Positions 1-41,042 of a stretch of DNA of 41,042 nt are shown in pieces (the first letter of the stretch is position 1; each line of letters begins with the position of its first letter). The position numbers and the translations under genes are program-made. The notes beneath the pieces were generated by a model, which did no database searches, was not told where the DNA came from, and saw only the letters and a program-made list of their open reading frames with translations. Source of the DNA: an uncultured Oligoflexia bacterium (GTDB taxonomy: Bacteria > Bdellovibrionota > Bacteriovoracia > Bacteriovoracales > Bacteriovoracaceae); the NCBI GenBank assembly GCA_937120495.1, contig CAKZJW010000109.1, positions 1 through 41,042 of the forward strand. Direction: 5' to 3'.

Positions 1-148
1 CAGGAAAAGCAACAGGAAAGCTCAAATCAGATACTCTTTGTAAACTCAAGGTCGGCTCTATCAATTGGCTTATTCGTCCTTGCTTTGTAACCGATAGCAA
101 ATCTGAGCTTACGCACAACACTAATATTAATAAAACATTCTTATACAT
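1..148 (-). CDS. Possible 5' part of an exported protein gene running off the left edge
   Basis: An open frame starts with ATG at 148 on the minus strand and stays open to the window edge (49 codons). It begins MYKNVLLILVLCVSS, which looks like a signal peptide with a basic start and a hydrophobic core. I see no clear Shine-Dalgarno sequence, and a stop codon lies five codons upstream. The opposite strand is also open through this stretch (3-422), so the frame is not decisive. The product is not recognised. The remaining bases to about 408 hold no convincing gene. Confidence 0.3.
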   Translation of the reverse strand, partial: MYKNVLLILVLCVSSDLLSVTKQGRISQLIEPTLSLQRVSDLSFPVAFP

Positions 149-408
149 GAGCAAAATATATTACTTTATTTTAGAAATGAAAAATCTTTCTTTGACGCAT
201 GAAATCATCGGTGGATCGATAGGGACGTATCACTATAAATCCAATGATTTGTTACTCTCGAATATTAACGCCGGACTTTCTCACGTTAATTTGTATCGTC
301 TAAACGTTGATCCAGCACAAAAAATGAAATGGCATATATCGTCATCAGCCAAAACAAGCCTTTTCATTTTCTTTAAGCCTCATAGGAGGGCTAGCTCTTT
401 AACAAGGT

Positions 409-591
409 TTAAAGGCTTGTAACTTTCTGACGGGGTTGAAACTTATTAATTTCTTGGATTTGAAGTTCGCATGATTGATCTGTAGTGCTTACACGAACGT
501 AAATAGCTACACGAGTCTTTTCCTGCACATCGGCATTACAAGACCTTCTAAAAAAAACTAAAAGAGTATTAAATTTTTTTATGATAGCCAT
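409..591 (-). pseudogene. Serine recombinase (resolvase) N-terminal remnant
   Basis: About twenty residues in the middle of this 60-codon frame (roughly 445-513) match the start of resolvase/invertase-family serine recombinases: RVAIYVRVSTTDQSCELQI. This includes the catalytic serine in the RVST motif and the Q-x-x-E-I helix that follows. The match ends abruptly at a stop after KVTSL, so the rest of the catalytic domain, the long helix and the DNA-binding domain are missing. The upstream 25 residues look unrelated and overlap the end of the membrane-protein gene. It lies downstream of the three-gene cassette, while a recombinase C-terminal piece lies upstream at 3062-3460. It cannot be an active enzyme; it marks past recombination. 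Confidence 0.65.
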
Positions 592-1330
592 ACAGCTTTG
601 ATATAAACTCTGATTTGAATGAGGATATTAAGCTTCTTAAATCTTCTCCATCAAAGTTTGCCAAAGTAACTTCAAGCAATGGAGAGAAGCTATCTTGCAA
701 GTCCATAAAAAGGTTATTTAAATCATCTGCTAAATCTGGATGGACAGCTTCAACAATATCAATAAATTTTTTCCTAGCGGTGGTTTTTACATCATTGAAG
801 TTTACATTTGTGTCCGTGATTAGCTTATCATAATCGACAGCTGTAACTCCTGACACTTTACCGACCGAAACTGCAACGATATGCTTTTCTATCATACTTT
901 CTAAATCATCATATATCTTAGACATTGTTTCATGATTACTTTTCAAAACAACGTCTTGATACCAATATGACTCTACATTCCTTTTCAAATCGGTTTTACG
1001 ATCATTCCTACCAACAAGATAGATCCACAGAAGAATAAAAATATTAAATACTTTTAAAATCCAATCAATGACTTTTGAGTAGACACTTTTCGCTTCCCAC
1101 CATCGAATAACACCTGCATCATCCTTCAGGGATAAACGAGTAGAGTTAAATCTAGAGACTACATCAACTTCTTTCATCGAAGCTTGCTCTAATTGCGATT
1201 CTTTATCTTTCAAATTAGCTTTATTCTCAGCTGAGACTTTCGAACTTTTTTTTATAGATTGAGAAGCTGCATTTCCTATAAAAAGGAAAAAGCACAATAA
1301 AGCTATATAATTATTTTTCTTTGAGAACAT
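569..1330 (-). CDS. Membrane protein, third gene of the HATPase/STAS-like cassette
   Basis: The family is not recognised. The frame opens at 1396, but I chose the ATG at 1330 because it starts a good signal peptide (MFSKKNNYIALLCFFLFIG then NAASQS) and has AGAAG just upstream. The alternative ATG is 1363. After a short periplasmic-looking segment comes a transmembrane helix (about residues 87-108, WILKVFNIFILLWIYLV) followed by basic RNDRKTDLKR. A charged, mostly helical C-terminal domain of about 145 residues comes next, probably cytosolic. The start overlaps the STAS-like gene by about 20 bases, which implies translational coupling. In a regulator-plus-effector reading this is the likely membrane effector, but that is inference. 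Confidence 0.7.
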   Translation of the reverse strand: MFSKKNNYIALLCFFLFIGNAASQSIKKSSKVSAENKANLKDKESQLEQASMKEVDVVSRFNSTRLSLKDDAGVIRWWEAKSVYSKVIDWILKVFNIFILLWIYLVGRNDRKTDLKRNVESYWYQDVVLKSNHETMSKIYDDLESMIEKHIVAVSVGKVSGVTAVDYDKLITDTNVNFNDVKTTARKKFIDIVEAVHPDLADDLNNLFMDLQDSFSPLLEVTLANFDGEDLRSLISSFKSEFISKLYGYHKKI

Positions 1331-1643
1331 TAGACTTCTTAAGAGCAAGGACAATTCCTTCATCAACATCTTTATTAATAATTTCTTCGCAATCAAATTT
1401 AAATTTTTCTAAAAATTTTTCACCTGATCCACACTTCCGAACACTTGGCCCAAAAAGCCCTAAAAAGAAAGAAGTATGGATCGATCTAGTTCCAGTAGGA
1501 ACTTTTACTCTCACTTCTTCCACCATATCTTCCTTTTTACCTAAAAAGATACTTTCTCTTACTTTTTCTCCCCTAGGCCTTCCAGAAAAGAACTTAACTT
1601 CTTTACTTTTATGGTTAGCTAAATCTAAATCAAACACATTCAT
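1311..1643 (-). CDS. STAS-like (DUF4325-type) domain protein
   Basis: A 110-residue single-domain protein. The GRPRGEKVRE block (residues 21-30) followed by a strand, then IHTSFFLGLFG (55-65) and a helical tail, resembles the STAS-like DUF4325 family. Members often sit beside histidine-kinase-type ATPases, as anti-sigma antagonists pair with kinases. Here it overlaps the preceding HATPase gene by 14 bases and the following membrane-protein gene by about 20. The pair could act as a switch in which the ATPase phosphorylates or binds the STAS-like protein, though no canonical phospho-serine context is obvious. Family recognition is from motif memory; the function in this locus is inferred. Confidence 0.68.
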   Translation of the reverse strand: MNVFDLDLANHKSKEVKFFSGRPRGEKVRESIFLGKKEDMVEEVRVKVPTGTRSIHTSFFLGLFGPSVRKCGSGEKFLEKFKFDCEEIINKDVDEGIVLALKKSNVLKEK

Positions 1644-2988
1644 TTCTTTTTCCTATATATGTTTCGAGGAACTTTCTTTCAATAAAGAACTTCATACTTA
1701 TAACTGTTCCCGGAAAATGACCATTTAATTTTTTAACGCATTTTTTATCAGGCTTACTCTGCAGTGAGTTATCATTATTAAATGCAATAATTCCTCGTTT
1801 CTCACCGTTATAGTCTTCTAATTTCATCTGATATTTTGTATCAAAACGAATATGAGCAGAACCTGAGAGCAAACTCATCTCTGGAGCATAACCTTCTTCT
1901 GAAGTGCCTCCAAGTTTCTGAAAGAACTGTATCATTTTAGCTGTGCCATTACCTCTATCTACACCTTTCTCCGTACCTCTAAAACGAGTTACTCCCTCCT
2001 GAAGACTATATAACGTCCACAGTGTCTCTTCATCCCAGTCTGGACCAAAGAAGCCATTTTTTATGTGATCGTTAGATAATTGCTGTAAATCACTTTTTAG
2101 CTCTGAATCAACATCATCTCTCAGAAAAGTTTCATGAATAGTTGAGCCAAAGTTAAAAATTGCCAAATTCACTTCATTACGTCCTGACTCTCTTCTAAGG
2201 TAACCAATAATAAACCATTTCCCATGGCCTGAGTGTTCTTCGGCATTAGTTAGTATCTCACCTATCATGATACTTAAGTTTCTAGCACCGTTAGTTGTTA
2301 GACTAAACCCACTTTCACAAAGGCAAGCATCATAATAATCAGTTAATTCCTGTGCTGCTAATTCATAATTCGAGCTTTTTGTTGCTGATACTTTTTCATG
2401 TCCACCACTCATAAGATCAAATAAAACGTATTTTTCTTTAGCTTCATTTTTAAGCTTTGCACCAATATTAAGACTATTAGGTAAGCCACTTGCTATAAAT
2501 ATCTCCTTAACCGTTTCATCCTTTGGGTAAAATCCACCTAAGCCATACTTAACTTTTCTTCTTTTCCATCCGTTTCTTAATTCAATAGTTATAACATCTA
2601 AGACAGCACTCGCACCTAGATCTATTTTTGTACATTTTGAGTGATCAAACTGAATCCCCCTTATTGTATCCGTAGAGCAAAGCAGTACTAGCTCATACAA
2701 AGATTGTAAAACTTCTTCTGGGTGAGTAATAAATGAAAAGTTGGTAGGTATCTTCAGGGCACCTGACTCATCAAAAGTATACTTCTTTAAGTAGTTTAAA
2801 AAGGACTCTTTTCCTTTTAGTCTTAACAAGCACTCTTGAACAATAGAGGAATGTGTCCAGCTCGTACGTTCCAAGTAAGACCTTCTTCTTCTTCCTCTCC
2901 TTCTTCTAATATCTTTTTTCAGTCTTCGAAGTCTAGATCTTGCTAATCTTAAGACGCGAAGCCGTTTATTTCTTGTAAGTTTTTTCAT
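1630..2988 (-). CDS. HATPase (GHKL) domain protein with Arg-rich N terminus, cassette first gene
   Basis: This 452-residue protein has a Bergerat-fold ATPase in its C-terminal half. The N box is GEILTNAEEHS (E244, N248), a G1-like NFG turn lies at 279-281 where many kinases have DxG, and RGNGTA at 345-350 fits the lid/G2 region. Residues 110-170 (IQFDHSKCTKIDLGASA, then a segment ending ASGLPNSL) look like the non-kinase sensory half seen in STAS-associated ATPases. There is no HisKA-type phospho-accepting histidine. The first 37 residues are extremely Arg/Lys-rich, suggesting nucleic-acid or membrane contact. The ATG has AAAGG nearby. It heads a coupled operon with the STAS-like and membrane proteins. 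Confidence 0.75.
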   Translation of the reverse strand: MKKLTRNKRLRVLRLARSRLRRLKKDIRRRRGRRRRSYLERTSWTHSSIVQECLLRLKGKESFLNYLKKYTFDESGALKIPTNFSFITHPEEVLQSLYELVLLCSTDTIRGIQFDHSKCTKIDLGASAVLDVITIELRNGWKRRKVKYGLGGFYPKDETVKEIFIASGLPNSLNIGAKLKNEAKEKYVLFDLMSGGHEKVSATKSSNYELAAQELTDYYDACLCESGFSLTTNGARNLSIMIGEILTNAEEHSGHGKWFIIGYLRRESGRNEVNLAIFNFGSTIHETFLRDDVDSELKSDLQQLSNDHIKNGFFGPDWDEETLWTLYSLQEGVTRFRGTEKGVDRGNGTAKMIQFFQKLGGTSEEGYAPEMSLLSGSAHIRFDTKYQMKLEDYNGEKRGIIAFNNDNSLQSKPDKKCVKKLNGHFPGTVISMKFFIERKFLETYIGKRNECV

Positions 2989-3061
2989 TGAACCTTTGTT
3001 ATCATCTAGAGTTTAAAGCGTCTATCCCGATCCAATTTGTCTTTTAAGTAACTTTATTTCC

Positions 3062-3460
3062 TCATATTATTCGCCTCACCATCTCTGGGTGCCACTTCAT
3101 CCCTTTGTTCTTAGTCGGAACCTTCATCTGATTCAAATACCTAGCAATCCCTCTAAGACTCAGCCCTTCAGCTTTCATCTGCCTAACAATATCGACTGTC
3201 CTTTGCTCAGCTTTGTGCTCAACTGAGCTCAAGGCTTTACGCTCAACACCGAACTTTAACTGAGATGGGCTTCCATGATGCTGGTCCTTATCTCTAAGAA
3301 ATATGTTACTTTTAATTAATGCTGACCAAATCGACTCTTTGGAGGACAAGTTTAGGAATAAGTTGTCTGTAGCCCGCCGTACAATATTGAACTCAAGCTT
3401 CCTATCTAAGATTTCACCATTTCGCGCCACTACATCACTGATTTCCCAATCATTTTTCAA
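3062..3460 (-). CDS. Serine-recombinase C-terminal-like protein (probable remnant)
   Basis: The last 65 residues match the part of serine recombinases that follows the catalytic domain. The segment KAEGLSLRGIARYLNQMKVP, a helix-turn-helix, is followed by a KGMKWHPEMVRRII ending, the usual W-H-P-x-x-V-x-R-I-L signature. The catalytic N-terminal domain with the active serine is absent, and the first 65 residues are unrecognised. The protein is 132 residues, against 200 or more for the family. It is either a decayed recombinase or a standalone DNA-binding protein. It lies immediately upstream of the HATPase cassette; an N-terminal recombinase piece lies on the far side. Confidence 0.6.
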   Translation of the reverse strand: MKNDWEISDVVARNGEILDRKLEFNIVRRATDNLFLNLSSKESIWSALIKSNIFLRDKDQHHGSPSQLKFGVERKALSSVEHKAEQRTVDIVRQMKAEGLSLRGIARYLNQMKVPTKNKGMKWHPEMVRRII

Positions 3461-3478
3461 ATAATTAAGTATCGTTGA

Positions 3479-4243
3479 TTACTCATTATCAATTCGCAGC
3501 ATAAGGTTTCTTGTACAATCTGAACATTGACCCATATTATCTAAATGTGCTGTAAAGTTACCGCAACCTGGGCAATTTTGAATATCGAAACTACCTTCAC
3601 ACATGGTACAGTAGCCTCCTGAGTGAGCACAAGCCATTGTCTCTGTTCCACATTCTGGACACTCAGCAAGGTTTTTAGGATCGCAAAGATCGTCTTTAGT
3701 TTTAGGAGTGACCATATCTTCTGCCTGCTTAGTTGCACGCAAGTATCTTTTCTCAAAAGAGTCTACAATCTCCTCAATGGGGTAATATAGCTCGCTTTGA
3801 ATTTCATCCTTCAATCTTGTATCTAAGTGATTCTCAAGGAAATTCCCAATAAATTGAAGAGACAAACCCAATATGTTTTCATCCTCAATTTCATTAGGAA
3901 TAAATTTATGGTGCGTAATAAAGTTTCTTTTATTTTTTAATGCCCTTACTGCTTTTAATTCCTCGTTAGACAAATTAATACCAATTGATCTAAACCTCTT
4001 CAGACATTCATCAAACCCAATAGTGACAGAGTTCTCTTTTACAAATAGCTTATTTGCAACTCTATATATCAATATAGGATCTTCTCTAAAAAGCCTTTCT
4101 TTCAATAACAGCTCAATTGAGTGGAAAATATTTAAAATGGCATGTTTATGAGCCATCTGATCTTTGTACTCTTGATAGAAGAAGATCCCCACAGCAAGAG
4201 AGTCAATTGCATTTTCAAATAGACCATATTCATTCGATTTCAT
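3479..4243 (-). CDS. HEPN-domain protein with C-terminal zinc ribbons
   Basis: The N-terminal helical half contains KNKRNFITHH, matching the HEPN ribonuclease motif R-N-x3-H (R106, H111 from the chosen start). An upstream polar helix (NIFHSIELLLKERL) also fits the fold. The C-terminal 75 residues carry four CxxC knuckles (CPEC, CTMC, CPGC, CSDC, near 195, 212, 224 and 240), enough for two zinc ribbons. I chose ATG 4243 with AGAGA upstream rather than the TTG at 4270. HEPN proteins are commonly RNA-cleaving toxins or defence effectors, and zinc ribbons could recruit nucleic acid. No antitoxin partner overlaps it, and the gene stands between recombinase and toxin genes. Confidence 0.7.
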   Translation of the reverse strand: MKSNEYGLFENAIDSLAVGIFFYQEYKDQMAHKHAILNIFHSIELLLKERLFREDPILIYRVANKLFVKENSVTIGFDECLKRFRSIGINLSNEELKAVRALKNKRNFITHHKFIPNEIEDENILGLSLQFIGNFLENHLDTRLKDEIQSELYYPIEEIVDSFEKRYLRATKQAEDMVTPKTKDDLCDPKNLAECPECGTETMACAHSGGYCTMCEGSFDIQNCPGCGNFTAHLDNMGQCSDCTRNLMLRIDNE

Positions 4244-4430
4244 ACCGTCTCTTCGGAATATCAGCTCCAAACCTCAACTAAGATTTTTCATAAATCAAAG
4301 TGTATAGCCGTATTTAATTATTCAGATTGGATACCAGAAATTGAAAAATCATAAATTTTATAATGGCTGATTCCTTGAACATGAAACGATACCCTGCTCC
4401 CCCCTCCATAAAAATACAGGTCTCTTACAT

Positions 4431-4739
4431 TTACGCTTTTGCCCCCAATTCAAAGTTAGGAATTAGTTTAAGAGCAAGTCTATATAATTTATCATTCGTA
4501 TATCTATCAATATGATAATTGATGATTTTACTAACGTCAGTCTTGCCTATTTCTAATTTCTCAGCAAGTTCATCTAAAGTCACTCCTTTAGACTCTTTAA
4601 AAATAAGTATTTCTCGACAGAGTTTATACTTTAGTTTATCAATTGCATCTGCATCTTCAGGAAGAGGCCTTGCTGCATCTACTTTTTCTGCAATATCCAT
4701 AAATTTCTTTAATTCGTTCTTCTGATGGCCAATTTGCAC
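4431..4739 (-). CDS. XRE-family helix-turn-helix regulator
   Basis: A 102-residue protein. After a helical N terminus, residues 50-90 form an XRE/Cro-type helix-turn-helix (VTLDELAEKLEIGKTDVSKI then INYHIDRYTNDKLYRLA), similar to HigA-like antitoxins. The start is a GTG at 4739 with a weak ribosome-binding site. It lies 11 bases downstream of the hepT stop, so it is probably co-transcribed with the HTH-MNT/HepT pair. No RelE/HigB-like toxin adjoins it. It may be an extra regulator of that module or an orphan antitoxin. Confidence 0.72.
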   Translation of the reverse strand: MQIGHQKNELKKFMDIAEKVDAARPLPEDADAIDKLKYKLCREILIFKESKGVTLDELAEKLEIGKTDVSKIINYHIDRYTNDKLYRLALKLIPNFELGAKA

Positions 4740-4750
4740 TCAGACTTTAC

Positions 4751-5128
4751 TTAGTTAACTCCATATCTTTTTGCAAGAATACTTTTTAATCCCTCTTTTA
4801 AATCATCGATATCTTTTTCCAATATATCCCAAACCCTTTCCGATTCTAACCAAGTATAATCGTGATCAATTCTATTTCTTAATCCCTTAAGAGTTTTCCA
4901 CTTAACCACAGATGGAAATGTTTCAAGAATTCTATCTGGAGATTTTTCAATTTTTGATACATTTTCTCCAAGTTGAGATAACTGCATACAAATTGCATCA
5001 TAATCTTGTTCTTGAGCTGAGAAGATTTCAAAAGTAAGACCTTCTTTGTATTTTTCTATTTTCTCTATATGCTCTAACATTCGCTCTAGATATATTTGAG
5101 CCGACTTATATTCTTTCTTTGATTTCAA
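4751..5128 (-). CDS. hepT: HepT-like HEPN toxin (DUF86)
   Basis: A 125-residue all-helical protein with the HepT signature LRNRIDHDY: R84-x4-H89-x-Y91, the ribonuclease motif plus the tyrosine that MntA-type partners modify with AMP in characterised systems. Its length is typical. It overlaps the upstream HTH-MNT gene by 23 bases in another frame. The start is TTG at 5128, supported by a strong AGGAAG five bases upstream; no ATG occurs before residue 17. Expected role: RNA-cleaving toxin held in check by the neighbouring nucleotidyltransferase. The motif is intact, so the protein is probably active. Confidence 0.85.
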   Translation of the reverse strand: MKSKKEYKSAQIYLERMLEHIEKIEKYKEGLTFEIFSAQEQDYDAICMQLSQLGENVSKIEKSPDRILETFPSVVKWKTLKGLRNRIDHDYTWLESERVWDILEKDIDDLKEGLKSILAKRYGVN

Positions 5129-5663
5129 TTCTACTTCCTAAGATTTCTTCTCTAAATTCATTTATAAGATTCTCCTTGATTGTTAAATCAACTTCTACTC
5201 CCTTAAAAAGAGTCTCAAGAATCAACTTTATTTCTTCTTCTTCTTCAAACTTTAACACTCTACCAGTACTAATTAATACATCGATATCAGAACTTTCCGA
5301 TTCAGTTCCTTTAGCATAACTTCCAAATAGAAACATTTCCTTAATTTTATACTTTATCTTGAAAATAGGAAGAACTCTCTCAAGAACTTCAACAATATCT
5401 TCTTTTAATAAAACCTTAGTTTCTTTTTTAATTGGTTTAGTAACTATTTCCATTGGCGCTAACTCAAGGCCAAAGAAATTCAAAACATAATTTAATTTTT
5501 GAAAAGAAATATTTAAATCTCCCTGCTCTATCTTGCGAAGAGTTTTAAGGCCTATCCCAATATTCTTAGCAAACTCTACTTGTTTTAATCCAAGTTTTAA
5601 TCTTTCCTTTTTAACTACACTAGAAAGATATGGGAGATGAATGTTTCCGATTGCTATATCCAT
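5106..5663 (-). CDS. mntA: HTH-MntA fusion: XRE domain joined to minimal nucleotidyltransferase antitoxin
   Basis: Numbering is from ATG 5663. Residues 14-65 are an XRE-type helix-turn-helix (LGLKQVEFAKNIGIGLKTLR). Residues 105-185 are a minimal nucleotidyltransferase with FGSYAKGT (GSY at 114-116), the metal-binding SDIDVL (D126, D128) and a third Asp in EVDLTI (D159). In characterised MntA-HepT pairs this enzyme adds AMP to the toxin tyrosine. The fused HTH suggests it also autoregulates the operon; separate MntA proteins usually lack it. An upstream GTG at 5681 is in frame but lies before the predicted -10 box, so I prefer the ATG. Confidence 0.83.
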   Translation of the reverse strand: MDIAIGNIHLPYLSSVVKKERLKLGLKQVEFAKNIGIGLKTLRKIEQGDLNISFQKLNYVLNFFGLELAPMEIVTKPIKKETKVLLKEDIVEVLERVLPIFKIKYKIKEMFLFGSYAKGTESESSDIDVLISTGRVLKFEEEEEIKLILETLFKGVEVDLTIKENLINEFREEILGSRIEIKERI

Positions 5664-5671
5664 AGAGGTAT

Positions 5672-5699
5672 AGTATAACACACAAGCGCTATATCACAA
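5672..5699 (-). promoter_or_regulatory. Candidate sigma-70 promoter of the mntA-hepT operon
   Basis: Read on the minus strand, TTGTGA (5699-5694) and TATACT (5677-5672) are separated by 16 bases and match the -35 and -10 hexamers at 4 of 6 and 5 of 6 positions. The predicted transcription start falls two or three bases before ATG 5663, giving an almost leaderless message. This supports the ATG start. Visual match only. Confidence 0.4.
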
Positions 5700-6241
5700 A
5701 GGATATAATACTCAATGCCTTTTGTATAAGAGGTATTTTTAACCATCTAATGAATTAAATTTCAACAACTTAAGTGTTCAAATATATCGAAGTTATCTCT
5801 CTTTAATTATAAGGGGTCATTTTATAACAATCACACTTGATTATTTGTATCTTTTTTAGAACGCCATTAAGATACGTCGCAACCTACCTGATTCTTACCT
5901 ACTCTCAGACCTTGTTGCCAATCTGTTGCCAATGACGAGTAGAAAACGTGAAAAATGATGAAACAACATGAGATAAAAATGTCGGTAAGTTTCTGATTTT
6001 ACTGTAAGTTAACGTTATTATTAATTAATAAAAGTACTATGGAACAACCCTGCTGGTTGCGCCATTAAATTTATAATTAAAAATAAGCTCTGTTTTTACA
6101 GGGCTTTTTTTATGCGTAAAAACCTTGTTACCAATTGTTGCCAAATTTATTCTAAGTCATTCATTATTTTTTCTATTAATGAAACAGCTTTTATATTTAA
6201 AGAATTAGGTGCTGGAATTGGTGGGATTTTCTCTAAAATAA
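5700..6241. other. Gene-poor stretch with imperfect direct repeats at the accessory-region edge
   Basis: No convincing reading frame. Two related 24-base blocks beginning ACCTTGTT, each with two GTT[G/A]CCAA units, occur at 5910-5932 and 6122-6145, about 212 bases apart in the same orientation. A 9-base repeat CGCCATTAA occurs near 5863 and 6059. A short hairpin (CAACC/GGTTG, 6045-6059) precedes a terminator at 6086. The stretch separates the defence-like genes from the exported-protein genes and may be a recombination scar or attachment site, but no integrase adjoins it. Confidence 0.4.
6086..6111 (+). terminator. Rho-independent terminator
   Basis: A 7-base stem AGCTCTG / CAGGGCT (one G-U pair) encloses a 6-base loop and is followed by a run of seven T. 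No plus-strand gene precedes it, so it may end a small RNA or an untranslated remnant. The A-rich left flank (TTAAAAATA) would give only a weak signal for minus-strand transcription arriving from 6242. Confidence 0.6.
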
Positions 6242-6925
6242 TTAGCGATGATAACCATAGTCCTTTTGAGTATTAAACTTATATGAAAAGAGCTCTTTAT
6301 TATCTTTTAAAATTCTTAAAAAAACTTCTCCAGTCATCTCATTCGGATTCTTTAGCAGCTCATCTAAATAATATTCGACAATCAATCTATTTTGATCTTT
6401 TTTAACGATTAGAGTATCGTCAACAACTCTTTCAGTATATTTGACAAATTTTGATTCCCTACAAGGCTTTTCATCTGGATCTTTTGTTAAACAATTATAA
6501 TATTCAGCTTTAACCTTATATAATATTTTATACTCTCCCGCTTTTATCGCTATATTATCTATTATCATTCTAATCAGATTCTTTCTTGAAAAACTAAAGT
6601 ACTTCGTATTTTTTCGAACATAACAATAGTTCTTAGCTCTATTACTCAATTTATTAATAGACTCAATTTCTTTTTTCCTTTTTACATGCTTATCATATTC
6701 TTCCTCTAGTCTTTTTAACTCTATTGGGTCCGTAAACTTCTTATTTTTTTCTTCTCCAATAGCTTCTTTGAGATACTTAACATCTGTCATTGACTCTTCA
6801 CTAGTGAAATGCTGAAAAAGCTTCGCAATTTGAGGATCTCCTTTACACTTAGGAGCAAAATAAGCTGTTTGCGCTGATGCTCCAAAAGAAAACACTGCAA
6901 TAGATGTAATAATAAAATTCTTCAT
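6242..6925 (-). CDS. Exported protein of the CKGD family (paralogue 1)
   Basis: Function unknown. A signal peptide (MKNFIITSIAVFSFGASA) is followed within ten residues by CKGDPQIAKL, the CKGD-x-Q-x-A signature shared with the proteins at 6959 and 8790 and the fragment at 8580. The middle is a charged coiled-coil-like segment (EEEYDKHVKRKKEIESI). The C-terminal half alternates strands and holds two further cysteines, fitting a small extracytoplasmic beta domain. The start has AAGG upstream. It lies 33 bases downstream of the next paralogue and is likely in one operon with it. Confidence 0.7.
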   Translation of the reverse strand: MKNFIITSIAVFSFGASAQTAYFAPKCKGDPQIAKLFQHFTSEESMTDVKYLKEAIGEEKNKKFTDPIELKRLEEEYDKHVKRKKEIESINKLSNRAKNYCYVRKNTKYFSFSRKNLIRMIIDNIAIKAGEYKILYKVKAEYYNCLTKDPDEKPCRESKFVKYTERVVDDTLIVKKDQNRLIVEYYLDELLKNPNEMTGEVFLRILKDNKELFSYKFNTQKDYGYHR

Positions 6926-6958
6926 AAACGCCTTCTTTCAAAAATACGTTTTAGTTTT

Positions 6959-7681
6959 TTAGCAACAAGCATCCCAGCCTACAGTTTGATCAAATGAAAA
7001 CTTCTTATAAAATTTATTAGGACCTCGAATTTCAATCTCTAAAGTAACTCCATCATAAAGGTATAAATCATTTGTTAATGGTACAAGTAAATCAAACTTT
7101 AACGGGCTTCCATCTTTTTCTATTTTTTTAACAACTGAAATTGTCTTAGTTGTAATTATCGGTTTTTTTAAAGTATAGCTAATGCCAGAGCCACAATTTC
7201 CTTTTGCCTTTCGGTCTAAAAACTTTCCTACAATCACAGCATTGTATTTTCCTTTTTCAAGAGATTTTCCTCTGAGTAGAAGACTGATATCATTACCCAG
7301 TTGATAGTGGAACCCACCTTCTTCCCATAGCGTATTTTGTGGAATAACTTGACAGGCATCAGTTGCTTTACGAAACATCCTATTCAATTTTACTGCTTTA
7401 TAAAAAGGAGCTTTGCCTTTATCATACTTTTTACCTTCTCCCTCTAAACACTCACCTAGAGACGTATACTCAGATCTCCAATAATCATCCAAATTACAGT
7501 TTTTAATATACTCCCCTCTAGGCTGTATAGTAAAATAGCCCTCGCCTAGAACCTCTGACTTTTCCATCAATTTTGCTTTTTGAAGATCTCCCTTACATTT
7601 TAGTACCCAATGGTGATTAAGTTTACCACCGTAAGAAGACATGCTAAAAATAAACACAAAAAGAATTATTGCAACTCTCAA
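6959..7681 (-). CDS. Exported protein of the CKGD family (paralogue 2), TTG start
   Basis: A 240-residue protein with signal peptide VAIILFVFIFSMSSYGG and CKGDLQKAKL just after the cleavage region. It is Cys-rich (about eight after the signal, including a CC at the C terminus), suggesting disulfides in the periplasm or outside the cell. The C-terminal 100 residues look beta-rich (LEKGKYNAVIVGKF then LTNDLYLYDGVTLEIEIRG), a pattern shared loosely with the other paralogues. The start is TTG at 7681, supported by a strong GGGAGG six bases upstream; no suitable ATG exists. No known family is recognised. Confidence 0.7.
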   Translation of the reverse strand: MRVAIILFVFIFSMSSYGGKLNHHWVLKCKGDLQKAKLMEKSEVLGEGYFTIQPRGEYIKNCNLDDYWRSEYTSLGECLEGEGKKYDKGKAPFYKAVKLNRMFRKATDACQVIPQNTLWEEGGFHYQLGNDISLLLRGKSLEKGKYNAVIVGKFLDRKAKGNCGSGISYTLKKPIITTKTISVVKKIEKDGSPLKFDLLVPLTNDLYLYDGVTLEIEIRGPNKFYKKFSFDQTVGWDACC

Positions 7682-7704
7682 CTACGCCTCCCTCATATTT
7701 TTAT

Positions 7705-8583
7705 TTATTCAAAAACATGACAATTCAGCTTCTCTTTCCTTGATTTCTCTTTATCAATATCGTAAGAATAAAGGCTATCACATTCAAAGCCAGTCATACT
7801 GGGAACATAAACAAAAAATCGATTCTGTCCCTTCAAAAACTTTCCATAGAATATTTTTTTTCCTTTAAATCCGCCTGCCTTGTAAACAGGAATTCGATAC
7901 TCTTTATCTGAAAATTTGATTCTATGAGGCAGGTCATGCGTAGCAAGTATTGTTTCTACAGAAAAATACTGATGTTTAATTTTTGATATATTATATTTTT
8001 TTTTAACCTGCGCTCTCAAAACTTGCGATTCTACTCCGTCACTGTTGAATTCATATTTTGTTCCAACTAAAGCTAATCCTCTACCACTCACTTTATCTGG
8101 ATATGTTCCTTCTCCAGAATCTAGAGCTGTCTCTATATCTGCTTGTACGTCATAAAAATAGAACTCCCTAGTAGAGTATTTTAAATCTATTTTTTTTAAA
8201 ATTCGAACACCTGTCTTTTCTGTATTGAGAGTCAAAAAAGGCATCTTCGCCCCAGGAATCAGTCCAGTATCTTCATAATATTTTTTATTATTTCGAATAT
8301 ACTTATCAAACATTTCTTTTTCATATTTTTTATCATCTACCACAACCTTCACCTCGTAGAAGCCCGGATACTTTGACTCCTTATCATATTGCACATTTTT
8401 ACTATGAGTATGATGAACATCATCATACTCAGATTGAGTCTTTTTATTTAATAACTTTAAGTATTTATCACTGTTAGCATTAATTCGAATTCCCCCCTCA
8501 CCAACTCCTATAGCTCTAAATACCAAGGCTTCTTCTGAATGCGCTCTCCCAAAAACTAAAAGTGTAAACAAAACAAATATCAT
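7705..8583 (-). CDS. Exported protein of unknown function
   Basis: A 292-residue protein with a short signal peptide (MIFVLFTLLVFGRAHS) followed by a region rich in Lys, Tyr and Asp with no recognised motif. It has only two cysteines, both near the C terminus, and lacks the CKGD signature of its neighbours, so it is not an obvious paralogue. The ATG overlaps the TGA of the truncated paralogue at 8580 as ATGA, so translation may be coupled to the fragment. It lies 23 bases upstream of paralogue 2 and probably shares its transcript. Confidence 0.65.
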   Translation of the reverse strand: MIFVLFTLLVFGRAHSEEALVFRAIGVGEGGIRINANSDKYLKLLNKKTQSEYDDVHHTHSKNVQYDKESKYPGFYEVKVVVDDKKYEKEMFDKYIRNNKKYYEDTGLIPGAKMPFLTLNTEKTGVRILKKIDLKYSTREFYFYDVQADIETALDSGEGTYPDKVSGRGLALVGTKYEFNSDGVESQVLRAQVKKKYNISKIKHQYFSVETILATHDLPHRIKFSDKEYRIPVYKAGGFKGKKIFYGKFLKGQNRFFVYVPSMTGFECDSLYSYDIDKEKSRKEKLNCHVFE

Positions 8584-8759
8584 AATCTATATTCTCCTAG
8601 ACTCGTATCAAGATCAACACCTTCCATATATCCTAGATAGAGAACGTCTAAAAATAAAGCCTTTTGAAGATCCCCTTTACAACCCAAGCTCCAAGTTAAC
8701 TCATAGGAAGCAAGAGCCAAAGTTGGACAAAGGAGAACACTTAAAACTACTTTCTTCAC
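8580..8759 (-). pseudogene. Truncated duplicate of the CKGD-family gene at 8790
   Basis: Read from GTG 8759, this frame gives a 59-residue peptide: a signal peptide (VVLSVLLCPTLALAS), then YELTWSLGCKGDLQKALFLD and the LGYMEGVDLD stretch, and then a stop. The DNA at about 8597-8720 is nearly identical to 9317-9436, the 5' part of the intact neighbour, so it is a recent partial duplication. The copy loses the remaining 165 or so residues. The signal-peptide half differs more than the mature part. It could still be secreted as a short peptide, but I treat it as a broken copy. Confidence 0.7.
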
Positions 8760-8789
8760 AAAACACCATCATCTTTCAAGACAGTATAC

Positions 8790-9467
8790 CTAGTAAACAT
8801 CACAAAGCTGCCAGACATCAAGTTTTTTCTTTATAGTAGATTTTATTCCCGCTGGGTCAGTAATATCAACTTGAATCAGTCCTCCATTATGAACAGGCTT
8901 CGACCAAAACTCAGACATAGGTAGCTCTACTAGTTTACGAACCTGATCTCTAGTCTTTAATTCAAAGCGAATTTCTTTATTAAAGTTTAAAGTATTTACT
9001 TTATTATCAAGACAACTCCGGCCACAAACAGCACACTTATAAACATCAACTTGTGCTTTTACAACCGCAGTATACCACCCTAAGCTCAATTTCGTTTTGT
9101 CTTCTACGATTACTGAAAGGTACTTTCTCTTATCTCTGAAAGGATTGTATCCCTTTTTTCTACCAACGGAGTTCGCTGATGAAAAAGTACGGCATTGATT
9201 CTTCGTATTTTTTCTTAGATCAAGAGCCTTTTTAGTTTGTTGATAATCATCATAATACATCTTCGCTGTTTCTTCAGAGCCATTATTAACTTTAACAAGT
9301 TCCTTATAGCTCATATCAAGATCAACATCTTCCATATACCCTAGATAGAGAACGTCTAAAAACAAAGCCTTTTGAAGATCCCCTTTACAACCCAAGCTCC
9401 AAGTTAGCTTATAGGAAGCCAAACATATAGTGGGTAGTAGAAAAAGAATGAAAAATAATTTAATCAT
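8790..9467 (-). CDS. Exported protein of the CKGD family (paralogue 3)
   Basis: A 225-residue protein with signal peptide MIKLFFILFLLPTICLAS, then CKGDLQKALF. It contains a CAVCGRSC cluster in the middle (possible metal site or disulfides), a short acidic/coiled stretch, and a C-terminal strand-rich part (IQVDITDPAG near the end) resembling a receptor-like beta sandwich. It is the parent or sister of the truncated copy at 8580. It lies 31 bases downstream of the YcaO gene stop, so read-through from the biosynthetic operon is possible. Function unknown. Confidence 0.7.
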   Translation of the reverse strand: MIKLFFILFLLPTICLASYKLTWSLGCKGDLQKALFLDVLYLGYMEDVDLDMSYKELVKVNNGSEETAKMYYDDYQQTKKALDLRKNTKNQCRTFSSANSVGRKKGYNPFRDKRKYLSVIVEDKTKLSLGWYTAVVKAQVDVYKCAVCGRSCLDNKVNTLNFNKEIRFELKTRDQVRKLVELPMSEFWSKPVHNGGLIQVDITDPAGIKSTIKKKLDVWQLCDVY

Positions 9468-9498
9468 AATATTTCATATTTCCTTAAGGATGTATTAT

Positions 9499-10467
9499 CT
9501 AAGCAAATGGATGTGGAAAAAACTTAAGTTTTTCTAAATTACTTAACTCTGAAAGATTAAAACGGTTTATGTTAATTTTTTCTTCCGTTGTACTTCCCCA
9601 GAATATCTGTTGAACATCTTTGGATTCAGCCTGAGAAATAAATAAAGGAAAGGTAGTTTTTAACATTTCCGGAACATCTAAAGATTTAACTAACACATCA
9701 GACTTCCCCTCATTAAGACTCTCTTCAGCTTCGGATACATACATTTCTTTGTATTTTTTGGCGTAATCTAGTGATAAAGCAAGTTGATGGTGGTGAAAAA
9801 GTTTCAACTCTCCTCTCTGCTCTAGTTCAAAGAACTCTGAGAATGAAATTGAATGAATCAGATCATGTCCCAATGTACTCATTATTTCTCTCAAGGACTT
9901 TTCCTTTGCAATCTCGTACGACTTATCGGAACCTAATCCAACAATCATCCCAAATGGTGATTCGTAATCCTCCCCCCAAATTATTGATTGAACGACATTG
10001 AATCCGTAGTTATTCTTCAGCAAAAAACTAGAGATTTTTGTATTTGGATAGGCTTTAAGTATGCATTGCTCAAGCTCTGATTCTCTTGTATCGGCCTCTG
10101 GTAAGTTTTGAGTTAAGTAGTAGTATAGATAAGTGTCTCTCTCTACGAGCTCTTTCAATGCATTTTCATCAGCTTTATCTTTTTTGAAGTGTGCTGCAAG
10201 TCCATTTGTAGACTTTAAGTTATAATCATAAAATGCAATTCGCTCAAAAAGCTCCATAGCAGCAATCACAATAGATTGAATTTTATTTTCAGCGATACCC
10301 GTTGATTCAAGAGCTCCACCTTCAAAATTGTACTCCAGGTTCGTAACATGAAATTCACGTCCTAAACTAGGGCTCCAGTTATTATATATGATACGAATAT
10401 CTCGCTGACTCTTTAATTGTTCTAAAAAATAAAGAATTTTTATCACATCAGCGTTAACTTTCTCCAT
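9499..10467 (-). CDS. YcaO-domain protein (candidate azoline-forming cyclodehydratase)
   Basis: A 322-residue protein with the ordered YcaO ATP-binding blocks: ESTGIAENK (54-62), AAMELFERI (69-77, with E72 and E75), KSTNGLAAH (85-93, family consensus S-[ST]-N-G-[LM]-A) and ALKELVERD (103-111). These are the nucleotide and metal ligands that let YcaO enzymes phosphorylate a backbone amide during heterocycle formation. The protein ends FFPHPFA, reminiscent of the proline-rich C termini of azoline-forming members. It is somewhat short and has no fused E1/ThiF-like domain. It overlaps the upstream oxygenase gene by 14 bases and is the last gene of the five-gene operon. The likely substrate is the Cys-rich tail of the protein at 13296. 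Confidence 0.85.
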   Translation of the reverse strand: MEKVNADVIKILYFLEQLKSQRDIRIIYNNWSPSLGREFHVTNLEYNFEGGALESTGIAENKIQSIVIAAMELFERIAFYDYNLKSTNGLAAHFKKDKADENALKELVERDTYLYYYLTQNLPEADTRESELEQCILKAYPNTKISSFLLKNNYGFNVVQSIIWGEDYESPFGMIVGLGSDKSYEIAKEKSLREIMSTLGHDLIHSISFSEFFELEQRGELKLFHHHQLALSLDYAKKYKEMYVSEAEESLNEGKSDVLVKSLDVPEMLKTTFPLFISQAESKDVQQIFWGSTTEEKININRFNLSELSNLEKLKFFPHPFA

Positions 10468-11173
10468 TAATTAACCTCAACCTTCGAGCTTTACTAAAGT
10501 TATTAAATTCATTTTCCAAATTACAGTTTGCAAGAACCCTCTTTAAGCTAGCTGTTGTTGTGTCAAAATTGAACTCGCTTCCGATGGACATTTTATCAAA
10601 TAGAAACGTAAAAAACTCAAAATGAGTATTTGTGTCAAATGACATTGTTAAGTGAAAAGAATAATCTGAATCAGAGCAAGTGACATTGTGCTCGAGCTTC
10701 TCTGGTACAAAAAGAAAGTCACCTTTTTTGACTTCAATCTCTTCTCTATGACCATCATCATAATAGAAAGTCCATTTTTTAGAACCTTCAACCTGAAAAA
10801 CAATGAGTGGAAAAAAATCACTGTGTAACCCTATACCCGTATCGTTTTTTTCTCCACGAGACAAATAAGCATTAGTCCTCACACCAAGATTAGAAGAAAT
10901 CAACCACTTCACGGCCATCTTCTTCAGCACTGGTTCATAAATCTGAACATCAGCCAAGCGAAGAAAAAAACTTTTAGAAAAGGAAGCTGCTAAGACATCT
11001 TCACCAGTCAAATCGTTTCTCTCGAACACTCCATTAACCAATCTTAAAAAGTTTTCTTTTTGTTGAGAAAAGAATTGTTTTGCATCAAAACGATTAAAGA
11101 ATTCCTCTTCTCCATCCGCCTCAAATATAAATTTTTTTATCAAGCATGCTTTTTTCGAATTAAAAATTTCCAT
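10454..11173 (-). CDS. JmjC/cupin_4-like Fe(II)/2-oxoglutarate oxygenase
   Basis: A 239-residue protein. The double-stranded beta-helix core shows HSD (H117, D119), a QVEGSKKWTFYY strand with a candidate 2-oxoglutarate-binding Lys (132/133), KKGDFLFVP, and the distal iron ligand in LEHNV (H162). This is the HxD...H triad of JmjC and ribosomal-oxygenase-like enzymes, all present. Such enzymes hydroxylate amino-acid side chains. Within this operon (34-base overlap upstream, 14 downstream) it probably hydroxylates the peptide product, but the substrate is inferred. Confidence 0.8.
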   Translation of the reverse strand: MEIFNSKKACLIKKFIFEADGEEEFFNRFDAKQFFSQQKENFLRLVNGVFERNDLTGEDVLAASFSKSFFLRLADVQIYEPVLKKMAVKWLISSNLGVRTNAYLSRGEKNDTGIGLHSDFFPLIVFQVEGSKKWTFYYDDGHREEIEVKKGDFLFVPEKLEHNVTCSDSDYSFHLTMSFDTNTHFEFFTFLFDKMSIGSEFNFDTTTASLKRVLANCNLENEFNNFSKARRLRLINGES

Positions 11174-12744
11174 CCAATTAAACTCCCGTTTACAAAAAAT
11201 AAATATATCAATCCAAGAGCAAAAGAGCCTAGAAGACCATAACGATGGAAGACAGTTCTATCTTCGCGCTTTTTGTTTATTGATATATCAAGATGATCAA
11301 CCTCACCTTGATTAATTTTTTTTATGATTTTTCCTTCTTCGATATAGGCTGTAATCCCCGTTCTTGATACCTTTAACACGGGGACACCAAACTCTAAAGA
11401 CCTGAACCTGGCAAGGTAGAGATGCAGAGCGAGCTCACTTGTAGATTGAAAAAAACTTTCATTTGCAATATTAACGATAAAGTCTATCTTATTTTCCTTC
11501 ATTGAAGAGGACTGCATAAAATGTGGAAATAAAATCTCCCAACAAATAAAAAGACCGTATGAGTACCCTGAGATCGTTTTAAAGTGATTCTTCGATTCCT
11601 CAACTCTACCTGTAAGAAATCGTTTATGACTAGGTTGCCCCTCATTTAAAAGATCAAGTACTCGAAAACTTGGAAAATCTTCAGCAAGTGGAACCAGAAG
11701 TTTTTTATAAGTACTATTACTACTCGTCTCTCTAGCATTTATAATATGAGCAACTCCCGATCGATACGAGCGTCCCTCAATATCCTCACGCAATAAAGAG
11801 CCCACAATCGTTTCTTGTGGTTTTTTGAAAAAAGATTTTAACTTTTCTGGATAATTTATCTCTTTACCCAAAAGTGAAAAATCATCATATGGATAAAAAG
11901 TTTCACCAAGAATATGAAAATCAATATTTTCAAGACCACTTGAAAATGAATCTACTATCTCAGAGTAAGTTTGATTCTTAAAAATCCAATTCTTCTCATT
12001 ATCATCTCCATGCGGGAAGTAATTGATAACTCCAGTTTGAGACATTCTAATCTTTAGAGGCTTAAAACTTTTATTGCTTTTACTTGGTTCAACAGTTTTT
12101 AGAACAAATAGAGAAATTATTAATACAGAGAAAGCACAAAGTATCGTCTTCATATTCTCTTTCGTAACGACTAAAATAAAGAAGTAATAGAGTATAAAGC
12201 TATAAAAATATATTCCTCCATATTCAACAGCTCCAAGTAACCATGGGACATCAATAAAAACCCCTCCTATATTAGTTGGAAAAAGCTGAGTAAAAATCAA
12301 TTCACTTCCTGCTAATATTACTGGAATCACAATTTGTTGCAAAGCTTTCGATTTAATCCTACTCAACAAGATAATGGCCAAAGGAATAAGTAAAAGGTGA
12401 AAGGTTTGATAAATAAAAAGTAAACCATCAAATAGGAAATTTAATTGAGGGTGGAAAATATTAAAATTTCTCAATCCAACATGAATCCAGCTAAAAACAC
12501 CAAAGTAGAAAGTTAAACAAAAGATAAAATTTATAAAAACGATCTCTTTGGATGAACTTATTCTAAAAAGAAACGAAAGTGTAAACCAACCTACGATAGA
12601 TAGATAAAATGAAGGGTCAATATTATATGTATTTGGATAGCCTAGAGAGAAAGCGAATCCACCGACTATAGAAAGCAGAGTCTTAAAGTATTTCGAATGT
12701 TTCTCGATAAAGCTCTTCAACAGTCTTTCCTCTATAAAACTCAC
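11140..12744 (-). CDS. Apolipoprotein N-acyltransferase-like (Lnt family) enzyme
   Basis: 534 residues, close to the family length. About six to eight membrane segments fill residues 20-215, followed by a nitrilase-type domain. The catalytic triad is visible: E281 (LGETFYP), K347/K348 (TYKKLLVPLAEDFP) and C401 (LFICWEILFP), plus NIANESFF at 425-432. Lnt transfers an acyl chain from phospholipid to the amino group of the lipid-modified N-terminal cysteine. The usual ICYE is ICWE here. The GTG start overlaps the acyltransferase gene by 62 bases; a TTG at 12720 preceded by AGAGGA is an alternative start. It may be the cell's Lnt, but its position suggests acylation of the cluster product. Confidence 0.82.
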   Translation of the reverse strand: MSFIEERLLKSFIEKHSKYFKTLLSIVGGFAFSLGYPNTYNIDPSFYLSIVGWFTLSFLFRISSSKEIVFINFIFCLTFYFGVFSWIHVGLRNFNIFHPQLNFLFDGLLFIYQTFHLLLIPLAIILLSRIKSKALQQIVIPVILAGSELIFTQLFPTNIGGVFIDVPWLLGAVEYGGIYFYSFILYYFFILVVTKENMKTILCAFSVLIISLFVLKTVEPSKSNKSFKPLKIRMSQTGVINYFPHGDDNEKNWIFKNQTYSEIVDSFSSGLENIDFHILGETFYPYDDFSLLGKEINYPEKLKSFFKKPQETIVGSLLREDIEGRSYRSGVAHIINARETSSNSTYKKLLVPLAEDFPSFRVLDLLNEGQPSHKRFLTGRVEESKNHFKTISGYSYGLFICWEILFPHFMQSSSMKENKIDFIVNIANESFFQSTSELALHLYLARFRSLEFGVPVLKVSRTGITAYIEEGKIIKKINQGEVDHLDISINKKREDRTVFHRYGLLGSFALGLIYLFFVNGSLIGWKFLIRKKHA

Positions 12745-13351
12745 GCTGTATTAACTTAACCTTTACCTGCACTCTAGAGCTTCCTCGGTTAAGAATCTTT
12801 TCGCTACCTTTGATGTAGCATAGTAGAAGGTCTTCTTCTGTATTTTCAATAAGTTTATCAATCCCTTTTTTAAAGGGCAACAACCCTTCAGCTGAACGAT
12901 TACGGGTTCCTTCTGGAAATAACATACAATGCAAACCCAAAGACAAGTGTTTTAGATTATTTTTCAAACAATTCTTATCGTTATTACTATAATAGAGGTC
13001 CCCTCTTAGTCTCAAAGCTAATGCATATAAGAAATATCCAATTCCAGCCTTATGCATTCCCACACACGAAATATCATTTTGAGATTTATACAAGACGGAC
13101 CTAACAATAAAGAAGTCATACCAACTCCTATGGTTTGTAATTATTAAATAGTTCTTATCCGTTGATATCGAGTCGCCAGAGATTTCAATTTTCACACCAT
13201 ATAACAGATGAAGAATGTAACTTTTAAGAGAATAAAAAGGAAAAATACAAAAGGTTAATGTCAAAAATACGAGTTTAGAGCTAAAAAAAAGTCTCTTAAC
13301 AGCCTGAACTATAACACCCACAACACCCCGTCGCATAAGCAGCCAGTTCAT
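12683..13351 (-). CDS. PlsC-like acyltransferase
   Basis: A 222-residue membrane-anchored enzyme of the 1-acylglycerol-3-phosphate acyltransferase family. Key motifs are NHRSWYD (H74-x4-D79, catalytic) and FPEGTR (145-150, acceptor binding), after an N-terminal hydrophobic segment. ATG 13351 has AGGGG six bases upstream, and the gene therefore starts inside the precursor gene: the codons for the precursor's Cys-rich tail are also the first PlsC codons in another frame. ATG 13336 is an alternative. It could serve ordinary phospholipid synthesis, but the operon position points to acylation in the pathway of the neighbouring enzymes. Confidence 0.82.
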   Translation of the reverse strand: MNWLLMRRGVVGVIVQAVKRLFFSSKLVFLTLTFCIFPFYSLKSYILHLLYGVKIEISGDSISTDKNYLIITNHRSWYDFFIVRSVLYKSQNDISCVGMHKAGIGYFLYALALRLRGDLYYSNNDKNCLKNNLKHLSLGLHCMLFPEGTRNRSAEGLLPFKKGIDKLIENTEEDLLLCYIKGSEKILNRGSSRVQVKVKLIQREFYRGKTVEELYRETFEIL

Positions 13352-13763
13352 CTTCGACCCCTAACAAGGCATCAAGGCTCACTATAGACATCTCTCCCAA
13401 AGTTGACTCAAGCTTAAAAAGATCACTGTCATCAGCTTCGATAACTAACTTTTCCTGTGACGTTGAAGAGTTACCTCTAGTAAGTACACCTCTATCAACT
13501 AATTCGCTTAGGCTTTGTTTAATTTTGCTAGCGGATTCATTATCAATCCCAAAGAACTGAACTGAATCCTCAAATGAGTATTGATACTTTAGAGTCAGTA
13601 CCATCACCTTCCAGTAAGTTCCTGTAAAGTTGAACAAATTTTGTCCATCCTCAATACCAACAAGTACACCTTTGGACTCACTTATTTGTCCAGATTCATT
13701 ATCCCTAGAGAGATCAATTTCGACATAACCGTTGCTTAGAAAAAACATATTTGATAGGCTCAT
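13296..13763 (-). CDS. RRE-like domain fused to a Cys-rich RiPP precursor tail
   Basis: 155 residues. Residues 32-97 resemble a PqqD/RRE winged helix: strands around GVLVGIEDG and NLFNFTG, helix YWKVMVLTLKY, then SASKIKQSLSELVDRGVL. A polar linker (98-112) leads to an amphipathic leader-like segment (LESTLGEMSIVSLDALLGV, 118-136). The end is EDELAAYATGCCGCYSSGC; the last 11 residues hold four Cys, two Ser, one Thr and three Gly, the composition of azole-forming core peptides such as SagA. AYA before TGCC could be a cleavage site. It is first in an operon with YcaO and modifying enzymes. No other precursor candidate is visible. The fusion is my inference from pattern. Confidence 0.7.
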   Translation of the reverse strand: MSLSNMFFLSNGYVEIDLSRDNESGQISESKGVLVGIEDGQNLFNFTGTYWKVMVLTLKYQYSFEDSVQFFGIDNESASKIKQSLSELVDRGVLTRGNSSTSQEKLVIEADDSDLFKLESTLGEMSIVSLDALLGVEDELAAYATGCCGCYSSGC

Positions 13764-13796
13764 ATTACACTTCTTGTTATTTGGAGAATCAATATT

Positions 13797-14225
13797 ATGT
13801 TTAAAATTATAGCATTATTAGCAGTTATATTCAATACTAATACCTCTTACAGCGCCAGTACAAAACAACCTAAGCTTCCAGCAGATGTTTTCAAAGAAAT
13901 TGTAAAAATTCAAAGACAGGCCCTACCTGCAGCGAGCGCTAAAGAGCTAAAATCAGACTTTAACTCTTTAGAGGAAAAAGCTTTCAAGCAATTTCTTAAG
14001 AAAACTTTAGTCTCAGATATACTTAAGTCTTACTTAATAACATTTATGAAGGAAAGAGATATTGATAAGAAAGAGTTAAGCTTTAAAAACATCTATCCAA
14101 ATGCTCTACGTACAGTTCAAAAAGGTATCACGAAGAAAACAAAACTTGATGCGATAAAAAAAGGATACGTTGGTCCATTATTTTTCAACGTCATCATCTT
14201 AACATTAAAAGGCAAAGATAGTTGA
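13797..14225 (+). CDS. Small exported protein, first gene of the divergent operon
   Basis: 142 residues: a signal peptide (MFKIIALLAVIFNTNTSYSA) followed by a Lys-rich, predominantly helical mature part with no cysteine and no recognised motif. GGAG lies ten bases before the ATG. The start codon is only 33 bases from the divergent precursor gene. Its stop overlaps the glycosyltransferase start, tying it to the locus. It could be a carrier, immunity or periplasmic binding protein for the product; nothing in the sequence decides this. Confidence 0.65.
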   Translation: MFKIIALLAVIFNTNTSYSASTKQPKLPADVFKEIVKIQRQALPAASAKELKSDFNSLEEKAFKQFLKKTLVSDILKSYLITFMKERDIDKKELSFKNIYPNALRTVQKGITKKTKLDAIKKGYVGPLFFNVIILTLKGKDS

Positions 14226-15385
14226 GTGCTATCTTTTTTAAAAGTAGTAATAAATCACCAATTAAGAGCGTTGATTCTATTATAGAGAAGCTATCACTTG
14301 ATATAGATAAAAATGAAAAGTTAGAACTTGTAATTGAATCGGAGTCCGATATAGAAAGGCACCTATCACAACTGAGCTCTACCGAAGCTAAAAAGATAAT
14401 ATTTCTTTTTAGTAACAATCCTCTTACCGAAAATATTATTAAAGCAATTCCACAAAATCTAAGTAAGAGCATCATATTAATTTGCTTTGGTGAGTCATAT
14501 TTTTTAGTAAATAAACTTAACAAGATTAAAAATAAAAACTTACATCTTTTTACGTTTTCTAAGTCATATAGAAACCTGTTAGATCATCTAACAGTATATC
14601 CCGTCTCCTCTCTACCACCAATTATAAAGTCAGATCAATTCTTTCATAACCAAGATTCAACAAAGCAGCTGAGAGAGTCGCTCAAACTAAGTCCTACAGA
14701 TATCGTTTTCCTATACTCTGGAAGGCTTTCTATGCAAAAGAATTCACTGCTTTTGATAAACATGTTTAAAAAGATTTCTAATATAAATCCATCTATCAAA
14801 TTACTTATCATCGGACCAATCGACTCATTAGCTGAAAGTCATAAAGGAACGATTCAAAATATTGAATATGCTGAGGAAGTTAGAAAGAAATTAATCGATA
14901 CAAAAAATAACAATATTATTTATTTGGAAAAAATACCTAGAACTCTTCTAAATAAATATTACAATTGTTCTGATGCGTTCATAAGTTTAAGTACACATCA
15001 CGGTGAAATTCTCGGACTTGCTCCTATAGAAGCCAGCTTAACAGGACTTCCATGCTTTTTAACTAACTGGGGTGGTTATAAAGATTATAAAGACTATCAT
15101 TGCGCATCCTCCAGTTACTATTCCATAAAGCAAGATGCACCAATCCCTTTGAACCTCTTAGTAAAGGATATATTATCGTTCAAGAAAAGAAATCATTTGC
15201 AAAGAAAACAAGACTCCGAATCAATACACAATAAGCTCTCCCAAATAAATGTTTTAAAATCTATTTATGATAAAATCAACTATCCAGGCGAGATAATGGA
15301 ACTCTGTAAGAACGATATCAATTTAAAATCTGAAACTTTGGATCGAGAAGAGTATAAAGCTCTTTTTAAATATTTTTATGAATAA
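14222..15385 (+). CDS. GT4-like glycosyltransferase
   Basis: 387 residues with the C-terminal half of a GT-B fold. FLYSGRLSMQKN (about 158-169) begins the nucleotide-sugar-binding domain, LLIIGP follows, and HGEILGLAPIEA contains the E-x7-E motif that contacts the donor sugar. LPCFLTNWGG is the following strand-loop. The N-terminal acceptor half is divergent. The start is TTG at 14222, overlapping the previous stop as TTGA; I see no better ATG. It likely attaches a sugar to the product or to a membrane lipid. The alpha/beta hydrolase gene overlaps its end by 8 bases. Confidence 0.78.
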   Translation: MSAIFFKSSNKSPIKSVDSIIEKLSLDIDKNEKLELVIESESDIERHLSQLSSTEAKKIIFLFSNNPLTENIIKAIPQNLSKSIILICFGESYFLVNKLNKIKNKNLHLFTFSKSYRNLLDHLTVYPVSSLPPIIKSDQFFHNQDSTKQLRESLKLSPTDIVFLYSGRLSMQKNSLLLINMFKKISNINPSIKLLIIGPIDSLAESHKGTIQNIEYAEEVRKKLIDTKNNNIIYLEKIPRTLLNKYYNCSDAFISLSTHHGEILGLAPIEASLTGLPCFLTNWGGYKDYKDYHCASSSYYSIKQDAPIPLNLLVKDILSFKKRNHLQRKQDSESIHNKLSQINVLKSIYDKINYPGEIMELCKNDINLKSETLDREEYKALFKYFYE

Positions 15386-16319
15386 ACTAATAACATTATT
15401 AACTGTATCTTTTTTTCTTTTAGGCAATCACTCTTTTATACAAACAGAGAAAGGGACTAAGATCCAAATTCAAAAGAATGGATCAAAGGGTGAACTTTTA
15501 ATTTTTATTCACGGCGGTCCCGGAATGCCCGGTTATATGGATACATTAGCTAATCAATTTTTAACAACAAATACTACTGTCACATATTATCAAAGAGACA
15601 AGACAAACTCTCCATCTGTTGGCCCCTTTACGGTACAAAAACATGTTGATGATCTTTTATACATAATTGAGTATTACTCCAAAAGTTACAAATCGATCTC
15701 TATAATTGCTCATAGCTGGGGAACAAACTTAGTCCTGTCATCACTTGCGAGGAGAAAACTTCGTAATATCAAACAAATAGTTTTGCTCTCGCCTGCTCCG
15801 GTGAAGTTTAATTTCTTTAAGGATTTTTATGCTTCTATATATAAGAAAGCCTCTAAGAATAGAAAAAGTACGATTCGTAAATATATTGAAACGTGGAAAA
15901 ATCCTGACTTCAAATCGACAAGAATTGAGTATCAATATCATCAGCAGTGGTTTAAAGAAATCTTACCCTATTATTTTTATTCAAAATCACAAGAGAATAA
16001 AAGAAAAATACTCTCTGAGATTCAATCTGATTATAAAAACTGGGAAGGCAGTAAAGAAGCAGTAAAAAGTTTTTACTCCAATTCAACTTTAAGAGAGCAA
16101 ATTTACAAAAAAAATAAAACTCTTAAAAACTTATACTTACTTTATGGTACAGAAGATCCTTTTTATTCAAGGGATAATATGAACTGGTTCAAAGAAACTT
16201 TTAACTCAATTAATATTTTTTCTTTTACGGATACTGGCCACTGTCCCTGGCTCGAAGACTCTAATTCCAACTTTCTAAAAAAATTAAAAAAGTTAGTTAA
16301 AGGGAAATTAAATGATTGA
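15378..16319 (+). CDS. Alpha/beta hydrolase, prolyl-aminopeptidase-like, exported
   Basis: 313 residues with an N-terminal signal-like segment (LITLLTVSFFLLGNHS), an oxyanion-hole motif HGGPG near residue 46, a nucleophile elbow in AHSWGT, a catalytic-acid candidate in YGTEDPF and a histidine in TGHCPW. This is the S33 family arrangement (proline iminopeptidases and relatives). In the locus it could trim the leader from the matured peptide outside the cytoplasm or hydrolyse an ester or amide intermediate; the role is inferred. It overlaps both neighbours by 8 bases. Confidence 0.78.
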   Translation: MNKLITLLTVSFFLLGNHSFIQTEKGTKIQIQKNGSKGELLIFIHGGPGMPGYMDTLANQFLTTNTTVTYYQRDKTNSPSVGPFTVQKHVDDLLYIIEYYSKSYKSISIIAHSWGTNLVLSSLARRKLRNIKQIVLLSPAPVKFNFFKDFYASIYKKASKNRKSTIRKYIETWKNPDFKSTRIEYQYHQQWFKEILPYYFYSKSQENKRKILSEIQSDYKNWEGSKEAVKSFYSNSTLREQIYKKNKTLKNLYLLYGTEDPFYSRDNMNWFKETFNSINIFSFTDTGHCPWLEDSNSNFLKKLKKLVKGKLND

Positions 16320-17064
16320 ACAGTTTAAATTACTTATTATTGTAAGTTTTCTGTTCTCTATTGCTGAGTTTGTAAAAACGAGAAAACTCTCTCTAATTTC
16401 GTATCAAGATTGTTTTTATCTCATCGCTCAAATTATTCTTATTGTCCCTTGTATCTATTACTTTAAGTTATTCCTTATTACATCCAGCTCTTTTATCGGT
16501 ATCCATCCGTCTAGTATCATGGAAAAACAATCTCTTCTCTCGCAAGTTTTTCTAATGTTATTTTTTGGTGATTTAGTTAGCTATATTTGTCATCGTTTAT
16601 TCCATACACGCTATTTATGGCTTTTTCATGAAGTCCATCACACTACTAGAAAAATGAATTGGGCAAAGGCACAAGTATCACACCCTATTGACTCTATTCT
16701 TACATTTGGAACAATTTACTTTTTTGTCCATATGTTCTCTTTTTCCTTAGAGTCTTTAGCAGTTGTACAGCTCATTTCTTTAATTTACGGTTTTTTATCT
16801 CACAGTAAAATTCATTTTCGCTTTGGTTTTTTCGACTATGTATTTATTTCACCTACATCTCACCATCTACACCATTCATTATTAAAAAAGAATGAATCAT
16901 GTCATAAGAATTTTTCTTCCTTTTTTTCAATATGGGATATCTTATTCGGGACATTTCAAAAGCCAGATTCAAAACCATTAACATATGGGACAAATTCAAG
17001 AGAGTTAAAGACGTTAAAGCAACAATTGCTTTCTCCTCTAACGAAATTTTTAAGGAAAAATTAA
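16312..17064 (+). CDS. Fatty acid hydroxylase superfamily (sterol-desaturase-like) membrane enzyme
   Basis: 250 residues with four or five hydrophobic segments and the complete histidine clusters of the di-iron hydroxylase family: HRLFH (H-x3-H), HEVHH (H-x2-HH), an intervening HP/H pair, and HHLHH (H-x2-HH). Members hydroxylate or desaturate alkyl chains in the membrane. It is the last gene of the plus-strand operon, and its stop overlaps the convergent SagB-like gene by 15 bases. Beside two acyltransferases it suggests a hydroxylated acyl chain in the product or its membrane target. Confidence 0.82.
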   Translation: MIEQFKLLIIVSFLFSIAEFVKTRKLSLISYQDCFYLIAQIILIVPCIYYFKLFLITSSSFIGIHPSSIMEKQSLLSQVFLMLFFGDLVSYICHRLFHTRYLWLFHEVHHTTRKMNWAKAQVSHPIDSILTFGTIYFFVHMFSFSLESLAVVQLISLIYGFLSHSKIHFRFGFFDYVFISPTSHHLHHSLLKKNESCHKNFSSFFSIWDILFGTFQKPDSKPLTYGTNSRELKTLKQQLLSPLTKFLRKN

Positions 17065-18255
17065 ATCTAACATCAAATGTTGACTATTCTTTAAGTACTT
17101 TTCAAGCAAAGAGCTTTCAAAATTATGCCCATTTAAATAAGATGAAACTCCATATGTACTTGCAGTTAAATGGAGCGTATTCATCAAAACTCCAGCATTC
17201 AACAAGGTTAGTTTTAATGCTATATTTTGATACTTTCTCTCTATCGATTCCTGATTGCTTACTCCATACATGATCATTTGAGGGATAGCCTGTAAAAAAG
17301 GACTTGTAATCAGTGGCGCTTCCAGTAGTTTTGAATGATCTGAAGAGCTAATATTAATCTTCTCAAGATTCAAGTTATTACGATTTAACTTATATAGTCC
17401 CGAGTCCATTCCGCGAACATTATTTATAGCAATATAAAGTTCTATTTCATAAAGTCCACCTGCAGAGGGGTAGCTTAATGAGTCAGATTCATAAGTTCGA
17501 AAGACAGAGTCAAGAATTTCATTTATATCTTTTATACACAATTGACTCAACGGTTGATATCTTGACTTCCTATTCGCAAAGATACGATCAAGTTCTGTTG
17601 AAGGAATCCCCTCCCTTTGTCGAATATTGATTAAGTCTTCTTTACTATTGCAATACGTATAGTTTTTTTGAACTAGTAAGTTTTTTTCTAAATACGGTTT
17701 TAAATTCTTCATTTTTGATAAGAAAAGTTGATCAGCGAAATTAGAATAAGCTCTAGCCTCAACATTATCAAAATGAAAAGATTTCAATAAATTTTGAATA
17801 AGAGAGTCTTCTACATTTGGCCATTTTTTAAAAACAATCTCTGCGCTAGAAGATAGAGAATCAAATGAATAACCCGCTGTACTTTTAGTGATTATATATT
17901 TGGATTCATCTAAAGAGGTACTGTTTTGAAGAGATGTAGCTTTAGAAATATTGTAAACTGAGATGTTTTTAGGAATTATTTCGACTTCATATTCAGTTTC
18001 ATACATTTCAAGTTGTATGTATTTCATAAATATTTGAATTAAAATTTTAATTTCAACAACTTCCTCAGTATTGTCAGCGAGACTAAATAATGATGCTAAC
18101 GGTACATAGTCATTTGTTAAGGACTGAATGAGTTTTATAATTTTTTCTTCATTTATTGTTGAAAAACGATGTGGGATTTTTAAAATCCCAAAATAGAACA
18201 CTCCTTCTTTATAGATAATATTTTGTCTTAATTTATATAGTATCTTGAGGTCCAT
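17050..18255 (-). CDS. SagB-type nitroreductase-family dehydrogenase
   Basis: 401 residues. The C-terminal 180 residues are a SagB-like FMN nitroreductase domain: NRKSRYQPLS (228-237), SYPSAGGLYEIELYIAI (261-277, the family's P-S-A-G-x-x-Y), GLYKLN (286-291) and a late LLNAGVLMNTLHLTA helix. SagB-type enzymes oxidise azolines to azoles after YcaO action. Residues 1-100 are an extra domain resembling a winged helix (PHRFSTINEEKIIKLIQSL then VPLASLF) and might bind leader peptide. It is transcribed separately, convergent with the plus operon. Its presence with YcaO strongly supports a linear azole peptide pathway. Confidence 0.85.
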   Translation of the reverse strand: MDLKILYKLRQNIIYKEGVFYFGILKIPHRFSTINEEKIIKLIQSLTNDYVPLASLFSLADNTEEVVEIKILIQIFMKYIQLEMYETEYEVEIIPKNISVYNISKATSLQNSTSLDESKYIITKSTAGYSFDSLSSSAEIVFKKWPNVEDSLIQNLLKSFHFDNVEARAYSNFADQLFLSKMKNLKPYLEKNLLVQKNYTYCNSKEDLINIRQREGIPSTELDRIFANRKSRYQPLSQLCIKDINEILDSVFRTYESDSLSYPSAGGLYEIELYIAINNVRGMDSGLYKLNRNNLNLEKINISSSDHSKLLEAPLITSPFLQAIPQMIMYGVSNQESIERKYQNIALKLTLLNAGVLMNTLHLTASTYGVSSYLNGHNFESSLLEKYLKNSQHLMLDLIFP

Positions 18256-18302
18256 TCTTTTGTCTCTCTTTAAAAAGAAGTAATTTAATTAACATATTTC
18301 AT

Positions 18303-19310
18303 TTAAAAACAATTCACAAGACCTTGTCTATGAATTGAGTTCAAGTAACTAGGTTTCTTCTCATATTTATGGGTCGCTTTGTAATTACAAAAATGATCAT
18401 TTATTTTATTAAGATCCATAAATTCATTTGCGTATTTTGCCATATGAATATCAGCACTGGTCTCCTCTTCAAGTTCGTCCTTAAGGTTTTTAATGTTCTT
18501 AGACCCCAAGTGATTGCATTTTTGAATCTTATCAATTAGTCCTGTGTATTCTTTTGGCTTTTGGACATCATTTATAATATGACCTATCTCATGAGCAAGA
18601 ACGAGTTCTAGATTTTCAGGTTTTAAGTAAATTTTCCCACCTGGTAAAATAACATAATCAGACTTGCACCACGGTTCATCACTCACCATACAATCGGATG
18701 AGAGGTCTTCTTTTGATCTCGCTCCCGCAACAAAGCTAGAGAGACGAAAATTAAAATTCGTTGTGTTTGAAATCTGATCAAGAATTTTATGTACTTTTTT
18801 ATTTGGATACAATTTTTTATAGTTTTCTTTTATAACTTTCAATTTATTTTTAAATAGATTCTTTCTCCACTGCCCCAATGACTTTTCCATAACTTCATTT
18901 AAATAGTAATTACAATTTGTGGCATAAAGTTCATAATCTTCATGGTCTTTTGATACAAAGCTTTCACAGTCTTTTTTATCTTTTAACTCAATGAGCACAG
19001 TGCTTGCTTTACATTTTCGATCAGAATCATAACTGGGAGCTCCTTTCTCAAAATTCATGCAATAGAATTCTTGAAAATCTTTATTTTGTATGACTTCGCT
19101 CATTGCTCGAGTTCTAGACTCTAAGAACAATTTATCAAAGTCATTTTTTTTACTTTCTTCACAAAGTTTTTGTGTTTTTTCCAAACATGCTTTTAAATCT
19201 AAGTCTAAATTTTCAAAAGAAGAGAATTGTTTAAAATCGTTAATTCTAAACTCGCCTTGGCAGACGTAAGCCGAAGCTGAAAATGAAAGTAATATCAGAA
19301 GTAACTTCAT
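18303..19310 (-). CDS. Exported HExxH metallopeptidase-like protein
   Basis: 335 residues from ATG 19310, chosen because it begins the signal peptide MKLLLILLSFSASAYVC; the frame extends upstream to 19337. HEIGH at 240-244 is a zinc-peptidase motif, and EEETSAD at 281-287 may supply the third ligand. There are about ten cysteines, many likely in disulfides. Whether it is active cannot be told. It lies 47 bases upstream of the SagB-like gene on the same strand, so the two may be co-transcribed; it could be an extracellular protease or a leader-processing enzyme. No specific family is recognised. Confidence 0.68.
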   Translation of the reverse strand: MKLLLILLSFSASAYVCQGEFRINDFKQFSSFENLDLDLKACLEKTQKLCEESKKNDFDKLFLESRTRAMSEVIQNKDFQEFYCMNFEKGAPSYDSDRKCKASTVLIELKDKKDCESFVSKDHEDYELYATNCNYYLNEVMEKSLGQWRKNLFKNKLKVIKENYKKLYPNKKVHKILDQISNTTNFNFRLSSFVAGARSKEDLSSDCMVSDEPWCKSDYVILPGGKIYLKPENLELVLAHEIGHIINDVQKPKEYTGLIDKIQKCNHLGSKNIKNLKDELEEETSADIHMAKYANEFMDLNKINDHFCNYKATHKYEKKPSYLNSIHRQGLVNCF

Positions 19311-19466
19311 AGCTATCTTATCGGAAATACGAACCAAACCCTTGAGTTAGTGCTGTTTTTCCGGATACTAATCATCATTAATACAAGTTATGATTAAAAC
19401 TAGACTAGAAACCACTTTTGGCCCAGACTGACTGCCATACTCAGGTTTATTCTATTGAGGTATACA

Positions 19467-20924
19467 ATGAAATTAATAGCTGTCCTATCACTCTTATTAT
19501 CTACATTATTTTTGGCCTGCCAAAGTAATAATGAAAGAATACCTACAAGCCACGATCCTTTAACAAAAGTATTGAAAGCGATTCAAGTTGAATCCGAACA
19601 AGGAGTCGAAAGCTATAAAGAATGTATAGAAAAAACGACAAAGCACTATCAAACATTTTTTAACTTAAATCATGAAGAAACATTATTAGAGAATTACTCT
19701 ATTGCTCAGCTTGAATCTCTTTTAGATTCTTCATTTAAAAGTCGCCTTAATATTCTTAAAGTTCTAAAAGGTTTAAACGGTCAAACAACAGAAGCCTACA
19801 AATGCTTTAGCTCAGTAAGAGATCTAACACGAGCTCTTAGATATTTTGAAGATTATGTAGTTGAAAAGTTAGAAGTAACGAATCAGAAAACGAATAAAGA
19901 GTATACTACTTTAGAAGGAGAAGGATCTATTCTTCTAGTAAATCCCAAGTACACATTTACAGGACATAAAGATCTAAAATCTGGGGATGTTATCTTATCA
20001 AGAGGAAATGCATACACCTCTGCTGCCATTGCAAGAATTGGAACAATAGATGCTCAATTTAGCCACGTAACTTCTGTTTACAGAGATGAAAAAGGTGTTC
20101 TCCATACTACAGAAGCTCATATTGAAATAGGATCTGTTGCCATGCCTTGGAAAGTTCATGTTGATCAAGGTAATGCCAGAGAAGTTGTATTTAGGTATAA
20201 AGATATAAAAATTGCACATGAAGCAGCAAAGTTTGTTTTTGAAAGAGTAAAAAAGTTTTCTAGAACTCATAAGCATAATATTAATTATGACTTTACTATG
20301 GACTATAAAAACAACTCTGATTTATTTTGTTCAGAAGTTGTATCTTCTGGTTTTTCAAAAATAACAGAAAATAAAGTTGATATACCAAGATACAAAACAA
20401 AGTTTGATGCGAGATTAATTCCATTTTTAAAAAATATTGGTATCGGAGTAACTCGTAGTAATATTAATCAGTTTAAAACATTTGGTCCTGGAGACCTTGA
20501 ATTTGATGATAGATTCGACCTTGTAGCAGAATGGAGAAAACCTACAAAGCTTAAAGGGATAAGGATGAAAGATGCTGTCTTATCAAAAATGTATGAATGG
20601 ATGGCCAGTAAAAGATATAAACTTCGCCAAGGAATAAAAATTCCACTCTCTGCAAGACTAGCGTGGCTTACACGAAGAATCCCTCTCGTTAAAAAGAGCT
20701 TAGTAGAAAAGTTTCCACTAAATATGAAACCAAAGCTTCTAGGTACATTTCTTATTCTTGATGAGGTTGGAGATATATTGCTCGCTGAGCTTGAAAAAAG
20801 ACAAGCTGAGGTTAGCTATCCTCTTTCGTTTAAGGAAATGTACAGAGTACTGGAGGATTTCAGAGAGAAAGATTCTAAGCTAAAAAGAAGAAAATCAAAA
20901 CTTCACAAAAAATTTAGACCTTAA
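19467..20924 (+). CDS. YiiX/DUF830-like permuted papain-fold lipoprotein
   Basis: 485 residues from ATG 19467, chosen for GAGG seven bases upstream and the signal sequence KLIAVLSLLLSTLFLAC, whose cysteine fits a lipobox. The central part has SGDVILSRG, a histidine in FSHVTSVY, a TEAHIEIGSV strand and LFCSEVV, the circularly permuted NlpC/P60 (YiiX) pattern with Cys and His catalytic candidates. These enzymes cleave amide or ester bonds in peptidoglycan, lipids or small adducts. The C terminus (last 50 residues) is very basic. It stands alone between the peptidase and the convergent kinase gene. Confidence 0.75.
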   Translation: MKLIAVLSLLLSTLFLACQSNNERIPTSHDPLTKVLKAIQVESEQGVESYKECIEKTTKHYQTFFNLNHEETLLENYSIAQLESLLDSSFKSRLNILKVLKGLNGQTTEAYKCFSSVRDLTRALRYFEDYVVEKLEVTNQKTNKEYTTLEGEGSILLVNPKYTFTGHKDLKSGDVILSRGNAYTSAAIARIGTIDAQFSHVTSVYRDEKGVLHTTEAHIEIGSVAMPWKVHVDQGNAREVVFRYKDIKIAHEAAKFVFERVKKFSRTHKHNINYDFTMDYKNNSDLFCSEVVSSGFSKITENKVDIPRYKTKFDARLIPFLKNIGIGVTRSNINQFKTFGPGDLEFDDRFDLVAEWRKPTKLKGIRMKDAVLSKMYEWMASKRYKLRQGIKIPLSARLAWLTRRIPLVKKSLVEKFPLNMKPKLLGTFLILDEVGDILLAELEKRQAEVSYPLSFKEMYRVLEDFREKDSKLKRRKSKLHKKFRP

Positions 20925-20927
20925 GGC

Positions 20928-22073
20928 TTAACCTACTTCCAAACATTCACCATCGTCGTGAATAGGAAGAGCGATTTTAAATGTAGTATTTTGAGCCTCT
21001 TCAATAAGTTCAATTTCACCACCATGAGAGTGGATTATTTTTTTGGAAATACTCATACCTAAACCTGTTCCATTTCCTTTTGTTTTAGTCGTGAAAAATG
21101 GTTCAAAGATTTTTTCTTTTAAAGACTTCGTATCGATACTTCCGCTATCGGAGATATAAATTTCGATCGTATCATTTACAACTGTAGTTGATAGTCGAAC
21201 CCACTTCTCATCATTATCTTTAACCGCGTCATGAGCATTATTTAGAAAGTTTAAAATGACTTGAGATATCTGAACATCATTACAAAGAATATCTACATCC
21301 TCGATATTATTTACGACAAGATCTATTCCTCCAGACTTTAATCTTTCAGAGCATAAATTAAAAGCATCATTTAAAATATTCTCGAGGCTTGTAACTTCTT
21401 TAGGATCGTTGTCTTCTTTACGTGAATAGCCGCGCAAACTTTTTACAATTTTTGCTATACGATTCGTTACATTTTCAATTTTTTCACTGTATTCCAAAAG
21501 CTTCTCAATATCTTCTTCTTTATTCGCTGATCTTTTAATTTGAGAGATATATCCTAGAATTATAGTAAGTGGATTATTAATCTCATGAGCAATACCTCCG
21601 GCCATCTCTCCTAGAGTTGCCATTTTAAGAGACTCTGCTTGTTGCATACGTATTTCTTCGAGCTCTAAGAGCATATTGTTTCTTTCTAGAGCATACATAA
21701 TAGATCGAGATAAAGTATAAGGAGTTAATTCTTTTTTTAGTAAATAATCTTGAGAACCTTTTTGAATTGCTTCAACTGCAAGCTCTTCACTTTCATAGCC
21801 TGTTAAAACAATTATTGGTAATTGATTTCCAAATTCTTCAATGATTAAAGACAAACTGGTTAGTTGATCAGAGTCAGGTAATGAAAGATCTAATAACAAG
21901 ATATCAAAAGATTCTTTTCTTAAGTATTCGAACATTTCTTTTTGAGATGCTGCTTCTTTATAAGATACATTTAATATATTCGAATTCTTGTTTAATTTTT
22001 TTATATTACGGCCAAAACTTAATTGGTCCTCAATACTATCTTCAACAAAAAGAGCTTTAATATTTTTTTTCAT
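20928..22073 (-). CDS. Hybrid REC-histidine kinase
   Basis: 381 residues, with order reversed relative to classical hybrids: an N-terminal receiver (phospho-Asp D62 in LLLDLSLPD, TGY and a late Lys-Lys) followed by a short coil, HisKA with H163 in GGIAHEINNPLTI, and HATPase with NFLNNAHDAV, DSGSID and GTGLGMSIS. It has no membrane segment, so it is cytosolic and probably driven by phosphorylation of its own receiver. All catalytic residues are present. A near-perfect 18-base palindrome lies upstream at 22113. The gene is convergent with the lipoprotein gene, 3 bases apart. Confidence 0.9.
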   Translation of the reverse strand: MKKNIKALFVEDSIEDQLSFGRNIKKLNKNSNILNVSYKEAASQKEMFEYLRKESFDILLLDLSLPDSDQLTSLSLIIEEFGNQLPIIVLTGYESEELAVEAIQKGSQDYLLKKELTPYTLSRSIMYALERNNMLLELEEIRMQQAESLKMATLGEMAGGIAHEINNPLTIILGYISQIKRSANKEEDIEKLLEYSEKIENVTNRIAKIVKSLRGYSRKEDNDPKEVTSLENILNDAFNLCSERLKSGGIDLVVNNIEDVDILCNDVQISQVILNFLNNAHDAVKDNDEKWVRLSTTVVNDTIEIYISDSGSIDTKSLKEKIFEPFFTTKTKGNGTGLGMSISKKIIHSHGGEIELIEEAQNTTFKIALPIHDDGECLEVG

Positions 22074-22112
22074 TTCCCCACCACTTTAACTTCTACCTAC
22101 AAGACTATATCG

Positions 22113-22130
22113 GATCAGAATATTCTAATC
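22113..22130. promoter_or_regulatory. Near-perfect palindrome, candidate operator
   Basis: GATCAGAATATTCTAATC is an 18-base palindrome with a single mismatched pair, about 40 bases upstream of the REC-kinase start in a 178-base intergenic stretch. It could be a dimeric regulator site. The rest of 22074-22251 is AT-rich; it also holds a weak TGACA/TGTCA hairpin near 22227-22244 that may end the upstream operon. Confidence 0.35.
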
Positions 22131-22251
22131 TTAATTATAGCTTAAGTTTCCAACTTACCAAATTAAATATGAAAGGTCCTTAATCAACCCTTAATATTGT
22201 TATAACAATTTTCTAATAAACAACAAAGTGACACTTTTTTCTGTCATTTTC

Positions 22252-24837
22252 TCATTTTTCAGTTATGACAAAACTAAATGTTGTCCCCTTTCCCTCTTTA
22301 GATTTCTCTACCCAAAGCTCTCCACCATGTTTTTCAACTGATTTTTGAGCCAAAGAAAGTCCTAGACCTGTTCCTCCTTCAAATGCTTCTTTACTATGAA
22401 GCCTTTGAAAGATTGTAAATATTCGAGGCCAAGAATCTTTTTTCATACCGATACCATTATCAGAAACCCAAAATTGATGTTTTTTATTTCTCTTCTTTTT
22501 ATATTTAATCTTAATTTTTTTTATTTCACTCGTATTGTATCGGATTGCATTTTGAAATAAGTTTCCTAGAATTATTGTTAGTTTTACTGAGTCACATTTA
22601 ATAATTGGAAGATCTTTTTGCACTACAAACTCAATATTTTTTTCCGCAGGGTTAACATGACTGAGTTTCACATCATCAATTAATGAATTTAAATCAGTAT
22701 CCTGATAGGCTAACTCTGATCTCCCTAACCTAGAGTAATAAAGAAGTGAATCTAAATATGAATCTAGTCGAGCTCCTAGTTTTTTTATTGTATGAAGAAA
22801 CTGAATCCCCTCTCCATCTAATTTTTCTGAATAATCTTCTATCAAAAAGTCGGCGAAATTTCTCATTCCTCTTAGAGGTTCTCTTAAGTCATGTGAAGCG
22901 ATATAGGCAAATTGATCTAACTCATCATTAGAAATTTTTAAGGCTTCTTGAGCAAGTATCCTCTGGTTAATATCTTCTATAGAACCTACCATTCGAACGG
23001 GAACTCCATTAGCATCTCTTAGAGCAATACCTGTACCTCTAAACCAACGATAGTCACCGCTTTTATGCTTAATTCTATATTCAATATCAAAAGGCTTATT
23101 TGTCTCAAAATGCTCATCAACTAGCGAGAATGTTCTTTCGTGATCAGCCGGATGAAGAAGTTCTTTAAAGTTTTCTCCACTAGCTTTTATTTCTTTATTA
23201 TCATAACCAAGTAGTTCATAAAATCTTGGACTCCAATATTCTTCATTCCCCTCTGCTCTCCAATCCCAGATACCTACACTGGACCCTTCAGATATAAGAG
23301 CAAAGCGCTCATTACTATTTTTTAGTTCTTTAGCCTGTGTACTAAGGTCAGTTATATCCCAGTTGATTCCGATCATACTTTCAGCCTCACCTTTTGAGTT
23401 AAAGTATACATCTCCAACACCTCGAACCTCTCTTAGCTCTCCATTAGGCCAAACAATTCTAAAGCTTGTATCGAATTTCACTTCTCCAGCAAGAGCTTTC
23501 TGTAAGTGATCAGTGGATTCGTCCTTATCTGGAGGATAAAGCCCCTGCTCCCATGCAGAGTATGCACCATTAAAGTCTTTCTTATCAACTCCATAGATCT
23601 TATACATCTGTTCATCCCAAATGAGATTATTATTTTTTATATCCCATTCCCAAACTCCAAACTTTGATGCTCCAATGGCAAGCTCTAGTCGACGATGCAA
23701 AATATTTTTTTCTAATTCTTGCTTTTTCTTAGATGTTATATCTTGAATAACTCCAACCATTTTTACTAATTTTCCATTTAAGTCTAATTCTGGCTGAGCT
23801 AAACATTTTAAGAAACGATTATCTTTTTCTTTATTATTAATAATTCTATATTCAACTTCGGATGCAACTTGTTTTTCAATTACTTCTTTAATAGTCTTTT
23901 CTACTTCCTTATGACTTTCAGGATGGACAAGGTTTTTTAGCACTTCAAGAGTTAGCTCCTCATTTTTATCCACGCCATGAATAGTATACCATCGGTCTGA
24001 GCAACTAAACTTCTCTGAATACAGATCCCATTCCCACGAACAAGAATTTGTAATTTGTTCGGTCTTTGATAATTTTTCTAATATCAATTCTCTTTCAAGT
24101 TCTAGTATTTTTCTGTCATTAATATCTTGAAATGTCCCCTCCAATCCAATTAGAGTGTCATTTTCTAAGACGGGACTTCCAATCGCATGAACCCAAAGTT
24201 TTTTTCCTGTAGTCGTAACAATTTGAAGCTCTAAATCCCATTTTGTCTTCAAAGCAATTGCGTTATCAATACTTGCTTTTATTATTGGTTGATGTTCGGG
24301 GGCATAAAAGTTAATTGCTTCTTCCATTAAGATTTCAGAGCCAATCTCTAATTCATGAATTTCATAGGTGACTTTAGACCATCTACACTTATTCGTTAAA
24401 AGGTCTACTTGCCAACTACCTATTCGAGCTACCTCTTGAGTAAGAGTTAGTAATTCGTTTTGTTTTGACTTAAAAGAAATATCTTTTAACACCAATATTA
24501 TATATTTTTCTTCACTATCGCTAATACTTGTTAAGATAACTTCAAGCTCTATAGAGAAATTATCCTTTTGGATTCCGATATAACTATCTTGCTCTAAAGA
24601 CCAAGGAATTGTCTCATTTCTATTACTCTCACGAAAACAGTTTTGAATTTCATGTACAAGTAAAGAATCAAGTATCTCATTCGCTTTTTTATTAATAAGT
24701 TCACTTTGTGAATAATTAAAAACGCCTGCACCAAAACCATTTGTTTCGATAATACTAAGCTCTGAGTTTAGAACCAAGATAGGTCGTTTGTCAGATGCTA
24801 TTAATGTTTTTAAATCAATTGAATTTAATTTATTCAT
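22252..24837 (-). CDS. Soluble multi-PAS sensor histidine kinase
   Basis: 861 residues with no membrane segment. After an N-terminal PAS-like region come four clearer PAS/PAC units, recognisable by their repeated closing strands (ending EGTFQDINDR, VGVIQDITSK, IGINWDITD, VGSIEDINQR). HisKA has H649 in YIASHDLREPL. HATPase has NLFQNAIRYN, SDNGIGM and GTGLGLSLA. The phytochrome-like SHDLREPL type usually autophosphorylates and passes the phosphate to single receivers. The gene overlaps the preceding REC gene by 8 bases, and that protein is its probable partner. The signal is unknown, presumably cytosolic. Confidence 0.9.
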   Translation of the reverse strand: MNKLNSIDLKTLIASDKRPILVLNSELSIIETNGFGAGVFNYSQSELINKKANEILDSLLVHEIQNCFRESNRNETIPWSLEQDSYIGIQKDNFSIELEVILTSISDSEEKYIILVLKDISFKSKQNELLTLTQEVARIGSWQVDLLTNKCRWSKVTYEIHELEIGSEILMEEAINFYAPEHQPIIKASIDNAIALKTKWDLELQIVTTTGKKLWVHAIGSPVLENDTLIGLEGTFQDINDRKILELERELILEKLSKTEQITNSCSWEWDLYSEKFSCSDRWYTIHGVDKNEELTLEVLKNLVHPESHKEVEKTIKEVIEKQVASEVEYRIINNKEKDNRFLKCLAQPELDLNGKLVKMVGVIQDITSKKKQELEKNILHRRLELAIGASKFGVWEWDIKNNNLIWDEQMYKIYGVDKKDFNGAYSAWEQGLYPPDKDESTDHLQKALAGEVKFDTSFRIVWPNGELREVRGVGDVYFNSKGEAESMIGINWDITDLSTQAKELKNSNERFALISEGSSVGIWDWRAEGNEEYWSPRFYELLGYDNKEIKASGENFKELLHPADHERTFSLVDEHFETNKPFDIEYRIKHKSGDYRWFRGTGIALRDANGVPVRMVGSIEDINQRILAQEALKISNDELDQFAYIASHDLREPLRGMRNFADFLIEDYSEKLDGEGIQFLHTIKKLGARLDSYLDSLLYYSRLGRSELAYQDTDLNSLIDDVKLSHVNPAEKNIEFVVQKDLPIIKCDSVKLTIILGNLFQNAIRYNTSEIKKIKIKYKKKRNKKHQFWVSDNGIGMKKDSWPRIFTIFQRLHSKEAFEGGTGLGLSLAQKSVEKHGGELWVEKSKEGKGTTFSFVITEK

Positions 24838-25282
24838 CTAATAAGGACTTTAGGCTATCGTATTCATCTAGAAGATTCTCGACATCTTTTGAAAGTAAAG
24901 ATTCTTTTTCTTTTAATTGAAATCCTCTTTCCAATCCTGTCGATACGCTTTCAATCAAGTTTGAGAAATCGGGTTTACCAACAAAATCAAAAGCTCCATA
25001 CTTAACGGCTTCCATGATCAATTTGTCATCACCATGACCTGTATAAAAAATAAAAGGGACATCATTATCTCTACTTCTTACGTTTTTGATAAATTCGATT
25101 CCGTCCATTACAGGCATTTTTATATCAGATACGACACAGTCAATATCAGGATTTTGATCAAGAACATCTAAACCTTGCTGCCCATCCTCAGCAACAAAAA
25201 TATGTAAATCTAGCTCTTCTAATAGCTCTTTAGCCTTAGCTGTAATCAGAGGCTCATCATCAACTATTAATACTTTTTTCAT
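24830..25282 (-). CDS. Single-domain response regulator
   Basis: 150 residues: a complete receiver with acidic pair VDDEP, phospho-Asp in CVVSDIKMPVMDG (about D52), the threonine position in FYTGH, and the lysine in FVGKPDF. A short C-terminal coiled tail (about 25 residues) has no output domain. It overlaps the multi-PAS kinase gene, so it is either that kinase's target or an input regulator for it. Confidence 0.9.
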   Translation of the reverse strand: MKKVLIVDDEPLITAKAKELLEELDLHIFVAEDGQQGLDVLDQNPDIDCVVSDIKMPVMDGIEFIKNVRSRDNDVPFIFYTGHGDDKLIMEAVKYGAFDFVGKPDFSNLIESVSTGLERGFQLKEKESLLSKDVENLLDEYDSLKSLLDE

Positions 25283-25296
25283 TTAATATCCTCAAA

Positions 25297-26877
25297 CTAA
25301 ATTTTACTTTTCCTGAATAAACGTTTTCGACTTTTAACGTCTTTATCTTGAATCTTTTTGGCTATATTAGCTTTGACAGCTTTATTTTGCTTGTTTTGTG
25401 TTTCAACTTCATCGCTTTCTTCTTCTAAAAGCTTTTCAGAGAACTCAAATGAGGTCACAGGAACTTCTATTCCGTGATTAACAAACTTTCGCAAGACTCT
25501 ATAGTCATAGGCACTACAGCCGTGAATAAGTCCCATATACTTATACTCTTCATCCTCTGTCTTCTCCTGAGGGTAAAGTAATATAAATCCATGTATTGGC
25601 TTATAAAATTCAACTACACTAAACGCCGGAAGTTCATACTTACTGGTAAATTTTAAAACATTTTCACTCAAGCTGGAAACATCTACCTCAATAGCAGCCT
25701 CATCTAGTCGGAATGGAAGTTTTAAATTAATATCATCAGTGTAAGTTGTACTATGCCCTTCAACTCTAAAAACATCTAGAAGCTTACAAAGCAGTTCAGC
25801 TCTAAGCTCTCCTGTATAAGTTATTATTGAATTGTAACTAAAGTGGTCTCTTAAGTGTGTTGAATCATAACTACTTGCAAAGAGGCAAATACGTGGTTCA
25901 TAACTTTCGACACTAAAAATCTTTCGAATTAAAAGATCAATAAATTTCTCTTGCTCACCTTTTTTCATTCCATTAAAGTCCACTATTATAAGCTGAGTTC
26001 GATCTTCAGTAATAGTTTCCAATAAAGAGCTGAGTTCTTTATAAAACTTAATGCTATTTTTAGAAAAAAATGAATGCTCTAAAGTATTCCCCTTAACTAG
26101 AGCTAAAGAATCACAGTAGCATCCGACAGAGTTCTTAGATGAAGCATACGAAGAAGGATTATTTTCAATCCATGTATCAACTGTATCTTGATCGATTCCA
26201 CTACTATCAGAATCTCCCCAATTACCATCAAAATTATATTTCAAAATATTTGATGAGAAAAAATCTTTTTTACATCCTTCATCAATTGAATAAGAAGGTT
26301 TGAATTTTCCATTTTTAATAACTTCTACATTTGAATTATCAAAGTTTAAATTAACACTTGAATCAAATACTAAATCAGATTCGACAGTAATACTATTCGT
26401 ATTAATCTGAGAAACATAACAAGGAAAGACTAGTTCTAATTTGACTTTTTTAATATTAACAACAGCGTATTCTTTTAAGTTTGCTGGTACATCTGTTAAT
26501 AAGAATGCCAAATTAGTTAGGAAGCGATCATCATCTTCACCTTTGATGTATGCATAGGATACGCCATGGCTAAAAGCTTTTTTATTTTGTAAAAGAAGGT
26601 TTTTATTTGACCAAACAGAGACCAGAGTCAAATCTGTAAGCCTCCTACTTTTTCTCAGCAGCATTGTTTTTTCAAGCTTAAAATCTATGACTTTTTGCTC
26701 TATTGATGATAAGTCTAAAATCACACAACAATATGAATTATCAACAACTTCGATAAATGAATCTAAGTCATCAAACTCCACAATTTTAAAAAAGTCCGAA
26801 TTAAAACAAAGATTATAAGAGTGCAAGACTCCTTTTTTAAACTCTACATCTGTAGTGATTAAAGCAATTTTTTTCAT
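25297..26877 (-). CDS. Pseudo-receiver protein with PilZ-like region
   Basis: 526 residues and unusual. The first 120 look like a divergent receiver (CCVILDLSS holds an Asp, but the usual acidic pair is missing and the loops differ). Residues 145-190 and about 395-475 are strand-rich. The second block, with EVDVSSLSEN and a closing KYMGLIHGCSAYDYRVLRKF, resembles a degenerate PilZ domain (family motif D-x-S-x-x-G). A middle segment (EDRTQLIIVDFNGMKKG) is receiver-like again. The C-terminal 40 residues are charged. It lies between the HD-GYP-like and REC genes (4-base overlap upstream, 14-base gap downstream), suggesting an adaptor in the same pathway. Domain calls are tentative. Confidence 0.6.
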   Translation of the reverse strand: MKKIALITTDVEFKKGVLHSYNLCFNSDFFKIVEFDDLDSFIEVVDNSYCCVILDLSSIEQKVIDFKLEKTMLLRKSRRLTDLTLVSVWSNKNLLLQNKKAFSHGVSYAYIKGEDDDRFLTNLAFLLTDVPANLKEYAVVNIKKVKLELVFPCYVSQINTNSITVESDLVFDSSVNLNFDNSNVEVIKNGKFKPSYSIDEGCKKDFFSSNILKYNFDGNWGDSDSSGIDQDTVDTWIENNPSSYASSKNSVGCYCDSLALVKGNTLEHSFFSKNSIKFYKELSSLLETITEDRTQLIIVDFNGMKKGEQEKFIDLLIRKIFSVESYEPRICLFASSYDSTHLRDHFSYNSIITYTGELRAELLCKLLDVFRVEGHSTTYTDDINLKLPFRLDEAAIEVDVSSLSENVLKFTSKYELPAFSVVEFYKPIHGFILLYPQEKTEDEEYKYMGLIHGCSAYDYRVLRKFVNHGIEVPVTSFEFSEKLLEEESDEVETQNKQNKAVKANIAKKIQDKDVKSRKRLFRKSKI

Positions 26878-28250
26878 TTAAGTCCCATGATAAAAGCTTT
26901 AATACACCCCGAATCATACTTAACAACATTCTCTCGATCACTAATTAATTTTTTAATTCCCGCAATAGGAGTAATTCTTAAGTCCTGAATTAAGGTTGCA
27001 AAATCTGAGGCAAAAGATACGATTTTGGCCAATGGAAATATTCTTGTACCAAATAAATGATTTGGAAACCCCTCGCCATTAATATACTCTCTATGCTGGT
27101 ATACTATTTGTTTGACCTGTTGAGGTAATTTGGAATTATATAGAAGATCATATCCATGAGATGGATAAGTTTCATAAACAACTAACTCTTCTATAGACAT
27201 TGAAGTGATATTTTTTTCTCTCAATTCCTCGGGTAATTTCAAGTACCCAATTCTGTGCAGTAGAGCTCCTTGGCTAACATAATCGCAACTAATTTTTCCC
27301 GCCCACTCCATATTCGACATAATGATCGAGGAGAAGATAGTTGTTAAAAAAGAATGACTTGCCGATTCGGGGTCACTCTCTAAGAGTTCATCAAGGTACT
27401 TTGAGAGACTTGAGTCCTGCTTAACCATAGTGTAGATATTATCACAGATATCCTTTCCCTCATCAACAAGACGCTTACTTAAGCCTTTTAAATAAATATC
27501 ATCAACAAAATTGTCAATAAGCCCTTTGGAGCATTTTAAAACACTAACGCTAACCGACCTTCTTTTAGATAAATATTTTTTTAAATAATCATTTACAAAA
27601 TTAATATATGTAGCTCTTTCTTTAGTCTTAAAATAAAGAACTTCAACTTTCTTTTCATTACGATAATAATCCATTCTTTCTTTAGAGAACTCTCCGCCCC
27701 TGTGAACAAATTTGATATATCTTCCATTTCCAATTCGAATATACAAATCAAAGATCGCGACCTTTCCAGTGTAAAACTCTTCAATCGGAAGTTTTGTAAA
27801 GTCATCGTCCGCTGCTCGAATTTCTCTTTCTTCTCCAGAGCCAGAAGATGTGTCGGTTAAATTCTTCCACTTTTTCTCAGCAGAATAGTCCTCAACAAGT
27901 TCTAATATTTTCTTTTCGTTATAAGGTTTTTCAATGACTGCATTTATACCTAGTTTTTCATAATCTGCTTTTTCAATTCCATACTCTTTTAACTCAGCTT
28001 CGGAGTTAACAGCTAAAAAGATGTTCACACCATAAGACTTAACCCTTGCAAAGGTTAAAACCTCAAGACTTGAATGAGCTTTTATATCAAAATCAAGAAC
28101 GATACTCGAATATTTTTTATCTGCAATTGCAAGTTGTGCATCTTTCCCGTTATTTACAAGATCAACCTCAAGATTCGACTCTTCAAGATGCTTTTTTAAA
28201 GCATGAACCTCTTTATTATAATTGTCACAGATAAGGACAGACTTACTCAT
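26874..28250 (-). CDS. Receiver protein with degenerate HD-GYP output domain
   Basis: 458 residues. An N-terminal receiver has Asp at 53/55 (IVLDFD) and K108 (EKPY). Residues 145-225 match the small domain often preceding HD-GYP domains (FDLYIRIGNGRYIK then VEVLYFKTKERATY). The HD-GYP-like domain covers about 255-455. Its metal motifs are altered: HD is HR (332-333, LLHRIGYLKLP), HHE is QHRE (385-388) and GYP is GFP (GEGFP, 392-396), although H299 and H365 remain. Loss of the HD aspartate suggests it does not hydrolyse cyclic di-GMP but may bind it or a partner. Its start shares one base with the preceding kinase stop. Confidence 0.82.
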   Translation of the reverse strand: MSKSVLICDNYNKEVHALKKHLEESNLEVDLVNNGKDAQLAIADKKYSSIVLDFDIKAHSSLEVLTFARVKSYGVNIFLAVNSEAELKEYGIEKADYEKLGINAVIEKPYNEKKILELVEDYSAEKKWKNLTDTSSGSGEEREIRAADDDFTKLPIEEFYTGKVAIFDLYIRIGNGRYIKFVHRGGEFSKERMDYYRNEKKVEVLYFKTKERATYINFVNDYLKKYLSKRRSVSVSVLKCSKGLIDNFVDDIYLKGLSKRLVDEGKDICDNIYTMVKQDSSLSKYLDELLESDPESASHSFLTTIFSSIIMSNMEWAGKISCDYVSQGALLHRIGYLKLPEELREKNITSMSIEELVVYETYPSHGYDLLYNSKLPQQVKQIVYQHREYINGEGFPNHLFGTRIFPLAKIVSFASDFATLIQDLRITPIAGIKKLISDRENVVKYDSGCIKAFIMGLK

Positions 28251-29665
28251 TAGGCCGCTCTTTTCTTTTCAGCAAGAATGGGTAGTTTTATCCTAAACAT
28301 TGATCTCTCCTTAGAGCAATATTCAATATCTCCATCTAAACTATTTAAAACATTCTTTGCATAACTAAGTCCAAGTCCAACATTTCTTCTTCCTGTTTTT
28401 GTTGTAAAGAAAGGTAAAAATATTTTTCCAAGAATTTCTTCATCAATACATTTTCCATTATCTGAAATTTCAAATATAAAAGAGTTCATTGTTTTAAAAG
28501 CACTAACACTTACTTTTGCTGGTATATCACCATAGTCTTTCTCAATCGTATTCATCAGTAAATCGACAATAATCCTTGAAACAACACTCAAATCATAAGG
28601 AACTTCTACTTGCTCAATATCGTTGGCAACAAAGCTAAATTCAATATTAGCTCTACTAAATCTTTCTTGAAGAAGATCTCCAACAGTGTCTTCCAATTCT
28701 TTTGCATGAAAATGATGCTCTTTCTCCCCCTCTTGTTCAGTAGATAAGAAGCGAAGCCTTTCAATAATATCACTTACTCGTTTTGTTGCCTCAGTAATAT
28801 CTAAAAATTGCTTTTTCATTTTATCGATATCAATTTTATTGGTCTTAATCTTTATTAAACCTATTTGAGCTGATCCACTAATAATAGTTAGAGGGTTATT
28901 TATTTCGTGCGCGATACTTCGCCCCATCTCTTCAAGGTATGTTGAGCGATTTCTTTCAATAGAGCTAATTCTTTGTTTTTCAAGTTCTTCAGTTGTTCTA
29001 ATTAGCTCTGTTTTATCAAAAAGCTGACATGAACAAAAGTCAATCTCTCCTTTTGAATCCCTCATAACAGAAGTACTTAAATCAACCCATAACTCTTTCC
29101 CATCAGCCCGTGTTAAGCGTAAGTTATTTATCTCAAGAAATGAATCAGCATCAGCAACTTTTTTTCTAAGATCATCAATATCCTCTTCAGCTGAAATTAT
29201 ATCTTTAAAGTTAATTTCATTTAGATCGTCTTCACTATCAAAACCAAGAAGGCTTACAAACTCATGATTTGCTTTTATAAAGTGTCCTTTATTATCGAGT
29301 AGAGCCATCCCTACCATCGAATGAACATATGCATCTTTAAAAATTTTTATATCTCTCTCTTTTAACTCTTCTTCTTGAATCGTTTGATTCATTAAGGCTT
29401 GTTTAATAAATGGCCAAGAATAGTAAATACAAACTACACTAAGAGCCATTTTTGCAAGTTTAACAGTCTGCGCAGCTGTTTTTAAATCAAAAAAATGATT
29501 TCCAAATAGAACAAAGTGATAAAGACCTGAAACACCGATAAAGGAAGTAAACACAAGAACCGTCTTCTTGTTACGAATTTTCATTTTAAATACTGTTTGA
29601 TAAACAAGTAGACTGACTACGATAAAATAAATAAGGGAAATAAATAAATCCATATAAAATGCCAT
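28250..29665 (-). CDS. Membrane-bound PAS sensor histidine kinase
   Basis: 471 residues with three predicted transmembrane helices in the first 90 residues (about 5-27, 36-56, 68-86), a PAS/PAC domain (about 105-222; KANHEFVSLLGF), HisKA with H253 in GRSIAHEINNPL, and HATPase with an N box, DNGKCIDEEI and RNVGLGLSYA. It is first in the five-gene signalling operon. The N-terminal membrane module without a large periplasmic loop suggests sensing in or near the membrane. It could also serve the OmpR-type regulator encoded upstream at 29947. Confidence 0.9.
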   Translation of the reverse strand: MAFYMDLFISLIYFIVVSLLVYQTVFKMKIRNKKTVLVFTSFIGVSGLYHFVLFGNHFFDLKTAAQTVKLAKMALSVVCIYYSWPFIKQALMNQTIQEEELKERDIKIFKDAYVHSMVGMALLDNKGHFIKANHEFVSLLGFDSEDDLNEINFKDIISAEEDIDDLRKKVADADSFLEINNLRLTRADGKELWVDLSTSVMRDSKGEIDFCSCQLFDKTELIRTTEELEKQRISSIERNRSTYLEEMGRSIAHEINNPLTIISGSAQIGLIKIKTNKIDIDKMKKQFLDITEATKRVSDIIERLRFLSTEQEGEKEHHFHAKELEDTVGDLLQERFSRANIEFSFVANDIEQVEVPYDLSVVSRIIVDLLMNTIEKDYGDIPAKVSVSAFKTMNSFIFEISDNGKCIDEEILGKIFLPFFTTKTGRRNVGLGLSYAKNVLNSLDGDIEYCSKERSMFRIKLPILAEKKRAA

Positions 29666-29946
29666 TCTCTACCTCTGCGCTTCTTGTGTGAAATAATTTG
29701 TTGCAACTCGAATTCTTAACTAAAGCCTATATATATCTTCTCGTTAATTATAAAATTCACCTTAGATAAACTATGTTATTCGACAGTGATTTATGTGTGA
29801 CCAAATGGTCACAAAAGAATAATTTCAAGGTATTACAAAGTTTTTCTAACGATTTTTAGATTAATTTTTTCACGAAAACAGAGATGTTTATTAAGAAGTT
29901 AAAGGATATCTATTTAGACTTTTGAGAACTAAAGTACACGTATTTG
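29666..29946. promoter_or_regulatory. Intergenic stretch with a TGTGACC/GGTCACA inverted repeat
   Basis: No gene. At 29796-29813 a perfect 7-base inverted repeat (TGTGACC, 4-base AAAT spacer, GGTCACA) lies about 130 bases upstream of the membrane kinase start. Its ends resemble a CRP half site, but the spacing (8 rather than 6 bases between TGTGA and TCACA) does not fit. It is a candidate binding site for a dimeric regulator, perhaps the neighbouring OmpR-type protein or a CRP/FNR relative. Confidence 0.4.
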
Positions 29947-30651
29947 CTAGAGGTTTGTTGGATTAAACTTGTAGCCTTCACCACGAATGGATTCAAGTAT
30001 ATATGATGCTGACATGAATTTCTTTCTAAGTTTACTAATTTGGCTATCAACTGATCTCGATGAGACAAAAACACTGTCCCCCCAAACAGAATCAACTAGT
30101 TCCTTCCGGTCAACAACTCTTTGCTTATTCTCTATAAAATAAAGAAGAATTTTAAATTGCAAAGAACTCAAAGAAATTAGTTCAAACTTATTTTCATTTA
30201 AAATATATACATCATGCTTACTTATATCTACCTTAAGCTCTTTCCATTCATATAAGCTTACTTGTCCCTTATCTTTTTTAAGTCTATCAACTCGTGACAT
30301 AATTCTGGCTTTAAACTCTAAGACATTAAAAGGCTTTGTAATATAATCCTCAGCTCCAACAGAGAAGCCCATTACTTTTGTAGAAACGCTATCGTCCCCA
30401 GACAGAATAAAAACACTTTGATCAGGTCTTTCTTTTTTTAGTTTTTGGCAAAACTCGGCACCATTTCCATCGGGAAGCTCTAAGTCTAATATAATCAAAT
30501 CAAAGATTTCATCTGAGAGTTTAGCTGATGCCTCTTTAAGGCTTTTTGCCCAAGAGACTGCAATGTTTGAATTGGATAAGATTTCGTCAACAAGTTCAAA
30601 TAGCTCTTTATTATCTTCAACGTGTAGAATCTTAATTTGTTCTTTGTCCAT
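29947..30651 (-). CDS. OmpR/PhoB-type response regulator
   Basis: 234 residues: a receiver with phospho-Asp D56 (LIILDLELPDG), the switch region SGDDSV and the lysine in ITKPFN, followed by a winged helix (about 130-232) with RVVDRKELVDSVWGD, the recognition region SSRSVDSQISKLRKK and a closing RGEGYKF. A DNA-binding transcription factor. No kinase overlaps it; the nearest is the membrane PAS kinase downstream, 281 bases away. Confidence 0.92.
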   Translation of the reverse strand: MDKEQIKILHVEDNKELFELVDEILSNSNIAVSWAKSLKEASAKLSDEIFDLIILDLELPDGNGAEFCQKLKKERPDQSVFILSGDDSVSTKVMGFSVGAEDYITKPFNVLEFKARIMSRVDRLKKDKGQVSLYEWKELKVDISKHDVYILNENKFELISLSSLQFKILLYFIENKQRVVDRKELVDSVWGDSVFVSSRSVDSQISKLRKKFMSASYILESIRGEGYKFNPTNL

Positions 30652-30790
30652 ATTCTTCGATGATAGTATAAAGGGGTATTCAACTCAAGAAAAATCAAGT
30701 ATTTATAAAATCTTTCTCTATTTATACTTCTTCTCTGTAGATTTTTCAACATCAGACAGGACTCTTCTAATTCATGCTATAAGCAACATC

Positions 30791-31879
30791 ATGAAATTAC
30801 TCGCTCTACTGTTCACATTCACCTTGTCACTAAAGCTAATTGCGTGTGAAGTAAAGCCTCTTAATTCATGTCGAGATAGTTATACAAAACACATATCGAA
30901 GTCAAAAACAAAGCGTGCGTTAAGATCCATAAATAAAGACAAACTTCTCAAAAAGAAAATCGACAATATTTTCAATAAAGCGACGATAAAAACTACTCAT
31001 CAAGAGATTTTTAAATCATTACTAAAGATTCCATCTTTAAAGTCTAGATATGAAATCTGCCAGCAAGATACAGAACACGACAAAGAATCTCTTTATTGTC
31101 TAAAGTACACTTTATCAAAACCAATTTATTACTCATATGCAAAAGAGAATCTTGATGCGACAGCAACAATAATTCTTTTATCCAAGCTATCAGATTCTAA
31201 AAAATCTGCATTTACGGGTACACTTAGTTCATACGCAAGAAAAGTGAGTTTACTAAGAAAGAGTTATTTGAAGAATCAGACAAATACGACAAGCTCTACT
31301 TCTCCATTATCACAAAAGAAATTTTTAAAAAAATTTGGTAGACTAAAAAAGTTAACACCAAGGCAACATACTCTGTTCAAATTTAATTATTCCCAAATAA
31401 AGCATATGGGTAAAATTATGCAATCATTTGAAAAACGAATCCTAGCTCTTAAATCTGGATTATTTTTTGATTATGATGGTGATGGTGAAAATGATGAAAC
31501 TTATTTTTTAGATGAAGCTGATAAATACAGAATGAGTGTCAAACTTTTAAAGTTAGAGCTTCAAAAGAAATCTAATTCTGGAGAAATTTTCAGTGGCTCA
31601 AAGCCAGACTTTCACGACTTACTAGTTGCTTCAAATGAACTAGGCCTAATATCAGACAAAGATCTTCAAAGTATGGTAGAGCTTCCATTTCTGTATGAGC
31701 CAAAGACTTCTCCGTGGAAAAAAGCTGGAGAGATCACATGGGCTATCGGTAAAGGGCTTATTATGGCCATTCCGGGAGCAAATCTTTATTCAATAATACC
31801 TATAGTCTTAATTGAAAGCTATGCAACTTCTAGGGAGCAGCAAAATGAAACTTCTGATCTTCATTTATTTACTTTCTAG
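30791..31879 (+). CDS. Putative lipoprotein with EF-hand-like calcium loop
   Basis: 362 residues from ATG 30791; the frame extends upstream, but this ATG begins the signal sequence MKLLALLFTFTLSLKLIAC. LIAC is a good lipobox. The mature protein is basic and helical. FDYDGDGENDETYF is a DxDGDG calcium-binding-like loop near residue 228. A C-terminal hydrophobic helix (GLIMAIPGANLYSIIPIV) resembles membrane-associated LETM1-type segments, though the full family cannot be confirmed. It overlaps the next gene by 35 bases. Function unknown. Confidence 0.65.
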   Translation: MKLLALLFTFTLSLKLIACEVKPLNSCRDSYTKHISKSKTKRALRSINKDKLLKKKIDNIFNKATIKTTHQEIFKSLLKIPSLKSRYEICQQDTEHDKESLYCLKYTLSKPIYYSYAKENLDATATIILLSKLSDSKKSAFTGTLSSYARKVSLLRKSYLKNQTNTTSSTSPLSQKKFLKKFGRLKKLTPRQHTLFKFNYSQIKHMGKIMQSFEKRILALKSGLFFDYDGDGENDETYFLDEADKYRMSVKLLKLELQKKSNSGEIFSGSKPDFHDLLVASNELGLISDKDLQSMVELPFLYEPKTSPWKKAGEITWAIGKGLIMAIPGANLYSIIPIVLIESYATSREQQNETSDLHLFTF

Positions 31880-33026
31880 TTCACTTTTTGCTTTCGAATC
31901 TGATTGCAAGGCTCTCGTTAGAAATCATAAAAGAAAACTTATTGTTAAAACTGTAAAAATAAAAGACCTTGTTTCTAAAACTCATTTTCATGGACGCTAC
32001 TTTAAAGTCCTTAAAAGAAACTCTGAAGATGCAATTGCATTTAACTCTCCAGATAGTTTTAGAGCTTGTACTGTTTATTATCACTCTACACTTGCGAAAG
32101 ACTATTTTAAGAATAACTTTGAATTAAAAAGACTACAAAGACCTCGGGCAATTAAACTTAGAATTGAGATGAACTTAGGTTTTGAAGAGTCTGTTCATAT
32201 GATGCATGAAAATAATGGGCTGTTCTACAATAATGCAGTCACAATTCCACCAAGCACGAATTCTAGAATTATTGATAAGCCTTGGTTTTATGAAATTTGG
32301 TTTGCACCTAAAAAACCAGTAAAGATTGATAGCTCTATATATAGAGCCTCTGAGCTCGTTACATCAGGTCCCTTTATGTCCAGCCTCCTATTAGGTGTCG
32401 GGCAATCACAAGCGACAACAATTGGAATTGATTTGATAAGAGGAACTGAATTTGGTGCAGGTTTTTATACAAAAACTCTAGCTCTTTCAATTGGTGTTAC
32501 TGCTATTGTTCCAAGCTTGCTTAAGTGGTTATCTAAACCTTTTAAACAAACACTCTATCTTGACTCAGCAATGATACCTGAAGTTATTTATCACGAGTAC
32601 TCACACTATGCTTTAAGTGAGTTCCTAAGCATTGATAAACATGCTCCAGTAGTTGAAGGTGTTGCTAACTACTTTGCTGCCATTATTGGAAAGACTGATA
32701 GTATTCTAGACTCAACTCGTGGCCACTCCAAGGGACTAGTAGAGATCTCTGCGAAAGACACAAAGAACTATAAGTATTCAATGGAAGACAAGAAGTACGC
32801 TCAGCTAGACTTCTCTTTTAAGTTTCTTTACGCGATAAAAAAGACCTTTGGCCAAGAAGTGGGTACATCTATAATATTCAATGCAATTAAACTTCTTTCT
32901 AATAGAACTGGTAGAGAACTTAAATCTGATTTAATACCAGCCCTTAAAGAAGCAATTACGAAGAATCACAATTCAATTACAAATCATTTTAAATTCAATT
33001 CACTTTTACAAGAATTTGGTTTCTAA
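31845..33026 (+). CDS. Exported HExxH (gluzincin-like) metallopeptidase-like protein
   Basis: 393 residues from ATG 31845, which has AGGGAG upstream and opens the signal peptide MKLLIFIYLLSSSLFAF. In the second half, IYHEYSHYAL gives the zinc-binding HExxH, and VVEGVANYFAA about 20 residues later gives the third-ligand Glu in the E-G-x-A-x-Y-F context of gluzincins. A possible membrane-active hydrophobic stretch (about 175-225) precedes it. The gene overlaps the lipoprotein gene, so the two proteins probably work together in the envelope. Substrate unknown. Confidence 0.68.
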   Translation: MKLLIFIYLLSSSLFAFESDCKALVRNHKRKLIVKTVKIKDLVSKTHFHGRYFKVLKRNSEDAIAFNSPDSFRACTVYYHSTLAKDYFKNNFELKRLQRPRAIKLRIEMNLGFEESVHMMHENNGLFYNNAVTIPPSTNSRIIDKPWFYEIWFAPKKPVKIDSSIYRASELVTSGPFMSSLLLGVGQSQATTIGIDLIRGTEFGAGFYTKTLALSIGVTAIVPSLLKWLSKPFKQTLYLDSAMIPEVIYHEYSHYALSEFLSIDKHAPVVEGVANYFAAIIGKTDSILDSTRGHSKGLVEISAKDTKNYKYSMEDKKYAQLDFSFKFLYAIKKTFGQEVGTSIIFNAIKLLSNRTGRELKSDLIPALKEAITKNHNSITNHFKFNSLLQEFGF

Positions 33027-33033
33027 ATAATCC

Positions 33034-33079
33034 CAACGCGGGCCGCAGTGACACTACAACGCGAGACGCAATGTTACTA
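33034..33079 (+). repeat. Two adjacent 23-base direct repeats upstream of a sigma-54 promoter
   Basis: Units 33034-33056 and 33057-33079 both begin CAACGCG and end ACTA, agree at 18 of 23 positions and abut exactly. They are notably G+C-rich for this DNA. They lie about 46 bases upstream of the -24 element at 33126, roughly 73-118 bases before the expected start site, the usual place for enhancer-binding-protein sites. Confidence 0.5.
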
Positions 33080-33125
33080 GTTCCAACTTGCCCCACACAA
33101 TACCCGACAAAATCAATCAAATTCT

Positions 33126-33141
33126 TGGCATGCATCTTGCT
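33126..33141 (+). promoter_or_regulatory. Sigma-54 (RpoN) promoter
   Basis: TGGCATGCATCTTGCT matches the consensus TGGCAYR-N4-TTGCW at every defined position, with the required 10 bases between the GG and GC dinucleotides. Transcription would start near 33152, giving a leader of about 40 bases before ATG 33193. Together with the tandem repeats just upstream it suggests activation by an enhancer-binding protein. No such activator is encoded in the window. Confidence 0.65.
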
Positions 33142-33192
33142 CCTATCTTTTTAAGAGAACAATTTAAACAATTAATGAGTTTAGGAGACATC

Positions 33193-34131
33193 ATGAAAAA
33201 ATTAATTTCATCTACAGTACTTGGAATGCTTTTATTTACAACTTCAACAACACCTCTTTACGCTGCAACTGCAAATGTAAAAAATGTAAGTGTTAAAAAG
33301 GTTTCTGTTGATTCTGCATTTAATGAATTTAAAAAATCAGTTTTTATTAACGGTAACGATATGAAAATCGCAACAGAAACTCTTGTTGACCAACTAATAG
33401 ACTCAAAGGTTACTTCAGGTGAGTTACAACTTTATGTAGCAAAAAATAGCTCACAAGAAGCTTATAATAACTTTAATGAAATGCTTGATACAACTTTAGA
33501 AGACGTTGGATCTCTTCAAGATCTTGGAAAAGACGACTTAGGTTTTGTACTTCAAAATGCATTCGAAAGAACTCACTCAACAGGATCAAACTTTATGTCA
33601 TGTTCTGCGGGGAGAACGATTGGTCTTCCTCTTCTTGCTGTTGGTGTTGTACTAGGAATTATCTCTCTAGTTAACTCTACTGCATCTAAAGAAGTTGTAA
33701 CTCAAGAGTATATTGACCTTAGAAGAAAAAAGAATAACGACTACTTAAACACAGTTGCTGACCTTGAGTTAGAGATCACAACTTACGAGTCTGATATAAT
33801 TTACTACCAAGATGAGATTGATGAATTAAATAGAAGAATTGACTCTGGAAACTACTCTTCAGAAGAAGTTGAACAGATGTACCTTTTAATTCGTGACAAT
33901 GAATTTTTTATCTCTGATGCACACGCACTTATTGGAGAAGTAAATGTTGATCTTTCTTATTTTGAAAATGAATACACAACTGATCTTGCTGAACTAGAAC
34001 TAGAAGAAGTTTCTGAATTAAATAGAGTTGATGAGAAAAAAGCTGGTGCTTCTAAACAAGGTATTGCTGCAGGAATCGTTGGTGGATTAGGTGCAGTATT
34101 TGCTGTAGCTGGATTATCTGACTGTAACTAA
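33193..34131 (+). CDS. Exported coiled-coil protein with glycine-rich hydrophobic segments
   Basis: 312 residues from ATG 33193 (TAGGAGA eight bases upstream); the frame extends back to 33088 without support. A signal peptide (MKKLISSTVLGMLLFTTSTT) precedes a Lys-rich region. Then come a hydrophobic segment (IGLPLLAVGVVLGIISLV), a long acidic coiled coil (about 175-280; DLELEITTYESDIIYYQDEI) and a C-terminal glycine-rich hydrophobic tail (GIAAGIVGGLGAVFAVAGL). It is first in the sigma-54-driven unit with the Ser-rich protein, 24 bases apart. Two hydrophobic hairpin-like segments around a coiled coil suggest an envelope or extracellular structural protein. No family recognised. Confidence 0.68.
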   Translation: MKKLISSTVLGMLLFTTSTTPLYAATANVKNVSVKKVSVDSAFNEFKKSVFINGNDMKIATETLVDQLIDSKVTSGELQLYVAKNSSQEAYNNFNEMLDTTLEDVGSLQDLGKDDLGFVLQNAFERTHSTGSNFMSCSAGRTIGLPLLAVGVVLGIISLVNSTASKEVVTQEYIDLRRKKNNDYLNTVADLELEITTYESDIIYYQDEIDELNRRIDSGNYSSEEVEQMYLLIRDNEFFISDAHALIGEVNVDLSYFENEYTTDLAELELEEVSELNRVDEKKAGASKQGIAAGIVGGLGAVFAVAGLSDCN

Positions 34132-34155
34132 GAACAACCTATTTAGGAGAGAGAA

Positions 34156-35319
34156 ATGAAACTTAATAAGTATTTAATATTATCAATTCTTACGATGTTT
34201 GTAGTTACTGAAGCCATGGCACAAAGAAACAGACCATCAAGAGGAAGAACATCTTCAAGAAGTGGAAGCTCATCTAGCTCAAGTGGTTCGTCGAGTTCAA
34301 CGGTAAGTTCTGGAACATCAAGCTATGGTTCATCTTCTTCAAGCTCAAGCAGCAGTAGCTCTTCGAGCTCAAGTGGATCATACTCAAGTGGATCTTATTC
34401 GAGTGGGTCTTACTCAAGCGGATCATACACTTCAACTTATGTTGAACGTGGAAGAAACAGAATGAGAGGTAGAAATACTGCTCCAATTCTTTCACAAAGA
34501 CATGCTGAATATTCAAGAGTTAGATCTGGAAATATTTCTGCAATATCAAACTACCACGGTGGAAGATATAGAGTTTTTGCACATAGAAGATATAACTCTT
34601 TTAATAACTGCACTTATGCAAGTGGAAGATATAGAGCCCCTCGTGATTATCATGCAAGTGTAAACTCTAGAATGATTTATCATAGCACTTGGATTATGGA
34701 GCCTGTTTCATACACGTATAATTATGGTTACCACTGTATTAACAACTATCCATACTATGTACACAATGGCTATAGATACAGATACTCACCTGTTGATCTA
34801 TGTAACTATGAACTTGTTGATTTAGATGCAAAAGATGAAACTGATAAGCTAAAAGTTGTAAAAACTTATTATCAAGTTGCATGTAATGTTGCCCTTGATC
34901 AATGTGCTGCTAAAAGAGATCAACTTAACGAAGATCACACAGCTCAAAAGTATATTTGCATGGAAAAGATTGATGACAATCTTAAGCCAAGTGATAACTA
35001 CGATAATATTCCAGGAATGATTAATAACTTAACTCCAGAACAAATTAAAGAAGTTGAAACTTTTTTATCTAATACATCTGGAAAGAGACTTTTTAAACTT
35101 GGAAAAAAACGTGGATATAAGGGATGTAGAATAACTAAATCTAGAAAATGTAATTACCAAGTTACAGTAGATGGTGTTTCATATCCTAAAGAAGATGGAA
35201 GCGTATGTTCAAGCAACAAAAGAAGTGATCTTCACCTTTATGGTTGCCAAGCTTCATCTCAAAAAACAAACGCAGCCTGCCTTCTGGCCCTAGCTATAGC
35301 GGAAGGGTACTGCATCTAA
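34156..35319 (+). CDS. Secreted Ser-repeat, Cys-rich protein
   Basis: 387 residues. A signal peptide (MKLNKYLILSILTMFVVTEAMA) is followed by a low-complexity zone (residues 27-95) of serine runs and four tandem SSGSY units. An Arg/Tyr-rich zone (RYRVFAHRRYNSF and similar) comes next, and then a C-terminal domain with about a dozen cysteines. TTAGGAGAGAG precedes the ATG. The serine linker could be glycosylated or act as a flexible spacer; the Cys-rich end is probably disulfide-bonded outside the cell. Second gene of the sigma-54-dependent unit. Function unknown. Confidence 0.7.
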   Translation: MKLNKYLILSILTMFVVTEAMAQRNRPSRGRTSSRSGSSSSSSGSSSSTVSSGTSSYGSSSSSSSSSSSSSSSGSYSSGSYSSGSYSSGSYTSTYVERGRNRMRGRNTAPILSQRHAEYSRVRSGNISAISNYHGGRYRVFAHRRYNSFNNCTYASGRYRAPRDYHASVNSRMIYHSTWIMEPVSYTYNYGYHCINNYPYYVHNGYRYRYSPVDLCNYELVDLDAKDETDKLKVVKTYYQVACNVALDQCAAKRDQLNEDHTAQKYICMEKIDDNLKPSDNYDNIPGMINNLTPEQIKEVETFLSNTSGKRLFKLGKKRGYKGCRITKSRKCNYQVTVDGVSYPKEDGSVCSSNKRSDLHLYGCQASSQKTNAACLLALAIAEGYCI

Positions 35320-35332
35320 TTTTCAAATTAAC

Positions 35333-35354
35333 TAGGGAGGAGAGATCCTCCCTA
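35333..35354 (+). terminator. Strong hairpin after the Ser-rich gene
   Basis: TAGGGAGG and CCTCCCTA form a perfect 8-base stem around a 6-base loop, 14 bases after the Ser-rich stop. No T-run follows, so termination may be factor-assisted, or the hairpin may protect the transcript end. It separates this unit from rsgA. Confidence 0.5.
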
Positions 35355-35421
35355 ACTTACCGAAATAAAAGACATTTTATTTCCAAGACTTGGTAAACCT
35401 TCCATGTTATAAATCTGACAT

Positions 35422-36366
35422 ATGATTAAAGCAAAAATATTCCGCTCTTCAAAAAGAGTATTCGACTGCAGAATAAATGATACCAATGAAATTGTTCCGG
35501 CCACTGTTTACCGAGAGGTAATGAAAAAAAATCATCCAGTTGTTGGCGATAATATAATAATTCAACAAAATTCGGAATCAGCAGATTATGAAATCACTGA
35601 AATTGAGAACAGAGAAAATGAAATATTCAGAAGGATTGTTCGCTCAAATAAAAAGAAAGTCATTGCCAGTAATGTTGATGTCATTTTAATTGTAACAAGT
35701 GTTTCAAATCCAAGATACAAACCATTTTTACTTGATCGCTATCTAGCAAGAGCTGTTCAGTGGGATATCCCAGCTGCAATTGTATTTAATAAGATGGATG
35801 AATACGCAGATGATTTTGAACTCGAGTTTGAAATTGAAAAATTTAAATCTCTTGGAGTTAGTTTATTTTTCTTAAACTCCGAAGAACCAGAAGATCCTCG
35901 CTTTAGAGATGATTTTTTAGAACTTCAAGGTCTTCTAAATAACAAAACCGCTATTTGCTTAGGCCAATCAGGTGTTGGAAAAAGTAAATTAATCACAAGC
36001 CTTAGTGATGGTAAGACAGAACTTTTAAGCTCAAGATTAGCAAAAAAAGTAAACAAAGGAGCCCACACTACAACATGGGCTGAAATTGTGGACTGTGAAA
36101 ACTTTCTAATGATCGACTCTCCAGGAGTCAGAACATTAAGTCTTCAAGATATTGCAGCAGAAGAGCTTCCTAGTTTATTCCCAGATCTTTCCGAGATATT
36201 TTCTAAATGTAAATTTTCTGATTGTAAACACGAAGATAACTCAAAGGGTTGTTTTTTTCATACGCTTGATGAAGATATCTTAGATGAAAGAATTCATCTA
36301 AATCGAATCTATTCATATTTAAAACTTAAAGAAGAGATTGAATCTATTCCTGAGTGGGAAAAGTAA
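35422..36366 (+). CDS. rsgA: Ribosome small-subunit-dependent GTPase A
   Basis: 314 residues with the circularly permuted GTPase order typical of RsgA (YjeQ): an OB-fold N terminus, G4 NKMD (123-126), the P loop GQSGVGKS (181-188), G3 DSPG (232-235), then a zinc finger with C263, C268, H270 and C277. It matures the 30S subunit in the cytosol. Length and motifs are complete. It is convergent with the Hsp20-like gene with no spacer. Confidence 0.97.
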   Translation: MIKAKIFRSSKRVFDCRINDTNEIVPATVYREVMKKNHPVVGDNIIIQQNSESADYEITEIENRENEIFRRIVRSNKKKVIASNVDVILIVTSVSNPRYKPFLLDRYLARAVQWDIPAAIVFNKMDEYADDFELEFEIEKFKSLGVSLFFLNSEEPEDPRFRDDFLELQGLLNNKTAICLGQSGVGKSKLITSLSDGKTELLSSRLAKKVNKGAHTTTWAEIVDCENFLMIDSPGVRTLSLQDIAAEELPSLFPDLSEIFSKCKFSDCKHEDNSKGCFFHTLDEDILDERIHLNRIYSYLKLKEEIESIPEWEK

Positions 36367-36966
36367 TTAAATAGTCTCCTCTCCTGCTTGTTTTAGAATT
36401 GGCTTCTTTTGGTTTAAGTCTTTTGTTTTTGTAATTATAGGTTTTATTGTTATTTTAATTTTTCCTTTTATACTCTCAGGCGCACTGGCTTCAAAACCAT
36501 CTGGGATTCCAATAGTTTGAGAAAAACTACTTTGAGACATACTGCTAGAAATATTACCTTGATCATCATTTTCTACCTTCTCCATCTGCTTAGCTTTAAT
36601 TACTATAGCATCTTTTTTTGTTTCTATATCAAGTGAAACGGATTTATCTTTAGGCTTAATAAAAACATCTACACTTCCATCGTTATTTTCAAATTCATAA
36701 ACGCTTATGGGCTTTTCAATCTTCATTTCATTACGTATTTTTTTAAATCTATCTCCAATTACAGAGTCAAAAAATTTATCGTCCATTCCATTTGAGTCAA
36801 AACCATCCTCTCCAAAAGCATCAAACATCTTGTCCATCATCTGCTTTCTACTTTTCATAAACTCCTGGATCATTTTCTCTCTCTGAGTTAATTGTTCCTG
36901 CTTCGTGCTAGAGCTTTGTGCAAAACAAGAAAGTGTCGAAAAATAGAGTATAAATATTAACTTCAC
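36367..36966 (-). CDS. Exported Hsp20/alpha-crystallin-like protein
   Basis: 199 residues with a signal peptide (MKLIFILYFSTLSCFAQS). Residues 85-185 show the alternating strands of an alpha-crystallin domain: VDVFIKPKDKSVSLDIETKK then AIVIKAKQ, and SFSQTIGIPDGFEAS before a closing KGKIKITIKP. The I-x-I-like tail and the A-x-x-x-G-x-L-like end are loosely kept. The start is GTG, overlapping the stop of the upstream gene as GTGA. Small heat-shock proteins are normally cytosolic, so an exported version is notable; it may chaperone periplasmic proteins. Confidence 0.65.
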   Translation of the reverse strand: MKLIFILYFSTLSCFAQSSSTKQEQLTQREKMIQEFMKSRKQMMDKMFDAFGEDGFDSNGMDDKFFDSVIGDRFKKIRNEMKIEKPISVYEFENNDGSVDVFIKPKDKSVSLDIETKKDAIVIKAKQMEKVENDDQGNISSSMSQSSFSQTIGIPDGFEASAPESIKGKIKITIKPIITKTKDLNQKKPILKQAGEETI

Positions 36967-37766
36967 TTAGCATCCCACCTTTTAAAGTAATCAATTAAAA
37001 TATCAATTCCATCTAGAATTGATGCTGGTCCAGGCTGTAAAAAGATCTCTGGCTCCAATTCAAATATGTGATCATTTTTAAAAGCTGCAAGGTCTTCATA
37101 GCCTTTTCTTTGCTTTATTTTTTCAATTTTTACTTTCTTACCACAGTGACAAGCAAAAATAATATCAGGATTTCTCTCAAGAATATGACTCTCATTAATA
37201 AATCGATCTTTTGCTGGTTTATTTTCTTGAGTCTCTTTGAATATATTAATACCGCCACACAACTCTATTAACTCACCGACCCATTGAATTGCTGATATTT
37301 TAGGATCATCCCACTCTTCAAAATATACTCGAGGTTTTTGCTTCAGAGATCTGGAGAAATCCTTAGCCTTATTAATCTTATCAAGCATTTTTGAGATTAA
37401 AATTTCACCTGCATCTTTCTTATCTACAAGTTGTGACAAGCTTTGGACGTATCTCAATATACCATCAATACTTCTATGATTTGCAATCCAAACATCAACT
37501 CCCTGCTCTATAAGATCCCTTGCAATATCTTTTTGAATATCCGAAAATCCTAAAACTAAATCTGGGTTTTTATCAATTATTTTTTTTATATTTGAACTCG
37601 TAAACATCGACACTTTAGGCAATGACTGAGCTTTTTTAGGCCTTTTAACAAATGATGATACACCAACAATTTGTTCTCCAGCGCCAATCTCAAATAGTGT
37701 CTCGACGGACTCTTCTGTGAGGCATATAATTCTTAAAGGAATTTTGTAATTTGGTGTATACTCCAT
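36963..37766 (-). CDS. BtuF-like periplasmic-binding-fold protein without signal peptide
   Basis: 267 residues from ATG 37766 (AGGTGT upstream); the frame extends to 37829 but without a leader-like sequence. It has the cobalamin/iron-siderophore binding-protein fold: RIICLTEESVETLFEIGAG, IVGVSS, KKIIDKNPDLVLGFSDI, a long backbone helix, and WVGELIELCGG and LERNPDIIFACHCG in the second lobe. Family members like BtuF deliver B12 to an ABC importer. No importer is nearby and there is no signal peptide, so it may be a cytosolic corrinoid-binding protein. It overlaps the Hsp20-like gene by 4 bases. Confidence 0.78.
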   Translation of the reverse strand: MEYTPNYKIPLRIICLTEESVETLFEIGAGEQIVGVSSFVKRPKKAQSLPKVSMFTSSNIKKIIDKNPDLVLGFSDIQKDIARDLIEQGVDVWIANHRSIDGILRYVQSLSQLVDKKDAGEILISKMLDKINKAKDFSRSLKQKPRVYFEEWDDPKISAIQWVGELIELCGGINIFKETQENKPAKDRFINESHILERNPDIIFACHCGKKVKIEKIKQRKGYEDLAAFKNDHIFELEPEIFLQPGPASILDGIDILIDYFKRWDAK

Positions 37767-37777
37767 ACACCTATAAT
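37753..37777 (+). promoter_or_regulatory. Inverted repeat beside a -10 box in the divergent promoter region
   Basis: GGTGTAT and ATACACC form a perfect 7-base inverted repeat with a 5-base spacer (37753-37771), overlapping the start codon of the binding-protein gene. TATAAT (37772-37777) follows at once and fits the -10 box for the plus-strand thiol-disulfide gene, with TTGGTG at 37751 as a weak -35 at 15 bases. A repressor there could control both genes. Confidence 0.45.
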
Positions 37778-37810
37778 AATTAATTTCATGAAAAATTGAA
37801 AGGTCATAAA

Positions 37811-39979
37811 ATGTATAAAATTGTAACACTCCTCCTTCTAATTACTTTTAATGCTTTTGCATTGCCATCAAATGCTGAAAAACACGTTCAAATGAGCGCA
37901 AGAGCTTTTGAAATAGATGATACAAACGTATTGGCCCTTACCCTTAAACACGACAAGAAGTGGCATACATATTGGAAAAATCCAGGTGATGCTGGGCTGA
38001 CAACAAAGTTTAAATTTCTAAAAAATTCAAAGAAAGTCAAACTTCAAGCATTTGCTTGGCCAAAGCCAAAAAAATATATTGAAGCAGGTGATATTCTAAC
38101 TTTTGGTTATGCTGACACTCAAACATTTTTCTTTAAGCTAGATGAGACATTTAAGAAAACTACTTTAGAAATAAAAGGACAATGGTTAGTTTGTAAAGAT
38201 ATTTGTATCCCTGGAGAGGACTCAATAGAAATTGAAATTCAAAAAGATCTTCATGGTAGCTCTAAAGAAGAAAGCGCTGATATAAAAAATCTTGTTGAAA
38301 GTTTTTATACATTACCTAAAAAAGCTAAAAAGCCACAAAATTTAGAAATTTTTCTATCTAAAGCTCATGAAGAAAATAAACTTGTTCTTCAGTACTCATT
38401 CTCAAACATTAATATCGATCGCTTTGATATGAAATCAAACCTTCTAACACCTTATTTAAAAGATTTATTCGATTATAAAAGAGAAAAACTTTTTTACGAT
38501 TCAAACAACAAAACCCTATATGGAACCTTGTACCTTGACTGGAATGGTATTTACGAAGATCCAGAACTTCCTCTACCAAAGTCTGGTGTTTTTAAAAAAC
38601 CTATTGAAACTCAATTTTTACTTCAATACGACAAAACAGAAAATCCAATTATTATCACATATAGTTTTAAAAACTTCTCTCTTAATGGTGATAAGTCTTT
38701 AAATTCATTCTTAGATAACTTAACACCAATCGAAAGCATGGATAAAACAACGAACGAGCAGGAATATAATTTATTTCAATTCATTCTTTTTGCATTTCTT
38801 GGCGGATTAATTTTAAACCTTATGCCATGTGTTTTACCTGTAATTTCTTTGAAGTTATTTGGACTCATATCTCACTCAGATGAATCTAAAAATAAAATAC
38901 TTAAACATAACTTGGCTTATACAGCTGGTGTTTTAAGTTCATTTTTATCTCTAGGCCTAGTTATCGTATTTCTAAAATCAACTGGTGAAAAAATTGGATG
39001 GGGATTTCAACTCCAATCTGCAGGATTCGTTTTCAGTATGATGATTCTTCTACTTGTTATGGCCATGAATATGTTTGGTCTCTTTGAGTTTGTTACTCCT
39101 GGTGGAAAGACCCTTGGTGGCGCTCAAATAAAAAAAGGTATGGGTGGCGACTTCTTAAATGGTGTTCTTGCAACAATTCTTTCAACTCCTTGTTCAGCTC
39201 CTTTTTTAGGCGCTGCTCTTACATTTGCTTTTACTACAGGTGTTTTAAATATATTTATTATCTTTTTCTTTGTAGGTCTTGGTCTCGCATTTCCATTTAT
39301 ACTTACTGGTTTTTTTCCAAAGACAATAGCTTTTCTTCCAAAGCCAGGTGCTTGGATGGATAAATTAAAAAAGCTTCTTGCCTTCACTCTTCTTTTAACT
39401 TTTGTTTGGCTATACGATGTTCTTATGAATATTGTTGATTTTAACTATTTTGGAATTTATTTCAATACAATATTTGCATCTTTATTTATGGCATTTTTCT
39501 TTAGAAAACATATCTCAAAACTATTTTTTTGGAATTTGATTGTTTTTCTTATTCCTATTGGATTAACAATAAACCTATCGGTTACTGATGGCTTTAAAGA
39601 ATCTCTCACACCAACAACTCAAAATGAAGCCTCAAACTTAATTTGGAACACTTGGTCTACGGAGAAAATGCAAGAGCTCAGTGCTGAGAAGAAGTGGGTA
39701 TTTATCGACTTTACAGCAAAATGGTGTCTAACATGTAAAGTAAATAAAAAATTAGTCTTTAACTCAGAGGGGTTTGAAAAGCTAATAGAGAAACAAGACA
39801 TTGAACTTTTAATTGCCGACTGGACTAAAAGAGATGACTACATTACTGATTTTCTAAATAAATATAAAATAGTCGGTGTTCCAGCTTACTTTATTCAAAC
39901 TCCAACAGGTAAAGTAATTCACCTTGGTGAAACAATTTCTGTTTCAAAAATAATGGAAACAATTAAAGCTAACCAATAG
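37811..39979 (+). CDS. ScsB/DsbD-like thiol:disulfide interchange protein
   Basis: 722 residues from ATG 37811 (AAAGG upstream). A signal peptide is followed by a periplasmic N-terminal domain with HTYWKNPGDAGL and WLVCKDICIPGE, the paired cysteines of the ScsB/DsbD N domain. A membrane domain of about eight helices follows, with LMPCVLPVISLK and STPCSAPFLGAA, the two membrane cysteines that relay electrons. The C-terminal thioredoxin-like domain has WCLTCK (CxxC at 639-642) and the cis-proline loop VGVPAYF. It carries electrons from cytosolic thioredoxin to periplasmic proteins. All six redox cysteines are present. The stop overlaps the convergent gpsA end by 11 bases. Confidence 0.92.
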   Translation: MYKIVTLLLLITFNAFALPSNAEKHVQMSARAFEIDDTNVLALTLKHDKKWHTYWKNPGDAGLTTKFKFLKNSKKVKLQAFAWPKPKKYIEAGDILTFGYADTQTFFFKLDETFKKTTLEIKGQWLVCKDICIPGEDSIEIEIQKDLHGSSKEESADIKNLVESFYTLPKKAKKPQNLEIFLSKAHEENKLVLQYSFSNINIDRFDMKSNLLTPYLKDLFDYKREKLFYDSNNKTLYGTLYLDWNGIYEDPELPLPKSGVFKKPIETQFLLQYDKTENPIIITYSFKNFSLNGDKSLNSFLDNLTPIESMDKTTNEQEYNLFQFILFAFLGGLILNLMPCVLPVISLKLFGLISHSDESKNKILKHNLAYTAGVLSSFLSLGLVIVFLKSTGEKIGWGFQLQSAGFVFSMMILLLVMAMNMFGLFEFVTPGGKTLGGAQIKKGMGGDFLNGVLATILSTPCSAPFLGAALTFAFTTGVLNIFIIFFFVGLGLAFPFILTGFFPKTIAFLPKPGAWMDKLKKLLAFTLLLTFVWLYDVLMNIVDFNYFGIYFNTIFASLFMAFFFRKHISKLFFWNLIVFLIPIGLTINLSVTDGFKESLTPTTQNEASNLIWNTWSTEKMQELSAEKKWVFIDFTAKWCLTCKVNKKLVFNSEGFEKLIEKQDIELLIADWTKRDDYITDFLNKYKIVGVPAYFIQTPTGKVIHLGETISVSKIMETIKANQ

Positions 39980-40997
39980 TAGATACTGGTTGCTCCATAA
40001 GTTTTTTTATAACATCTTCTGGAGCAACATCATTATAGAGAATTTCATAAATCCCATTAAATAGACTCGTTCTTATATGATATTTACTTGCAAGTTTATG
40101 AGCAGCTTTCGTTGTCTTATATCCCTCAACAACACTTCTTTGAGACTCAATAATCTCTAGAGGTTTTCTTCCTTTTGCTATCTCGAGACCAAAGGTTTTA
40201 TTTCTTGAAAGACTACTAGTTGTTGTAAGTATCAAATCCCCCATTCCCGAAAAGCTATAAAAAGTTTCAGGCCTTGCATTGTAGATTTTTCCAAAACGAA
40301 GCATCTCTGTTATTCCTCGAGTAATCATCGCGGCTCGAGTATTATGGTTGTACCCCATGCCTTCAAGGATACCTCCGGCTATCGCCAAGATGTTTTTTAA
40401 TGCTCCACCAAGAAGAACTCCTTTTACGTCATAAGTTGGAAATGCTTTAAAGTATTCAGTTTGAAGCATTGAACTTACATTTAATAAAACATCTGGATCC
40501 TTTCCTGCTAATGAAACGATCGTTACTTGCTTATCTAAAATTTCTTTAGCAAACGATGGACCAGAGAGATAAGTTAAATGATCATGATGTTCAGAGAAAA
40601 AGTGATTAAATAAATCATCTGGTAGTTCTAAAGTCTCTGGGTCAATTCCTTTAGATAAAGATACAAAAGGAATTTTATTTTCAAAGTATTTGATAAATCG
40701 ATCTTTGTTTTCAGAATAAAATGGACCAATTGCACTTGTTGGCAAGCCATTTACAAGAAGCTCGATACTTGTATTATTAGAAAGCTCATCAACCTCTTCC
40801 CAAGTAAGAGCCGGAATAATATTTGAAGCTAGTTTTTGTCCCGGAAGATAAACTGCATTTTCACCATTTTTAATAGAATCGTAGATATCTTTAGATCGAA
40901 CTTTTATAATAACTTGCTTAAAGTTTTCTGATAGGACTGAAGCTATTGAAGTACCGAAGGCTCCCGCTCCAAAAATAAGTGCTGTTTTAAACGTCAT
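39969..40997 (-). CDS. gpsA: NAD(P)+-dependent glycerol-3-phosphate dehydrogenase
   Basis: 342 residues, normal length. The N-terminal Rossmann fold has GAGAFGTS (9-16), followed by SLSKGID and LSGPSFAKE. The catalytic lysine lies in GGALKNILAIAGG, and the helix GYNHNTRAAMITRG and SFSGMGDLILTT are family signatures. It makes sn-glycerol 3-phosphate from dihydroxyacetone phosphate for phospholipid synthesis in the cytosol. The ATG at 40997 lies 45 bases from the window edge. Confidence 0.97.
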   Translation of the reverse strand: MTFKTALIFGAGAFGTSIASVLSENFKQVIIKVRSKDIYDSIKNGENAVYLPGQKLASNIIPALTWEEVDELSNNTSIELLVNGLPTSAIGPFYSENKDRFIKYFENKIPFVSLSKGIDPETLELPDDLFNHFFSEHHDHLTYLSGPSFAKEILDKQVTIVSLAGKDPDVLLNVSSMLQTEYFKAFPTYDVKGVLLGGALKNILAIAGGILEGMGYNHNTRAAMITRGITEMLRFGKIYNARPETFYSFSGMGDLILTTTSSLSRNKTFGLEIAKGRKPLEIIESQRSVVEGYKTTKAAHKLASKYHIRTSLFNGIYEILYNDVAPEDVIKKLMEQPVSTIG

Positions 40998-41042
40998 ATA
41001 TTCTCCATAATATTTTATAGAGACATTATACCTTCTACTTGG

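What the first reader, a model, noticed from the sequence alone, without database searches (positions are those of the whole stretch)
9499..18255. Candidate undescribed azole-type RiPP locus with acyl- and sugar-transfer enzymes
YcaO (9499) and a SagB-type dehydrogenase (17050) bracket a precursor-like Cys-rich protein, a JmjC oxygenase, PlsC-like and Lnt-like acyltransferases, a GT4 glycosyltransferase, an S33 hydrolase and a fatty-acid-hydroxylase-family enzyme. YcaO plus SagB is the established azoline-to-azole pair. Combining them with this lipid and sugar tailoring set is not a cluster type I know. Directly seen: motifs and overlaps. Inferred: that all ten genes act in one pathway, possibly making a lipidated azole peptide.
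Basis: partly seen in the sequence, partly recalled or inferred. Interest (0 to 1): 0.9.

Follow-up and report, generated by a model that had tools for sequence, protein, structure and literature searches.

The report
Azole-peptide cluster with lipid and sugar enzymes
A relative of predatory bacteria carries a tightly packed ten-gene cluster that is predicted to turn the cysteine-rich tail of a small protein into a ring-bearing peptide and that likely attaches fat and sugar to it; some related genomes carry a similar core with a changing set of lipid, sugar and oxygen-adding enzymes.

Summary
In detail: ten closely packed genes at 9499-18255, eight in the families named (YcaO, JmjC_2, Lnt-like, PlsC-like, GT4, alpha/beta hydrolase, fatty-acid hydroxylase, SagB). 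All four cysteines of the 155-aa candidate precursor lie in its last nine residues. The Lnt-like gene is a second, divergent copy and six other PlsC-type genes exist. Relatives split the claim. Two same-family genomes carry precursor, YcaO, SagB, GT4 and hydroxylase together; their precursor tails vary at four positions, only among Cys, Ser and Thr, as expected of a cyclodehydratase substrate, and the leader model resembles RRE peptide-binding domains. Two more have YcaO, PqqD-type RRE, SagB, GT4 and an oxygenase; one has YcaO, a second Lnt, hydroxylase and GT2 without SagB. PlsC and the hydrolase recurred nowhere examined. An azole-type RiPP pathway is well supported, sugar/lipid tailoring plausible, acylation of the peptide inferred. 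Against: no E1-like partner among the ten genes; the window precursor matches neither RRE profiles nor the relatives' leaders significantly; the YcaO tree is unresolved; without the window, Lnt beside YcaO was seen once. A new variant of the YcaO-SagB RiPP kind, not a classical LAP.

The parts
13296..13763 (-). candidate precursor, 155 aa; long leader ending LDALLGVEDELAAY and C-terminal tail ATGCCGCYSSGC (all 4 Cys, residues 147, 148, 150, 155, in its last 9 residues)
   Evidence: no Pfam or NCBIfam family; only itself among 5.8 billion proteins
12683..13351 (-). PlsC-like acyltransferase, HRSWYD and PEGT motifs; start codon uncertain (as listed it overlaps the precursor's tail by 56 bp)
   Evidence: PF01553 52.1 bits; motifs and overlap; one of 7 such matches in the genome
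11140..12744 (-). second, divergent Lnt-like N-acyltransferase, Glu-Lys-Cys residues aligned with the housekeeping-type copy
   Evidence: LNT_N and CN_hydrolase over cut-off; TIGR00546 115 bits, below its 132.9 cut-off; other copy on contig C132 at 222.7 bits; alignment
10454..11173 (-). JmjC_2 family, predicted Fe(II)/2-oxoglutarate oxygenase, HSD...H motif
   Evidence: PF08007 38.2 bits; motif; relative in L034
9499..10467 (-). stand-alone YcaO, predicted cyclodehydratase; ELFER, ELVERD and C-terminal HPF
   Evidence: PF02624 41.6 bits; motifs; Glu/Arg/Asp of these motifs and His319 invariant across 6 YcaOs
13797..14225 (+). small protein with a signal-peptide-like start (by eye), unknown role, first gene of the + block
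14222..15385 (+). GT4 glycosyltransferase, E-x7-E motif, TTG start
   Evidence: PF00534 65 bits; motif
15378..16319 (+). alpha/beta hydrolase of the proline-iminopeptidase type, AHSWG; signal-peptide-like start (by eye); possible leader-trimming or release enzyme (guess)
   Evidence: PF00561 30.1 bits, TIGR01250 33.8 bits, below cut-off
16312..17064 (+). fatty-acid-hydroxylase family enzyme, only NCBIfam match OlsE (below cut-off); four His motifs
   Evidence: PF04116 86.6 bits; NF052566 78.1 bits against 475; motifs
17050..18255 (-). SagB-type flavin dehydrogenase, predicted azoline-to-azole oxidase
   Evidence: TIGR03605 81.2 bits over cut-off 78.4; the only match to this family in the genome at E<=0.001

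Best explanation
This is a predicted azole-type RiPP pathway in which YcaO and SagB likely convert Cys/Ser/Thr of the tail ATGCCGCYSSGC into azoles and co-encoded enzymes likely hydroxylate, glycosylate and acylate the product. Shown: the gene families, their motifs, a second Lnt copy, and the presence of YcaO together with SagB, GT4, hydroxylase, JmjC or Lnt in other genomes of the phylum. Inferred: (1) the long leader carries the precursor to YcaO, in place of the E1-like partner of classical clusters; (2) YcaO closes azolines and SagB oxidises them (net -20 Da each, at most 7 rings); (3) the JmjC enzyme hydroxylates a residue; (4) the leader is removed, perhaps by the alpha/beta hydrolase, freeing an N-terminal amine that the Lnt-like enzyme acylates from phospholipid; (5) PlsC, GT4 and the OlsE-like hydroxylase add or modify acyl and sugar groups, giving a membrane-anchored azole lipopeptide. 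Step 2 is about 0.7 likely, 1 and 3 about 0.5, 4-5 together about 0.3 (lowered from 0.35 after the Lnt count was redone without the window).
For: Families and motifs. SagB-type genes are uncommon: 22 of 129 family genomes at E<=0.001, 7 over the cut-off. Relatives L024 and L031, whose contigs are titled Halobacteriovoraceae, carry precursor, YcaO, GT4, SagB, an unknown 259-269-aa gene and FA_hydroxylase together. In their precursors and 7 database homologues (9 rows, some near-copies) the 17-residue tail has 13 invariant columns and 4 variable ones, all 4 varying only among C, S and T; in the leader 108 of 121 columns vary (gaps counted) and 1 varies only among C/S/T. L034: YcaO, PqqD, SagB, JmjC_2, GT4. 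L078: YcaO, PqqD, SagB, GT4, Asp/Arg hydroxylase. L117: YcaO, weak PqqD, second Lnt-like gene, FA_hydroxylase, GT2, FA desaturase; its genome's other Lnt match, which scores better against the window's Lnt, is on another contig. Rough post hoc expectations: 0.49 FA_hydroxylases near 42 YcaO loci against 4 seen (3 against 0.48 without the window, P 0.013). GT4 near 5 of 13 YcaO+SagB loci against 1 of 38 YcaO loci without SagB (4 of 12 without the window, Fisher P 0.009).
Against: No E1-like or ocin-ThiF partner among the ten genes. The window precursor has no homologue; against the relatives' profile 102 of 2000 of its shuffles and 17 of 748 other ORFs score as high, against an RRE profile 133 of 2000 shuffles and 33 of 760 ORFs, its own ORF among these; its single-sequence model is unusable (pLDDT 34.8). 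PlsC and the hydrolase recur in no locus searched. YcaO+SagB loci without lipid genes exist. L117 has no SagB and no evident precursor. Without the window, Lnt near YcaO is seen once against 0.16 expected (P 0.15), and L117's genome has 10 FA_hydroxylase matches, so one beside its YcaO is less surprising. FA_hydroxylases are common (112 of 129 genomes). The YcaO tree does not group the loci. No exporter or known RiPP leader peptidase was matched among the ten genes. YcaO scores far below the SagD-family cut-off (34.9 against 219.25).
Confidence: 0.5

Rival explanations
1. An azole RiPP without lipidation: precursor, YcaO, SagB and JmjC make and hydroxylate the peptide, while Lnt-like, PlsC-like, GT4 and OlsE-like enzymes build or remodel a membrane glycolipid or aminolipid that serves the same process, for example self-protection of the envelope.
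For: PlsC, FA_hydroxylase/OlsE and many GT4 enzymes act on lipids (family knowledge; family matches); the + strand block is separately transcribed; FA_hydroxylases are common in the family; YcaO+SagB loci without lipid genes exist.
Against: The Lnt- and PlsC-like genes lie inside the precursor-YcaO block with overlapping ends; Lnt chemistry is N-acylation of a peptide amine (family knowledge); YcaO, Lnt-like and FA_hydroxylase genes occur together in one other genus.
Confidence: 0.32
2. The YcaO makes another amide-activation product (thioamide, amidine or macroamidine) rather than azoles, and SagB acts as a different flavin dehydrogenase.
For: Stand-alone YcaO with no E1-like partner among the ten genes; scores to both the SagD and the McrA-thioamidation families are far below their cut-offs.
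Against: SagB over its curated cut-off; tail with 7 of 12 residues Cys/Ser/Thr; C/S/T-only exchange in the relatives' tails.
Confidence: 0.15
3. A chance neighbourhood: a small YcaO operon and an unrelated lipid/sugar operon that happen to adjoin.
For: Three transcription blocks; PlsC and hydrolase not seen elsewhere; overlaps alone do not prove common function in compact genomes; the Lnt association outside the window is one locus.
Against: GT4 and FA_hydroxylase lie beside YcaO+SagB in two other genera (L024, L031), JmjC in a third (L034), Lnt and FA_hydroxylase beside YcaO in a fourth (L117); rough expectations.
Confidence: 0.12

Closest known systems
[quoted passage not shown]
   Same: YcaO plus SagB-type flavin dehydrogenase beside a precursor with a Cys/Ser/Thr-rich C-terminal tail
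   Different: no E1-like or ocin-ThiF partner found among the ten genes; leader of about 140 residues; Lnt, PlsC, GT4, FA_hydroxylase and JmjC enzymes in the cluster
NHLP-leader YcaO pathways (MprE/MprC/MprD; PMC12455567, abstract and the first of two parts of the text read)
   Same: long leader delivering a short tail to YcaO and a flavin oxidase
   Different: leader of the relatives models as an RRE-like winged helix, not nitrile-hydratase-like; window leader fold unproven; per that paper MprC has an RRE domain of its own
DAG-RiPPs (PMC12636315, passages read)
   Same: an Lnt-type acyl transfer is part of the route to a lipidated RiPP
   Different: those go through the general Lgt/LspA/Lnt route by a lipobox on the precursor, and the ones shown are made with MNIO enzymes; here an Lnt-like gene sits in the cluster and the precursor has no Cys before residue 147, hence no N-terminal lipobox
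Selidamides, lipolanthines, goadvionins (PMC9505594, passages read)
   Same: lipidated RiPPs
   Different: GNAT-type acylation or polyketide hybrids; no such family was matched among the ten genes

Membership tests
YcaO-SagB azole RiPP (broad sense) | YcaO with the conserved acidic motifs | tested here: met
   PF02624 over cut-off; ELFER/ELVERD, their Glu/Arg/Asp invariant across 6 YcaOs; their role in ATP binding is recalled
YcaO-SagB azole RiPP (broad sense) | SagB-family dehydrogenase in the cluster | tested here: met
   TIGR03605 81.2 bits over 78.4
YcaO-SagB azole RiPP (broad sense) | adjacent precursor with Cys/Ser/Thr-rich C-terminal core | tested here: met
   13296-13763, tail ATGCCGCYSSGC, 7 of 12 residues C/S/T; that it is the substrate is inferred
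YcaO-SagB azole RiPP (broad sense) | azol(in)e rings in the product | not testable with these tools
   needs mass spectrometry
Classical LAP (SagBCD type) | E1-like or ocin-ThiF partner (TIGR03882, TIGR03693; names from PMC7470986, passages) encoded with YcaO | tested here: not met
   no such NCBIfam match at E<=0.05 in the ten genes; the rest of the genome was not searched for it
Classical LAP (SagBCD type) | SagD-family YcaO (TIGR03604) | tested here: not met
   34.9 bits, cut-off 219.25
DAG-RiPP | lipobox Cys behind an N-terminal signal sequence in the precursor | tested here: not met
   no Cys before residue 147 of 155
Apolipoprotein N-acyltransferase (Lnt) | LNT_N and CN_hydrolase domains with the Glu-Lys-Cys triad | tested here: met
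   alignment with the copy on C132; the triad is recalled
Apolipoprotein N-acyltransferase (Lnt) | NCBI equivalog score (TIGR00546, 132.9 bits) | tested here: not met
   115 bits for the window gene, 222.7 for the copy on contig C132
RRE-leader precursor (as modelled in L031) | winged-helix RRE fold in the leader | tested here: inconclusive

The most novel reading that the evidence does not exclude
A new class of membrane-anchored azole glycolipopeptides: the precursor carries its own RRE-like recognition domain as leader, so that a stand-alone YcaO needs no E1-like partner, and a dedicated Lnt-like enzyme acylates the azole peptide's freed N-terminus from phospholipid, with GT4 and hydroxylase finishing the head group.
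Probability: 0.2. Interest if true: 0.85.

Novelty: new variant of a known kind. Interest (0 to 1): 0.6.

Why it matters
Lipidated RiPPs were called very rare in PMC9505594 (2022; passages read), and the routes I met in the papers read are GNAT acylation, polyketide hybrids and the general lipoprotein pathway. A cluster with its own Lnt-like gene next to a YcaO-SagB azole system would, if the acylation is real, be another enzymatic route to lipidated azole peptides. The precursors of the two nearest clusters, with an RRE-like leader joined to a nearly invariant, C/S/T-exchanging tail, offer a simple, testable substrate and suggest that recognition domain and substrate can be one polypeptide.

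Tried and rejected

Literature, an open-access library only: no paper with 4 of RiPP, YcaO, SagB, lipidated, acyltransferase; lipopeptide+RiPP+fatty acyl+azole+biosynthetic gene cluster+YcaO: 3 papers, listing seen only; precursor peptide+RRE+fused+YcaO+leader: 12 listed, RRE domain/precursor/fusion terms: 11 listed, of which I read passages of PMC7470986, sections and passages of PMC12710340 and part of PMC12455567; selidamide/lipolanthine/goadvionin: 5 listed, passages of one read; YcaO+JmjC+RiPP: one paper; apolipoprotein N-acyltransferase+RiPP+precursor peptide: one (passages); Bdellovibrio+RiPP+YcaO: one, whose single hit is the phylum name in what looks like a figure legend; predatory-bacteria terms: 33, 12 listed, none read for this except as below; Halobacteriovorax+biosynthetic gene cluster: ten listed, of which PMC8067016 (passages) reports RiPP clusters in Bdellovibrionota only in general. 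I saw no RRE-precursor fusion described in these passages; papers only listed may hold one.

Considered and rejected: Lnt/PlsC as misplaced housekeeping genes; an island foreign by composition, no marked GC shift.
Full report
Observation. Expected motifs of the seven enzymes tested are present. The genes form a divergent pair of blocks plus a convergent SagB gene, with overlaps or one short gap. ARAGORN finds no tRNA and Rfam gathering thresholds no match in the window. The candidate precursor (155 aa) has all four Cys in its last nine residues; its tail is ATGCCGCYSSGC.

Housekeeping or dedicated. The genome (estimated 90.8% complete) holds another Lnt at 222.7 bits (cut-off 132.9) on contig C132; the window's gene scores 115 but keeps the Glu-Lys-Cys residues. 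Seven PlsC-type matches are present, the window's the weakest. The SagB gene is the only SagB-type match in the genome at E<=0.001. There are two other YcaO matches: one in a 732-aa frame on C73, like the many frames of about 730 aa that head the family's list, and a compact one on C48 in a different gene set.

Relatives. The family can be named from contigs: L065 and L066, equal in contig length to the contigs of G010 and G036 used here, are titled Halobacteriovoraceae. Of 129 family genomes, 22 have a SagB-type match at E<=0.001 and 7 are over the cut-off; in the phylum sample 47 and 14 of 368. I fetched contexts of YcaO and SagB genes and scored them with profiles of the cluster proteins. 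L024 and L031 carry precursor, YcaO, GT4, SagB, an unknown 259-269-aa gene and FA_hydroxylase together; L034 carries PqqD, YcaO, JmjC_2, SagB and GT4; L078, from another family of the phylum, carries YcaO, PqqD, SagB, GT4 and an Asp/Arg hydroxylase. L117, from genus g24, carries YcaO, a weak PqqD (below cut-off), a GT2, FA_hydroxylase, a second Lnt-like gene and a fatty-acid desaturase, but no SagB. PlsC and the alpha/beta hydrolase recurred in none of the loci searched, nor 13797-14225 in those. Eight of the 13 YcaO+SagB loci had none of FA_hydroxylase, Lnt, PlsC, JmjC or a counted GT4.

Strength of the association. With 385 FA_hydroxylase matches in 428 Mb of 129 genomes, 0.49 are expected within about 6 kb of 42 compact-YcaO loci and 4 were seen (Poisson P 0.0016); without the window 3 against 0.48 (P 0.013). 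For Lnt it is 2 against 0.16 with the window (P 0.012) and 1 against 0.16 without it (P 0.15), so Lnt alone is not established. GT4 lies near 5 of 13 YcaO+SagB loci against 1 of 38 YcaO loci without SagB (Fisher P 0.003), 4 of 12 without the window (P 0.009). These figures are post hoc and approximate, and the GT4 profile was trained on four of the five counted loci. L117's genome has 10 FA_hydroxylase matches, the most of any.

Mechanism. YcaO and flavin oxidase are an established pair for azoline formation and oxidation (established knowledge; PMC12455567 describes -18 and -20 Da for MprC/MprD). The absence of an E1-like partner in the ten genes suggests that the leader itself engages YcaO; this is inference, and in that paper the YcaO MprC has its own RRE. 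A JmjC PF08007 enzyme in such a setting has a published hint: PMC12710340, section 6, reports that the closest bacterial homologues of RRE-fused eukaryotic JmjC proteins occur in RiPP-like contexts. Lnt enzymes acylate an N-terminal amine from phospholipid (family knowledge), so the most direct reading of an Lnt-like gene inside the precursor block is N-acylation of the leader-free peptide; PMC12636315 shows RiPPs acylated through the lipoprotein route, though by way of a precursor lipobox that this precursor lacks. Which substrates PlsC, GT4 and the hydroxylase act on is inference. No exporter was matched among the ten genes, which fits a membrane-bound product but proves nothing.

Verdict. 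The cluster is real, and most likely an azole-type RiPP pathway of a variant without an E1-like partner beside it. Sugar, lipid and oxygenase tailoring is supported by GT4, FA_hydroxylase and JmjC in other YcaO loci, and by one further Lnt, but as a changing kit, not as a fixed ten-gene cluster. Lipidation of the peptide itself is untested. On rechecking, the Lnt counts were redone and the odds of steps 4-5, the novel reading and the interest were lowered slightly.

Noticed in passing
L021 1537-5869 (own genome, contig C48); L051, L077, L079: A second, recurrent YcaO system: small secreted-like protein with a Cys-bearing tail, OppA-like substrate-binding protein, YcaO (with SagB in L051, L077, L079) and a histidine kinase with receiver; roles read by eye, no family search run; possibly a modified-peptide sensing system.
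   Followed up: partly
L032 8681-9373: Beside YcaO, SagB and PqqD lies a 230-aa protein with a Gly/Ser-rich stretch joined to a Peptidase_S74 chaperone domain, a candidate precursor with an unusual partner domain; a relative lies about 3 kb from the YcaO of L023.
   Followed up: no
L050 8267-13495: YcaO and a SagB-like protein with a metallo-beta-lactamase-fold protein, an unassigned 308-aa protein and a transporter-like protein (by eye): a different YcaO neighbourhood.
   Followed up: no
L055 1253-2401 and L053: A YcaO-type cluster apparently split over two contigs of G165, with a JmjC_2 protein whose C-terminal part looks RRE-like by eye.
   Followed up: no
L117 5217-12911: YcaO locus with a second Lnt, FA_hydroxylase, GT2 and fatty-acid desaturase but no SagB and no obvious precursor.
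   Followed up: partly
window 6242-9467: Four consecutive secreted-like proteins of 225-292 aa without Pfam match next to YcaO; three share a CKGD stretch near the N-terminus.
   Followed up: no
window 4751-5681: HepT-like ribonuclease and HTH-nucleotidyltransferase pair, resembling a HepT/MntA toxin-antitoxin pair (the pair name is recalled).
   Followed up: no
window 20928-30651: Run of sensor kinases and response regulators (Pfam for 24830-30651; 20928-24837 by eye).
   Followed up: no
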